Below are positions 1 to 64,000 of a stretch of DNA of 64,000 bases, piece after piece. This DNA comes from Tetraselmis striata (Eukaryota > Chlorophyta > Chlorodendrophyceae > Chlorodendrales > Chlorodendraceae), in NCBI GenBank assembly GCA_006384855.1, contig VCJN01002089.1:62001-126000 (forward strand), in the 5' to 3' direction. A program made the position numbers and the translations under genes. Position 1 is the first letter of the stretch. Every line of letters begins with the position of its first letter. The notes under the pieces are model-generated. The model ran no database searches. It was not told the DNA's origin and worked only from the letters and a program-made list of their open reading frames with translations.

Positions 1-22
1 TAATATTATCTTTTTAATCTTT

Positions 23-77
23 CATAGTTGCTGTTAGTTTGTTTCTAGTGTGCATACGTTAAAGCCCTGATGTAAAA
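23..77. repeat. dispersed repeat, inverted copy near 53.4 kb
   Basis: About 55 bp here match, with few differences, the reverse complement of 53403-53458. Shared landmarks are TTCATAGTTGCTGTTAG and AAAGCCCTGATGT. No coding potential is seen. The distal copy lies just outside the decayed tyrosine-recombinase element, so this could be the edge of another dispersed element. The window edge prevents a boundary call. Confidence 0.6.
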
Positions 78-183
78 AATACCCGCCCCGGGCTGTGAAT
101 ATCTGTATTCGAATAACTGTACGAGGTACTCGTCGCGACTGTATTCGCGACTAATACGGGGAATAGATGAAAAATATATATAT

Positions 184-223
184 TTACATGAGCTAGCAGC
201 AGAAGGCGATATCGGAAATCATA
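184..223 (-). mobile_element. 40-bp LINE 3'-tail stub with target-site duplication
   Basis: The sequence TTACATGAGCTAGCAGCAGA and the next 20 bases match the reverse complement of the 3' end of the retroelement at 61514-62030, and the stub at 44562-44627. It is flanked on both sides by ATGAAAAAT, which fits a target-site duplication. This is read as a severely 5'-truncated insertion of the same family in minus orientation. Confidence 0.6.
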
Positions 224-632
224 TAAATGAAAAATCGTCAGAGATCGCAGCAGATGGGCAACTGTGACGTCACTACAGACGGGATAGCCCGGGCATTTTG
301 GGCTTTGTCATCCGCCCTGTAGTGTGACCGAACCCACACGAAAGCACCGCATCATTATGGGCTGCTGGCCGGTGCAACCCGACGGTGCTGCAACCTGCCG
401 TCACTCGGTCGGCGAGTCGAGGCACCGCGCAGAACTCCGCGGCTCCGCCCCTCCCCGCTCACCCAGGCTGCGCTCTCTCTGGCGTTAGCCTCCTTGCGCG
501 ACACACAGTCCGCAGCTGCCGTCGCTAACCCGGTGTGCCAGCTTTCCCGGGTTTCAGGCTACGCGCTGCCCACAGCAGCCACCCGCGCATCGTCCGCGCA
601 GTTGGTCAAAACGGGTTTTGGGGTGAATTATT

Positions 633-2290
633 ATGGCGGAGTCCACGCTGGTCGAGAATGGCGCCGAGGCGGCGCCCGTCGAGGCTGCTGCCGACGCGCC
701 TCCCGCGCCCCCTGCGGAGAAGCTCAAGCGTCTGCCCAAGCCGGACGACACCGAGTACAATGCCAAGTTTGACAAGCTGAACACGGAGATCCAGTCGAAG
801 CGCGCCCGCGTGGCGGAGATCAAGCAGGTGCTGGACGACTTCCACGAGCGGCGCAAGGGCGGCAGCAGCAGCGAGTCCACCGCGTTGCGCAACAAGGTCA
901 ACGACGAGAAGGCACGCTTCACGGGCGTACTGGTGCGCCCCTCACCGATCCCATGTGCCTGGCTGCTGCCGGCGGTATCGCTGTATTTTTCTGGGCGTCT
1001 GCGGCGACTCTCAGACGGGGCCGCGGCCGCGCCGGCCGGTGGCGCGGCAGCAATTCGAAACCTGTACTCCCGCCACGCGCCTGTCCAGCCTGGCCGCGCT
1101 TGGCGCCAAAGGAGGGTCGGCAACCGCCAGCCACCGCCGATTCCGTCACCCATCTCCCCCACCCCGCACCTGCCTGGCCCCCGGCCTGCTATCGCCGCCG
1201 GGCGCGCGGGTGTGGCGGGGAGATCTCGCGGTGCGCGTGCGCCTGTTGGGGCCGCCACTGCCGGTTCGTGCAAAGCGGCGAGATCTCTGCCGCGCGCCGC
1301 CCCTGGTGTTGTCCCTGCCGAATCCCCTGTCAGCGTGTACGATTAATCGTACAAGGCTCAGCGTCCTGCCGGGTACCCTTGCAGTAGGTGCTTCACTCAG
1401 TGACACGGCTCTGCAGGGTGCTTCTCAAAGGATGCTCGCGTGCATCAGCAGCCCCAACTTGACGCAGCGGCTTGTTCATACCGATCAACTGAATTAGAAA
1501 GTCTACCCGTGTAGACCAATTCGAGTATGGGGTCCCTGTTCAAGAGCGGGATCGTTGTGTGCCCCATCGCCAGTCTGTCTTAACAGGACGTGTGTGATAC
1601 ACTGAGTGGTGTACATGCCTGTCACGCGGAGGGGTCTTTGGGCTGCCCCCCTTGTACGCCCGCATGAGCCAATGGCGAGGCCCGGAGCTGAGCATCTCGC
1701 CCTCCCGCTCGCAGGCCAAGAAGAATGAGCTGCGCGACCAGCTGGAGCGCATCAACAAGCACCGCGACGAGCTGCGCAACCAGGCAAAAGCCACAAAGGA
1801 CAAGAATCAGTACATGAAGCAGGAGGACATCGACGAGAAGATGAAGAAGCTGCAGCACAAGCTGGAGCACACCAGCCTGACGCTGAACGAGGAGAAGCAG
1901 GTGCTGCAGCAGCTGAAGGACCTGGAGCGCATGCGCTCCAGCGTGGACCAGTATGCGGACGCGATGGAGAAGGTGAACAACAGCAACGGCATGCGCGAGG
2001 GCGTGATCGAGGAGCTCAAGGGGCTGGACGAGCAGATGAACACGATCAAGGCGGGCATTAAGGAGATGCAGGACAAGCTCGCGGCCCTGCGAGAGAAGGA
2101 GAATGCCGACGCGCCCAACCTAAACGAGCTCAAGGAGGAGCGCAAGGAGTGTTACGAGGTCATCAAGGCCGCCAGTGCCGCCAAGGACAAGCTCTACCGC
2201 GAGCGCAAGGCCGCCATGGACGAGTACTACCAGCGTGAGCGTGACGTCCGGCGCCAGCTCAATGAGGAGCGCAAGGCGCGGTGAGTTAGC

Positions 2291-2363
<73 letters not shown>

Positions 2364-3766
2364 TTTTTGCAGCCCTTTTGCAGCACACTTTCTGGGGGGG
2401 GGGGGGGGGGGGGGAGCATGTAGGCGTCATGCGCACACGGAAGCTGGAGCGGCATTGCGGTGCAGCGTGGAGCATGTCTGACCCCCCTCATGCCCTGCTG
2501 TTTTATCCCTGCAGGGCTGCTGTTCGCCAAAAGGAGTGGGAGGAGCGCCAGAAGGAGCGCAAGGAGCGCGCCGACGCCGAGAAGGGCGAGCCCTTTGAGG
2601 ACGAGGTGGGTCCAGGATGCCTTTGGTTTGCCTTTGGTTTGCCCTTCTGGTTCGCCTCCCTGCCATGAAGCCCCCCCTCCCCCTGTCTGGGGGCTTACAC
2701 TCGCCCGAACATCCCGCTCCCTCGCAAACTCGCCAGGTCATTCTGTGCGACCAGATGACGAGCTACCTGCAGAGCTACCTGCCCAAGGAGGTAGCCACAG
2801 CCTCGGCGGCACCGTCCGCCAGCGCGGTGGAGGCGCCGGAGGCGGGCATGAAGCGCGTGAAGAAGAAGGGCGAGGGCGAGGAGGAGGAGCTGTTTGCACT
2901 CAAGGGCAAGGGCGGCAAGAAGGGAAAGAAGGGCGGCAAGAAGGACGACAAGCCGGCGGTTGTCAAGATCCAGCACTCGATCGACACCATTGCCGCATTT
3001 GGCAAGCTCAAGGTGGCCGTGCCGCTGACCACGGCGGAGGTGCCGGCCACCATCGAGGCCCTCAAGGTGCGTTGCGCACCAACACTCCCCAAACGAACCT
3101 GACTGCTGGAAGTGCAGCCTTATATACTGCCCCACCCGCTCCTGCTGATGCCAGCCACCCACATGTCGGACCAGCCCAGAATACCCAGACATACCATCTG
3201 CCATACCCACATACAATGTTTAATTGGGTTCGCGGATCGCGAAAATAGGCGATACTGTTGCATCATGGAGGCAGGGGTTCCGTGCTAGCACATTTGCGGC
3301 GCATTCTGATGTGTTTTGAGATGAATGCGATTTTTCCGTCTCCGCGAGGGGTTCAAAAACAATGATGCAAAGCGAACCCGGCACGCGGTTGCAGTAGGTG
3401 TCACTGCCGTGAAGCATATTCCAGGCACGGAAGCCACCACAACGCATGCACGAAGTCGCGGATGCAGTCATACCACCCCCACCCAAACCCCCTTGGCTGT
3501 TCCTGACCGCCGAGCGTGGCCGTCTTCCGGTACTGCAGACCTCCAAGGCGGACTTTTTGGTGAAGCGTGTGACGGAGAAGGAGCGCCGCGCCGCCGCGGA
3601 GGAGGCCAGCGCCCGCGGGGAGACTCCTGAGGACGCGGCGGCCAGCGAGGAGGAGGAAGAGGAGGAGGAGGAGGCGGCCCCCGGCGACGGCGTCAAGGTC
3701 AGCTTGAGCGTGGCAGAAGAGGTTGTGACGGTGGCCATCGAGGTGCCGGCGGAGGCGGAGGCCTAA
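633..3766 (+). CDS. BFR1-like coiled-coil protein (5 exons)
   Basis: Predicted join(633..932,1715..2280,2515..2605,2737..3066,3539..3766), 504 aa. All junctions are GT-AG and keep phase. The N-terminus is acidic and Ala/Pro-rich (MAESTLVENGAEAAPVEAAA), followed by long charged heptad-rich helices (for example KNELRDQLERINKHRDELRN), a KKGKKGGKKDDK basic patch, and a Glu-rich tail. This is the architecture of the nuclear segregation/BFR1 family, whose yeast member binds polysomes and mRNP at the ER; length is close to the yeast protein. The first exon could instead end at 926, also in phase. A role in mRNP/ribosome association is inferred from the family, not shown here. Intron 2 holds a C-run, a (CA)n repeat and a G-run. 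The gene converges on the FKBP gene. Confidence 0.72.
933..1714 (+). other. intron 1 of the BFR1-like gene, with a 16-nt palindrome
   Basis: This is the longest intron of the gene. It contains the perfect palindrome GTACGATTAATCGTAC at about 1338-1353. That sequence resembles the ACGAT...ATCGT cores repeated in the giant inverted repeat at 19-33 kb, but it stands alone here. Confidence 0.4.
2291..2415. repeat. C-run, A-run, (CA)n and G-run cluster in intron 2
   Basis: Low-complexity cluster: poly-C from about 2291, A-run at about 2312-2321, (CA)n at about 2322-2361, and poly-G at about 2394-2415, all inside one intron. It is a typical site of length variation and of assembly error. Confidence 0.85.
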
Positions 3767-4381
3767 CTGCAACCAGCGCCTGTGGAGTTCCGCGCGCAAG
3801 CTTCTCCAAGCGAACTCCCTGCTTCCACCCCACTGGCCGAGCGATCCCCCCCCCCCCCCCCCCCATCCCAGGCAGGGCCTAGGCGGGGGCTCCCCCATAA
3901 AGTATAGCCTACTCATACCAGAATCAAAAGAGCGGAGACCGTGTCAATCGTGCAGTTGCTACGCCATGGGGCTGCCTCGCGGGCACGGCCGAAGCACGGG
4001 CGCGATCAGCGGGCGATGGACGCAGTGGCCAGCAACGGTGTGGAGTGCGCGCAGCATGGCCGCGGGAGAACACGCCACATCTGAGCTTGGAAGCCTGCCT
4101 GACAGGAAAATAGAGGCATGGCACAAAGGAGTGCTTTTATTTGTGTATATACGTGGGGTTTGGTTGGGGGGGGGGGGGGGGGGGGGGGTTGAGCTGTCAC
4201 ATGTGGAGAGCACAATCGGGCGGCGGTGGCTCTCCCGCAGGGGCTGGGCGAGAATCGCGACCCAGCGGCGCATCATTGGTCACGAGAGCGGGAGCTGGTT
4301 ACATGTGCTCTCCTGCATGCGCATCGCAGGCATTGCCCGTTCAGAAGATATACTGTCCTCTAGCCTGCCTGTGCGGGCTGC
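3767..4381. other. convergent intergenic region, two 3' ends
   Basis: Non-coding space between the convergent BFR1-like and FKBP genes. It holds a poly-C tract (about 3847-3864), a poly-G tract (about 4167-4188), and the FKBP TGTAA signal on the minus strand. Open frames here are low-complexity shadows. Confidence 0.6.
4299..4303 (-). terminator. TGTAA polyadenylation-type signal of the FKBP gene
   Basis: TGTAA on the minus strand lies about 80 nt after the FKBP stop codon. TGTAA is the usual chlorophyte poly(A) signal. The assignment rests on position only. Confidence 0.45.
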
Positions 4382-5876
4382 TTAGTTAATGCTGACGAGC
4401 TCGGTCTCGAACACGAGCGTGGCACCGCCTGCAGTGCAGAATTAGCCGGTCAGAAAGGCGCGGCGGGTGACATTGGGTGCCCAGGCCGAGAAACATGTGG
4501 ATGAGGTGGTGGACGGGGGGGGGGGGGGGGGGTGGGAGGGGGGGCACCAGGGATGCCAGCCTGGGGCACGCCACGGCTGCCGTAGGCAAGATCGGAGGGG
4601 ATGGTGAGCTTGCGCTTCTCCCCAACGCTGCGCAGCACAGAGCGGCACAAGTGGGCAGCCTGTCAGGAGTAGTCTGACCTTACTGGCAACGGGCAGCAGT
4701 GGGCAGACATGCAGCCAAGCGTTCAAAGTGTATGCCGCTGCAAATGCGGAGTGTTTTATATATTTGAGGGCCTACCACATGCCCTCGATGCCCTGGTCCC
4801 AGCCCTTGATGACCTGGCCCTTGCCAAGCGTGAACTCGATGGGCTGGCCGCGCTTGGCGCTCTCGTCAAAGACCTTGCCGTCGGTCAGCATGCCCTTGTA
4901 GTGGACGGCCACCTTGTCGCCGGCCTTGGCCGTGGTGCTGCACTCCACTGCGGTCTGATGGTGGCACCCCCAACGAGTAAGATGAGTCCTTCCAGGAGAA
5001 GAGATGGAATGGCCAGATATGTGGATGGTAGGCGGCTGCCCAAAATGTGCGGCAGCTTGCCCCCCCCCCCCCCCCCCCCCCGGGGCTCCGATGGCGACAA
5101 AATGATACCTAGGCCAGGACGAATGAAAATCAAGAGCCAGGGGCGGCTGCTGGTCTTCTATGTGAAAAGGTTTCCGCTCCTGGACGCGCCCAGGATGGCT
5201 GGTATATGTGCCCACCGCTGCCAGCGTTATTTGTTCGCGGAGACGATGCTAGGAGTTGGGGGCAACGTCGCGGCGAGTGGCAACTATCGGGCTGGGCCGA
5301 GTCGAGTCGGCGCAAGGGGCAGCGCATGGTGAGGTTGTGGCGCGTGGCGGGGCGAACTCGTAGCAGTGAGTCAGGTTATTGTTATTATCACGGTTATTGC
5401 AGCCGCGGGCGTGCAACGCGGTGCGCGCGCGACCCCGTGCGCTATGTGGCTCCCTTTTCTTCCCGCCAGTACTACTGCGGCATCTTTCTTTGGTGTGGTG
5501 TGTGTGTGAGGTAGGCGGGGGGGGGGGGGGGGATGTCGGTTGGCCGAGTGGGGGCAGGCTCGGCGTCGCCAGCGGGGCGAGGGGGGGGGGGGGGGGGTGA
5601 GGCAGCAAGATGCGCAAGGGTCACGATAGCCGGATCTCTGCTGGGGGCGAAACATGGCTTTGTTGAAACGGTCGACTAAGGTAGCTTGCAGCATGGGGAG
5701 CCGGCGTCCTATGACTGGCTGCCAAGGCGGGAGGGGCTCGTCATCAAGCAAAATAATTCCGTCGCGGCGTGCACGCGGCTCACCGTTACTTCGATGTCCA
5801 CCTTGCCGGAGGCCAGAGCGAGCAGCGCCAGACAGGCGCCTGCGACCAGAAGGACGGAAGCAGAGCGGATAGCCAT
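4382..5876 (-). CDS. FKBP-type prolyl cis-trans isomerase, FKBP2/FKBP15-like, secretory
   Basis: Predicted complement(join(4382..4428,4548..4627,4776..4954,5784..5876)), 132 aa, all introns GT-AG and in phase. Residues 1-24 form a signal peptide with a hydrophobic core ([17 protein letters not shown]). The single FK506-binding domain follows, with clear family signatures: [57 protein letters not shown] and [17 protein letters not shown] at the C-terminus. Such proteins catalyse peptidyl-prolyl isomerisation, here presumably in the ER lumen. No KDEL/HDEL retention motif ends the protein. The first intron is about 830 nt; a small extra exon (plant homologues carry a short segment between the leader and the FKBP core) could be hidden in it. 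The last intron begins GTGCCC followed by a poly-C tract. Confidence 0.86.
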
Positions 5877-6386
5877 GTTGGCAGAAGCTGCTGGCAGTAG
5901 GTTTCGGTCGCGAAGGTACGGTACCAGCAGTAAGGAGTGTGTATCGTGACAAAACTTGGGTGGTAGAAGTGGGATCTCCCGTCGTCGTCCATGAACTAAA
6001 TAGTCGCTACCCTAATATGTGCAGGTAGCGACGTCGTCTGGTGTCATCGCGACCGACTGCTTCAGGCTCATCTGCAGTACTGGTGTGAATTACAATACAG
6101 GGCCAGGAACAAATCCTCCGCTAAAAGCAGCACTAAAAGATCAACACAGCAAGCCGCCCAAACGCGACCCGCATCCAGCACGAGGCGCGCACGGTTCAGA
6201 GTCCGGACTACCCGTACGCGTGCACGTGTGTGCAAGGGTGATCCACGGACGTACTGTGCAACTTCGGCAACGGGATGGCGGACGAATCTGCGCCGTCTGA
6301 TGAGGCAGCGAGCACGCTCTCGAGCCGCGCCACCAAGCTCAGGACACCGAGGAAACCTCTTGCGAGTAAGGCCTCCTTGTTGAGCC

Positions 6387-6421
<35 letters not shown>

Positions 6422-8639
6422 CGATTGCCCCGAGATGAGAGGGCACCCCGACCCGCGGCCAAGCATGCGACACCGCGCACAGAGCGGCGCACCTTCGCCT
6501 TGCTCACCTCGCCCACTGTGCCCCCGAAGACCACGCCCGTGTATACTACGACATATCCAGGATGTCTCGAAGAGGGCCCGTTTGTCCTGGCTCCATGTTG
6601 TGCCACGCCGCATCCCGCACTGCCAACCCCCGTTGTATGTCGCCCAGCAGGGAGCGCTCAAACCGCTCCCCAGCCGTGGCCCGGGGCGCCGCAGTGTACT
6701 TGAGTGACGCCGTACCGCATATATAGGCTTGAACTCCAGCAATGTGGACTTCAAGCTCCGAGGATCATAGCTTCCGGTCACGGCGTTATTGAACGCCCGG
6801 AGGGACAGCTCTGCGTCCGGCACCATGTCCTTGAGTTCATGCATGTGTATACGGTGTCGCCGAGAGGCACTGGCTCCTAGTCTACTGGAACAAGAATCCA
6901 CCTCCCGGCGTACAGTGATACCCCGGTCGTCGTGAACACAGTGATTGCGGAAGGCGTATGGGATAGCGTCATGATGTACACGCTAGTGAGCGTCTCCAGG
7001 TGTCGGGAGGTTCATGAGCGCATCGCCATAGAGGTCGACGGTGGCGGTAGGAGCGGCCGCGGCTCTATCGAGGAGGGCCGGAGGCGACCCGCCGACTCGG
7101 TTGAGGACGCGACCTACGAGCATTTACACCTGCCCACAAAAGTCTTGCCCCCCCAAAGGCATACGACACGCGGGAATTCAATGTTGTGATGGTATATGGC
7201 AATATTACTATATGCCATTCGACCAACCGCAAGTATGCTCAATCGTAGCTGGGTGTATCGTCGCTAACCGGGAAATATCGCTTACTTTGGCGCAGAGAAG
7301 TCGCAGACAAAGTGGCAGATAAAACCGCCCCAATTTCTGCACTGTAAGCGGTTTCGCAGCATATAAATAACGTTTTTTGCCAAGTATAGGTACATTTGTC
7401 TTCGGAAATCGTCAACATAGTGGTGTCATGCGACCACTCCCTGCTTTTTATTTAGTAAAAACGAGTCTCTGCGCGAGAGGGTAGACTGATCCGAGCTCTG
7501 TTAATGTCAGGAATATTGTGCTGCAATCGCAGTTTTGGGAGGCGTGCCAAGGGGCATATCTTTGCGAAACGGCGTCAGATTGAGGCATACGAGGTCGCGT
7601 TGGAGAAGCCAGTGCAAAAGCTGCCCGGATTTTTGCGCTCAGATTTGCGATTCGCTGATGACGTTTAATTCAGGGGTCTACGGGCCCAAAAACGTGTTTT
7701 CAGACATAGGGGCATAGTGTTAGGCCACGTCACGGGCACATAGATGCAACCCATTGTGCCTCAGACTCGAGTCCATGAATGCTCTAGTCCATAAATACTC
7801 GAGTCCATATAAATGCTCTAGTCCATAAATACTCGAGTCCATAAATACATGGACCAACAACTTTGCATTATGGCGTTTCCTCATGTTTCTACACAACTTT
7901 TTGTTGGTGATGCATGAAAGCTTCTACGACTTGGCAATACTAAATGTTTTGGCACAATGTCTATCTTTCATGCACACCCCCCGCGCTGCGTCATGGCAGT
8001 GGTGCATCAAAAGGGTATTGATATGGGCTACTCGCATGGTGAAGCTTGGGCCATATAGCGCGTCGCGTGCTACCAACGGATCGCATTTCCATATTCCATT
8101 TCGAACCCTGCAAAAAAGTAAGGATAGTGGCGTATGCAAGGGTGTGATGCCACACCATCCTCCATCTGGCACAATGTATTCATCATCTATTATCATACTT
8201 TCCGTGCGCGAAAGCTTGGGAGCATGCGCAGCCCCAAAAAGCTGAAACGCATGCAATCGTATTGTGCCATTTTTTGGTCAAAACAACATTTACTCACTGT
8301 GAGCATAAAAAGCGCATCGCGTAAAACGATGCTTTAGCGCGACATTTTGGAGGCTGCGCTGCAACCAAGGCCATTCAAGTTAAGCTTTAGTGTAGTTAGT
8401 GGAGTGTGTGTGGTTTTTACTGCATGCTGGCATGCAACGATGCGCTCGCATGCGGATTCCTCCGGGGGAAACCTTTGTGGGGGGGTGTATATACAGAGGT
8501 CGGAGCTATCCTTAGTACCTGGTAGTACTTTGCCTACGCCCGACCCTACTACCCGCCCGTGTCGTATCAAAACCCATCACAAAAGCAAAGCGCGCGACCC
8601 CAACAAAACGCACTTTGCGCTCACGCCGACCGAATGATA
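5877..8639. other. gene-poor stretch upstream of the FKBP gene
   Basis: No gene is called with confidence. At 6208-6606 coding-like text is seen on both strands: a plus frame begins MADESAPSDEAASTLSSRAT at 6275, and a minus frame reads through the same bases. The two are mutually exclusive and neither joins to recognisable exons. A 29-nt G-run lies at about 6390-6418. 6700-7190 contains decayed minus-strand text (GGKTFVGRC) that recurs on the plus strand near 14765-14800, so it is probably an old repeat. 7190-8630 is AT-rich with no supported feature except the small tandem repeat listed separately. Confidence 0.4.
7758..7855. repeat. short tandem repeat, unit about 32 bp
   Basis: Three degenerate copies of a unit built from CTCGAGTCCATAAAT and GCTCTAGTCCATAAATA. 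No open frame is preserved. Confidence 0.75.
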
Positions 8640-9079
8640 CAGTGACACTACTCTATGTAATGACCCGGGGGCGGGAAAAATACCTCGATAATGAACCCCC
8701 CTACAATGAACCCGCCCATGTAGTGAACAGAGGGGGTGGGCTCCGAATGTTCATTAGGCCATTCCGACAAAACGACCTGGTTTAGGTCACACGCCCCTCC
8801 ATTTTGAGCCCCCCCCCCTCCGTTTTGTTTGAAATAAGGATTCTCTAGTGCTTCATGTACAAGGGTACATGATGTAATTCATTTTGACATGTGGCATGCA
8901 CTTGCAAAAACAACGCGATGCACCATGCCTCTACCCCACCCCAACTGCCTGTGGTAAGCCACTAACATGCGGAAAGGGTGGGAAAAAAGTGAGAGGACAA
9001 GCGTTGAGTAGCGCCCCGGCGACCCGACAGAGGGAACCTGGCGGTGCTGCGGGCTTGGTGCGGCTGCTGGTTTTGCATA

Positions 9080-10460
9080 CTAGCCCCCGAGTCGTCCCGG
9101 CAACGCATGCGCGGTCGTGCGGTGCGCTGCGGTGGCGGTTCCATTATTCCATGTATTGAATTCTTGACTTCGCAGCAAATTCAGCGTGCAACACACATCG
9201 CCGCTTGCTGCCGCCGAGTTGTTGCCCCGCCAACCCTTCGCACGTGGCGACAGCATACCCACTGGGTGATTTCCCGGCGATGCAGCGGCCGTGCGGTGCT
9301 CTGCGGCGACGGTTTCAGCACTGGTTTCGGAGCATTTCGGAGCATGGAGGTGCGTTAGTTGTGCCCGGCGAGCATTCCGTGTGCGGGGGCCGGCCCTAGC
9401 CCCCCCCCCCCCCCCCCCCCCCCCCCCGCAGCTGTTTGTGTGTGCTGATATGTAGTTATATATATATATATATAGTCTAGCGATCCCCATAGCAAGAACA
9501 GATTCTGCGCATTTTTTTGAGTTGGTGGTATACATGCACTCCCATATTGTGATGTAAATACTGCGGTGTGCGTTATGGAGTGGCAGCAAATATACACTCG
9601 GATAGCAATCGCCACGTTTCGAGCTGCAATAAATCATACCATGTGCTGGCGATATGCAGTCCACTATGCCACCATGATTTGAACGAGCTGGAAAAGCCAC
9701 CATATTGGGCAGCGTCCGGGCGTTGCGGCGACGGTATCAGCACTGATTTTGGAGCATTATTTGGAGCTGCGTTGTTCCCGGTGAGCATTCCGTGTGTGGG
9801 GGCCCTAGCTCCCCCCCCCCCCCCCCCCCAAACTGTTTGTGTGTGCTGATGATATGTAGTCGTATATATAGTCTAGCGATCCCCATAGCAAGAACAGATT
9901 CTGCTGCGTACTTTAGGGTAGTTGGTGGTATACATGCACTGTCATATTGAATATGCGGTAGATACTGCGGTGTACGTTACGGAGCGGCAGCAAATATATA
10001 CTCGGATAGCAATCGCCACGTTTCGAGCTGCAAGTCATACCATGTGCTGGCGATATGCAGTCCACTATGCCACCATAATTTGAGCTGGAATAGCCACCAT
10101 GTTGGGCAGCATCCAGGCGTTGCGGCAACGGTTTCAGCACTGGTTTCAGACCATTATTTGGAGCTGCGTTGTTCCCGGCGAGCATTCCGCGTGTGCGGGC
10201 CCTAGCTCCCCCCCCCCCCCCCCCAACTGTTTGACTTTGCGTGTGCTGATATATAGTCATATATATAGTCTAGCGATCCCCAGCGCGAGAAGATATTCTG
10301 CTGCGCACTTTAGGGTTGATGGCATACATGCATTGCCACATTGTGTGGTAAACACTGCGGTGTACGCTACGGAGCAGCAGCAAATTCTTACTCGGATAGC
10401 AATCGCCACGTTTTGAGCTGCAAATCATATCATGTGCTGGATATATATATTTAAAGCCTA
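9080..10460. repeat. tandem array, unit about 396-420 bp, each with poly-C
   Basis: Three good and one degenerate copy. The landmark TCTAGCGATCCCC occurs near 9476, 9874 and 10270. The landmark GCGGCGACGGTTTCAGCACTGG or a close variant occurs near 9302, 9724 and 10120. Each unit contains a C-run of 16-27 nt followed by a CTGTTTG...GTGCTGATAT segment. The first copy is the most diverged. It forms the body of the TA-flanked element. Confidence 0.8.
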
Positions 10461-10532
10461 TCGAACGCCCTGACAAGGTTTCCACTGCGAGGTTGATCTC
10501 GCTTTTTGATGAGAACCTTGAAGATGAACGTT

Positions 10533-10913
10533 TCAGTTGGGAGGGGTATGTATGCAATACTCGACCGGGTGTAGCAGCACATCTGTGCGCTCCATCATGC
10601 CAGTCCCCAGCCGTTGTTTCTTCGATCGGCTATCGCCAGTCGAGACGTGCACCGAGTCCCGCTGCAACAACACCTTGAGCGAAATCTCCTCTATGTTGCT
10701 GGCGTCCTCCAACGTGAGCAGCAGAGTTCCCCCGTCCGGGGAAGCGGCGACTGCAGCCTTCAGCAGTTGCATGCAGTCGTTGTTCTCCACCCATTCTTGG
10801 CTCTTGAGGAGCAGCGTGTAGGTGTCGCCAAGGACTTTATCGTTCCACTGAACGGAAACGCGGAGCCTGTGCGTAGGAACATGTCGTGACGACGACGCCA
10901 TGGTGGTGCGCAA
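10533..10913 (-). CDS. hypothetical protein inside the Tc1-like element
   Basis: Open frame of 126 codons beginning MRTTMASSSRHVPTHRLRVS; a better initiator may be the internal Met at MASSS. Composition is protein-like and GC-rich compared with its repeat surroundings, with the segment KSQEWVENNDCMQLLKAAVA and a Leu-rich stretch near GGTLLLTLEDASNIEEISLK. No family is recognised and no transposase motif is seen. It may be a first exon, or a host exon captured by the surrounding element. Confidence 0.35.
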   Translation of the reverse strand: MRTTMASSSRHVPTHRLRVSVQWNDKVLGDTYTLLLKSQEWVENNDCMQLLKAAVAASPDGGTLLLTLEDASNIEEISLKVLLQRDSVHVSTGDSRSKKQRLGTGMMERTDVLLHPVEYCIHTPPN

Positions 10914-11486
10914 GCGCTAGTATGTGAGACGAGTTGGCGGGTGCTGGAAGTGTGATGAGGAGCGGTCGTCAGTCAATAGGAGGTAGCTGGAAGGTAGCTA
11001 GGTTTGTAGGCGGGCGAGCACAGTGGCAGCAGCGGCGGCGGCGGCGCAGGAAAAGAACAAACGGGAGGTGCACAAGGGGGCGCTGGAAGGCTGTAAACTG
11101 CTTAAGTACTAATTACAAAACTTTCGCGATTTACAAAACACCACGCTCCGTTTCCAGGGATAATACTGACCTAAACCTGGTCATTTTGTCGGAATGGCCT
11201 TATAGAGGCAGTGTCACTGTACTGCGCGGGTGGCGCGCCGCGGGATCACCGTTGACAGTTTTGAATAGGTATGGTAGACTTACTGCTTTCTTTTCTTTTC
11301 TTTTTCAACAGTGCCGTTTCAACATACAATCGAGTCTGGTTCTGCCAAAAAGAGTGCGGAGGCTGTTTTACAGGGAAAAGCGCCATTGCATGGCTTGGAA
11401 GGTTCAGCAAAAGCGGAGGAAATGTCGGAGGAGGAGCCCGCAGGGCGGAGGCCGAAAACGGGAGGGCGCTGCCCAAGGCGGCGAGC

Positions 11487-11700
11487 TGGAAGATGGCAGA
11501 CGAGCTGCTGGTGGCTGTCCTAAGTAGCTCCCCGGCCGGGAGCGCAAGGCTTGCGGGCGATGGGGCAGCCCGTACTAAAACCCGATGATACAAGTTACCT
11601 AATATATAACCGGTTAAAACCACTAACATATCGTACGGGTTGCACAAGGACAGTTAGATTCGTTAGGAAACCCCATAAAAACGTTTAGATCATTTCAACA
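11487..11700. repeat. direct repeat, copy 1 (partner at 13607)
   Basis: About 200 bp shared in the same orientation with 13607-13815. Landmarks are GAGCTGGAAGATG, GGTGGCTGTCCTAAGTAGCT, CTAAAACCCGATG and GGAAACCCCATAAA. The two copies bracket about 2 kb. A shorter tandem similarity (TTTCAACAT, CAAT, GAGTCTGGTT) links 11311 and 11692. Confidence 0.7.
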
Positions 11701-13606
11701 TGCAATTGAGTCTGGTTTTGCCAATCTACACGCGGTTCGTTTTCGACTGCGAGCGTGGGCATTCGGCAGGCGTGCCGATCAGACGAAGGCTGAAGATGTC
11801 TTGAGTTGAAGAATGGGTCTCGCGCCGAGAGGTTAAACCTCGATCGAGCCGCAGGCGCATAACAAACGCGGACGGGAGATGTTGACGCCGGCGCGACATA
11901 GGCCGGACTTGTCACGGAATTAAGGCGCCGTCTCCCGACGGCGCCCTACAACATTTGCCGTGCACCGTGGTGGCGTGCGGCACGAGCCGGAATCGCAGGC
12001 CAGTAGAAGCGGGGGTAGAAGTGGCCAAGTTGGCGACGAGCGCCCAGCAAAGCCGCGGCACATGCACCCGTAGGTCGAGTACAACTGCGCGCACAAGCGC
12101 GCGAGCGCGCGCCGCGTACATCAAGGTGAATTGGTACGCTGTACGCGACGCGATGGTAATTCTGCACATGTACTGGCGATACACGTTACGAGGGGTAAAC
12201 ACGCGACAACGCGCGACGACAGCGAGGTAACGCCGCTGCCATCACAAGCGGTGGCTGTTTCGCCCCCTCGTGCGAAGGGTGGCGGGTGAAACGCACGGCG
12301 CTGAGGGCCCAGGAACGTGGGACCCTATGTGGTCGTGTCATACCGGCTCTTATGTATGTCGGGGTCGGTTGTCGGTGACGTCGCAGAAGACCCACCGACT
12401 CACTAAGCTGTCGCCGTGGGTCTTTCTTCGCGGAGAGCGGTGAGCCGGCCGCCGCTGCTGCACCAGCGACGGCTGTTGACCACCCCACCAGGCGCATGCT
12501 TAGGATGCTGACGCCACGAAACGCACAAGTTGCGGTAGGTGGCGGAGCCGTTCCCCGGCGGGCAGCTCGTGCTGTCACAGCTGAGATGTCGTGACGTCGG
12601 GAGTGCGTTGGCCGGCGTAAATCCATTGTAGCCTATGCCGGCCCGTAACGATGCCAATGATGTCGCGGCGAGGGTGACGACGAGGCGGTCGCCGCTGTTG
12701 CACCAGCGACGGTCGCCGACGTTTCAAACCGAGAGTCGGCCAGAGATGGTTACGTACACCACGAGACGCTAGGCACGCCAGGTGGTAGAGCTGCCCCCCG
12801 GCGGGCACCTGCATGTTGTCGTGGTTCTTGTATGACGACGACGTTGCAGTATATATAGGAGGCGTCGGAGACGCGTCGGGACGAGCCGCACAAACGCGTC
12901 CAACTGCGACCACATCACACGTTGCTGAAGCATGATTGGGGCGAGGGCAACGAGCCCTCTCAAAGCAACGGCGCATGAGCGGCGCCACACCCGTAACGGA
13001 CCGATTTCGCGAGTAGTTACGGAAACTCACAGGGTGTAACGACCGTTGATGCCACGACGCCCTGCTGCGAGGACACGCGGACCGGGTTGCAGTGTCTTGC
13101 GGGACAACAAATCGCCTCGACGACACGGAGTGACGTCCTCCTCCGTCCGCGCCGATTTGTTGCGGTAGACGTAGTTATCGTCGTTGACAACCGTGACGCG
13201 CAGCAGCCATGGTGCCGAGCGCGTCCACCTCACCTACTTTCAAAAGTTGACTAGTGGGAGAGGGTGCTCCATTGCGGGAGCCCCCCGCAGGCTTGTACTG
13301 CGACTCGACTTCGGGTGTTGGCTTGAACCCCCCAACGGGGACCCCCTAGCTCCAATTCCTTGCCGTGCGCATCGCCACCCAAAAACGTCCCAACTACAAA
13401 GCCACGGCAAAAACGGAAAACGACCTCGGGCGCACGATTAGGGAAAACCACTTTACCGAGGGGTTGTCTATCGCTGCTTGATGTTGTAACGTATGTGTGC
13501 GGCACGACGACTCACTACCGGGTGGGTAGTGACTAAGGTGCGGACTTGTTCAGCCTCAGTGACCCTCGCGCGCAGATGTACGCGAAGCCGACGGAAGGTA
13601 CATGTA
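11701..13606. other. spacer between the direct repeats; internal about 255-bp duplication
   Basis: No supported gene. 12430-12560 and 12685-12820 are diverged tandem copies; they share GCCGCTG, TTGCACCAGCGACGG and CCCCGGCGGGCA. Minus-strand frames here are Arg-rich and look fortuitous. Together with the flanking repeats this may be a decayed element of about 2.3 kb. Confidence 0.45.
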
Positions 13607-13815
13607 GTGAGCTGGAAGATGACATACGATCTGCTGGTGGCTGTCCTAAGTAGCTCCATCCCCGGCCGGGAGTGCATGGCTCGCGGGGGATAAGGCAGCC
13701 CGAACTAAAACCCGATGGTAGCAGTTACCTAACCGATTAAACCCACTAAAAGACCTTGCCGGTCGCACTGTGACAGTCAAATTCGTCAGGAAACCCCATA
13801 AACACGTTTACAGTC
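13607..13815. repeat. direct repeat, copy 2 (partner at 11487)
   Basis: This copy differs by scattered substitutions and small indels, so duplication is not recent. No terminal TG/CA or target duplication was found that would make the pair clear LTRs. Confidence 0.7.
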
Positions 13816-16072
13816 CCCCTCGAAAGTCTTGACATGTACGTATCTGTCCATATCGCCACGTCAGCACCGGCGGCGCCGACCGCCGAGTGGTACAGTGGCG
13901 CATTTTTATGATATAATTAACTTAGAATATTCATCAACGGCTTGAGATGTGATAGGTGGCGGAGGTAGGGCATGCCTGTTACGCTCGCGATTCCGCTCTG
14001 CGCCGGTTCGAACCCTGCCGGGCCCCTCGGTGGAAATATAACCGAGGGGGTAGGGGGGGGCCCGATGCAAATATTTTTAGGTTCTCCTACAAACCCTAGT
14101 ACAGTGGCTTACCGCGCGACCCGCATCCCGATAAAAAGGCGATGTACTCGCCCCGCGCGGGCGGATTTTCCTCGCTTCGGGGCCCGCTAGATAGGCGCAG
14201 CCCAATAGCAAAATATGGGAGCGTATTGATGGCCGGCCCTACAATACACACCCTGGACGATTCCCTAGCAAGCGACCATATGGACCCACCCGCTGACTCC
14301 GTCGGGGGCGCTGCACCCCTGCGTAGTATGGGCTGAAGTCCGGCTCCACGAAGGGCGCATTGAATGCGGACAACAGCTGTAGATGGGCTGGCTTTTGAGC
14401 AAGCCTTTATCGCAGTATTGGCCATTTTGCGGGAACTGCTCACTTGCTTGCATGCCGACGGTGGGGAGAGCGCGCCTTTGTGAATGTGCTCTACGATGGC
14501 AGAGCTAACTCTTGGCGTGCATCCGTACATATAGAACGCATATACGTGCGATATAAAAATTCGTGCCCTCGTGACATTGGGTTATCAAATTCATTACTAA
14601 CCCTGAACAATGACACGCGCACGTATGGCTTTTACGACGAGAGCCCTACAAACGCCACTTAGGGCTCCCCCCACGCATGACGTCGTGTTCACGTATGACA
14701 CATGGAAGGGCGCGGCCGGAAACGAAGGTGAGGGCTCGTAATGGGCCAATGTACAATTGATGCTTGGCAAAGGGGGCAAGACTTTTGTGGGCAGCTGTAG
14801 ATCAGAACAGCCGGACAGCGGGACAGGTGATACAGTCGTACCTGCTATCTAAAATCCGTTGCACGTCGTCGCGGATGGGTCGATCATGCACCGCCCGCGC
14901 GTTGCGCGGATCATCACCATCGCGGATCGCTGGTCGTCCGTCGCATACCATCAGCATCGTCAGCTTATAGCGCTAAATAGGGCTATAATAAATAAATTAT
15001 CATCGGCAATGAAATTGATTGCGCGCAGCCGCGCCTGGCAGCAATAAAGTGGCTGTATGACGCCTGGTTGATCAGGTTGATGCCAATTCACTATCCGTGC
15101 CACATTGAACATCATCATCCAGCCGCCCATATCTCTGACGTCCGAAGCTTCTTCCCCCCTGAATCCCCATCCCCGCCGGGAAGCCCCGCTCCGAAGAACT
15201 CGGCAACTCCTCTTGGAAACTTCCTCTGCCCCTCCAGCCAGACCTCGTCCGCACGCCAGCAGCATGCCGCCGACTTGTCGAGCAGTGGGACCTCCGCGGC
15301 GCGGAGGCGGCTGCACTCAGCAAGCAACGCGCTCGACGCGAGACTGCCTTCCGCCTCTCAAGCAAGCCTCGGCCACGCCCCTGAAACCTGCCGTGGAGGC
15401 GGGTGGCTGTAACGGGAACGGGACGCACAACCGGAGAAAGGTCGTTATCGCAGGTAGGTGCACAGATTGGTGGTGGCGGGTGTTGGGGGGGGGGGAGGGG
15501 GGGGGGGGCTGTGCTGGCGGCCGGACGACGCCCGCCGCGCGCGCCGACGACGCTCTCATCACCGTGCTGGTACGGGCAGGGTACGCGTAATAGCGACTAG
15601 GATCAAGAGTTAACTATTAAGAGTTCATCATAGACTTATAGACTTATAGACTTAGGTATTTTAAGTCTACCGGGTGGCGTAACGATATTTTGTTCAGGAT
15701 GGCGGATGGAATATATCCTTAGTTGGACTATTTACGTCCGCCTGATGAGGATACCGCCTACCGCATAAGTAATTGTGTTGTTTATTTGTTTTTTCCGGGC
15801 GGAGTGACTCCGTCGTAGTAGCATGGGAGTGCCTCCGTAGCAGTAGCAACTAATGATTAAGGATTAGTCAGCTCGCGAACAGCATCAGCACCATTCACCG
15901 CCAGCTGCCGGTATTATATGGCATACGCTGACGGTAGCGCCGAGCGGATACGGTACCCGGTGTCCAGGGGATAGTCCTCGCACTACGGGTCGTTTAAAAG
16001 TCTCGTCGCCACGGCGCACCGCATCGCTCGAGGCGCTATGCGTGCGAGACTAAGCCTGTCGACGCGTTACAG
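13816..16072. other. gene-poor stretch before the iminopeptidase gene
   Basis: Contains a decayed repeat around 14600-14960 that shares GGGCAAGACTTTTGTGGG with the minus strand near 7140. A GC-rich island at about 15115-15400 on the minus strand has a coding-like frame (ECSRLRAAEVPLLDKSAACC...GGKKLRTSEIWAAG, then stop) that could be the last exon of an unrecognised gene. 15490-15510 is a G-run. 15590-15900 is AT-rich and shows nothing further. Confidence 0.35.
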
Positions 16073-18461
16073 GTGTCACCGGCGGCAAATCCGATGGCCT
16101 GCCCCAGGCAGCGGGTCATGCGGCAGCCGCAGTGCCGCACAGTAGGCACGCCGAGCCGGCAGCGGAGGGCCGCGACGGGCTGTCGCGGCGAGCGGTGCTG
16201 GCCATGGGGGGGATGCTGTCGGCCGGCAGCGCCGTACGGCCTGCTGCCGCCGCCCCAGCGGAACCATTCTGCGGTGTGGGTGGACGAGTTATCCCGCAGT
16301 GGGCCTACAAGACCGACTTTCAAGTGCCCTCTCCCCCCTCCCGCGCCCCCCCTATAAAGCTTGCCAAGTGATGCAACCCTTCGCAAATGCCATTAAAAAA
16401 AAATCACGTAGGAAGCGCACCCTTGCGGAGCTATTCGAATAACCTGATTGTTATATCTGCCCTTACAGCAATTCTTGGTGGACTTTCATGGCTTCAAGAC
16501 GTTTGTGCGGACTGTTGGGAGCCCCCCAAAGAAGTGAGACCACCGCATCCTGCGATTCCCCCAGGCTCATATAGACCCCAACGCACGCAGTGTATCCCAA
16601 CGCCGCCGCGCCCTCTACTGCCCGTGCTGAATGCACCACAGGAACGTGCTATCAATCCTGCCCGGCGGCGGGGCGCCCCTGCTGCCGACGCTGGTGGTCC
16701 ACGGCGGCCCCGGTCTCTCCTCCACTTACCTGGAGAGCCTGGAGCTGCTGGCTGCCGACGGGCGGCAGATCATTTTCTACGACCAGATTGGCTGCGGGAA
16801 GTCCTTCGAGGGCAGCGGCAACAGGGCCCCGCCCGGTGAGGAATACAGCCTGGGCCTCTTTCTATCTGAGCTGGACGCCGTCAGGTGGGCGCATGGGCTG
16901 TGCTGATCACCTGCCGCGCGCTGAGAATGCTGACCCACTGTAACATTGAGATTTTTGGTGTAGTTTTATATCTTGTTCCAGATAAAGATAGTATTATCTC
17001 TTAGTGCACAAGGGGGGGGGGGGGGGGGTCAAAAGCAATGCAATATAGCGTGGCTACGAGTATTAAGCACCACTGACAGGTTAGGCTGGCTGCTCAAGCT
17101 TGGCCGGGATGCGCCCACTGCAGGTCCTCTCTGAACCTCCAGGGAGGCTTCCACCTGATTGGGCACGGCTGGGGCGGCATGCTGGCGCTGGAGGCCGCCA
17201 GCCGCCCGGGTGGCTGTCCGGGACTCGCGTCGATATCCCTCATCTCCACGCCCCCAAGTACTGCCGCGTTGACGGCGGATCGACGCGCCTGTGTAAGCTC
17301 CCTGCCGCCACTGCTTCTATTATTTCTCCCCCTGATATGTCATTTTGTATGTATATAGTTAGTAAGTGTGTACGTAACGTAAATGCTGCATATGTGGTAT
17401 GCCACGTCAATCCACCACGACACATGCACTTGTAGCTGTACCTAGTATGGAAACGACATCACTGATGAGCAATGGTACTCCGTGTAATGCTTTGGATTCG
17501 CTATATATTATTGTTCTGGCATCATTTTTATGACCTGGGAACCCAGTACGATATTACGGGTAATAATCTCGCCAGCGTGACAAGGGCTCATAGGCGGTAT
17601 ACACAGCAAATTGTACGCTCACTCCCCGCAGCGCATACGAGCAATGTGTGGCCCCCCTAGTAGTCACATGGACGTGCGGCACCCGACTGACTGGGCGGTA
17701 CATGCGGGTGGGTGCCCGCAGGTGGCCCGGCTGCCGCAGGACGACAAGGAGGCGCTCCTGGACGGGGAGCCGGGCACGCCTCGCTACGAGGCGGCGCTGA
17801 ACGAGTACCGCCGGGAGTTTGTCAACCGGCAGCCGCGGCAGTGCGCGGAGACGGCCAGGTGCGTTGCTGTGCCGCCAATTGACGCAGTCGCACAGCAATG
17901 CGCAAAGTAAAGATGACATGCTTTACTTTTGACAAGATGACAAAATAGATGCTAAGAATGAATGTGATGTTCCGCGCACATCATGGCTCTCAGTCCGGCG
18001 GCAAGCGGAGCAGTACGTCAACGCTTTATCGGCAGCATTGAGCTGTTTGCCTTTTGCCGCACAGGTCCCGCACCTCGAAGCCGGTCATGCAGGCGCTGGT
18101 GGGCCCGGACTGGCTGTCCCCTGGCGGCCAGCTGGCTGGCTGGGACGCCACTCCAGCGCTAGGGGGTATAAGTGTGCCGACCCTCGTTGTCCGTGGAGAG
18201 TACGACGAGGTGTCCCAGGTGACGCCCCAACCTCCGCAAGCAGCCCGCCTTCGTCATGAACCTTTGAGCTGCGCTGACTCGGCGCTGTGTGGTCGTTCTT
18301 AGGCCTCCTCCGACAAGCTTATTCGAGGTATCAAGGGCGCCCGCGGCCTGGTCTGCCTGGACTCCGGCAGCTATTGCCACCTGGACAATCCGGAGACGGC
18401 GCTGGGAGAACTCAACGATTTCATGTCCGCTGCGGATGAGTCAGCCGCCTCTGCGGCCTAG
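16073..18461 (+). CDS. proline iminopeptidase-like alpha/beta hydrolase, Ser-to-Gly at the nucleophile
   Basis: Predicted join(<16073..16323,16469..16533,16642..16884,17124..17292,17722..17858,18065..18218,18303..18461), all phases consistent. The 5' exon with the initiator is not found; the frame is open only from 16054. The N-terminus looks like a thylakoid-lumen transit peptide with a twin-arginine motif (SRRAVLAMGGMLSAGSAV ending AAAAP). The oxyanion-hole motif VVHGGPG, the FYDQIGCGKS segment, the acid region VPTLVVRGEYDEV and the catalytic-His region GSYCHLDNPE are all present. The nucleophile elbow normally reads GHSWGG but here reads GHGWGG (CAC GGC TGG). If correct, the protein cannot use the usual serine chemistry and may be a non-peptidase family member. 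Family: peptidase S33. The intron at 16885-17123 has a G-run. Confidence 0.75.
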
Positions 18462-19171
18462 CGAGCCAAGAGACACTACACTGAGTTTGTGTGGAGTGGC
18501 GTCTGCCAGAGCACCGGTGATATATCGGGCTTTATAGTGCCGCACTGACCTGCTGGGCTTGTCTGTCTGCTGGCGGACCATCGTTTCTCTGCATATTTAA
18601 CTTTCTAAATTCGAGCCTTGGAATGCCGCCAACCTCCACTACATAGCACCTATTGATGAGTCAGCAGTATACTGTAGCCTGCTACCACTGATACAGGCTC
18701 GCTTGGGCATCTGTAGATTATTGGTTTACCGCCAGAAAGTAGCTGCCTGTGTGGCGGCGACAGATCGCCTACGCCAGAGCGCGGACGCGACGAAGCTACA
18801 GCAGTTCGGAACCGCAGTGATTGCACCAGCAGAAGGACGCTTGGGCAGTCCCATGCCTGGCGGGGATGCCTCTGTGCTACAAGAAATAGTTTGAATATAT
18901 GCATACCTCCTTTTCTGTGGCCTAGTGCAAACCGACGACGCGAATCGACGACACCCTTCTCTGTGTCGGGGCGCGAGGGCGCGTAGTAGCGCCCTTGGTA
19001 GTGCCGAAACAAGGTGGCTGACGCAAACGATGAGCGGCCAACGAATACCTGCTCGCAGACTGCTCCGAAACCACTTGCGGAATAAGCTTTGTGAAATGTG
19101 TATCACTGATCGTCATCAGCATATCGTTCCGCGCGCGCGCTAATATATAAATGCCGCGCTTATTGAGGCAT
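18462..19171. other. spacer between the iminopeptidase gene and the inverted repeat
   Basis: One short plus frame (about 18735-18894, KVAACVAATDRLRQSADATK..., preceded by CCGCCAG) reads like an isolated exon, but no partner exons or family are recognised. The rest shows nothing supported. Confidence 0.35.
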
Positions 19172-19572
19172 GGAAAAATGAATAAACGTGTCTTCTCACT
19201 GCCACAGAAGCATTTATTATTAAGCCGGACACTGAACCGCGCGGTGCGCGCCAATGTACCCCGGTCCTCGCTCTCCTTGCGCCCCTCGCGGGGCGCGTAT
19301 AACCTAGCGCCACACCCGCACAGCTAGGGCTTACACGCCCAGCCGCGCGGTGCAACGATATCGCGGTACAACTTTATATCGTTTCAAATATTTTTAAAAT
19401 ACCTGTACCCAACAGTGACATTTTGCGCAGTGGCCGGGCGCGAGGTAGGAGTTCAAATCCAGAGCAGAAAATAAGGATCGCACTCGCGTTGATATTCCAT
19501 TATTTTAAACGGCGACCTCTGCCCTCGGCCGCCCTCTTCTAGTGCTGCCACCACTCGGCAATTGTCCGCACC

Positions 19573-20042
19573 ATGCTACCGGCGAATACAGCAGGCACCA
19601 AGGGGTCGCTTCAAGGACTCATCAGACGGTATAGGCGCATAACAAAGGTCCCAAAGGGGTCGAATGGTGTGCATAAGATGTTGTTGACGAATCTTATGGC
19701 ACGCACACCATCGGCCAGCGTCACACCGCGATATGTCGCGCCACCGTCGGGAGGAGAGCCAAGCGAGGCTCCCCGCCCGACGAGCCCCAAGAACCGCCCT
19801 CGCCGGGCGAACAACATGAGGCTCACACCCCGAAGCCCTTATGGGATCGGATGCTGTCTCATGACCGGCGGCTTTTGCGCGTCTCTCCATACGACCGCGA
19901 GGCGCACTATGTTGTGCCGGCACACAAGAGTCACACATATCAACACAGCTGCAAAGACTTTGTCATTGTGGGTTTCAGATTCGTGAAGCAAGTTCTCTGG
20001 CAATGCGGACGGTATTACGCTCGGTTGGTGCGGCTCCGCTAG
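19573..20042 (+). pseudogene. left-arm copy of an unrecognised about 154-aa frame, frameshifted
   Basis: Begins MLPANTAGTKGSLQGLIRRY and continues through KVPKGSNGVHKMLL. At about 19769-19774 the C-run is one base shorter than in the right-arm copy. The frame then moves and the conserved remainder (HDRRLLRVSP...QCGRYYARLVRLR) is read in another phase. No family is recognised. Retention of the same frame in both arms suggests it was a gene or captured exon before inversion-duplication. Confidence 0.4.
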
Positions 20043-20287
20043 GGGTCGTGACGCATCTCCCCACCGGAGAGCATGCTTCCCGGACGCGGACTGGCCAGGT
20101 TGCACTGTGGCGGAGGTCAAGGGGGCAGGTACGGTAGTATTTTATCACCCACGGTCGTGCGTACAAGTAGTCGCTATATGCCGTTATTAAAATCATCAAC
20201 CCCGGACAAAATGGCCCGACGGCACAGTGTTAGTCACGCTATATCGCGTCAACGATAAATCGTTACAAATGCGGTAGCTTTTCATCA
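20043..20287. repeat. ACGAT-core satellite, outer left segment
   Basis: Contains the satellite core TCAACGATAAATCGTTACAA and the unit landmarks CACCCACGGTCGT and CATCAACCCCGGACA. The array continues at 26953 after the Copia element, which shows that the retrotransposon landed inside a pre-existing array. Confidence 0.75.
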
Positions 20288-20292
20288 CCCAC

Positions 20293-20811
20293 TGTTGTTT
20301 GATACCAGTCTTGCAGGCGTATGACCGGCTGTCTGGAGCCTTGACGCCTGCACACTCTCAGCAGTATCTGTAGACGGCGGAGCGATCGTACGGCTACGAG
20401 TACGAGGACGCGAGTACATCTCCGGCAGCAGACGTACATCGCGGAGCGGCTGTACATCTTCGAGTACGAGGACGCCCGTGCGAGCACAATCAAGATTCCG
20501 GTACTGCTGAGTATCAATGGTGGGCGCCATGCAGTACTAGAATATACTGCAGGATATCGGCCGATGCAGAATATACTGCAGGATATCGGCCGATGCAGCA
20601 GCGGATACTGTATTGTACGGACATAGATAATGCCAATACTTAGGCTCGCATATATGCGTTAAGTACTGGATAATACAGTCAGCGCGCGATGGCGCAAGGT
20701 GGCGGATGCGCTAATGGCTGGCGTGCGCACCATGGCGTGCGGAGTATAAAGGCAGGGCGCGACCCGTTGTAAGAGACAGTCGTTCTTTTCCCTCACGCCC
20801 ATATTTCAACA
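20293..20811 (+). repeat. Copia 5' LTR
   Basis: 519 bp, TGTTGTTTGATACC...ATTTCAACA. A TATAAA box lies at about 20745-20750. A perfect tandem duplication of about 30 bp (AATATACTGCAGGATATCGG unit) sits near 20540-20595; duplicated segments in U3 often act as enhancer-like repeats, though that is inference here. Confidence 0.93.
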
Positions 20812-20823
20812 GGTTATGGGCCC
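20812..20823 (+). promoter_or_regulatory. primer-binding site, initiator-tRNA-Met half-tRNA type
   Basis: GGTTATGGGCCC directly abuts the 5' LTR. It is complementary to the anticodon-arm sequence GGGCCCATAACC of eukaryotic initiator tRNA-Met, not to a tRNA 3' end. This matches the internal priming known for Drosophila copia and yeast Ty5. Confidence 0.75.
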
Positions 20824-21769
20824 TCGCTTCCTTTCATCTCCCAAGCCAAGGAGCGGCCTCTGCCAACCACAGGAGCATCACAACCAGGTTCTTCCGCCGC
20901 CCCTTGCTGCTGATTCTTGGGAGGGGACCTGCGCTGTTGGGCTGGGGGGACTCGAACGACTCGTTTTCGCTCGCTGAGAGCCGAGCGTGGCCGCGAGAAG
21001 CGGTGCACTGACGGTGGCAGTCAGTGGGCGCCCTGGGACGGGGCGTGGGGCTCGTTTGCCTGTGCGACGCGAGGTCGCTGCTCGACACTGGCCTCCCTAG
21101 GCAGTGGGCGTCCTGTAGGGGCGTAGGGGCTGTTTGCCTGTGCAGCTCGACGCTGCTGTCGACCTCTTTCGTTTCGGCTGTGTCTCTCGACGCCTGGGGC
21201 CGCGTTCCGACGCCCCTTTCAGTCTCTCGACGACTCGGGCCGGCTTCGAGTCGTGTCGACTCGTGTGCGCTTGTCGCTCGCCCAGTTAGAGTGTGTCGAG
21301 CTGCCTCGCCGGCCACAGGGGAGGCAGACGGCCTCGTCGAGCGCTCTGTCGTGGTCTTGTGCCAGTGGTATCGACCCTCGTCACGAGGCAGGCAGGTTGC
21401 CGAGTTAGCAGCAGTCTGCGACCGGAGAACGACGTAGTTTCCGCCGTGTTATAGGCGAATCTATGAGAATCAAAAATTAGCCGGATTTCCCGGTGGTTTT
21501 CCGATTTATCGTAGCCGGTAATTTGATTTCCGCAGGGCCGCGGTTGTTTGTTGATTAATCGCGGCCGGTAATTAAAAGATTGTGCGGCTCCGGTTGTTTT
21601 CTCTCCCCAATTTCAAAATTTTGACCGAGTTTCTCCCTGTTGACCATCTCTGGTGGGAGAAAGTTGCCACTGCGGCAAGCAGTGGTGGGGGCTTTTGGCC
21701 CTGTGAGGACCAGACCGCTGACTTGGCCTCTGTCCCGCTCTGCAGTTGATTTCCATCACTGTGATCATC
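20824..21769 (+). other. Copia 5' leader
   Basis: About 950 nt between the primer-binding site and the gag-pol start codon. Frames within it are short. A TCGACG-rich segment (21040-21320) is followed by an AT-richer stretch with repeated GCCGGTAATT motifs near 21510-21575, which could serve packaging or dimerisation. No upstream ORF looks conserved. Confidence 0.45.
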
Positions 21770-24700
21770 ATGCCGGAAGGAGTGTCCGCCCGCGCGCCGC
21801 GCATTCCGTTGCCGCCCGTTTTCTCTGGTCAGACCAAGGGGTGGCGCCGCTGGAGGCACCAGATGGAGGCCTATTGCAACGCCACTGGCATGAAGCAGGC
21901 CATGATGATGAGTGAGCATGCCTCATCTGATCAGCACTTCAAGCTGTATGCAACCCTGACTGCGCTGCTCCCCGAGGAGCTCCTGGATGTCATCCGTCGG
22001 CACCTCAATGACAATGCTACCTCTGGAGGCCAAGCCTGGGCAGCTCTGCGCACCCGCTTTGAGGGAGGCCATCTTGGCAGGATCTCCGACATGTATGCGG
22101 TGCTCCAATCCGGTCAACAGCGCACCGAGACTGCGGAGGCATACTACCATCGCCTGGACAACGCCTTCTTGGACTTGGTGGCTGAGGCTGAGGAGCATGA
22201 GGATGTTGAAGCTCCATCACATAACCAAGTTGTGACTCAGTTCCTGGCTGGCCTCCGTCCCGAGTACGAGCCCATCATCGGTATCCTGCAGGTGACCGCG
22301 GAGCATGAGGGCCGCGCCATCACCTGGGAGGGTGACTGCCTCAAGCTGGCGCAGAACTACTCCAAGCGTATTGAGAAGAACCATGCATCGGAGCCATCTG
22401 CGGAGGGCTACATAGCCAGTGGTGGCACCAAGCGCTCCGCCCATCTGGCCACAGGCGATGGATCTGGACCTCGCCGCCTTGGTGCCCCTCTGCGCGGTGG
22501 ATGCTGGCAGTGCGGTGGGCCTCACTTCAAGCGGGACTGCCCGCAGCGCCCAAGAGGCAACAGGCGTCAAGCTGCTGCGGACCCGGCACCGGCGGCCTTT
22601 GTTGCTGATGAGGAGGAGGAGCATGTTGCTTTCATGGCTGAGAATGCCGGTAACACCCCACCTGCAAAGCGCGTTGCGCTGTCCCTGCTGGATGACGAGT
22701 GGGATGATTGGGCGCCGGAACCGGGCACCCTGCTGTATGACCTCTTCGGAGGGGAGTATGAGTCCGAGGAGGATGTGCGGCCGGCTGAGGCTGCTGGTGC
22801 TGTTGCTCAGGCGAATGAGCGCGAGCATGACCTGGACAGCCACAACATGGATGAGATCATATCGCTGTCTGGGCTGTCTGACTGCTTCGGCATGTCTGAT
22901 GATGAGGCGGGTAGTGCCTCTGGTGGCATGGGCGGCTCTGCCCGTGTTGTAACCAAGTCTGATTCCGCCTACTTGCTTGATGCGGTTGCTCTTGCGAGTG
23001 TTGTTGTCGATGCACGAGGGGCGTGCATGCTGGGGCTGAATGATGATCTCGGAAGCTACCCGGACATGTGGGTGAAGGACAGTGGGGCATATCCGCATAT
23101 GGTGGCTGACTCTGACAGCTTCGTGGAGTATGAGCAGCTTGCACCACCGGTTGAGGTGGGGGGTATTTGCTGTCTGGCGGTGGGCCGGGGGACGGTCTGG
23201 ATGGTTGTTCGAGCCGATGGCGGCGAAGTACGCAGTGTGCTTCGTGGGGTTCTGCATGTCCCGGACTTGCCGGGCAAAACAAAGCATGGCTACCGCAGGT
23301 TGTTTAGCCAGCGGTTGGCGCAGGAGCGTGGCGCTTCGTTTCATTACACGGCCAACGGGGACTCCATGGTCTTGCGCTCTGCTGGCCGTGATATGACGGT
23401 CCCTATCGGGCGCGCTCCGGGAAGCAACTTGTACGCTTTCCGCAGCAGAATACTACGGAGCGGGCGTGCGCCCAGCCCTGCGGATGTTGTTGCGCTGCAA
23501 GCTTGTGGGAAGTTGTCAAAGTTGCTGTGGCACAGACGTCTTGGCCATCTGCATGCTGCAGGCATGGATCGTTTGCTTGCGGAGAGCGTCTCGGGGATCA
23601 CGTTCGCGAAGGATGAGATACTGCCGTTTTGTGACTGTTGCGCGTTGGCGAAGTCTCACGAACAGCCGCGGTCGCGCATTGCGTCAAAGCGTCCTACTGG
23701 GCCACTGCAGAAGTTTGGAGCTGACATCTGGGGGCCAGTGGGTGTGACGTCCATTGGCGGGTTCCGTTACGTGTTTGGGATGACTGACTACTACTCGGCA
23801 TACGGCTGGGTGGTGTTCATGAAGTCCAAGGATGAGGCTCCGAGGGCTCTGCTGTTGGTGGTGCGAGCTATCAGGCGCGTGCATCCCCGATTCGGATACG
23901 ACAAGAGTACAGCTCGCCTGAGATTGGACAACGACTCAGTCTTCCAGAGTGCGGATTTTCGATCTGCATGCGATGGCCTGCACTTCGTTCCTGAGTTTTC
24001 TGCGCCATACTGCCAATGGCAGAATGGTCTGCAGGAGCGTATGTGGCTTACTCTGTCCGAGATGACGGTGGCTATGCTGCTACATGCTGGCCTGGGTCGT
24101 GAGTTCTGGGCGCTGGCCTTCTGTGCCGCGATGCACATCCGCAACAATGTCTACAGTCGGGGTGTCGGTTCTGTTCCCTACCGGCGTCACACTGGCAAGA
24201 CCCCAGATGTGGCTGGGTTGCGGGTGTTCGGCTGTCCAGCGTATGTGCACGTGGATGCCGGGAATAGGCGGAAGCTTGACGCCAAGGCCTTTCGCGGGGT
24301 CTTCGTTGGTTATGGGCAGGAATCTCACACCTACTTAGTGTGGAACCCAGCTACTCGCCGGGTGGTTGCAAGTCGGAATGTGATTTTCGATGAGGGTTGG
24401 CGTGATGCGGCTTCCAGCAGCAAGGGGGGCAGTGGGGGCGATGCTGCTGCAAGCCTTGAGATGTTCCCCCAATACCAGGCACTTCTCGATAACAGCGGGG
24501 TTGGCAGCACGTCCGACGCATCACGGCTGCAAGAGATAACCGAGGCTCACCAGCGTGTCGTGGATGAAACGGACGACGTTGAGGAGGAGCTTGAGATTGA
24601 GGAGGAGCCACTGACTGCGGAGGAACTGGAACTTGGACCGCAGCAACCCACGCTGGAGCTGACCCAGTTGGAGACGAACGAGGGAACCGACGATGGCGGG

Positions 24701-26407
24701 CAAGAGGAACCTTTAGTCCAGCGTGCTGAGAGGGACCCCTACCCTGCTCGTTCTCGCCGAGCTCCTGGGCAATGGTGGGTCGTGCATCCGGAAAACCCCA
24801 ACGACGACGCTGCAGCTATGATGGCCGCCGCATTCGCGGCAGTGACACAGGGTGTCGATGAGCCCATCACGCTCAAGCAGGCCCTGTCCGGACCGTTCAA
24901 GGAGCAATGGGCGCAAGCCGTAGAGTCAGAATTCAACTCGTTGGAGAAGCAGGGCACGTGGGTGGTGTGCGAGTTACCAGAGGAGCGAACAGCCATTCCC
25001 AGCAAATGGGTATTCAAGGTCAAATACAACGCTGATGGCAGTATCGCGCGCTTCAAGGCCCGACTGGTTGTCCAAGGCTGCCGTCAACGACATGGCATCG
25101 ACTATGCAGAGACTTTTGCACCGACCGTGAAGTTCACCACTATCCGAGTGCTGTTTGCGATTGCAGTACAATACGGTTGGAATATCCATCAGGTTGATGT
25201 CGACACGGCGTTCCTGTATGCTCCAGTGGAGGAGGAGATCTACATGAGGCCGCCGCCTGGCTATGAGCAGTACGATGCGAGAGGGCGGCCCATGGTCTTG
25301 CGCTTGTTGAAGAGCCTGTACGGGCTGAAGCAATCACCCCGAAATTGGCACAACACCTTGCATAAGTTCTTGGTGTGCTACGGGTTTCAGCAGCTCAAGT
25401 CCGACCCTGGCGCGTACGTCTACTGGCAGGGTGGGCAGTTGATCTGCATCCTGGTGGTGTACGTGGACGACATGATCTTTGCCTTCAAGGACGCAGTATG
25501 GGCCGCGGATTTCAAGACGGCATTAGGCGCCCGCTTTGACATCAAGGACTTGGGCGTCTGTGCCTGGGCGCTAGGCATGGCGGTGGAGCGAGACTGGGAC
25601 AATGCGACGCTGAAGGTGCATCAGGCCAAGTACATTGATGACATGGTGCACAAGTTCAACCTTGCTGACGCTTACGCTGTGAGCACCCCAGCGGAGGTTG
25701 GTGCCGATGTCCCCGGTAGCAACAAGCCGTTGGCTGCTGAGATGCCATATCAGGCCCTTGTGGGCAGCCTGCTGTACGCGATGGTGGCTACCCGCCCCGA
25801 CATTGCCGAAGCCGTGAGCAAGTTGTGCAGGGTGATGGCCAAGCCTGAAGAGCGCCACTGGCAGGCTGCCAAGCGAGTCCTGCGATACCTGAAGGGTACC
25901 AAAACCCTGGGGCTGACCTTCAGTGGGGGCAAGGCTGACGGCCTACTGCACGGGTACTGCGACGCCGACTGGGCTGGAGACGTGGTGTCACGACGCTCCA
26001 CCACTGGCTTCGTCTTCATGCTTTGTGGAGCTGCAGTGAGTTGGAAGTCGCAGCTGCAGGCCACTGTGGCGCTGTCAACGGCGGAGGCGGAGTACATGGC
26101 GTTGTGTGCTGCTGTGTGCGAGGCGCTGTTCTTGCGCGAGCTGCTGCGCGAGCTGTGTTGTGCTCAGTCCGAGGCCACAGTGATCTTCGAGGACAACCAG
26201 AGCTGCATTGCGCTGACGCGCAACCCCATGACCCATGGTCGCAGCAAGCACATCGCCATCAAGTACCACTTCACACGGGAGAAGGTGCTCAGCGGGGAGG
26301 TGGCAATTGAGTACTGCCCGACTGCACAGATGGTTGCGGATGCACTCACCAAGGCTCTGGGAAGGCTGAAGCACGCGGAGTTCGCCATGCAGATGTTGGG
26401 CGCGTGA
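21770..26407 (+). CDS. Copia gag-pol polyprotein
   Basis: Single frame of 1545 aa from the ATG at 21770; a TTG-led extension to 21746 is unnecessary. Domains in order: gag (GWRRWRHQMEAYCNATG, UBN2/DUF4219 style); a zinc knuckle CWQCGGPHFKRDC at about 245-257 with spacing CX2CX3HX4C, one residue short of the classic form; aspartic protease with DSGA at about 437; integrase with HRRLGH and CDCC zinc-binding pairs at about 588-640 and catalytic D652, D720, E756 (DD35E); Copia-type reverse transcriptase (KARLVVQG, VDTAFLYAPVEEEIYM, SLYGLKQSPRNW, YVDDM with Y at about 1231); and RNase H (CDADWAGD, STAEAEYMAL, EDNQS). The integrase-before-RT order defines Copia. There is no frameshift or stop between gag and pol, so Gag excess must arise another way, such as splicing or proteolysis. 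Confidence 0.95.
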   Translation: MPEGVSARAPRIPLPPVFSGQTKGWRRWRHQMEAYCNATGMKQAMMMSEHASSDQHFKLYATLTALLPEELLDVIRRHLNDNATSGGQAWAALRTRFEGGHLGRISDMYAVLQSGQQRTETAEAYYHRLDNAFLDLVAEAEEHEDVEAPSHNQVVTQFLAGLRPEYEPIIGILQVTAEHEGRAITWEGDCLKLAQNYSKRIEKNHASEPSAEGYIASGGTKRSAHLATGDGSGPRRLGAPLRGGCWQCGGPHFKRDCPQRPRGNRRQAAADPAPAAFVADEEEEHVAFMAENAGNTPPAKRVALSLLDDEWDDWAPEPGTLLYDLFGGEYESEEDVRPAEAAGAVAQANEREHDLDSHNMDEIISLSGLSDCFGMSDDEAGSASGGMGGSARVVTKSDSAYLLDAVALASVVVDARGACMLGLNDDLGSYPDMWVKDSGAYPHMVADSDSFVEYEQLAPPVEVGGICCLAVGRGTVWMVVRADGGEVRSVLRGVLHVPDLPGKTKHGYRRLFSQRLAQERGASFHYTANGDSMVLRSAGRDMTVPIGRAPGSNLYAFRSRILRSGRAPSPADVVALQACGKLSKLLWHRRLGHLHAAGMDRLLAESVSGITFAKDEILPFCDCCALAKSHEQPRSRIASKRPTGPLQKFGADIWGPVGVTSIGGFRYVFGMTDYYSAYGWVVFMKSKDEAPRALLLVVRAIRRVHPRFGYDKSTARLRLDNDSVFQSADFRSACDGLHFVPEFSAPYCQWQNGLQERMWLTLSEMTVAMLLHAGLGREFWALAFCAAMHIRNNVYSRGVGSVPYRRHTGKTPDVAGLRVFGCPAYVHVDAGNRRKLDAKAFRGVFVGYGQESHTYLVWNPATRRVVASRNVIFDEGWRDAASSSKGGSGGDAAASLEMFPQYQALLDNSGVGSTSDASRLQEITEAHQRVVDETDDVEEELEIEEEPLTAEELELGPQQPTLELTQLETNEGTDDGGQEEPLVQRAERDPYPARSRRAPGQWWVVHPENPNDDAAAMMAAAFAAVTQGVDEPITLKQALSGPFKEQWAQAVESEFNSLEKQGTWVVCELPEERTAIPSKWVFKVKYNADGSIARFKARLVVQGCRQRHGIDYAETFAPTVKFTTIRVLFAIAVQYGWNIHQVDVDTAFLYAPVEEEIYMRPPPGYEQYDARGRPMVLRLLKSLYGLKQSPRNWHNTLHKFLVCYGFQQLKSDPGAYVYWQGGQLICILVVYVDDMIFAFKDAVWAADFKTALGARFDIKDLGVCAWALGMAVERDWDNATLKVHQAKYIDDMVHKFNLADAYAVSTPAEVGADVPGSNKPLAAEMPYQALVGSLLYAMVATRPDIAEAVSKLCRVMAKPEERHWQAAKRVLRYLKGTKTLGLTFSGGKADGLLHGYCDADWAGDVVSRRSTTGFVFMLCGAAVSWKSQLQATVALSTAEAEYMALCAAVCEALFLRELLRELCCAQSEATVIFEDNQSCIALTRNPMTHGRSKHIAIKYHFTREKVLSGEVAIEYCPTAQMVADALTKALGRLKHAEFAMQMLGA

Positions 26408-26418
26408 TGACTGCATGG

Positions 26419-26428
26419 CGAGTGGGGG
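26419..26428 (+). promoter_or_regulatory. Copia polypurine tract
   Basis: Purine-rich GAGTGGGGG directly abuts the 3' LTR, in the place expected for plus-strand priming. Confidence 0.6.
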
Positions 26429-26947
26429 TGTTGTTTGATACCAGTCTTGCAGGCGTATGACCGGCTGTCTGGAGCCTTGACGCCTGCACACTCTCAGCAG
26501 TATCTGTAGACGGCGGAGCGATCGTACGGCTACGAGTACGAGGACGCGAGTACATCTCCGGCAGCAGACGTACATCGCGGAGCGGCTGTACATCTTCGAG
26601 TACGAGGACGCCCGTGCGAGCACAATCAAGATTCCGGTACTGCTGAGTATCAATGGTGGGCGCCATGCAGTACTAGAATATACTGCAGGATATCGGCCGA
26701 TGCAGAATATACTGCAGGATATCGGCCGATGCAGCAGCGGATACTGTATTGTACGGACATAGATAATGCCAATACTTAGGCTCGCATATATGCGTTAAGT
26801 ACTGGAGAATACAGTCAGCGCGCGATGGCGCAAGGTGGCGGATGCGCTAATGGCTGGCGTGCGCACCATGGCGTGCGGAGTATAAAGGCAGGGCGCGACC
26901 CGTTGTAAGAGACAGTCGTTCTTTTCCCTCACGCCCATATTTCAACA
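26429..26947 (+). repeat. Copia 3' LTR
   Basis: 519 bp, same ends and same internal 30-bp duplication as the 5' LTR. It is followed directly by the CCCAC target duplication. Confidence 0.93.
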
Positions 26948-26952
26948 CCCAC

Positions 26953-27965
26953 AATCGTTATTACGAGTATGTCACCAACCCGGGCAGAAGTCACGCTATG
27001 TCGGGTCAACGTGACATCGTTACAAGTCGTGAACAGCGGACATTATGTCAGGACCATATTAGTAAACATAACGATATATATCGTGTCAACGTTAAATCGT
27101 TGCAAGTGCGGTAGTAGTAATTAGCTTATCACCCATGGTCGTTGATCATACAAGTATGTCGCGTTGTTATCATCAACCCCGGACAATATGTCCGGACCGC
27201 ACAGTATTAGTCACGCTATATTGTGTCAACGATAAATCGTTACAAGTGCGGTATAGCTTTTTATTACCCACCATGATCGTTCATACGAGTATGTCACCAA
27301 TCCGGACAATAGTCAGCACGCTATATCGGGTCAACGTGACATCGTTACAAGTCGTGAACGCCGGACATTATGTCCCGGGCGACAGTAACGATATGCCGTG
27401 TCAACGATAAATCGTTACAGGTGATGTAGTATTTTATCATCCACGGTCGTTCATACAAGTTAGTATATGTCGATGTTATCATCAACCCTGGACAGAAAGT
27501 CCCGACCGCAAAGCGTTAGTCACGCTATATCGTGCCAACGATAAATCGTTACAGATGATGTAGCTTTTAGCACCCACGATCGTTCATACGAGTATGTCAC
27601 CAGCCCGGGCAGTAGTCACGATACATCGGGTCAACGTGACATCGTTACAAGTCGTGAACGCCGGACATGTCCCGACAGTACTAGTAACGATATATCGTGT
27701 CAACGATATTTCGTTACAAGGGCGGTAGTGTATTTTATCACTCGCGACCATTCATACGAGTATGGCCGTGTTATCGTGCTATCATCAACCCCGGACGACA
27801 GTGTTAGTAACGATATAATGTATCAACGATCTGTCGTTACAAGTACAGTAGTAAGTTACTTATCACCCACGTCATACAAGTATTCCATTATCAACGCCGG
27901 ACATTGTGTCCCTAGCGCACAAGAGTGTAGGTAACGATGTATTATGTCAACGTTAAATCGACACA
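26953..27965. repeat. ACGAT-core palindromic satellite, left arm
   Basis: Degenerate units of roughly 100-160 bp. Each has one or two cores of the form TCAACGATAAATCGTTACAA or TCAACGTGACATCGTTACAA, followed by GTGCGGTAG...TTATCACCCAC and a (T)ACGAGTATGTCACC or CATCAACCCCGGACA block. About ten cores can be counted. Each core is itself a near-palindrome (AACGAT...ATCGTT). No coding frame persists. Confidence 0.82.
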
Positions 27966-29200
27966 AGTGGCATGTTGTATACAAGGTGATGGATGGAGGC
28001 ATCGGCGGCGGCTGCGGAGGAGGCGGAGGTAGAGGAGGAGGCGGAGGAGGAGAAGCATGCCGACGGGAGGGGGGGGGTGTACTACAGATGTGAACAACAG
28101 AGACAAATATGGGCATATTCGCATGCACCGTAGCAGTTGATACCAGCATTATTGTAATTCAGTACCCACCTACTAGCTTTGCAAGGATCTGCGTGTCGTA
28201 GACTGGTGCGTTAGGTGATAGTTGGGAGGGCCGGGGGGGTGGGGGGGGGCAGACGGCATGCCTCATGTCAGCGCGGAAGTAAGCAGAGTATCAAAGCTGT
28301 GTGCACCTATTTATACTTAATGTGCACATACTGGGTCAAATTGTAATCACGTTTTATCGTTGCAACGAATACTCGTGCAAGGCCGCTGGTGAAAGCCGGA
28401 ATCTGAAGCGGGCGAGTCTAAAACGAGATGGATTTGACACGTGCATGAGTGCAATGTAATAACGGCGGTGGGAAATCATCCAGAGCAGGGTTGAGGTAGC
28501 ATGTAGAGTGACATTGTTGATATCAATCTGAAGATGCAACACATGTAATTCTGCCCGCAGCTCGCTGTCCGCTCCCCGTTGCCCGCCGCCGGCTGCCCGC
28601 TGCCTTCTCGCTCACATGCTGCCGTACCTGCGCAAACACGACTAATCGTGTTCACGATTACTCGTGTTTATCTTGCTTGCCCTAACGCCAGCCTATTTTC
28701 ACCCATGCGCACGATGTGTTGGACTATCACTATTGTGCGCTTCGGGCATCCCGCTTTCAATCCGGGGCTGATGAAGTTGATGAAAACGCGCAAGTCTTGG
28801 AAACCCTAAAGCCTACGGTGACAAGAAAACAACTATCTCACATGTAACGATTTACCCTTGACGCCACAACTCGTTACGAAGATTGTGTTGCGACGATATA
28901 CCGTTGCGCCGATGATAGATGGTGTTTATTACGCCGAAAAATACTGCAACGAATAATCGTGTGGCACGATACGTCGTCCATACAGGTCATGTAAGTTTTG
29001 CGCTCTGGCTCCGAAACCATGTAGTTATTGTGATGCGCCGCGGCGGGGTGTCGCGTGCATGCGGCGCAGAAGGCGGAGTTTGACGGACCGGATTGATGGG
29101 TGGTGGTGGTGGGGGGGATGGGGGGGATGTGTGATGAACCGACTCCATGGGAGTACGTTGGAGTGACATACTCAGGATGGGCGGCGTATCTCGGAAGATG
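27966..29200. repeat. left-arm middle: triplet tract, promoter-like spacer, palindromes
   Basis: Contains a GAG/GGC triplet tract (about 28000-28060), a G-run (28226-28252), and strong short palindromes such as CACGACTAATCGTG next to CACGATTACTCGTG (about 28636-28670). Each has its mirror image in the right arm. Short frames (62-76 codons) recur in both arms only because the DNA is duplicated. Confidence 0.65.
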
Positions 29201-30130
29201 TGCGATAGTATACGCAATGCGCTATCGCGGTGATTACCAAATTTAGGGTGCCCACGCGAAAATATATGACATAAGCATTATTGTCTCCCAAAATGGCGAG
29301 GGAATCGCAACATTGTATGTGCATTGACGACACCTTGCAACCCCGACGCCATTCTGGTAGATAATGTGTGACGTCGGGTACGGCTGTCAATATATATATG
29401 GTATTACACACCGTGTGACTATTATCACATGTGCCCGTGTGAAACCGGCGTCATGCATTACCTCCCAAAATGGCATAAGAATCGTAACACTGTATGTGCA
29501 ATGACGACACCTTGCAACCCCCGCGTTATTTTGGGAGATAATGTGTGAAGCCGGGTACGGCTGTCAATTTATGGTATTACACACCGTGTGATTATTACCA
29601 CATGTGGCCACGTGAAACCGGCGTCATGCATTATCTCCCAAAATATCCCCGGGGTTGCAAGGTGTCGTCATTGCACATACAATGCGACGATTCGTCCGCC
29701 GTTTTGGGGGATACTGCATGACGCCGGTTTCACATGGCCACTACATGTGATATTAGTCACACGGTGTGTAATACCATAAATTGACAGCCGTACCTGGCTT
29801 CACACATTATCTCCCAAAATAACGCGGGGGTTGCAAGGTGTCGTCATTGCACATACAGTGTTACGATTCGTACGCCATTTTGGGAGGTAATGCATGACGC
29901 CAGTTTCACATGGGCACATGTGGTAATAATCACACAATGTGTAATACCATAAAACGACAGTGAGCCGTACCCGGCGTCATACATTATCTACCAGAATGGC
30001 GTCGGGGTTGCAAGGTGCCGTCAATGCACATACAATGTTGCGATTCTTTCGCCATTTTGGGAGACAATAATGCTTATGTCATATATTTCGCGTGGGCACC
30101 CTAAATTTGGTAATCACCGCAATAGCGCGT
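29200..30130. repeat. core of the giant inverted repeat with nested inverted blocks
   Basis: The axis lies near 29672. A spacer of about 55 bp (29646-29700) separates the arms. Around it a block of about 170 bp recurs several times in both orientations; landmarks are TATCTCCCAAAAT, GCAATGACGACACCTTGCAA and TTACACACCGTGTGA. The core is therefore a palindrome of smaller repeats as well as the centre of the large one. Confidence 0.8.
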
Positions 30131-31328
30131 TGCGTATACTATCGCACATTTTCCGACATACGCCGCCCAACCTGCTGAGTATGTCACTCCAACGTACTCC
30201 CCTGAAGCCGGTTCATCACACCCCCACCCCCCCCCCACCCACCCACCCATCAATCCAGTTCGTCAACCTCCGCCTTCTGCGCCACATGCACGCGACACCC
30301 CGCCGCGGCGCATCACGATAACTACATGCATGGTTTTGGAGCCAGAGCGCAAGATTTATATGACCTGTGTGAACGAGTGAACGACGTATCGTTGACACGA
30401 TTATTCGTTGCAGTATTTTTTTCGGCGTAATAAACACCATCTATCATCGGCGCAACGGTATATCGTCGCAACACAATCTTAGGAACGATTTGTGGTGTCA
30501 ACGTTAAATCGTCACATGCAGCATGTGAGATAGTTGTTTTCTTGTCACCGTAGGCTTTAGGGTTTCCAAGACTTGCGCGTTTTCATCAACCTCATCAGCC
30601 CCGGATTGAAAGCGGGATGCCCGAAGCGCACAATAGTGATAGTCCAACACATCGTGCGCATGGGTGAAAATAGGTTGGCTTTAGGGCAAGCGAGCAAGAT
30701 AAACACGAGTAATCGTGAACACGATTAGTCGTGTTTGCGCAGGTACGGCAGCATGTGAGCGAGAAGGCAGCGGGCAGCGGGCGGCGGGCAACGGGGAGCG
30801 GACAGCGAGCTGCGGGCAGAATTACATGTGTTGCATCTTCAGGTGGATATCAACAATGCCACTCTACATGCTACCTCAACACTGCTCTGGATGATTTCCC
30901 ACCGCCGTTATTACATTGCACTCATGCACGTGTCAAATCCATCTCGTTTTAGACTCGCCCGCTTCAGATTCCGGCTTTCACCAGCGGCCTTACACGAGTA
31001 TTCGTTGCAACGATAAAACATGATTACAATTTGACCCAGTATGTGCACATTAAGTATAAATAGGTGCACACAGCTTTGATACTATGCTTACTTCCGCGCT
31101 GACACGAGGCATGCCGTCTCGCCCCCCCCCCCCCCCCCCCCCCCCGGCCCTCCCAACTATCACCTAACGCACAAGTCTACGACACGCAGATCCTTGCAAA
31201 GCTAGTAGGTGGGTACTGAATTACAATAATGCTGGTATCGACTGCTACGGTGCATGCGAATATGCCCATATGTGTCTCTTTTGTTCACAGCCGTAGTACC
31301 ACCCCCCCCCCCCCTCCCGTCGGCATGC

Positions 31329-31470
31329 TTCTCCTCCTCCTCCTCCTCCTCCTCCTCTACCTCAGCCTCCTCCTCTACCTCCGCCTCCTCCGCAGCCGCC
31401 GCCGATGCCTCAGATGCCTCCTCCTCCGTCTCCTCCTCCTCCTCCTCCGCTGCCGCCGATGCCTCCATCA
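31329..31470. repeat. CTC/CTT/CCG triplet repeat tract
   Basis: Trinucleotide-dominated tract. It gives Glu/Ala-rich minus-strand and Ser-rich plus-strand frames that are not considered real proteins. Confidence 0.8.
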
Positions 31471-31499
31471 CCCTATATACAACATGCCACTTGTATCGA

Positions 31500-32640
31500 T
31501 TTAACGTTGACATAATACATCGTTACCCACACTCTTGTGCGCTAGGGACACAATGTCCGGCGTTGATGATCGATGCAATATTTGTATGAACGTGGGTGAT
31601 AAGTAACTTACTACCGCACTTGTAACGACAGATCGTTGATACAATATATCGTTACTAACACTGTCCGGGGTTGATGATAGCACGATAACACGGCCATACT
31701 CGTATGAACTATCGCGGGTGATAACATACACTACCGCCCTTGTAACGAAATATCGTTGACACGATATATCGTTACTAGTACTGTCGGGACATGTCCGGCG
31801 TTCACGACTTGTAACGATGTCACGTTGACCCGATGTATCGTGACTACTGCCCGGGCTGGTGACATACTCGTATTTACGATCGTGGGTGCTAAAAGCTACA
31901 TCATCTGTAACGATTTATCGTTGACACGATATAGCGTGACTAACGCTTTGCGGTCGGGACTTTCTGTCCAGAGTCGATGATAACATCGACATATACTAAC
32001 TTTTATGAACGACCGTGGATGATAAAATACTACATCACCTGTAACGATTTATCGTTGACACGGCATATCGTTACTGTCGCCCGGGACATAATGTCCGGCG
32101 TTCACGACTTGTAACGATGTCACGTTGACCCGATATAGCGTGCTGACTATTGTCCGGATTGGTGACATACGCGTATGAACGATCATGGTGGGTAATAAAA
32201 AGCTATACCGCACTTGTAACGATTTATTGTTGACACAATATAGCGTGACTAATACTGTGCGGTCGGGACATATTGTCCGGGGTTGATGATAACAACGCGA
32301 CATACTTGTACGAACGACCGTGGGTGATAAATAATTACCACTACCGCACCTGCAACGATTTAACGTTGACACGATATAACGTTTCTAATACTGTTGGGAC
32401 ATACTTTCCGGCGTTCACGACTTGTAACGATGTCACGTTGACCCGATATAGCGTGACGTCTGTACGGGTTGGTGACATACTCGTAATAACGATTGGGTGA
32501 TAAAAAGCTACCGAACTTGTAACGATTTATCGTTGACGCGATATAGCGTGACTAACACTGTGCGGTCGGGACATATTGTCCGGGGTTCATGACATACTTG
32601 TATGAACGACCGTGGGTGATAAAATACTACCGTACCTGTT
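31500..32640. repeat. ACGAT-core palindromic satellite, right arm
   Basis: Mirror image of the left-arm array. It carries repeated TGTAACGATTTATCGTTGAC cores at intervals of about 100-160 bp. Confidence 0.82.
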
Positions 32641-32735
32641 CCCTTGCTATATCTTAATTGACCTCCGCCACAGTGCAACCTGACCAGTCCGCGTCCGGGA
32701 AGCATGCTCTCCGGTTTGGAGATTCGTCACAACTC

Positions 32736-33200
32736 CTAGCGGAGCCGCACCAACCGAGCATTATACCGCCCGCATTGCGAGAGAACTTCACGAATCTGAA
32801 ATATAACCCACAATGACAAAGTCTTTGTAGCAAAGTGGGCCTCGCGGCCATCGGGAGAGACACGCAAAAGCCGATGGTCATGAGGCAGCATCCGATCCGA
32901 TAAGGGCTTCGGGGTGTGAGCCTCATGCCGCTCGCTGGGCAAGGGCGGTTCTTGAAGCTCGTCGGGCGGGGGAGCCTCGCTTGGCTCTCCTCCCGACGGT
33001 GACGCGACATGTCGCTGGGTGACGCTCGCCAAGGGTGTGCGTGATATAAGATTCGCCAACAACATCTTATGCACACCATTCGACCCCTTTGGGACCTTTG
33101 TTATCCGCCTATACCGTCTGATACGTCCTTGATGCGACCCCTTGGTGCCTGCTGTAGTCGCCGGTAGCATCGTGCGGACTATCGCCGAGTGTGGCAGCAC
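32736..33200 (-). CDS. right-arm copy of an unrecognised 154-aa frame
   Basis: Open minus-strand frame of 154 codons; the segment MLPATTAGTKGSHQGRIRRY onward aligns with the left-arm copy. Middle segment KVPKGSNGVHKMLLANLISR, then a Pro/Glu-rich stretch with SGGEPSEAPPPDELQEPPL, ending SQCGRYNARLVRLR. It is intact here but frameshifted in the left arm. No known family or motif is recognised. It points inward, toward the palindrome centre. It could be a captured host exon or a remnant of the gene that once mobilised the repeat. Confidence 0.35.
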   Translation of the reverse strand: MLPHSAIVRTMLPATTAGTKGSHQGRIRRYRRITKVPKGSNGVHKMLLANLISRTPLASVTQRHVASPSGGEPSEAPPPDELQEPPLPSERHEAHTPKPLSDRMLPHDHRLLRVSPDGREAHFATKTLSLWVIFQIREVLSQCGRYNARLVRLR

Positions 33201-33691
33201 TAGAAGTGGGCGGCCGAGGGCAGAGGACGGCCGTTTAAAATAATGGAATATCAGCGCGAGCGCGATCTTATTTTCTGCTCTGGATTTGAACTCCTACCTC
33301 TCGCCCGGCGACCGCGCAAAATGTCAATGTCGCTAAAGGTATTTTATTTAAAATATTTGAAACGATATATCGTTGCACCGCGATATCGTTGCACCGCGCG
33401 GCTGGGCGGGTAAGCCCTAGCTGTGCGGGTAGGACGCTAGGTTATACGCGCCCCCCGAGGGGCGCAAGGAGAGCGAGGACCAAGGTACATTGGCGCGCAC
33501 CGCGCGGTTCAGTGTCCGGCTCAATAATAAATGCCTCTGTGGCAGTGAGAAGACACGTTTATTCATATTTCCGTAAATGTGTAGGCGGCTTGTACTGTAT
33601 TTTTTATGTCTTTTTGGTTACAGGGAGAGCGTCCAGAGAATGCACGCAAAGTACTGGGGAAGGAAAAGGCCTACATTTAAGCAGAACCCTC

Positions 33692-36600
33692 TTAGCGCCG
33701 GGCCGCGGGGCCCGGCGATGCGGCAGGTAATTGTCGGCCGGCCGGCCTAAAAGATCTTCCGCCGAAGCAGAAGGGACGGCTTCCGGTGTGCCGACAGAGA
33801 TATTCGGCGAGAAATATGTGCAGTGCCACAGAAAGCTTCGCAGTCCACTTCCGTATCCAGTGGGCAACCAGGGCGGCTGGCCGGAGTTCACGCCACGAGG
33901 GGGGTTGCTTCAGGTGGCTGCTTGCGATGCCGCGCTCCGCAAGCTCCTTGAGTAGAGCGAGCAGGTGCTCGCCCAGACGCCCGCCCTCCTCGACGACGCA
34001 CGGGACGAAGCGGTGTCGCCTTGCCACGGGCTGGGACGAGCAGGCGTCAACCCTAAACTTGGTTTGCTCGCGCAAGCGCGCCGCGTAGCCGGGTTGGACC
34101 GCGACTTGCGCCGCGATGGAGTTGCGAAAGACGCCTGTGACAGCAGCGTCTAGCACAAGGTGCACCCCCGGCCCCATGTAGTCAAGTTGCACCACGTCTC
34201 CCGGGCGCGTAGCGTCCGCGGAACGGAGGCCGCGCACCTCCGTTAGCACAGAGTCGCGCGGGGCCCCGGCCTCCTGCAGGATGGATACCATGGTAGTGGC
34301 GATGCGCGCGTGAACCTTGTGCCAGGCGCCGGCGCGTGGGCAGCGCACAATGTGCCGCTCAAGTGCTTCGTCAGTAGCGCCGGGGGATAGGTCGCAGTGT
34401 GGGCACGAGTCCTCGAGCCCGAGCGGGCTGTCGCCGAGGGCGGCGATGCCGCAGCACTTGCGCAGCGCGACGCGGTACGGTTCAGGTTCCACAGCGTAAG
34501 CCGCGGGAGTGTCGGAGGTTAGGTATGTGACGCTCCCGTGGCCAGACTGGGACAGTAGGCGTATGCGCTCGGGCAGTGTGGCGGTTCGGTACAGGTCGAA
34601 GAAGACGCGCCACTTGCGCGTGTGCGACAGAACAGCGGCGACCTTCCGGAGGCCTTTTGCTTCGTCGATTGCGGAGTTCAAGGAGGGCAGCTCGCCGAGG
34701 GTGAGCCTGGGGGGCAAATCAAGCGTACCGGTAGTGGTGTCGCCGGCTCTGTCGACCGGGTTGCCGACCGGCGCCACGGTAGAGGCCATGTCTGTTTCCC
34801 ACGTCTGGAAAGAGTCTTCTCTGTCTTGGCTGGCCTGCCACGCCCGACGAAGTGCGGCGGCCCATGGCAGGGAGGAAGTCTCCGGGTTCGCTAGTTGCTG
34901 AATCAGCCGGGGCGCCAGGAGTCCGGGCATCTTGCGTAGGCGCTCGGCCAGAGGCCCAGCGAGGGCAAAAAAGGCCCCGAGGTGCTGCTCGTGCGACTCG
35001 TGGACTAGTGAGTCGACAGCGATACCACCGAGCATTGTGGATAGGCCGGTGCGCATCAAACTTAGGCTAGCCGCTGTCTCATCGCCAGTGAGATCCATAA
35101 TGTGCGCGAGCGTGGAGTGTACCGCGGCATCTCTCTCGAGCATAAACTCGGCAAGCGACTCGGGCGGTAAGCCTCGCAGCAGGTGTGCGAAGCGCTTGAC
35201 GCCGCACACTTGCACGAGCGAGGCGCAGGGACGCGTGAATGTGGCCCGCATCAGCTATCTCGCGCGCCATAAGTAGGATGGCGTCTTGTCGCGCGGCCGG
35301 CCGCCGAAGTGCGTCGCGCACGAAGGTGGGGTCAAGCTTGCGGTGGCGCGGCACCCCCAGGCAGCGGCGGAAGCCCGTGACGAGGTGGGGTAGGACAGCG
35401 GGGTCCCTGGCGCGCGAGAAGGCGGCGGCGTCCAGGGATCCAGAGGGCGGGCAGGGAGGGGGGGAAGGCGCGCCTGCGGCTCGGGGGAGGAGGCCCTCCC
35501 ACTCCCGTATGGCGGCGCCGTGTTCCGCAGGCGCAAACGCCACTTCCGTCTTGTCGGGGCCCCAGGAGATCGATAGCCCAACTGCCGCTAGGGCAGGCTG
35601 AGCCGGGTGTAGAGCAAGCGCCGTGCCAAGCGCCGTGCCTAGGAGGTGCAGGTCATCGGCAAATGCGAGGCCGAGGCCGCCCATACCCAACTTCGCAGTG
35701 ATAGCGTCAAAGACAGGGCCAACGGTGAGACAAAAAAAGAAGGTGGCGAGGGGGCAGCCTTGGCGAATGCCGCGCAGCTGTGTAAGCACAACTGTCGGCG
35801 CGTCGCCGTCGGACTCGTGGTCATACAACCAGTTCTCCGAGGGGCCAGCGTATAGCATGTCGAAGAGGGGCAACAGGGAATGCAGGGCTGGGTCGGCGAC
35901 CAAGCGCCTCCGTATGGCGCGCCGGTCGGTCATACCGTAGGCATTGGAGGCGTCGATGGATGACGCAGCGAGGCGATCGTCCATCTCCATGGCGACTTGT
36001 ATTACCCATTGGATCATGTCCGTGCCGGCCGGAGTGCTCAGCGCAAATTGCGATGGGCCGACAGCACGGGCTATGTGGTCGCGGATAGTCCACATGGCTG
36101 CCGAGGAGGCCACTCTAGTTAGAGCAGAGCTGAAGCCGATGGGTCGAATGGGTGGGCGGTAGGGGCTGTTCTGCGCCTCGGCCTGCCCTCGCAGATCACC
36201 TCGCGCCTCTTCGTCCTTCTTCCACAAGGGAATGAGGGTCGAGGAGGACAGTAGCTGCTTGACGCGGTCGGAGACGTTACCAGAGCACACAACGGTCATA
36301 AAGCGAGCCATGGACTGCAGGGTATCATAGTCATCAGACAGATCACGTAGGTGGTCGACTCGCCAGCCATCGCGATGGCAAGCCGAGTCGGCTGGCGCTC
36401 GCTGGAGCACGCCGTGCAAGTCATCGGGGCTGATGGTAATAGGGGGTATGCCATCTGGCTCGGGCGGGGGGAGCAGGCCGGATGGGTCGTCAGCAGCAGG
36501 GGGAGGAAACAGCCGGCGCAGCTCGTCGATGTTCTCTGCGGACGGTTCCGCAACGCCGTGGTTCTCGGCAAGCGCTGCGGCGTCGCGGAACCGCCCGACG

Positions 36601-37535
36601 CGAATGAGTCGCACCGCCTTCCCGACCCGCCAGGAGATGCGGCCGCGCAGGTAGCCCCGCGAGGTCGCAGGGCCCGAGGCGGTTGGCTGGATCGTCTCGC
36701 GCGCGAGTGCGGCCTCGTGGAGCAGTGCAGGAATATCGCCCTGCCGCCAGAGGGTTAAGCGGTGGTCGATAGCAGTCCGTACCACGTGGGCGTTAGCGCC
36801 GGCAGCGTGCGGCCAGAGAACGGCCGCCGGGAAGAGGATGGCCAGGTGGCACGCGGCCTCGCGCATGGCGCCCCGGGCGGAATGCGATATATCCCAGATT
36901 GGTCGGATAGCGGCGCCAATGGCGTCGCGGGCGGACGTCGGGATTCTTGGTGACGTGCGCACGGCCGTGTCACGCACGTAGGGGAGGAAGAAGTCGGGGT
37001 TGTCGAGGGCCCATTGGATGGGTGCCCCTACTTGGGTCTGGGCAGCTTCAGCCGCTTGGCGGCGAGCGATGCCGTCGGTGGAGGTTGGCATAAAGGGAAG
37101 GAGGTCCGGGGCCGGCGGGAGGGGGTGAGCGGGGGGCACGGGGCCGGCTGGGGGGTCAAGAGCCGTGGCAGGGGCTGGTGGGGCGCCACCGGGTTCGGCC
37201 GGGGGGGCGGGGGGGCGAGGTGGCGGAGGAGGGGGGGCTGGTAGCTGGCGGGGATTGCCGTGCGCGTCGATGCGGCACTTTAGTAGATGGGTACGCATGA
37301 TCTGCGCGTTGCCGCTGGCCGCGACGTAGACTTTGCCGCACCGGCGGGGGCAGGGCCTTAGACCCACTGTGGGGAGGTAGGCAGCTAAGCCAGCGATTCT
37401 AGGGTCGCCGCCCTCCGCTGGGCATCTGGCGACGCGTTTGTGGTCGGCGCTGCGGGCGCGGCGGAAGTGCTCGGCCAGGTGCGCGGCGGTGTCGCACACG
37501 AAGGGGCACTCGGGGAGAGGGCACCGGAGAGTCAT
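33692..37535 (-). pseudogene. LINE ORF2: zinc fingers, reverse transcriptase, RLE; one frameshift
   Basis: Read as 35079-37535 (818 codons) and 33692-35251 (519 codons) in adjacent frames; the shift falls at about 35205-35251. N-terminus: two Cys/His finger-like motifs (CPLPECPFVCDTAAHLAEHF...; CPRRCGKVYVAASGNAQIMRTHLLKC). Reverse transcriptase: IRPIGFSSALTRV, SIDASNAYGM, LRGIRQGCPLATFFF, and catalytic AFADD at about residue 624-627 in place of YxDD. The second part has a CPHC...HIVRC knuckle, then LDYMGPGVHLVLDAAVTG and VVEEGGRLGEHLL, matching the PD-(D/E)XK-type restriction-like endonuclease of R2/CRE/Dualen-type elements. A single shift separates otherwise intact halves, so the copy died recently, or a sequencing error or programmed shift is present. 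Confidence 0.8.
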
Positions 37536-37616
37536 TGGGGATGGGTAGGAGGGAGGGGGTGCGGCGAGGCCTGAGGGGGCGGTCCGACGAGGAGGGGTTG
37601 AGGGTGGGGGTGGGGT

Positions 37617-39203
37617 TTACGGCGGTGCACTCCCCTCGTGCGCGCCGGGGGCGCTGCCATGGGGCTGGGGTAGGGGCGGTCCATCCACCTGGGGGTTGCC
37701 GGCGTCCATGTCGGCTCTGGGGAGCGCGGGGGCTCCGGGGGCAGCAAGAGCCAAGGGCACCTGGGAGACGAGGGGAGCGCCAGCTTGGAGTGCGGTGACG
37801 ACATTGTTGAGGTGGGAGGTCTCGCGGCGGCGCTCCGCCATCTCGTCGCGTAGCAGCGCAACGACAGCTGTCTGGGCGGCCATCTGCTTTTGGATCTCCA
37901 TCAACATGCCTCCTAGGAGCTGGAAGTCCGAAGTCGGGTCTGTCTGGGCTTGGGCAGGGGGAGGCAGGTGAGGTGGGAGCTGGTGTGCCGAGCCATGCGG
38001 CGATGGCGCAGCTGCGCCAGCGCCAAGGGGCGGCATGCCGGCCTCCAAGACATCCTCCAGGGTAATATCCGGGTCGGCGGGGGCGAGGTCAACGTGCAGG
38101 CGTTTGGGGGGTGGAGGGTGCTGGTGTCCCTGGCGTGGTGGTGCCGCCGAGGACGAGGCTCCGGCGGAGCCGCGGTGGAGCTGGCCGCTGCCAGGAATCC
38201 CTGCGCCCGGGGGAGGCGGCGTTCGCGCGGGGGAGAACGCAGCGTCTAGGCGCCTGTTGCAATCTGCGGCTCCGCCACTGCTTTGTGCTGGTCCTTGCGG
38301 GGAGGGGGTGCCGAACAGGAAGGGGGTGGGATGATGGGGAGGGGAGGTGAAGGCGCCGCATGGGGCATAGGGCTGGGTCCATGTTTGCTGAGGGGGAGCA
38401 AGGCTGGGGGGTGCATAGGTGTGGCAATGGGCATGTGCCGGCGGGGGGGGGAAGTAAGCCGGGCCGGCCTGCTGGAAGAACTCCGGGTGGGGCGCGGGAG
38501 GCGCTGGGGCTGGGGCTGGGGCGACGAGAACAGAAGGGCGGTGCTCTGGCGGCTCGTAGTAGGAGGGGTCACCAGGGGGTGCAGCGCGCCAAGGGGGCAG
38601 GGTGGGGAGCAGGGCTAGCCAATCCCTGCGCTGCTCTACCCAGTGCGCTGCGGCAGGGGCGATGAGGCCCGGCAGCTCGGTGTTGGCTGCGTGCTCGGTC
38701 ATAGACGACATGCTGCCCAGGCGAGCCACGGGGGTGAGGGCTGCAGGGACGAGGGTGAGTAGGTAGCATGCATCGTCGGGTCCAGTGTCTTCGCGCTTGT
38801 CCGCGTGGAGGCACCATTTTGCAACGTAGGTCATTGTTCCGCCATGTGCAATTGCGTCCCCTCTTGCCCAACGAATGATAGCGTTGTCCATGTAGAATTT
38901 GCTGGCAGTGTGGTCCGGGGCGAACGATGCGCCGTTAACCTGGAAAACTCGGATGTACTGCGGTAGGAAGTACTGCTGGTTGGCGAGAAACCACCGCACA
39001 CACACGCTGGCCTCCTGTGAGGACGCAACGCGGAAGAAGAAGGAACGGTGTCGCCCTGCCGGCCTTCGAAAATGGGGTCGTTGCATGCGGAACTTGGCAT
39101 GCCCTCCGCCTCGCCCGGGCGGGTGGTGGCTGGCCGGGCTCTTGCCCTTGCGTGGGTCGCGGTGGCTCGACATGCCGGTGGCGGTGGCGGCGCGGCGCAA
39201 CAC
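37617..39203 (-). CDS. LINE ORF1 (proline-rich nucleic-acid-binding candidate)
   Basis: 528 codons; the initiator may be the internal Met at MSSHRDPRKG (about 39173). Residues about 50-190 look globular (RWFLANQQYFLPQYIRVFQV, FYMDNAIIRWARGDAIAHGG). The C-terminal two thirds are Pro/Ala-rich and probably disordered, with a short helical segment (GGMLMEIQKQMAAQTAVVAL...) near the end that could trimerise. No zinc knuckle or RRM is seen. The role as the LINE RNA-binding ORF1 product is inferred from position upstream of ORF2. Confidence 0.65.
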   Translation of the reverse strand: MLRRAATATGMSSHRDPRKGKSPASHHPPGRGGGHAKFRMQRPHFRRPAGRHRSFFFRVASSQEASVCVRWFLANQQYFLPQYIRVFQVNGASFAPDHTASKFYMDNAIIRWARGDAIAHGGTMTYVAKWCLHADKREDTGPDDACYLLTLVPAALTPVARLGSMSSMTEHAANTELPGLIAPAAAHWVEQRRDWLALLPTLPPWRAAPPGDPSYYEPPEHRPSVLVAPAPAPAPPAPHPEFFQQAGPAYFPPPPAHAHCHTYAPPSLAPPQQTWTQPYAPCGAFTSPPHHPTPFLFGTPSPQGPAQSSGGAADCNRRLDAAFSPARTPPPPGAGIPGSGQLHRGSAGASSSAAPPRQGHQHPPPPKRLHVDLAPADPDITLEDVLEAGMPPLGAGAAAPSPHGSAHQLPPHLPPPAQAQTDPTSDFQLLGGMLMEIQKQMAAQTAVVALLRDEMAERRRETSHLNNVVTALQAGAPLVSQVPLALAAPGAPALPRADMDAGNPQVDGPPLPQPHGSAPGAHEGSAPP

Positions 39204-39330
39204 GAGTGTAACACAGACGGATAAGTACTATGGAGTATTAATTAGCGAGCGTAATCCAGCACCTCGCGTGGTGCGGGGTGGGCTCGGATCGTGGGGGCAC
39301 CGCTCGCAACTCACGCGCTGAGCGGAACTG

Positions 39331-40935
39331 GGAGAGGGGCACTCGTCCTGTCGGCCCGGAGGGGCACTCGTCAGCCGAGAGGGGCACTCTCAAATGCTAC
39401 TGTTTGCTTGTTTTTTTCCGCCTCGGGACAGGACAAAACAGTGAAACTGTATTGCTGATCTTGTAGTGCTGTTTTTTTTTTTTTTTTTTTGGTAATACAA
39501 CTTTTAGCGGTGGGTTGGGTACCGGCCTTTTTGTAATGCACACCAGTAGTCAGCGGCCCGCTTTTACGCGGCTTGCAGATTTAATCTGTTTTACAAAATA
39601 ATACGTCTCTTTTGAAAAACAATAAATTACTGACAAATCTAACGCTAAAAGCATTATTACCCGGAAACAACAGTATTATTACAAGATCAACACTGCAAGC
39701 CGGCTAAAAGCGGCCCGCATCCCGCACCACGCTCAACCCAAGAGGTAGGGGCACCTCCACAGATCCCCGGCGCGAAGCGCCGCTTAGTAATAATAGGAAT
39801 GGTAATAATAATGTATAGGTAGTGCCTTAGTCAACAGCCGCTATTTTCCTGCCAAAATAGGAATTATCATCCCCATACACGGCGGAGGTACGAGTAGCAT
39901 AGGCCGAGAGGAAAGTTACGAAATTGCCAACATTTGAACATAGTATATCAACCGCACAAAGCGATGATTCGTGTTACCAATCGGTAGAACGACTTACAAA
40001 TGAATGTTGTGGCACATGCACGCAGCTGCCGGAAATCATACCCTTCTCATTCTAATTGTCATATACACGGTTACTACCTCTCCATTGTTTATAGGCATAT
40101 GCAGCGACATAAGAAATCCGGACAGCGGCAGACAGCCGAGAGGAGCTCCATGCTCTTCATGGCAGGTGAGTCGATCTCAAAGGCGGCTCCCAGCAAGCCG
40201 GTAGTAAACACGATAGCCCGCAGGCTGAGAGTGCGCACACGCTGGCGTTTGGCCAAAGTCATAGCAGAAGTTAGTACTTGCATGGACAATGAGCAGCTAA
40301 AGCACCGACGTCACCTGGCAACTGCATACCTGATGGCGTAGAGGGTGTCTGTATTCTCCCCCCCCCCCCCCCCCCCCCACCCCCTTGCCCGCCGACATCT
40401 CATCTGATACCGCCATGGAAAGGATAGGCAGCAGGAAGGACAAAGGCGACCAGTGATGCATACATTATGTGACTCACACAGCGTGCGCCCGACTGAAGCA
40501 GCAGTGAGTGCGCAAGTGAGGCAAGCCGGACATGAGATTGGCATGACATAGCGCTGCGTCATTGCGTCAGTATGACAGCTCATCATAACATGCGGTTGTG
40601 CAGGGCAAGCTTTATAAGTCAACAAGTACAGGTGCCTGCGCATTTCTATGTAATAAACCAGTGAGGAAGTGCGTACACTTTACAGTGCAATTCTAGCCAG
40701 ACTTGTACCAGAATTGATGCAAAATTAGCCAGGCCAGGCCACCTGAAATCTTACTTGCACCGTTTCTTGCTGCCGCGGGCACTCAAAGCAGCGAGGGCGA
40801 AAGGGATTTTGCTGATTCGATCCAATCCACCAGCGCTATATACGATTCATTATCTGCGTCAGAGCCGATGCGCAGCGATCAACTCCGGCAGTTTTGCAGT
40901 AGGAAGTGTAGCGTCAGATCATGGCGGTGCTACTG
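39331..40935. other. intergenic stretch with GAGGGGCACTC triplicate and T-run
   Basis: GAGGGGCACTC occurs three times within 39334-39400. A T18 run at about 39473-39490 reads as poly-A on the minus strand and may be the tail of an unrecognised minus-strand retrocopy. 39500-40350 is AT-rich; the frame at 40000-40341 is not supported by any family. A C-run lies at 40360-40378. Confidence 0.4.
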
Positions 40936-40944
40936 TGCTAGGAA

Positions 40945-40949
40945 TTACA
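40945..40949 (-). terminator. TGTAA polyadenylation-type signal of the phosphatase gene
   Basis: TGTAA on the minus strand, about 90 nt beyond the stop codon of the histidine acid phosphatase; a G/C-run (41002-41026) lies between. Confidence 0.45.
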
Positions 40950-40998
40950 TTCAGCGTGGTTTGTTTCTAGATCTGGACAGAGCCCGGTATGTTTTCGT

Positions 40999-41029
<31 letters not shown>

Positions 41030-41035
41030 GGGGGC

Positions 41036-42659
41036 TTAGACTTGATCGTGGCAGTCCTCCTCGTACAGAGCTTGTGTCCAATACAGTGCGTAGAAGAAAT
41101 CCTTGAAACGGCAGGACCCCGCCTCGCAGCCAGGCAGTGCGGTGAGCTTGCGCCCATCGTACGTGACACTCACGTACCAGAGCTCCTCGTTGCTGAGGTC
41201 GCCGCCGCGCGGCGCCCACAGCTCAATAGCAACATGGGAAGCGAATCGCGGGGCGTGGAACCACGGCGCCTTCATGGCGCCCAGGAGGGCGGCCACATTG
41301 GTGTCATGGCCACTGTATAGATAGATAGACGGCGGTGGGCTGGCACCCTCGCGTGGCTGGCTATCGGAAGGCGCATGCCATTTACGCGCCGTTTTCATTG
41401 TCTCCAAGATTTCGCCCAGCAGCATGCCGCCTGCCTGCACTGCATTGCGGCCACTGAAGTCGTAGTTCCAAGTGAACTCATGCACTGGGTGCAGGTCCGC
41501 AAGTAGCTCCCGGCAGTCGGCCCCTTCGGGGCAGGGTTTGCCAGCGTATTCTGAGCAAAGCAGGTTGTCATACAGAGCATCTACGTCTCGAAGGCCAAGG
41601 GGCGTCTTGCAGTGCTTTCCAATCTCCTTGCCGTCCCGCTGGACCATCTCACAAAGTCGGTCCTCCCCCAGGAACGCTTTTGCTGCCTCCGCGGCGCGAG
41701 TGTATGTCTGCTCAGCGCTTCTCCACTGTTCAGTGTCCTCAGAAGGGCGCTCGTAGCCATCGCATACCGCCCACTGCCGCAGCAGCCAATCGTCGCCTTT
41801 TGCTGCCACCTCCAGCTCAGGGACGTGCTGCGGGAGCGTCGTATCAGAGATACCCATACACTCGGCAAGGCAACCCGGCGTTGAAGCGCGCCCCTCCGTG
41901 AAATTGCTAGACTTTCTGCGAGCAGCGAGCAACAGGTGGATATCAGATGAGGGAAGGGGTGGCATCATCCCATAGTGATGAAATTGCAGTATCTATGCGC
42001 GGGGCGAGTGCAGCAAGAAGTCGCAGCGCAGACGCAGGGTAGTCGCAATTTCAGACGGCAACCGGCTCACGCACACACCTGTCGCCACGGCAGGCGCAGA
42101 TCGCGGGGCGCGGGGGAAGGGCGTTTTTGTCGGTAGAAAGGAGACCCATCAGCAGAGCCGAGGCGGTGTCTTGCGTGCGGTCGAAAGCAGTTGAGCGCGC
42201 GCGAATGCGTCCCGCGACGCTGGCGGCCTCTCGGGGCAACAGGTGGAGGAGGTCGACATAGCGAGATCGCAGCTGCTGTCCGACAGCGTATGCCTGTTGC
42301 ATCCCCGCCACCGTGAGCTCCCCGTATCCTTCAGGCCACTGATTCTCGGGCTCCCAGCTCTGCCGGCTGATTGCTGCGCGGGCGCCGTGGCGAGTGACAA
42401 TCGACACAGATACCAGCTGCATTCTGCCGGAGAACAAGTTGCTGCTACTGTGAGGCCCGCCGCGGAACGAGAGGACTGCCACTGTGGCGACCACAGTAAG
42501 GACACTCAGAAGGCTGAGAGCCGCCGCGCGACCGAACGACCGACGTGGGCGGGGCTGGGACAAAAATCCGACATAATCGTCGCTGCTACCACTGGCGTAG
42601 CCGTCTAGTAGGCCTTCGCGTTTGTCGCGGCCGGACCCGGGTCGACGAGGGACGGGCAT
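41036..42659 (-). CDS. histidine acid phosphatase, membrane-anchored
   Basis: Predicted complement(join(41036..41915,42079..42659)), 486 aa, one GT-AG intron. Residues about 45-65 form a hydrophobic segment (AALSLLSVLTVVATVAVLSF) after a basic stretch, giving a type II signal anchor. The catalytic histidine motif is VTRHGARAAI and the second motif is SGHDTN, with NYDFSGRNAVQAGG between. These define branch-2 histidine phosphatases (acid phosphatase/phytase), which form a phosphohistidine on the RHG His and use the HD Asp as acid. The usual RHGxRxP proline is absent (RHGARAA). Many cysteines in the second half suit an extracytosolic or lysosome/vacuole-like location. The substrate cannot be read from sequence. 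The start codon shares CATG with a divergent plus-strand frame. Confidence 0.85.
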
Positions 42660-42963
42660 GTCGCCCGTTTTGGTCGATCGTCGGAATAGCTACGCGGAGC
42701 AGCTGTTCAGGTTCTTATTGTCACAAGCAGCAGTCGATACCGCGACCCGGCTTATTGTCACCGAGCTACCCAGGCAGCTGAAACGGTTGGCGAAGGATTG
42801 CGTGTGTGAAATTCGGGGAGCAAACACTGCTACCGGTGTTGGAGAGAGAACGGGCGATCTGTTGCTGCGCATCAACGACTGCAGGTACTGGGGCTCAGTA
42901 GCGCAGGCGCACAAGTCTCTGCTGCCCCCGCCAGGTCACGCCAACAATTTGGCGGTTGGTCCG
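42658..42963 (+). CDS. possible divergent gene, first exon, unrecognised
   Basis: Frame starting MSPVLVDRRNSYAEQLFRFL and continuing through LPRQLKRLAKDCVCEIRGAN. It reads as a well-formed helical protein of about 80-100 aa. A CTGCAG/GTACTGG junction at about 42885 could be a donor. If it is real, this gene and the phosphatase gene start on opposite strands at the same CATG. No domain is recognised. Alternatively the phosphatase begins further upstream and this is a shadow. Confidence 0.3.
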
Positions 42964-43800
42964 AAATAGCCCGATATATACCAGACAGTATGAAGCCCAG
43001 TATACGTTAATATTATCTTCCAGCTCTGCGAAGACGGTGAGGGTTGAAACCCCTCAGCAGTTGCGCTGCGTGCCGCCGCCCTGCTGGCTGCCGCTCGGCT
43101 GGCGCGCCGCGACGCGCGATTCCGAATACGGCTCGCGAAATATTTTTCTTTATTATTATTTGCCCCTGCCGCGGGACATACCCGTAGCTAAGTACAGGAC
43201 CTGTTCAGGATACATTAGTAGTCGCTATATATATGGTTAATAGTATAACATATATAACATCGTCTTTACAATCATCATCATTTAGCGACTAAGTGTTATC
43301 ATTATCATTTTAGTGACCACTGAAAAATATTGTCGCGCTGCTAGCTACGAAGTAAGGATCATACAGAAGGAAAAAATAACTACGGGTAGCAGCGAAACAT
43401 AATCCTTATTATAATCCTTTAAAAAAATCCGATGTTTTTTTTCGCCCCGTCCCGGACGACCTTGCGCCATATCAGCGCATGATATCATTTATTTATCGTG
43501 GGGTGCGGTGGTTAGATCGACTAGCGAGGGCGAACGTAGGGCTAGCTGAAGGGGCGCACCTTCCACTTGAGTGGAGGTCACTAGCCGCGCGCAATGCCGA
43601 TAAACTAGGGAAGGCATCGGTGTCAGTGGGCGCGACCGTTACGAATCGTCGGCATCGTTAGCACGCAATAAAACTATATAATGGGGTGTATATATACATA
43701 AATATATAAATTATGTCCTGGCGTCCTACGCGTCAAACCCGTTGCCACAGTACGGTGTGGGAGTCCCCGCAGGGGTTGTGGCCGGGCTGCACATTATGAT
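42964..43800. other. AT-rich intergenic stretch
   Basis: Mostly AT-rich, with ATATAT tracts near 43225-43260 and 43690-43715 and no supported frame. A short GC-richer island lies at 43500-43660. Confidence 0.5.
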
Positions 43801-44518
43801 ACAATTACGCACCCGAGTATTTCCCACTGCCCGCCGATCGATTGGGCCGGATTCATGCCATGCCTGAGCGCGCGGTTCCTTGAGCACTGCCCTGCATGTG
43901 GCGGGGGTGAATCTGAGACTATCGAACATATGTTGGTGGAGTGCCTGCGGTGGGGGTATCACCGTCATTATTTTGGGTTGTTAATTCCGGTGTTCCGGGA
44001 TTTTAGTAGTAATAATGTTATTGCGTCAACACATGAGGACTTAACTGCCTTTATTTTGGGCGGGGTCCCCACCTCCCTTCACGGCGCCCCGGATTTTCCT
44101 GGGAATGAGAAATTATTCCAGGTATGGCGTTGGGCCCTCCCTCCCTCACATTGTCTCCTTTGTTGCACATGTATCGCACTCCCGAAATGCTTTGCTCCGC
44201 GGGTTGGGGCTTGCCCCAACTCGCATTACTCGAATGAGCCGACGCCCAAATGGGTAGGGCGGACCTTTCGTGGTCAGTGCCGGGTATTTTGATGGCAGTG
44301 TTTTAGACGGTGATCCAACAGTGTTGGAAATTCTGTCACTGAACTTCAATTAGTCTTGAAGAATGCTTCGGTAATTTGCTTGATGACTATACCGGTAACG
44401 GAGCGTCGCCTGCCGAGGGCTTTCCGTAACTGGATTGCTGCCGCAACGGCCGTCGTACAGACGCTGCAAGGGTGCAAGGGTTTCACTGGTGCCAGTCCTG
44501 TCCCGGGGGCGGAAAAAA
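43801..44518 (+). mobile_element. about 700-bp LINE-derived element, copy A
   Basis: Starts ACAATTACGCACCC and ends GGGGGCGGAAAAAA. Copy B at 59916-60617 has the same start and end. An open stretch (43855-44292) encodes a Cys/His knuckle CPACGGGESETIEHMLVEC, the CX2C...HX4C zinc-binding motif found near the C-terminus of LINE reverse transcriptases. Identical ends in both copies argue for a defined, non-autonomous unit rather than random 5' truncation. No clear target duplication was found for this copy. Confidence 0.65.
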
Positions 44519-44561
44519 TCATGTATTTACTGCTGACGACGATGCGGTCGCTTTACTATAA

Positions 44562-44627
44562 TTACATGAGCTAGCAGCAGAAGGCGATATCGGAAATCAC
44601 CAAAATAAAAGGCAATCAGAAAGGTCC
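44562..44627 (-). mobile_element. 66-bp LINE 3'-tail stub with target-site duplication
   Basis: Reverse complement of the last 66 bases of the element at 61514-62030 (CTTTCTGATTGCCTTTTATT...CTCATGTAATTAT). It is flanked by CTTTACTA on the left and CTTTACTAC on the right, a convincing short target duplication. It is therefore a genuine, extremely 5'-truncated insertion. Confidence 0.7.
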
Positions 44628-44982
44628 TTTACTACATGGTACGGGTATAGCGACTATAGCTGTATTATATCCTCATATCTGCTCACAGCCTGCTCACACA
44701 TATATTTGTCTCCGGAGATAGCGACTGGGACGATCCGCGAAGCGAATTATGGGTTTGGTAACGCGGGGCGAGCGAATGCATGCGCTGACGATATGGTTAT
44801 ATGATATGCGCGGAACACAGCAATCACGTCTCACCACGTCGTCTACCTGCCGGCGATATCTCAGCACCTCGTCGGAGCGCTCCTCGCCGCGGTCGTCGTC
44901 ATCGCTCTGCTCGTATCACACCGGCGCTGCCTCGCTGTGGGGGCCCCCAGTCGCTCTTCGGCAGCTCAGCACCGACCATCCG

Positions 44983-45015
<33 letters not shown>

Positions 45016-45038
45016 GGAGGACGAGCACAGTCGCCGCG
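44628..45038. other. upstream region of the Ubl-LRR gene
   Basis: No supported coding feature. A 29-nt G-run (about 44986-45014) sits just 25 nt before the start codon, that is, in the presumed 5' UTR or proximal promoter. Confidence 0.5.
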
Positions 45039-46410
45039 ATGGCGGGCTGGAGCCTCAAGGTCCAGCTTGGCAAGGACACGCACGTGGTGTCCCTGGATGA
45101 GGACGCGAGCTTGCAGGAGCTGCAGGACGCGGTGCAGGATGCCACCGGCGTGTTTGCGCGTCAGCAGAAGCTGATTTTCAAGGGCAAGGTGGGGGCGCTG
45201 CCTCATGGTCCAGCTCAGCCTAGTGTCAGCCTAGGCACCTATCCGCGCTGGACTGCATGCACCTCACTTTCACATCAAGCCTGCTCGGCTGCCATGGGGT
45301 TTGTTTGGGGAGGGGGCTATCGCAGCAGGCAGCAGTGATCCCCGATAGCACTCCTTCCTGGCTGGCACATTTGGCTCATGGCGGCGTGGCTGCGTGCAGG
45401 TGCTGGAGGGGCCGTCCTGCACGCTGAAGGCGCTCAAGCTGCGGGACGGCGCCAAGCTGATGCTGATGTCAGGCGCCAGCGGTGTGGCCACCGGCGGGCA
45501 GGTAGCCGCACGGGCGCAGGTGAAGCAGCGCGCGGAAGCGGCCAAGGCACGCCTGGCGGAGGGTCTCCCAGGAGCGCGCGCCCCCGGTAACGCCGCTACG
45601 CCCCGGGCGCCCACGCTGGCGGACCGCGCCGCCGGGTGGGCCAAGACGGGGGTGGTCAGCCTGCGCGGGGAGGGGCGGCGCGCGCTGCCGGCGGAGGCGT
45701 GGGCGGGCGGCGCCGCCATCCGCGTGGCCGACCTGAGCGACAACGCGTTGATTGCGGTGCCGCACGAGGGGCTCGCGGCCCTGCGCAGCCTGCAGCGTCT
45801 GCGCCTTGCTGGCAACGGCCTCCCCAGCGAGGGCCTGGGTGCCCTGGGCTGGGCGGCCATCAGCTGCATGAAGCAGCTGGTGCAGCTGGACCTCAGCCGC
45901 AACCGCCTGAGCGATCTTCCGGCCGAGATCGGGCGCTGTCACGCGCTGCAGGTGCTGGCCGTGAGCCACAACCAGCTGCCCAGCCTGCCGGCGGAGCTGT
46001 GCGAGCTGCTGCAGCTGCGTGAGCTGGACGCGAGCCACAACCAGCTGGAGGCGCTGCCTGTCGGGATGTGCCGCCTGAGCGCCCTGCAGAGCCTGAGCCT
46101 GGGCGCCAACCGGCTGCGCGCGCTGCCGGACGAGCTGGCGGGCCTGCAGGCGCTGGCCAGCCTGTCCGTGCCCTCCAACAGGCTAGCCACGCTGCCGCCG
46201 GGGATGCTGGCAGGCTGCGCCGCGCTGCGCTCGCTGGACGTGCACGACAACCCGGTAACGGTGCAGCAGCTGCGTGAGCTGCCTGGCTGGGACGCCTTCG
46301 ACGCCCGCCGCCGCGCTGCATGTGACAAGGCGATGGGCGCCAAGGTCATGGGCGGCACCAAGGGCTTTGACGAAGGTGCAGACGAGCAGCAGTGGCGGCG
46401 CTGGGGCTAA
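45039..46410 (+). CDS. ubiquitin-like domain plus leucine-rich repeat protein
   Basis: Predicted join(45039..45188,45400..46410), 386 aa, one GT-AG intron in phase 0. Residues 1-75 form a ubiquitin-like fold (WSLKVQLGKDTHVVSLDEDA, QQKLIFKGKVLEGPSCTLKA, LRDGAKLMLMSG), split by the intron exactly after the KGK strand. A low-complexity linker follows, then about seven leucine-rich repeats of 22-24 residues with the LxxLxLSxNxLxxLP pattern (VQLDLSRNRLSDLPAEIGRC, LRELDASHNQLEALPVGMCR). This architecture matches the plant 'LRR repeats and ubiquitin-like domain-containing protein' family (Arabidopsis At2g30105). The exact role is not known; a scaffold or proteasome-linked adaptor is plausible. The LRR type resembles Ras-group (PIRL-like) repeats. 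Confidence 0.88.
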
Positions 46411-46633
46411 GCGCCAAGCCCGCTTTCTTTCAGCCATCGCCACCCGCCCGGTGCCGTGAACTCATGACAATGCACACCGAACCAGTGATCACGTTACCAC
46501 TGCCGCCGCAGCATGGCAGGCAGTATTGCCAGGTAGGGCAGAGGATGGCAAGCTGATTGAACAGACCCCCAATGGCGTCGGCAGGAGAAAGTATAGAATC
46601 TTTAATAGGTGGGATCAATATGAGTAAGCGTTT

Positions 46634-46638
46634 TGTAA
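46634..46638 (+). terminator. TGTAA polyadenylation-type signal of the Ubl-LRR gene
   Basis: TGTAA about 225 nt downstream of the stop codon; the position suits a chlorophyte poly(A) signal. Confidence 0.4.
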
Positions 46639-47311
46639 TTCTGAACACGCGAACAGATACGCATTGCCCTGGATGTACGACATCACAGAAATACTCTACC
46701 GGGGCTTTGCAGCAATGAGGTCTCAAGCACGGTGAGCATTCAATACGTGAACACGCCATGAAGGTATGCATGTCTGCCTGCGCGCATCCTTCCCGGGTGT
46801 ACTTCGGAAACACTACAGGCAATTACGGAAACACTGCAAGCAGCCCAGGGCGGGCCCTGTGTGGTGTGCCAGCAGTGTGTCCTGGCCCTAGCCTCCTGCT
46901 GTGAACAATACCCCAATCACGAAACACAGGACTCCGGCGATGGCTTTGTTACAGCGCCCATCGATGCATTTCGATGACTTGGACAGGGTCACGCCTCCTT
47001 CCCCAGGACAGCATTGCCTCCTTGTTCGGACAGGGCATCAGTTGGGGAAGCCGGTCGCCATCTTCCTTGCACTTGGGTGATGATGCTTCGTATGCCGCGT
47101 GGGTGTTCTCGCTGGTGTGCAAAGGCCAGGGCGTCGGCCTGAGGTGCACGCAGACAGGGCTGCGCTGGCCCCCCTCAGGCGTCACAGGCACACCAGCAGA
47201 CGCCACACGCGCCTCCTCCTCTTCTCTTGCCTGAGTTGGCAGCTGGGAGAGAGGGGAGGATAGGAGAGGCTCTGATTGGCGTGAAGTGATTCAGAGCTTG
47301 GAGCAGATGCG
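46639..47311. other. convergent intergenic region
   Basis: Lies between the Ubl-LRR gene and the minus-strand Rdx-like gene. No coding feature is supported. TGTAA on the minus strand at 46949-46953 may end the Rdx-like transcript. Confidence 0.45.
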
Positions 47312-47786
47312 CTACGACTTCGCTGGGCCAAACGCCCTCAGCGCCGCAACGATCGCCTCCGGATCTTGCTGCTTGGACTGCAGTGGGGCAACACAGCGCC
47401 AGTCTGAGAAGTGAGGCAAGTGCCGCCGCGTGCAGGGTCGACTGACAGTGCTGTTGGGGGAGGGGGAATCGGGCCGATGGGGTCGCCACCTCGCTCGCAT
47501 AAATGCGGTCTCCGTCCTCTGTGTTTATTGCAAATCGGTCGCCCCTGTAGAGGCAGCGGCTTTGGATCTCAGCCATACCCCCTTGCCTCGTGTCATTCTC
47601 AGGCTGCCGAAAAGTAACACTTTGCAGCGGCGGTGATAAATAAAAGGCAACTGGGGGCAACTGGGTGGGTGCTGATGGGGAAACAACACAACGGGGTGCG
47701 GGGGGGAGGGGGGGGGGGGGGGGCTCACTCCGCCTCGACGCCCTCCACCATTATCGACGGGAAGGCATTCTGCACCAATGTGGGCG

Positions 47787-47822
<36 letters not shown>

Positions 47823-48255
47823 GTGTGTCAGTGTAAATTTACGGTATGAGGCAACCCAAAAGCGAAAGGGCGAAGAAAGGAAACATTTCAATTAGTGAGT
47901 GACCCGGCAAGGATATACTCCAATGGGAGTAGTACTGATGAACACTACTATTAAATCCGTACAGTAAAGGTACCTCAATGGCATCCGCGACCGCAATGAA
48001 CTCGTCCACGTCCTCAGGGTCGTAGGTGATGACCACCCGCTCCGGCGGCGGACGGTCCAGCCCCGCGGATCAGGCAAATGAGCGAGTGCGCGGCAGTAGC
48101 ACGGCAGACGGGGACGGCGCGCACAACGGCGGCGGCACGCCCGGTGCCAGCACGGCACGAGAGGCGGTCGCGGCCAGGGATGGCGCCGCGCGAAGGGCGC
48201 CGGCCGAGCCAACCACGCAGGCGGCCGCCGCCGAGAGCGCGGCGCGACGAATCAT
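47312..48255 (-). pseudogene. organelle-targeted Rdx/SelW-SelH-like protein with in-frame TGA
   Basis: Predicted complement(join(47312..47377,47490..47544,47729..47769,47974..48255)), 148 codons, four exons, all GT-AG and phase-consistent. Codon 62 is TGA. Residues 1-61 (MIRRAALSAAAACVVGSAGA...PRTRSFA) look like an organelle presequence. After the TGA the frame runs on through VVITYDPEDVDEFIAVADAI, NAFPSIMVEGVEAEGDRFAI and DPEAIVAALRAFGP. This resembles the small thioredoxin-like Rdx fold of SelW/SelH (beta strand, helix, FPS, G-x-F-x-I strand, C-terminal helix). The family's CxxC/CxxU motif after the first strand is replaced by YDPED. The TGA may be a nonsense mutation, an assembly error, or less likely recoded; it is not at the redox position. 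Labelled pseudogene because of the stop, but the preserved splicing suggests a live gene. Confidence 0.5.
47700..47821. repeat. two long G-runs in introns of the Rdx-like gene
   Basis: G-runs at about 47706-47723 and 47790-47821. On the gene's own (minus) strand these are poly-C, and the first follows the donor GTGAGC immediately. Confidence 0.85.
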
Positions 48256-48739
48256 GGTTCCGTGCCTGAGACGAATTCGGATCAGTGCACAGTTGGGTGC
48301 TACGGGCGGGCCCGCCAGGCGAGCAAGCGGAGAGTAAAGGACCTCGTGGCGGAATCCCGAATTTTGAGGCGCAGCGACACTGATGTTTTCAATGATGGGG
48401 CGCAGCGCTTTTTCTCCGTCAACGCGACAGGACTGCGCCGTTATTTCCCCCTCATCCCCATGGAATGACGCCCCCCATATCGACGCGTGACGATTACGCG
48501 ACGCCCCCCGATTTTCATTACAAGTACCATAAACTATGATTACCAGTACTGTTACTAATCCTTACTACAGGGTACAGGTCCCGCGACTGTTACTATCGCA
48601 CCGACGACGAGCAGCAGGCGCGTTGAATAAATAATAAACACGAATATATAACGCATAATGAATACTCGATGATGCGCTGCTGCTATCCTTTAACTCTTTA
48701 AGCGATGGCAAGTTTATTTTATATTATAAACTAATTTAT
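48256..48739. other. intergenic stretch
   Basis: AT-rich from 48520 onward; presumed promoter side of the Rdx-like gene at its right end. No further feature is supported. Confidence 0.5.
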
Positions 48740-48930
48740 CAGATCCCTCCTTTCCTAATACTATACCGCTTTTCCGGCTACATAGTGTGCTAAGTGGTAC
48801 GGGTTACTGGTTCACCCGTCGCTGCACCTGAACGGGCCCGTTATTCGTGTGCAGCACGAGTAGACATAAAAGCACCCGTACAGATAACAGCTGAGCCTGC
48901 CATCTTTTTTTTCGCTGTGTTTCACACAGC
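48740..48930 (+). repeat. terminal direct repeat, left copy
   Basis: Diverged partner of 53045-53222; see the element entry. It ends in a CTTTTTTTTCGCTGTGTTTC segment mirrored by TTTCGCTCTGTTTTC in the right copy. Confidence 0.65.
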
Positions 48931-49037
48931 GATTAACTGTCCCGTAGTTGCGTAGTTGCGGACAAGGTCACAGGTTGTTTCACCATACCCGGCTCACCAT
49001 CCGTGTGTGTTATTCTCATCCGTACGTCCGTGCGTCA

Positions 49038-50010
49038 CCATGTCATCAGATGGAGAGGATGACCCCGTCGCCGAGCCAACGCTCCAATCGCTACATGCAG
49101 ACATGCATGCATGCATGCCCAGTCTACATTGCTGCTCGACGAGCTCACATCGTCGCTGGCCCTGTTGACAGCTCATGAACGTGGAGACATGGCACATGGC
49201 TCTAGCTATAGGCAACGTGTTGCGGCACAGCCGACATGCGGGGGAGCCGCGGTGCGCCCGGACTTGCTAGACCTAGCCCATATCGGCCGTGTCGGAGCAA
49301 AATCCGCGAGTGACGCAGACAACTACCTCGCGGTGCTTGAGCTACTGCTAAGAGCAGCGCATGGCTACGAGGACGTTTGACCGGTCAGCCGAGTGCTTGG
49401 GCTTTTCCCGTTGCGTACCGACTTGACGAACGACTACCTCAAGTAAAATGGCAAAGCATGCGATTGCCGGCCCTGAAGGATGAGTACATTTGGATAACGT
49501 GTTTTGTGGCTCACACACCTGCTCTCATCGTGGCTCTGGATGAGTTGATGCCCTACGTCCCCGCTGCTAATCAAGACTTCACCCCCTATACCTCGCGCGC
49601 GCCCGGCACAACGCCAAGGCCATCGACAATGCGTTTCGCTTTTGTCTAGCCAACATCATGCGTTGGCTTAACGAGACGATGAAGCATGTGCACGATGACC
49701 ATGGAGTGTTGGACGTGCTGCCAGCTCGGCATTTTCAGCCCGCGGCGGAGCATATGGGTTCCGCGGTTTTCGCGGCGACTTGATGCGCGACTACATACAA
49801 GTGTCGGGTCTTCGATCGCCAGCAGCGCGAAGGTTACCGCCACTGCTCGGGTGGTGGCGACGCTCGCATGTCGCGTGGACGTGGACACTGCGGCGGTCGC
49901 GGGCGTGGCCGCGAAGCTGAGCACGGGTGACAGCGTGGGGCGCCTTCCGTCGGAGCTGATAGCGCTTTGCGACGTCACCCTTCGGTGACCGCCGCTTAGC
50001 GAACCATGGC
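49038..50010 (+). pseudogene. gag-like remnant of the tyrosine-recombinase element
   Basis: Broken frames in order: MSSDGEDDPVAEPTLQSLHA at 49038, LLDELTSSLALLTAHERGDM...LLRAAHGYEDV (49111-49380), ANIMRWLNETMKHV (about 49648), and an Arg/Gly/Cys-rich end (CRVFDRQQREGYRHC...RGRGHCGGRGRG) typical of nucleic-acid-binding gag tails. Several frameshifts and a stop separate the pieces. The assignment as capsid-like protein is by position and composition only. Confidence 0.4.
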
Positions 50011-50444
50011 ATCTCAATGGCGGGATGAGCGTCCCGTGTCCGGACCGCCTCCCGCCCTACTCTACAGAAGGTGCGGCGCTTCTCATTGCTATAACCGAGT
50101 GCAGCTCAATCATCCGCACGCCTGCACATGGTGGTTCAACAACCCGTCTCCCGTACCATCTCACCATTGCGTCCGTCGATTTTGACTCTGCAGGTTGCAA
50201 CTGGTTTGCAACAACCAAAATTCGCGCATGTACGTTCCGTGCGAGACATCGGGCGCTACGAGCGCGACGGGCGCGCAGGACGGCCCGTCTACCTGAACAT
50301 CCCCCCGCAAACCCGTACTACAAGTGTCCTGCCCGTCGAGGAATTACCGCCCAACTACCGGTGACTTAATTTTCATGGCCGATTACTTTGCCGGAACGGG
50401 CCGGGCTCCCGTAACTCCGTCAGTCAAACATCGCACTGACGGGA

Positions 50445-51681
50445 ATGACGAGCCCGAAGCTGTCGCCCCATGGGCGGCGTCACTCCGGTTCCGTCTACAA
50501 GAATCGTTCGGCTCGGACGACCTGGGGGCAGCGGGCCCTCGGCCTCCTCTCCAGCTCCCTCACCGCCCATACGCTCAAGAGCTACGCCGGCAAGCCGTCT
50601 AACTCGGTTCGCGGAGCTAGCCATGAGTCTGAGAACATCAACCCGTTGGAGGCGATTACTGCCATCGTCGTTCGGTACGTCGCCTGGATTGGCGAGCGGG
50701 GTCACATTGGGGCTAAGTCGTTGCATCCCTACTTATCAGCAACTAACGCGTGCTTCGCACTGCAAAACATCGACCTCATCGCTAAGGACCGCCTGCACCT
50801 CGCCCGCCGCCAGGCAGCGGCTTACCTAGAGCGGAAGATCCTGGGTGCGGCAGGCCCGGAGGCACCACCCCCACCTCCACGTGGTGCGCGATAGCAACCG
50901 CTGAGACCCGTGCCCGGCTGGGTGCGGCACGGGGCTGTGCGAGGTGGCCGGTTGTGGCGGGTCGTCCTTGGATCATGCGACGACCGGGGGGCCCTACGGG
51001 GGCTTTTTAAGATAATCGCCCGGTATCGCCTGCTGGCGCCACTGGGCAGCAGCCCTATACGAGGGGGTGCTAAAAATATGCATGTACGACCTCGGCCTTG
51101 CGTCGGCCTCTCCGAGATCCGCCTGCGGGGGGGGAGGGGGTCTGTACGACTCGGATGGGAGCAACCTACTCGCGAGGGCTATTCGAAATATAATCGCTCG
51201 TGTTCTCGTACCTAGGCACGACCCGCGACCGACATGCAGAAGAACTGGCGTACCCCCCACCCGTATGTGTTCCACATGTGAATCACTCGAATCCCGGCCT
51301 AGTACAACGGAGTGTTCGGCGGCGCCCTGCGGCCGACCCGTTCGGAGCACCATCCCGGGAAACCCTCAGCCGTCCCGCGACAACGGGCCAGGGCGGCGAG
51401 TGCGAGGAGACAGAAGCCTTGCACTTATTAATGGGGGGGGGGGGGGCGGGCGTTCGGGGGCGGAGAGGCCGGGCATGGCAGCGACTCAGGGGCCAGGAGA
51501 CAGGAGCCGGAGTGCCCAGAGGGAGTCGCAGCCATGCAACGGGAGGAGTCAGCTGGCGGTCAGCTCGGTCTGACCCTGAACGGGCGGCTGCAACGACGAA
51601 GCGCGCAGCGGAGGCGAGCGGCGCGCGGGCGAGCATGATCGGCATGTCGACCACGGAGCGACGACCCGCGGCGGACGGAAG

Positions 51682-51712
<31 letters not shown>

Positions 51713-52639
51713 TTTCCCCCTCCAAACCCCCTTGGGGATCCTACCTTAAGAGCTCACGCAACCGATGAGATGGAGGCATCATCGGCGGACCGCTGCCGGC
51801 GGACCGCCACAGCCGGCGTGGTGGGGCGATCAGCGCCGCGACCTGCATGGCATTTTCAGCGATGGCGGCAGGTGGAGCCAAGACGCACGACGACCGAGGA
51901 TTGCGCGGTGCCGGTGCATTACCAATGTACAGGAAAACCTTTTCGGGGGCGGGGCGAGAATTGCATTCGTAATCCATGTATACTTTTAAATAGCGGTAGT
52001 CGCTCGTACTTGCGAATACCCGTAGTTATCCGAAAATAACACAGCCACTGATCACGTGATGGAAGGAGGCGGGGCTTGGAAACGAAAGAGGATGGCCGGA
52101 CGAAGCTTGAGCTGTAATTACACTACATGTGTTCCCTACTATAAATAGAGATGGCGGGCCCTAAGAGCAACTCAATGTGGGCGGTGGAGAGCGGCATACT
52201 AGCACGTTGTAATCAATTTCAATTTCACCGCCGCGCATCATGGGCTGATGATCATGCAACGCCGCATGGAGGTGGCCCGTTTGCGGGTCCCGTTGCTTGC
52301 TGATGTATGTTACGCTTTCGTCGGCAAGCCACGTTGATTGTGCTGTCGGCTCCTCCCCCGCCCAAGTATTAGTACGACTTCCGGGGCCTCATGGCTGCGG
52401 TTTTCAACTTTATGTTCTTTGCCAGGGAACTTATTGGCATGTCATGCCGAGTGCGGGACGTGCATGTCGACTCCTACAACATCACATGGATGATGTTGTC
52501 GATGAAGTGGTGCAAGAGTCGGGCGACACGGGGTTGTTCTGACACGGGAAGGAGTAGCACACGCAAGTCGTCGGGGCCACGTCCGGCACGCCCCTCTTCA
52601 AGGTACACTGTGGGACCGGCTCTCTTCGTCTCGTCGGTG

Positions 52640-52673
<34 letters not shown>

Positions 52674-52940
52674 GCGGACTTCATGGACCACTCATAGCCT
52701 TCGCAAGTAGCAAGGTGCGGCCTCTGCTGCTAACGCCATCGGAGTCCCACTGTTCCACATCCGCCATCAAGGCGGATGGGCCACAAACTCCGACGTCGTT
52801 CTGGACTACATCGACCCAAACGTCCTCCCTTCACCTAGCGAATGGTTCTTCTTCGGCCACATTGCGCCCCTTCGCCACTTCCAAGTTCAACAAGACTCCG
52901 CAACAACAGCCTTTCCGGTGCCCCCCTCATGATTTGGCGC
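50445..52940 (+). pseudogene. tyrosine recombinase, interrupted
   Basis: Piece 1 (about 50505-50800) is a SAM-like core-binding domain: WGQRALGLLSSSLTAHTLKS, VVRYVAWIGERGHIGAKSLH, PYLSATNACF. Piece 2 (about 52385-52600): MAAVFNFMFFARELIGMSCR, RDVHVDSYNITW. Piece 3 (about 52720-52940): VPLFHIRHQGGWATNSDVVL followed by DYIDP, giving the HxGGW box and the catalytic tyrosine of the recombinase family. About 1.5 kb of foreign sequence and a 27-nt C-run separate the pieces, so the enzyme is dead. Such enzymes integrate DIRS/PAT/Ngaro and Crypton elements through circular DNA. Confidence 0.65.
50900..52380. other. sequence interrupting the recombinase gene
   Basis: No recognised coding content; G-runs at about 51432-51445 and 51681-51708. 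Ends are not defined and no target duplication was found, so it may be one or more nested insertions. Confidence 0.4.
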
Positions 52941-53044
52941 TACCCCCTCATGACCTAGCGCTACCCATGTTTCGTCAATCTGCCGCTTGCTTCGTTCACT
53001 CTTAATAGGCAAAACCAGACTCAACTTGAAATGATCTAAACTAG

Positions 53045-53222
53045 TTTATGGGGTTTCCTCCTTCCAAACCGCTTTTCTGGCTACGTGCGTGCTCCTGAGT
53101 CGCACGGCTTACTAGTTCACCCGTCGCTGCTCCCGTTCGTGTGCAGCACGAGGAGACACAAAAGCAACCCTAACAGCTGACTCTGTCATCTTCCAGTTTC
53201 GCTCTGTTTTCTTACACAATGC
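53045..53222 (+). repeat. terminal direct repeat, right copy
   Basis: Partner of 48740-48930; followed by a C-run at about 53222-53235. Confidence 0.65.
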
Positions 53223-54609
53223 CCCCCCCCCCCCCTGACTCCGTTTTCCCTCCACGCTTTCGCTAAACTTTCCTACCACTTTCGGCTATTCAACGTTCAA
53301 AACAGCCTGCGCCACCTTTTGGCAAAACCACACAACTTGAAACGCATCTGTAGTTCGTACGATTGTAATTTTGTATCCGTTGCAATATCGTTATATTTAT
53401 TACATCAGGGCTTTCACAAAAGCGCACTACAAACAGAACTAACAGCAACTATGAAAGGTTGCCAGCAAAAGAAAGACATAAGCATGGAACCAAGGTCGAG
53501 CAGGAGGACAGGGGGCCAAGAACCAAGAAGGAGCCAAGGGAACCACGAAGTCACTTCGCTGCCAGGAACCAAAGGGAGCGCCGCTTCGGGGTAGGCTATC
53601 AGCCGCGGCGAGGACGCTTGCAGCCAATGACCCGGGTCATAGGTTGCAATATCGTTGAGTGAGGGTATATCCTATACCCTTTACCCTTTAATATACCCTA
53701 TACCCTCACTCGTTGTCATTGAGCACGCGCGTAGCGACCGGTACGAGTACACGAACATTTACTGCTGCTTATGTAGGTCGTACTTTAGTACTGCTTCTCG
53801 CGGTAGGTGGATTTTAGGTGGGTGGATTTTTAGGTGGCCTTTTCATAATTCACACCAGCAAACCGACGAGTACACGGATATGACGCGCAGCTCATACCAC
53901 CCGCGGCCCGTTATCTGGTCGCTACAGGGCCGCGCTATAGAGCGAGCGCAGTCTTCCGGCTGCTTGACGTCGCTCATCCGAACGGTAGGACGGGAGCACG
54001 GGCCAACTACCTCTCGCCGACACTTGCCACCTGTGCTGCTCGACAACCTATCTCGCAAGCAAGCGGCTATCAGACAACCTGCGCACACGCAAATTAGTAC
54101 ATGACATTTGTGGTTTCTACCTGTCTGCTACCGTCGGGCCTCTGAATCCGCCCAGTCCCGGTTTCGTGGCAAAGCCGGCGGGAAGGTGCGGAGGGGACGG
54201 GTGAGAAGGTGACAGAGCAGTAGTATAATTTACCGACCGGCACTCTCAGCGACAACAGCCAAACCACACCCAAGGCAGATAACGCAGCACTTGCCGCTAG
54301 AACTGTACAGAGGGAGCTGTGTCAAGACGGAGACGTTACCTGCACACCCGGAGTCTGCGCACCTCTTATTGGCCGACTTCTTGGAAAGCGTTGCCGGGGA
54401 CACAAATACCTGTAGTGGGCCGTTCCCAAGACGCCCCGGACGACAGGCACCTGATCTGGCTTATAAACTATGGGTATACATACTTGATGATGGCAAAAGC
54501 GCCGAGCTCGAGAATAAGGTGCATATTCGACGGAGCTGCCTGATCGTCTTCGAGCACTGCATGTTATTGTCTTCAACCATGCTAGGTCGACGGTAATCCG
54601 CTCGTCGCC

Positions 54610-54640
<31 letters not shown>

Positions 54641-54957
54641 TTTGGGGGGGGGGGGGGGGGGCTCCGACTGGCACTCGTACCACCTACCCACTGATACACC
54701 GATGGCCGTCAGAACTCGCTTACAAGTAACAGCTGATATTTGGTCACGTCTATATCCCAACGCAAACATGAGATCGGGGGTTAATCGGAACTGGCAGCTG
54801 GTGCGCCCAGACGATCACGTGTACAGGTAGCTTAGCCAGGTGAGGGCAGGCGTGCTATACAATACTAATTGACTTATCTGTGGAGGCGAGGCTGCCATGG
54901 GATCCAATGCATCCTAAAACTAGATTGTCGCTCTGACCCCCCCTCTTCCGCCCCAGG
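53223..54957. other. spacer before the propeller-protein gene
   Basis: Holds the inverted partner (53403-53458) of the repeat at 23-77, a TATACCCT-rich stretch with internal inverted symmetry at about 53660-53712, and a T-run next to a G-run (about 54624-54661). Frames at 53655-54104 and 54291-54596 are not supported by any recognisable family. Confidence 0.4.
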
Positions 54958-57900
54958 ATGCGCGCTCTGTTGATTCCTTTGCTTGCGCTGCTGGGTACAA
55001 GCGCAGTGCTTGCTGACACATCAAACTCGAACCCATGGGGTAAGACCCACGCCTTCACCTTCAACCAGCGGATCCGTGTTCGTACATGCCCACCAGCGAT
55101 CATGCAAGCCTTATCTAAAATCTTGGCTGAATGACTTGTTGCATGTGCAGTGACCCAAGCGTCCGGGCACGAGAAGGACGGACATGGCTTGAACTGGGAT
55201 GTGGGGGTCTTTAAAGGGCAGGGCGTCAGCGATGTTTTCCCAAAGCAGGTGAGTTATCCATCGTTGCATCACCCAGATCAAGCCACTCTTTGCTAGTTCA
55301 ACTCGCAGTGCGGCTCATCACACTGGATTCAGCCAGGCGGAGCGAGCCTGCCATGATTTAACCTCAGCATGTTCTTACTCATCTCGTGTCTCTGTTGCAA
55401 AACGTTTCGGTCTGTGCCCGCGGCAGATTGAGAGTGATCCTCTCCGAAGCACCTTCTACGTCACTGGATCCTGGCGGGGAACCGTCAAGCTGGGGGAGCA
55501 GACAATGACGTCAATCGCATGCGTCGACAGCCAGGAGTGCTCGTTCTTTGTCATGAAGATGGCTGCGTCGCCCACCGGCGATGCCCCCCAGGCGCGCATG
55601 GCCTCCCAGGCCACCGCCGCAAAGTGCTGCGAGCACGCTTCTCCGTTGGCATGCTGATCCTCTGGCGAGTGAGGCGCAGCATCATGACCGGCTACTGAAG
55701 CCCATGCTGCTCTCGTTGCACTCCCTGCAGGTGATGTGGGCAAGAACGCTGGTGCAGCCAAGCAGCAACTCGACCGTGCTGTCCCAGAACTCAATGGATG
55801 TTGGCCCGGATGGAGGGGTGGTCATTGACGGCCAGTTCTGCTTCGGCGACATTGTGGTGCGCGCACCCCCCCCCCCCCCCCCCCACCGCCCCACAGGTCG
55901 TCCACGCGGAACTGTGTTGGGTTTTCGTGGGTTGAAGACATGCACGGCTGACAGTTTTGCGTGTTGCATCTGTTTCAAGGTGGGCGATGGCGATGACAGC
56001 AAATTACTAACACATGACGCAGACCAGGCCAAGGGGCAATGCCTGGGCTTCGTCGCCAAGTTTGACCCAAACGGGAAGCTGGAATGGGCGAATAGAATCG
56101 GCATGAACAACCGTGTCATGAGGGAGGGGCAGCTGAGGGTGCACTCCAAGACCGGCGACGTTTTCATCAGCGGCTTGCTCATGGGCGACGATGTTCAGTA
56201 CGGCGACGCGACCGCCTCCAGCCGGCGCCAGACGGATGGAGACGTCCCGCCTCTGGGCAAGTGCCCCCCCCCCCCCCCTGCTTTCCCTCTTCAAAGTGCA
56301 GCCCCGCCGCCACAATGCTCTGACACTAATGGCTAATGAAGTCCTAATGAATGCGGTGCCTGCAGGCATCTTTGACGACACGGCGCTGCAGTACTCTCAT
56401 CACTTTGCGGTGTGGGCCGCCAAGGTACTCCCCATTTCCCAAGCCGCCCTCCCTCCATGCCCCAATCCACCCCTCGCAGGAACAGCGCGGCGCTGCGCTT
56501 TTGCGGTGGCGCCTTGCACGCCTGTGCCGCTCTGGGGTGTGGCCTCGGCATGGGGATGGGGCCGAGATGGACCGTCATTGGCATTGCTGCTGCGTCTGCT
56601 GCAGGTCGACGGCGGCAGTGGGGACGTGCAGTGGCTGCAGACGCTGAACACGTCCAACACCCAAGTGACCACGCCCAACATGGTGCTGGACGAGTCGCGG
56701 GACAAGCTCTACCTCAGCCTCAGCACGCACGACCCGCCCTTTTACCTCCACACGTCCCAGAACGGGCGGCCAGTGCTGGCGGACGGATTTGTGGTGCAGG
56801 TGAGGGCACGGTCGCATGCTGGCCATACTGGCCGGCCCCTTGCTGGCATGATGCGGATTGCTGACGGATGCGTTGGCGACGCATCCGTGTAACAGCCCGC
56901 ACGTGCTGCGCAGCGGCGCTGACCCCTCTGTTTCGACGTGCAGCTGGACACGGACGGCAGGATGGCGTCTAGGCCCTTCGAGGTGGAGGCGGTGCAGGAG
57001 CAGGCGAGCCCGGAGCAAAGCGACGAGCGCGACCCTGTGGGGCACCTCTCGTACCTCAAGTACATGACCTCGGTGGCGGCGGGCGACGAGGCGGTGTTTG
57101 TGTCCGGCGTCTTCTATGGCACTGTCCGAGTGCAGGGCCGTACCATCCGGTCCAGGTCCCCCCGGTGAGCGCCTCTTGCCGTGGATTTTTCGTGTCTCGT
57201 GCAGAGCTTCCCTCCGATGGAACAAAGCCAGAAGCTTAAAAGCGGTGACCATGCATGTGCGCGCTACCGCGCAGGCATGAGGCGTCCTTTGTGGCCAAGC
57301 TGACCGGGGACGGGATGCAGCTGGAGTGGCTGGAGCTGCTGGAGGCAACCGACAACCTATCGGTGCAACACATTGAGATGTCGGACTCGTCGCTGTACAT
57401 CGTGGGCTGGCTCGTGGGGGAGGCCAGATTTGGCAACAGCGTCGCGCTGTCCGCCGTCAACGGCGACACGGCGCGCTCTGAGTCGTTTGTGCTGGAGATG
57501 AGTCAGTCTAGCGGGCGCGTGAGGTGGGCAGAGAAGGGCTCGGCGGAGGAGTTTGTCGACGCAACGTTTCTGCCAGACACGGTGCGTTCCCGCCGTCCCG
57601 GTAGAAACGGGAGGATAGGGGGGCGGATCTGCCAATCCGCGACGGCCCACGGTACCAGAGCAGGTACTGGTACCGCAGCGCATATCAACATGAATTATTT
57701 GAGGGTGGTGGTGATGCATCCCTTGTACTTATACCCTGCTGACTTGACATTAGCGTGGCCATGTCTCACCCTGGGGCGTGCATGTGGCAGGCGGGCGACG
57801 GCAAGGCTGTCTTGGCGGTGCTCGGTGGCTTCTACTGGACAGCCAAGCTGGACCAGAGCGACGCGGACGCCATCTTTGTGCCGTGGAGCAACGGCGAGCG

Positions 57901-58915
57901 TTCCGACGTGGCAGGCATGGTCATCCTGACTGCGGTGCTTGACCCCAGCAACATCTCTCCGGTTGTGACGTCCGACCGCGGCCTGATTTGGTACGGCCCG
58001 GCGGAGGCCGCGCCAGCTCTGCCGGGGAGCTGGGAGGGGGAGGGCGAGCGGGAGGATGTGCGCCCGCCCGGCCCGGTGGACAACACCCGCGGGGTGGACT
58101 ACAGCCCGGCCGCGCGGGAGGACATGCTGCGCACGCAGCGGGAGAACCAGGAGAGGCTCGCTGCAGAGGCGGAGGCGGCCGATCTGGCCCGCGTGCAGGC
58201 GGCCGCCCCGCCGGCGGGCCGCGAGGACGACAGCGGCCCGCTGTCAGTGCTGTCGATCGCGCTCATCGCCCTCGCGGTGCTGGTGGGCCTGCTCGCGCTG
58301 GCCGGCACCCTGGGCGTTGTCACCGTCTGCGTGCGCAAGCGCAGCCTGCAGAGAATGTACACCAACTGGCGCTACACCGCCGAGTCGCTGCCAGGCCACA
58401 GCCGCACCGTCTCCTCCATGGGCAGCTTCTTTGGGGGGCCCAGCCACGCGACGTCCGCCGCCCCCAGCGCCCACCACAGCAGGAACCCCTCCGACGTCGT
58501 GGCCAGCCTTGCGCTCGTGCGAATGGCCCACCTCCCGCCCAGCGCCACCGAGCCCGCGAGCGGCCCGGACCCCGCGCAGCTGTCCCACATCCTCAACGGA
58601 CTGGAGGACAAGCCCAAGGTACGCCCCCCCCCCCCCCCCCCCCCTCTCTCTCAAAGCGCAGTACACTGTGTAGCGAGTGCCGGGTGACGTGTCGGGGATG
58701 AGATGCCCATGTGTCATACGGTGGCTTCTGTCTTCCAACATGGCGTGCGAGCCTCCGGGCTCACCCCCCGGAATGCATCAGCCGTGGGTGGGCTGAATGC
58801 TGTCACCTGAGTGTGCCTTGTTGGGACTGCTGCGCAGGCCACTGGCACAAGCTGCAGTGCGGCGCCGGACGAAGTGACGATCGACCTCACAGCGGCGCCG
58901 CCGCAGGACAAGTAG
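54958..58915 (+). CDS. single-pass membrane protein with beta-propeller-like repeats (11 exons)
   Basis: Predicted join(54958..55039,55151..55248,55427..55618,55731..55856,55980..56256,56366..56424,56605..56799,56944..57164,57275..57581,57791..58618,58838..58915), about 820 aa. A signal peptide (MRALLIPLLALLGTSAVLA) is followed by an ectodomain with about six blade-like repeats of SBBP/propeller type: FYVTGSWRGTVKLGEQ, VFISGLLMGDDVQYGD, VFVSGVFYGTVRVQGR with SFVAKLTGDG, and LYIVGWLVGEARFGNS with SFVLEMSQSSGRVRW. Then comes a Glu/Ala helical stalk, one transmembrane helix (VLSIALIALAVLVGLLALAG) and a basic, Ser-rich cytosolic tail. Exon 5 ends at a GC-AG intron with the consensus GCAAGT donor. 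The exon 3 donor is unresolved (no GT in phase; GC at 55619, or another non-canonical site near 55583). A surface receptor/adhesin-like role is inference. Confidence 0.72.
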
Positions 58916-59501
58916 AGCAGCAGCAGCAGCAGCACCTCCACATGGGACGCGGGGCTCCGCTACAAAGAGTGGTGCCGCGCCCCCCACCACCTACCTAGCA
59001 CCCCCCCCATGCCCGCCCCCGCCATGTGCGGTGGCGCTTTGTACATAGCGGTGCGCTGCAATGGTAGACAGCAAGGGGCAAAGGCTCGGCTATGTCAGGA
59101 GCTGTTCATAGCCGCCGGCGTCTGTGAAGCTGAAACACGCGGCTACGCCGACGCCATCTTTCTCCTGAGCTGTGGCAGACTGGCGCGACACTGACAGCCC
59201 CGCGCTTGTTACGGCCTGGCCCGTGTTGCCATCTCCGAGCACCTTGCACATCAGGTGCCATGTCAGCTGGCAATTTTCGTTGTGGATCTCCGCCGCTGGT
59301 GAGTGTGAGTACCACAGGCCGTTATTGTACCGCCCTGATCTCCCCGCAACCACAGGCAACAGTTCAGGGTTGCCTCTGTCCACAGCCCATGGTACCGCTG
59401 CCTACAGTTGCATTACTGCCTGCATGTAGTAGGGGCTTATACTTGTATAGCGAGCCTGGCATTGTTTCATCCGGCACAGATCCCCCAGTCGAGCTGCGCA
59501 A
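58916..59501. other. intergenic stretch between convergent genes
   Basis: 3' flank of the propeller gene and of the minus-strand GWYS-repeat gene. Nothing else is supported. Confidence 0.5.
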
Positions 59502-60989
59502 TCACGTGTCGGCCCTCAAGACCACACGCGTCCAGTCGGCGTCCTCGTTTCCGGCATGCGCCGGCGGCTTGAAGTGCGCGTACACCTGCCCGGCCTCATT
59601 GACCACACCGTGCCAGCAGAAGCCGCCCATCCGCGCGTCGGACAGCAGCAGCCGGCAGGCTTCCTCCAAGCTGCAGGCGGGAAGGCAGGCAGCGACATTG
59701 TGAGTACAGTATTTTCCATGCAATATCGTGGGCACTTTGCGATCCTTCGCTGCTTGCCCTTTGCGATCCCGAAAGCATACGGCAACTTCAAGCCCCAAGC
59801 TGCTGCTTTAGTCCGAGATTTGATGCTAATGATGAACTACTCAGCATATGTATAGAATTATATAAAGGCCCTGGTGGCGGAAAACAAAAAACGAATAGTA
59901 ACCCCTATTTTGTTAACAATTACGCACCCTAGTATTTCCCACTGCCTGCCGATTGGCCCGGATTCATGCCATGCTTGAGCGGTTCCTTGAACACTGCCCT
60001 GCATGTGGCGGTGGTGAATCTGAGACTATCGAACATATGTTGGTGGAGTGCCCGCGGTGGGCGGGGGTATCACGTCATAATTTTGGGGTTGTTAGTTCCA
60101 GAGTTCAGGGATTTTGTTAGTAGTTAGGTTATTGCGTCAACACCTGAGGACCTAACTGCCCTTATTTTGGTCGTGGTCTCCCCCTCCCTTCACGGCGCCA
60201 TGGATTTTACTGGAAATGGGAAGATTTTCCAGCTATGGCGTCGGGCCCTCCCTCACATTGCCTTCTTTGTTGCACATGTATCGCACTCCCGAAATGCTTT
60301 GCTCCGCGGGTTGGGGGCTTGCCCCAACTCGCATTACTCGAATGGGCCGACGCCCAAACGGGTAGGGCGGACCTTTCGTGGTCAGTGCCGGGTATTTTGA
60401 TGGTAGTGTTTTAGACGGTGATCCAACAGTGTTGGAAATTCCGTCACTGGCTTCAAATTAGTCTTGCAGAATGCTTCGGCAATTTGCTTGATGACTAAAA
60501 CGGAGCGTCGCCTACCCGGGGCTTTCCGTAACAGGATTGCTGCCTAAACGGCCGTCGTAGAGTAGACGCTGCAAGGGTTTCACTGGTGCCAGTCCTGTCC
60601 CGGGGGCGGAAAAAAAACCCCCTATTTTGTGTACCGCGGGGATGTCGCTGGCGTGGGAGCCACCTGTACCAGCCCTCGGCGATGTCGTCCCCCACCACGA
60701 GCGCACCGGGGAAAGCCTCCAGGCGCGAGCCCCCGTCCACCTCAGGCAGCGATATCTTGAGCTGGTGGCTCCACTCGGCATCCTGGTTGCAACCTTGCCC
60801 CGGCGGCTTGAAGTGCACGTAGGTGTAGGTGTCCTCTGGCGCGTCGGGAGGCCCGCGCCATGTGAAGCCGCCTACCTCGGGGTTGGCCTGCGCCACCTCT
60901 CGCGCGGCCTCTAGACTGTACCAGCCCTCGGCCACGTCGCCGCCGCCAGCGAGCGCTCCCTGCCGAGATGGCAGCAGCAGGGACCCCAT
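59502..60989 (-). CDS. two-repeat GWYS/HFKPP-domain protein, unknown function
   Basis: Predicted complement(join(59502..59670,60664..60989)), 164 aa; GT-AG intron in phase 2 splits the Ser codon of the second GWYS. The protein is two copies of one domain of about 65 residues: (1) DVAEGWYSLEAAREVAQANP, EVGGFTWRG, YTYVHFKPPGQGCNQDAEW; (2) DIAEGWYSLEEACRLLLSDA, RMGGFCWHG, VYAHFKPPAHAGNEDADW. The motif series G-W-Y-S...A...GGF-W...HFKPP...N-x-D-A-x-W is tightly conserved between repeats. No named family is recognised; a secreted, WSC- or carbohydrate-like role would be speculation. The start is the first Met (MGSLLLPSRQ) with upstream AGAAATGG; a further upstream exon is possible. The 1-kb intron holds a retroelement copy. 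Confidence 0.65.
59916..60617 (+). mobile_element. about 700-bp LINE-derived element, copy B, in an intron
   Basis: Same ends as copy A (ACAATTACGCACCC ... GGGGGCGGAAAAAAA). Flanked by AACCCCTATTTTGT (59900-59913) and AACCCCCTATTTTGT (about 60616-60630): a 14-bp target duplication with one C length difference. The A-rich 3' end and this duplication show target-primed retrotransposition. The coding stretch is more damaged than in copy A. It is inserted antisense to the GWYS-repeat gene. Confidence 0.75.
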
Positions 60990-61498
60990 TTCTGCCGCCA
61001 GCCGGCCAAATGCGGAGACGGGGCGAAGTGGGATGGGAGTAGGAAAATCAGGCAGTCGTTCTGATTTTACATCCTGGGGTGGCGTGCGGAGGGCAGTAAG
61101 CCCTAAAAGCCCCGTCCGGTCGATAAGAGCAAGGTCGTCCGTCCGATTGCTCTTCTGGTCGATTTCTCGGGGCCAGCATCAGGAGACGGTATCGTCAGCC
61201 CATGCTTCACTTAGTTAGACCGAATGTACATGTAGTAGTCGCGACCTTCAAGGTAATGCGGTTCTTGGCCTCAATCTCGGCTTTTCCCACTGCGGCGCGT
61301 ACATTGCTCAATGGCGGAGCTGCTCAAGCTTCAGTTGAGTCGCACTCGGTACTAGGACCTGCTCTTGCGCCGCTAGCCAAGAACCTGTTCATATATTCGG
61401 TGGAAGAGAACGGGCTGCTGTGCTCGTCGGAAAACGCCGAGCCATGGGAAAGCCTCGGCGGAGCCGCGCTCTGTTGAGGAACAACCGAACAATATGTG
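60990..61498. other. upstream region of the GWYS-repeat gene
   Basis: No supported frame. The plus frame at 61202-61477 lacks any recognisable family. Confidence 0.45.
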
Positions 61499-61513
61499 AT
61501 AGATTTCACTGGT

Positions 61514-61533
61514 TTAGGGTTTAGGGTTTAGGG
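61514..61533 (+). repeat. (TTTAGGG)3 interstitial telomeric repeat
   Basis: Plant/trebouxiophyte-type telomere units lying exactly between the left target duplication and the retroelement body. It is not a chromosome end, because unique sequence continues on both sides. Confidence 0.85.
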
Positions 61534-61545
61534 TAAACTGCTAAG

Positions 61546-61959
61546 TTGGCAGCGGACCGGGCGTTTTCCGCCCCAGTGCTGCAGGGTGTTCACCGGTACT
61601 ACCCTTTTGTGGTTGAGGACCGCGGCCGTCTCGGGAAGTCCGCTTTGACGGTGGTCTACATCTTCGCGGTGCTGTTGGCTGTGCGCAACTTCCCTGGCGG
61701 TCCTTCCGCCCCGACCTCTTGCTTTCTTCGTGGTCAATCCGTTCAAGCACTTCGAAACTTTGTCGCCAGCCAACCTGCTGAGTTCCGCCGTCACCTGTCG
61801 CGCACACGGCGGGGGCTGTTGCAGCGGGTCTCGGCTTGCGTGCATGGCACCCTGGGCGGCATTCTCTCTGCCGGTGTGCAGATGGCCAAGTCTGATGCGT
61901 GTGCTCGTGCCCACTCTGCGTCTTCTCATGTTACTGCTTCCACCCCGCAGTCGCTGTAG
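61546..61959 (+). pseudogene. C-terminal fragment of LINE ORF2 with RLE motif
   Basis: 137 codons ending TASTPQSL. The segment YYPFVVEDRGRLGKSALTVV parallels the VVEEGGRLGEHLLALL segment of the LINE at 33.7-37.5 kb, the conserved end of the restriction-like endonuclease domain. Reverse transcriptase and upstream domains are missing by 5' truncation, so the fragment is non-functional. Confidence 0.65.
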
Positions 61960-62045
61960 AGGACCTTTCTGATTGCCTTTTATTTTGGTGATTTCCGATA
62001 TCGCCTTCTGCTGCTAGCTCATGTAATTATATAGATTTCACTGGT

Positions 62046-63003
62046 CTGTTGTTATTTGATCTACTGATCTGATGGGAAGACCACCAGCTGCACTTTAAGG
62101 CAGACTGCAATGCCCCCTGGGTGCTGGATGTGTAGTTGTGCCGATGTTTGGTAGTTTACTAGTACATAGATAGTATATAGAGGGCGGAATGTATTAAGGC
62201 GCTGAGAGCTCCGGCCTCGCTCAGCTCCCCAAGGAGGTCAGCTCCTTGAGAGAGCCATGCGTAAGCGTGTGACCAACATGCCCACTCTAGAATGGCCTCA
62301 GCTGGTCATGCAACGCTGGGCATCACTCCAACCAGTAGTTTAGGCTTTAGAGACAAAAGCCGCCATAATGGTGGCTCAACATGCTTCACATACTAGAAAT
62401 GCAGCAGTGTTTAGGTGCACCAGCTAGTAGTCCCAGCTGAGCCCACAGCTAGCATGAGATGCTGCTGGTAGTAATGTTACAGTTCTATTGAGCCCTAAGA
62501 ACTGTAACATATTCTACGTCACCTTCAGATGTTGCCTATCTCCAAGGCAACATGTCTCCAAAAGGTTCTGGCATACTCCACGCCGGAGTTGCATTGCTAA
62601 ATTACACCCCATTGCTATATATGTTCGCGTGGATGTTGCTTTGGCTGCCCCCACATGGGCCTCTTTTGGCTGCATTTTTCGGTTACCCTTTTCGGTTTTC
62701 CGAGCGCATGTGGCGCTCTTGTTTCCAACACCCGTGTGATGAGGAGGGGTGTGTCGGTCACTGAGTGACACTCCTAGGCATGCTCGTGTGCTGCAGTCTA
62801 CAACCCTCTCGTGCGATTTTCGAGCCCTCGCTGACATCAGTGCTTTGGCACTAGGGTCTTTCTAGCTGGTTGTGTGGGAGCAAGGCGCCCAAGTCTTACA
62901 GAAAGGCGGACGCAGCAGTGGCACTAGGCCCCACCTTGCGGGCATATACTATAGTAAGAACCCCTTAGTATGTGTAACTCGCTAACCCTCGCCACCTCTC
63001 ATC
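62046..63003 (+). other. possible LTR/leader of the element starting here
   Basis: Non-coding, beginning near TGTTGTTATTTGATCTACTG, reminiscent of the Copia LTR start TGTTGTTTGATACC but otherwise different. A gag-like frame follows at 63004. No primer-binding site or second LTR is visible within the window, so an LTR call is not possible. Confidence 0.3.
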
Positions 63004-63999
63004 ATGGCGGACGCTGATCCGCAAGCAATTGAGACCGGTGACATCGTCACAGATGGTGCTGCACCTGGAGCAGAACAAATTACGTTTGCTAATACAGCCG
63101 TTGCTGTTACTGCTGCGGAGGCCCAAGCCACCGTGCAACATCATCAGGCTCTTGCTGCCGCTGCCGCCGCAGCTGGGCGACAAGCTCCGCTTAGTGATGT
63201 TGCAACCGCTCTTGCTGCTGCGGAGGCTCATGCAGCGAGTACTACTGCTCGTGCCGCAGCTGCTGCCCAAACAGCAGCAGATGACCGTCAGCTGCGCCGT
63301 GAAGCTGAACTCGAGCCCAAGCAGCTCACACACTTTCAATTGTCGGGCCGGCAGGACATCCCAGCCTTCCGTCAGTTGGTGAGTCGTGCAATTCAAGCAA
63401 TTCATCAAGAATCAGCCTGGCTATCGCACCATCTTTGAGCCCAGTGATGCTGATGACATCTGCAGCGCGTATCACCACCAGCGGGTCTCCCATCTGCTCT
63501 TGTCAATGCTTGACAAGCACCCGAAAGCATCGCAGTCAATGCGATTCAAACAGCCAATGAGAATGTTGGGCCCGGTGGTCGGCATGCTCACCGCTGTTTG
63601 GAAGCTCCGAGTCTCGAGTTCATCCCAAGTCATGAAGGTGAAGCCCTCGAGCGGAGTCGTGATTTGGATGAGGAACAACGCTCAACTGAGAATGTGCGTG
63701 AAGACGCTCGCCGCATGGAGCAGTGCCGCAGTGCGCTTCTGGATGCAAATGGTCACACTACAGATCGTGAAATGCCGACCCTTTTCAAACATGGCATGAA
63801 TCCCGACATGGAGGTCTACCGCGTTGCACTGCGCATGGACACCTCGCTCACCACCTTTGCTCGTTACAAAGCGACGCTCTTCCAGTCACTCCCAAGTCCC
63901 AGCGCGGACTCGACTGGCGCCTTTACCGCCATTTCTGCTCAGCCACCCGCACCACCACCGGCAGGATTTTCCACCGCCGCCAACTGCCCCATCAAGTGA
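63004..63999 (+). pseudogene. gag-like polyprotein start, frameshifted, cut by window end
   Basis: Begins MADADPQAIETGDIVTDGAA. An Ala-rich helical region (AEAQATVQHHQALAAAAAAA) leads to HFQLSGRQDIPAFRQ; coding then moves to another frame (FIKNQPGYRTIFEPSDADDI, SHLLLSMLDKHPKASQSMRF) near 63375-63400 and again near 63600 (EAPSLEFIPSHEGEALERSR...MNPDMEVYRVALRMDTSLTT). The three pieces follow each other without overlap, as expected for one gene with two single-base shifts. Composition and domain style suggest a retroelement capsid protein; no protease or RT is reached before the window ends. Confidence 0.45.
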
Positions 64000-64000
64000 C

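Follow-up and report, generated by a model that had tools for sequence, protein, structure and literature searches.

Here we describe a giant palindrome in the green alga Tetraselmis striata, which we read as a non-autonomous foldback DNA transposon, mobilized in trans, with arms that evolve partly in concert; the flanks now on either side of it come from two insertions, most likely joined by the assembler. We give this combined reading a probability of about 0.83. The DNA analysed (the window) is a stretch of 64,000 nucleotides (nt), and other contigs of the assembly are designated by handles such as C626. The palindrome is multi-copy, with fixed ends and target duplications, one cross-contig pair of flanks has an empty-site counterpart, and the arms carry no sign of coding.

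An earlier note on this DNA, made from the sequence alone, had described a giant inverted repeat with arms of about 3.9 kb, and both an inverted-repeat search and an arm-to-arm alignment without the nested Copia insertion bear it out. The search of the window returned paired inverted blocks around an axis near 29672-29674, namely 27141-27796 with 31663-32318 (97% identity), 28225-28680 with 30690-31145 (96%), 29260-29605 with 29743-30088 (93%) and, for the outermost pair, for example, 19172-19397 with 33347-33572 (94%). With Copia removed, the aligned arms measure 3859 and 3907 nt and are 94.65% identical over ungapped columns (286 of 4026 columns are gapped), a similarity far above chance. 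The palindrome had been bounded at 19172 and 33572; its existence stands, but the limits do not, since homology with other copies reaches 19165 and 33579, 7 bp further on each side, and stops sharply there, giving an element of about 7.75 kb without Copia. A simple loop of about 55 bp was also proposed. The centre consists instead of about three copies of a 176-bp unit, each of which itself contains inverted blocks. The array in the right arm has a period of 303 bp. Rfam gave no match anywhere in the 64-kb window. The features are as follows.

19157-19164, plus strand: CGCTTATT, left-hand half of a target duplication, the other half flanking the right end of C626
19165-33579, unstranded: whole foldback element including the nested Copia, bounded by sharp homology ends against other copies
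19165-19171, plus strand: left terminus GAGGCAT, unmatched by the opposite end (22 left-type among 49 typed ends)
19172-20292, plus strand: outer left arm (inverted-repeat search and arm alignment)
20293-26947, plus strand: Copia retrotransposon with long terminal repeats (LTRs) at 20293-20811 and 26429-26947, and Pfam RVT_2 and other retrotransposon domains
26953-29672, plus strand: inner left arm with unit array (inverted-repeat search and arm alignment)
29528-30068, unstranded: central 176-bp repeats flanking the axis
29634-29672, unstranded: switch from the C626 copy to another copy, between the first substitution and the axis
29673-33579, minus strand: right arm (inverted-repeat search and arm alignment)
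31662-32592, minus strand: 303-bp repeat array, paired units of about 150 bp with palindromic cores, mirrored at about 26940-27880
33573-33579, minus strand: right terminus GTAAATG, inward CATTTAC (25 right-type among 49 typed ends; pattern matches)
33580-33586, plus strand: TGTAGGC, right-hand half of a target duplication, the other half flanking the left end of C871

The Copia element that splits the window copy is young, with 519-bp LTRs that are 99.8% identical and a target duplication, CCCAC, at 20288-20292 and 26948-26952. It is shared with the C626 copy as far as C626 was read (window 24638 onward).

We searched the whole assembly (224 Mb, 2903 contigs). In the PDB, the RuBisCO large subunit encoded on contig C1177 has its best score with 1gk8, an entry from Chlamydomonas, which points to a green-algal host unless C1177 is a contaminant. 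A 1301-bp query from the centre found the window and 37 other contigs, hence at least 38 (counted from the best 40 of 60 candidates), and a 256-bp query from the left terminus found at least 40 places (best 40 of 159 candidates). The latter search had been proposed in the earlier note as a way to find other copies, shared ends and target duplications, and all three were found. The best central matches are 97-99% identical and others fall to about 70-80%; therefore, copies of several ages are present. On other contigs the copies have different flanks and constant, sharp ends. A single inverted duplication or hairpin-type amplification confined to the window locus, also offered in the earlier note, would account for arms that are near-symmetrical around a single axis. 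Yet many contigs carry these ends and arms between different flanks, six of them with target duplications; we regard such a local origin as very improbable.

Just inside both ends lies GGAAA(A/T)ATGAATAAACGTGTCTTCTCACTGCC, with small variations. The inverted-repeat homology begins immediately internal to the outermost 7 bp, which differ between the ends (GAGGCAT on the left and, read inward, CATTTAC on the right). A script using a 12-base pattern with at most two mismatches typed 49 ends as 22 left-type, 25 right-type and 2 of neither type, the last being one end each in C1701 and C171; the left end of C1487 (L031) and the ends of C2442, C2633, C1704 and C1040 lie outside this set, and the left boundary of C187 was placed by a rule allowing for its small insertion. 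C765 has two right-type ends and looks like a plain fold-back artefact, because one flank repeats the other in inverted orientation (97.4% identity over 1330 bp, 30 gaps). In C1277, two left-type ends lie within a tandem duplication, and C2652 and C1141, in both of which the right arm lies at the contig end, may be fold-back artefacts. The inverted repeat stops short of the outermost base and the element lacks perfect terminal inverted repeats (TIRs); it is filed as a foldback element because of its architecture. It is unusual for the outer 7 bp of a TIR element to be unmatched, which counts against the foldback DNA-transposon reading. We take the conserved end asymmetry as an odd feature of an otherwise ordinary element.

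To detect target duplications, the bases preceding each left end were compared by script with those following each right end. Among the 12 contigs with one left-type and one right-type end (one element), six carry a duplication of 7-8 bp on the same contig, exactly at the typed ends.

C388, 8 bp: GTCACTAC
C187, 8 bp: GCCCAGCA
C1318, 8 bp: GACGGTTG
C1682, 8 bp: ATAAATCC
C1025, 7 bp: TGAGGGC
C1728, 7 bp: CCGCGTG

No own-contig duplication was present in the other six two-ended contigs (the window, C871, C777, C1254, C210 and C1094); by eye, the flanks of C1254 come near to matching as a duplication. Between contigs, flanks matched at 7-8 bp in 5 of 538 pairs, against 0 of 4950 in a shifted control, and among the six non-matching contigs only the window, C871 and C777 have such partners.

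Window left and C626 right: CGCTTATT
C871 left and window right: TGTAGGC
C1975 with C871, and C1975 with C777: CATGTTA
C2846 with C1098: GGTGTTGC

The earlier note had seen no target duplication at the window copy, which is correct for the window contig: the copy lacks one of its own because the contig joins two insertions. Left of 29600, the window differs from C626 at 10 positions over 4962 bp (three substitutions (one G-run) and seven gap positions); right of it there are 72 differences (34 substitutions) over 3979 bp, the first substitution lying at 29634. When the left flank of C871 is joined at TGTAGGC to the right flank of the window copy, C1912 matches over the full join (88%, 9 gap columns), and positions 1-54 across the junction are 100% identical in 34 of 40 places (best 40 of 1761 candidates). 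C1912 is thus a near-match empty site for this pair, and the empty-site matches place the window right flank in a repeated target, the other half of which is at C871. For the window-left/C626 site, the genome search for an empty allele gave only the two occupied halves. The right flanks of C871 and C777 are common to both (99.7% over 893 bp), and the left flanks of the two do not match.

The two halves of the window contig were most likely joined by misassembly at the palindrome axis. Real ectopic recombination between two copies, the explanation offered for Galileo copies that are chimeric and have unmatched flanks (available part of PMC3573991), would leave the same pattern. We consider this unlikely here: one flank occurs in two contigs, on the right of C871 and C777, yet its duplication points to a third, C1975, and the fold-back artefact in C765 suggests that the assembly is prone to fail at such palindromes. 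Contigs of this assembly seem to switch locus at these structures, and gene neighbourhoods across them (here, window 1-19164 versus 33580-64000) are therefore not to be trusted without reads.

Arms were compared among 15 copies (the window and 14 other loci) of the at least 38 contigs. The inner-arm tree holds 28 of the 30 arms, two with too few letters having been dropped, and the segment trees hold 16, 20, 24 or 28 arms according to segment, with C765 omitted as an artefact. In the inner-arm tree, six left and seven right arms of young copies form two separate groups, and left pairs with right in older copies such as C187, C719 and C1566, and weakly in C171. Segment by segment, the young arms divide into a left and a right clade in two segments, the innermost (7 and 7 arms; 0.974 and 0.979) and the outer (4 and 7 arms; 0.975 and 0.761), and form no clean clades in the two middle ones. 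The arms of C1025 pair only at arm positions 1080-2300 (0.975) and those of C187 only at 2300-3100 (0.998), with four segments tested in each; those of C388 pair at 2300-3100 (0.991) and not at 3100-3900 (two segments tested), and no arm pairing occurs in the outer segment in any of five copies. This patchy left-right sister pattern suggests conversion between the arms within copies, with young copies inheriting their left and right arms separately.

Consensus mixing of arms during assembly could mimic patchy arm similarity. The palindrome itself would be an assembly fold-back under a further reading, and C765 suggests that such artefacts occur in this assembly. The window arms nevertheless differ by about 5%, the clade separation in the innermost and outer segments (not in the two middle ones) keeps the young left and right arms apart, and the six duplication-bearing contigs have arm sequence in opposite orientations at their two ends. 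We give this reading hardly any weight. The concern about assembly raised in the earlier note was justified as to which flanks pair, and not as to the existence of the palindrome.

Gene conversion keeps the arms of Y-chromosome palindromes alike. By a tentative and rather doubtful extension, the present lineage would be long-lived as a bare palindrome, its arms kept alike by conversion and its outer 7 bp kept distinct because a transposase would need distinct left and right ends.

Variation in the arms has no codon-phase pattern, and the longest shared reading frame carries small deletions of 1, 4 and 5 bases; a coding function of the arms was rejected on these grounds. The transposase reported missing in the window was not found in the interiors of other copies read either. 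The term non-coding copies refers here to the interiors read, C210, C1094 and C1728 being among the copies read at their ends only. The insertions read between ends appear to be other, nested elements, and the search for an autonomous copy among them was negative. The inserts of C388 and C1025 have frames that by eye resemble those beside a reverse transcriptase/tyrosine recombinase-like element in C2846; none of the three frames of this type run against Pfam gave a significant match. The insert of C1682, about 13 kb, is bounded by 336-bp direct repeats that are 99% identical, and that of C2846 is an XPG_N-coding element with copies elsewhere. Central inserts are present in C1318 (1.4 kb) and C1487 (5.5 kb, of which 844 bp match window 12757-13559 at 79%). 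Other candidates were set aside as well: C225, C1064 and C2442 hold only about 207, 224 and 315 bp of end with other sequence behind, C1277 holds a 99-bp remnant adjoining a dynein light chain gene, and in C2453 the 3.4 kb read behind the right end have only short, low-complexity arm matches. At seven further ends, inspection of the reading frames by eye, without Pfam, disclosed no transposase. A search for the P-superfamily domain PF21787 gave 0 matches, as did its control, and is uninformative.

In one contig, C1701, the stretch between the ends includes MULE-like coding DNA, with a match to PF10551 that falls short of the cut-off (E 0.013). If this were the transposase of the family, the family would be a Mutator foldback, which we judge improbable. 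Among the 128 listed matches to the MULE protein stretch, none besides C1701 lies between two located family ends, its boundary sequence is by eye unlike the family ends, and the duplications here are 7-8 bp, against the 9 bp common in MULEs (in the part of PMC3169594 available). This MULE looks nested, as part of another repeat and not as a gene of the family; a PDB search with the C1701 piece gave no match. Elements of the hAT superfamily make target duplications of 8 bp. The size found here agrees with that of the P superfamily, in which Galileo has 7 or 8 bp (accessible text of PMC4168063), and not with the 9 bp of Mutator; it fits P-type or hAT elements better than MULEs.

In the present family, internally repetitive long inverted arms make up most of the element, and the dispersed copies have target duplications, as expected of a foldback element. 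The earlier note held that no known feature class explained the structure, but Galileo, Tetris and Tm1 share the architecture. As far as the available text on each goes, Galileo (P superfamily, Drosophila) has long inverted arms that contain internal repeats, target duplications of 7 or 8 bp, many non-coding copies, chimeric copies with unmatched flanks and several transposase-binding sites in its arms (the sites here are candidates). In the longest Galileo copy, from D. willistoni, the arms measure 4246 and 4680 bp, the repeats are about 140 bp long and a transposase segment is lacking (excerpt of PMC4168063). The present family differs in that no copy with its own coding middle occurs among the interiors read and the outermost 7 bp differ between the ends; the likeness is one of description, not of sequence. 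Tetris, a foldback element of Drosophila virilis, has arm repeats of about 220 bp, no known transposase and 8-9 bp duplications in complete copies (PMC4079207, in its available part); it too is a non-autonomous foldback with arm repeats, likened by description and not by sequence, and differs in that just three of its copies are structurally complete, its middle domain varies in size and its host is unrelated. Tm1 (Mutator/foldback, root-knot nematodes) has composite long inverted repeats and non-coding copies beside a rare coding one, and differs in its 9-bp duplications, known MULE transposase and length of about 1-2.5 kb (PMC3169594, same part). Titles and abstract openings in the open-access literature contained no earlier description of this family. 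Given its architecture, we therefore regard it as a new family of a known foldback type. It places foldback architecture in a green alga and spans several levels of divergence, and its copies, where interiors were read, are bare palindromes with arms of about 3.9 kb, which suits it to tests of how palindrome arms are homogenized and how non-autonomous elements persist.

We propose that a transposase encoded elsewhere would bind palindromic cores, both subterminal and further inside, bring the left and right ends together and excise the element, which would insert at a staggered cut of 7-8 bp. Evolution of the arms is partly concerted, and conversion between the two arms within a single copy is the probable cause. 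The earlier note had suggested a foldback or TIR element with cores bound by a missing transposase. Multiple copies, shared ends and 7-8 bp duplications uphold the element, and for the binding we infer candidate sites only. Footprinting in Galileo defined a transposase-binding site, with further sites inside the arm repeats (available portion of PMC3688188), and by analogy the paired cores here are candidate transposase sites. The near-palindromic ACGAT...ATCGT cores noticed earlier are real: the right arm holds five exact ACGAT(N0-6)ATCGT palindromes, where 300 first-order Markov sequences average 0.04, and 29 core sites when one mismatch is allowed. Several cores come in pairs with a spacing of 15-16 bp; such pairs occur close to the end, at 189 and 205 bp from it, and also within the array and the inner arm. 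Across arms, conservation of the core set as a whole exceeds that of its surroundings only weakly, and 52 of 1050 circular shifts do equally well. In the array region, variation at CpG positions is 0.026 inside cores (n = 56) versus 0.060 outside (n = 136), and at other positions 0.045 inside versus 0.052 outside.

Among the contigs of the assembly that carry ends or copies of the foldback family, C765 (stretch L018) is a fold-back contig, the flanks of which are mutually inverted copies with 97.4% identity across 1330 bp. The palindrome in C1682 contains an insertion of approximately 13 kb, bounded by 336-bp direct repeats that are 99% identical to each other:

L056 1337-1672, direct repeat, 336 bp, C1682
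L057 6320-6655, direct repeat, 336 bp, C1682

Contig C1277 contains two near-identical stretches (L045 and L046) at a spacing of 14.8 kb, which carry a dynein light chain reading frame together with a 99-bp remnant of the left end of the foldback element.

In the window, the right end of the element lies near reading frames of reverse transcriptase type, which run on the minus strand at 33692-39227; their match to RVT_1 (E = 5.7e-5) falls short of the cut-off.

The window segment 49665-53342 shares 73-76% identity with the stretch behind the C225 end of the family, and this stretch, judged by eye, reads like a tyrosine recombinase element. A repeat of about 700 bp at window 59916-60617, distinct from the foldback element, shows 93-95% identity to the copies listed by the genome search (40 of 3224 candidate places scored). 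Elsewhere, an XPG N-terminal nuclease domain is encoded by a repeated sequence (L043 662-1120 and L061-L065). A genome search with it gives 58 matches, and at 14 of these the identity is at least 79% across most of the query.
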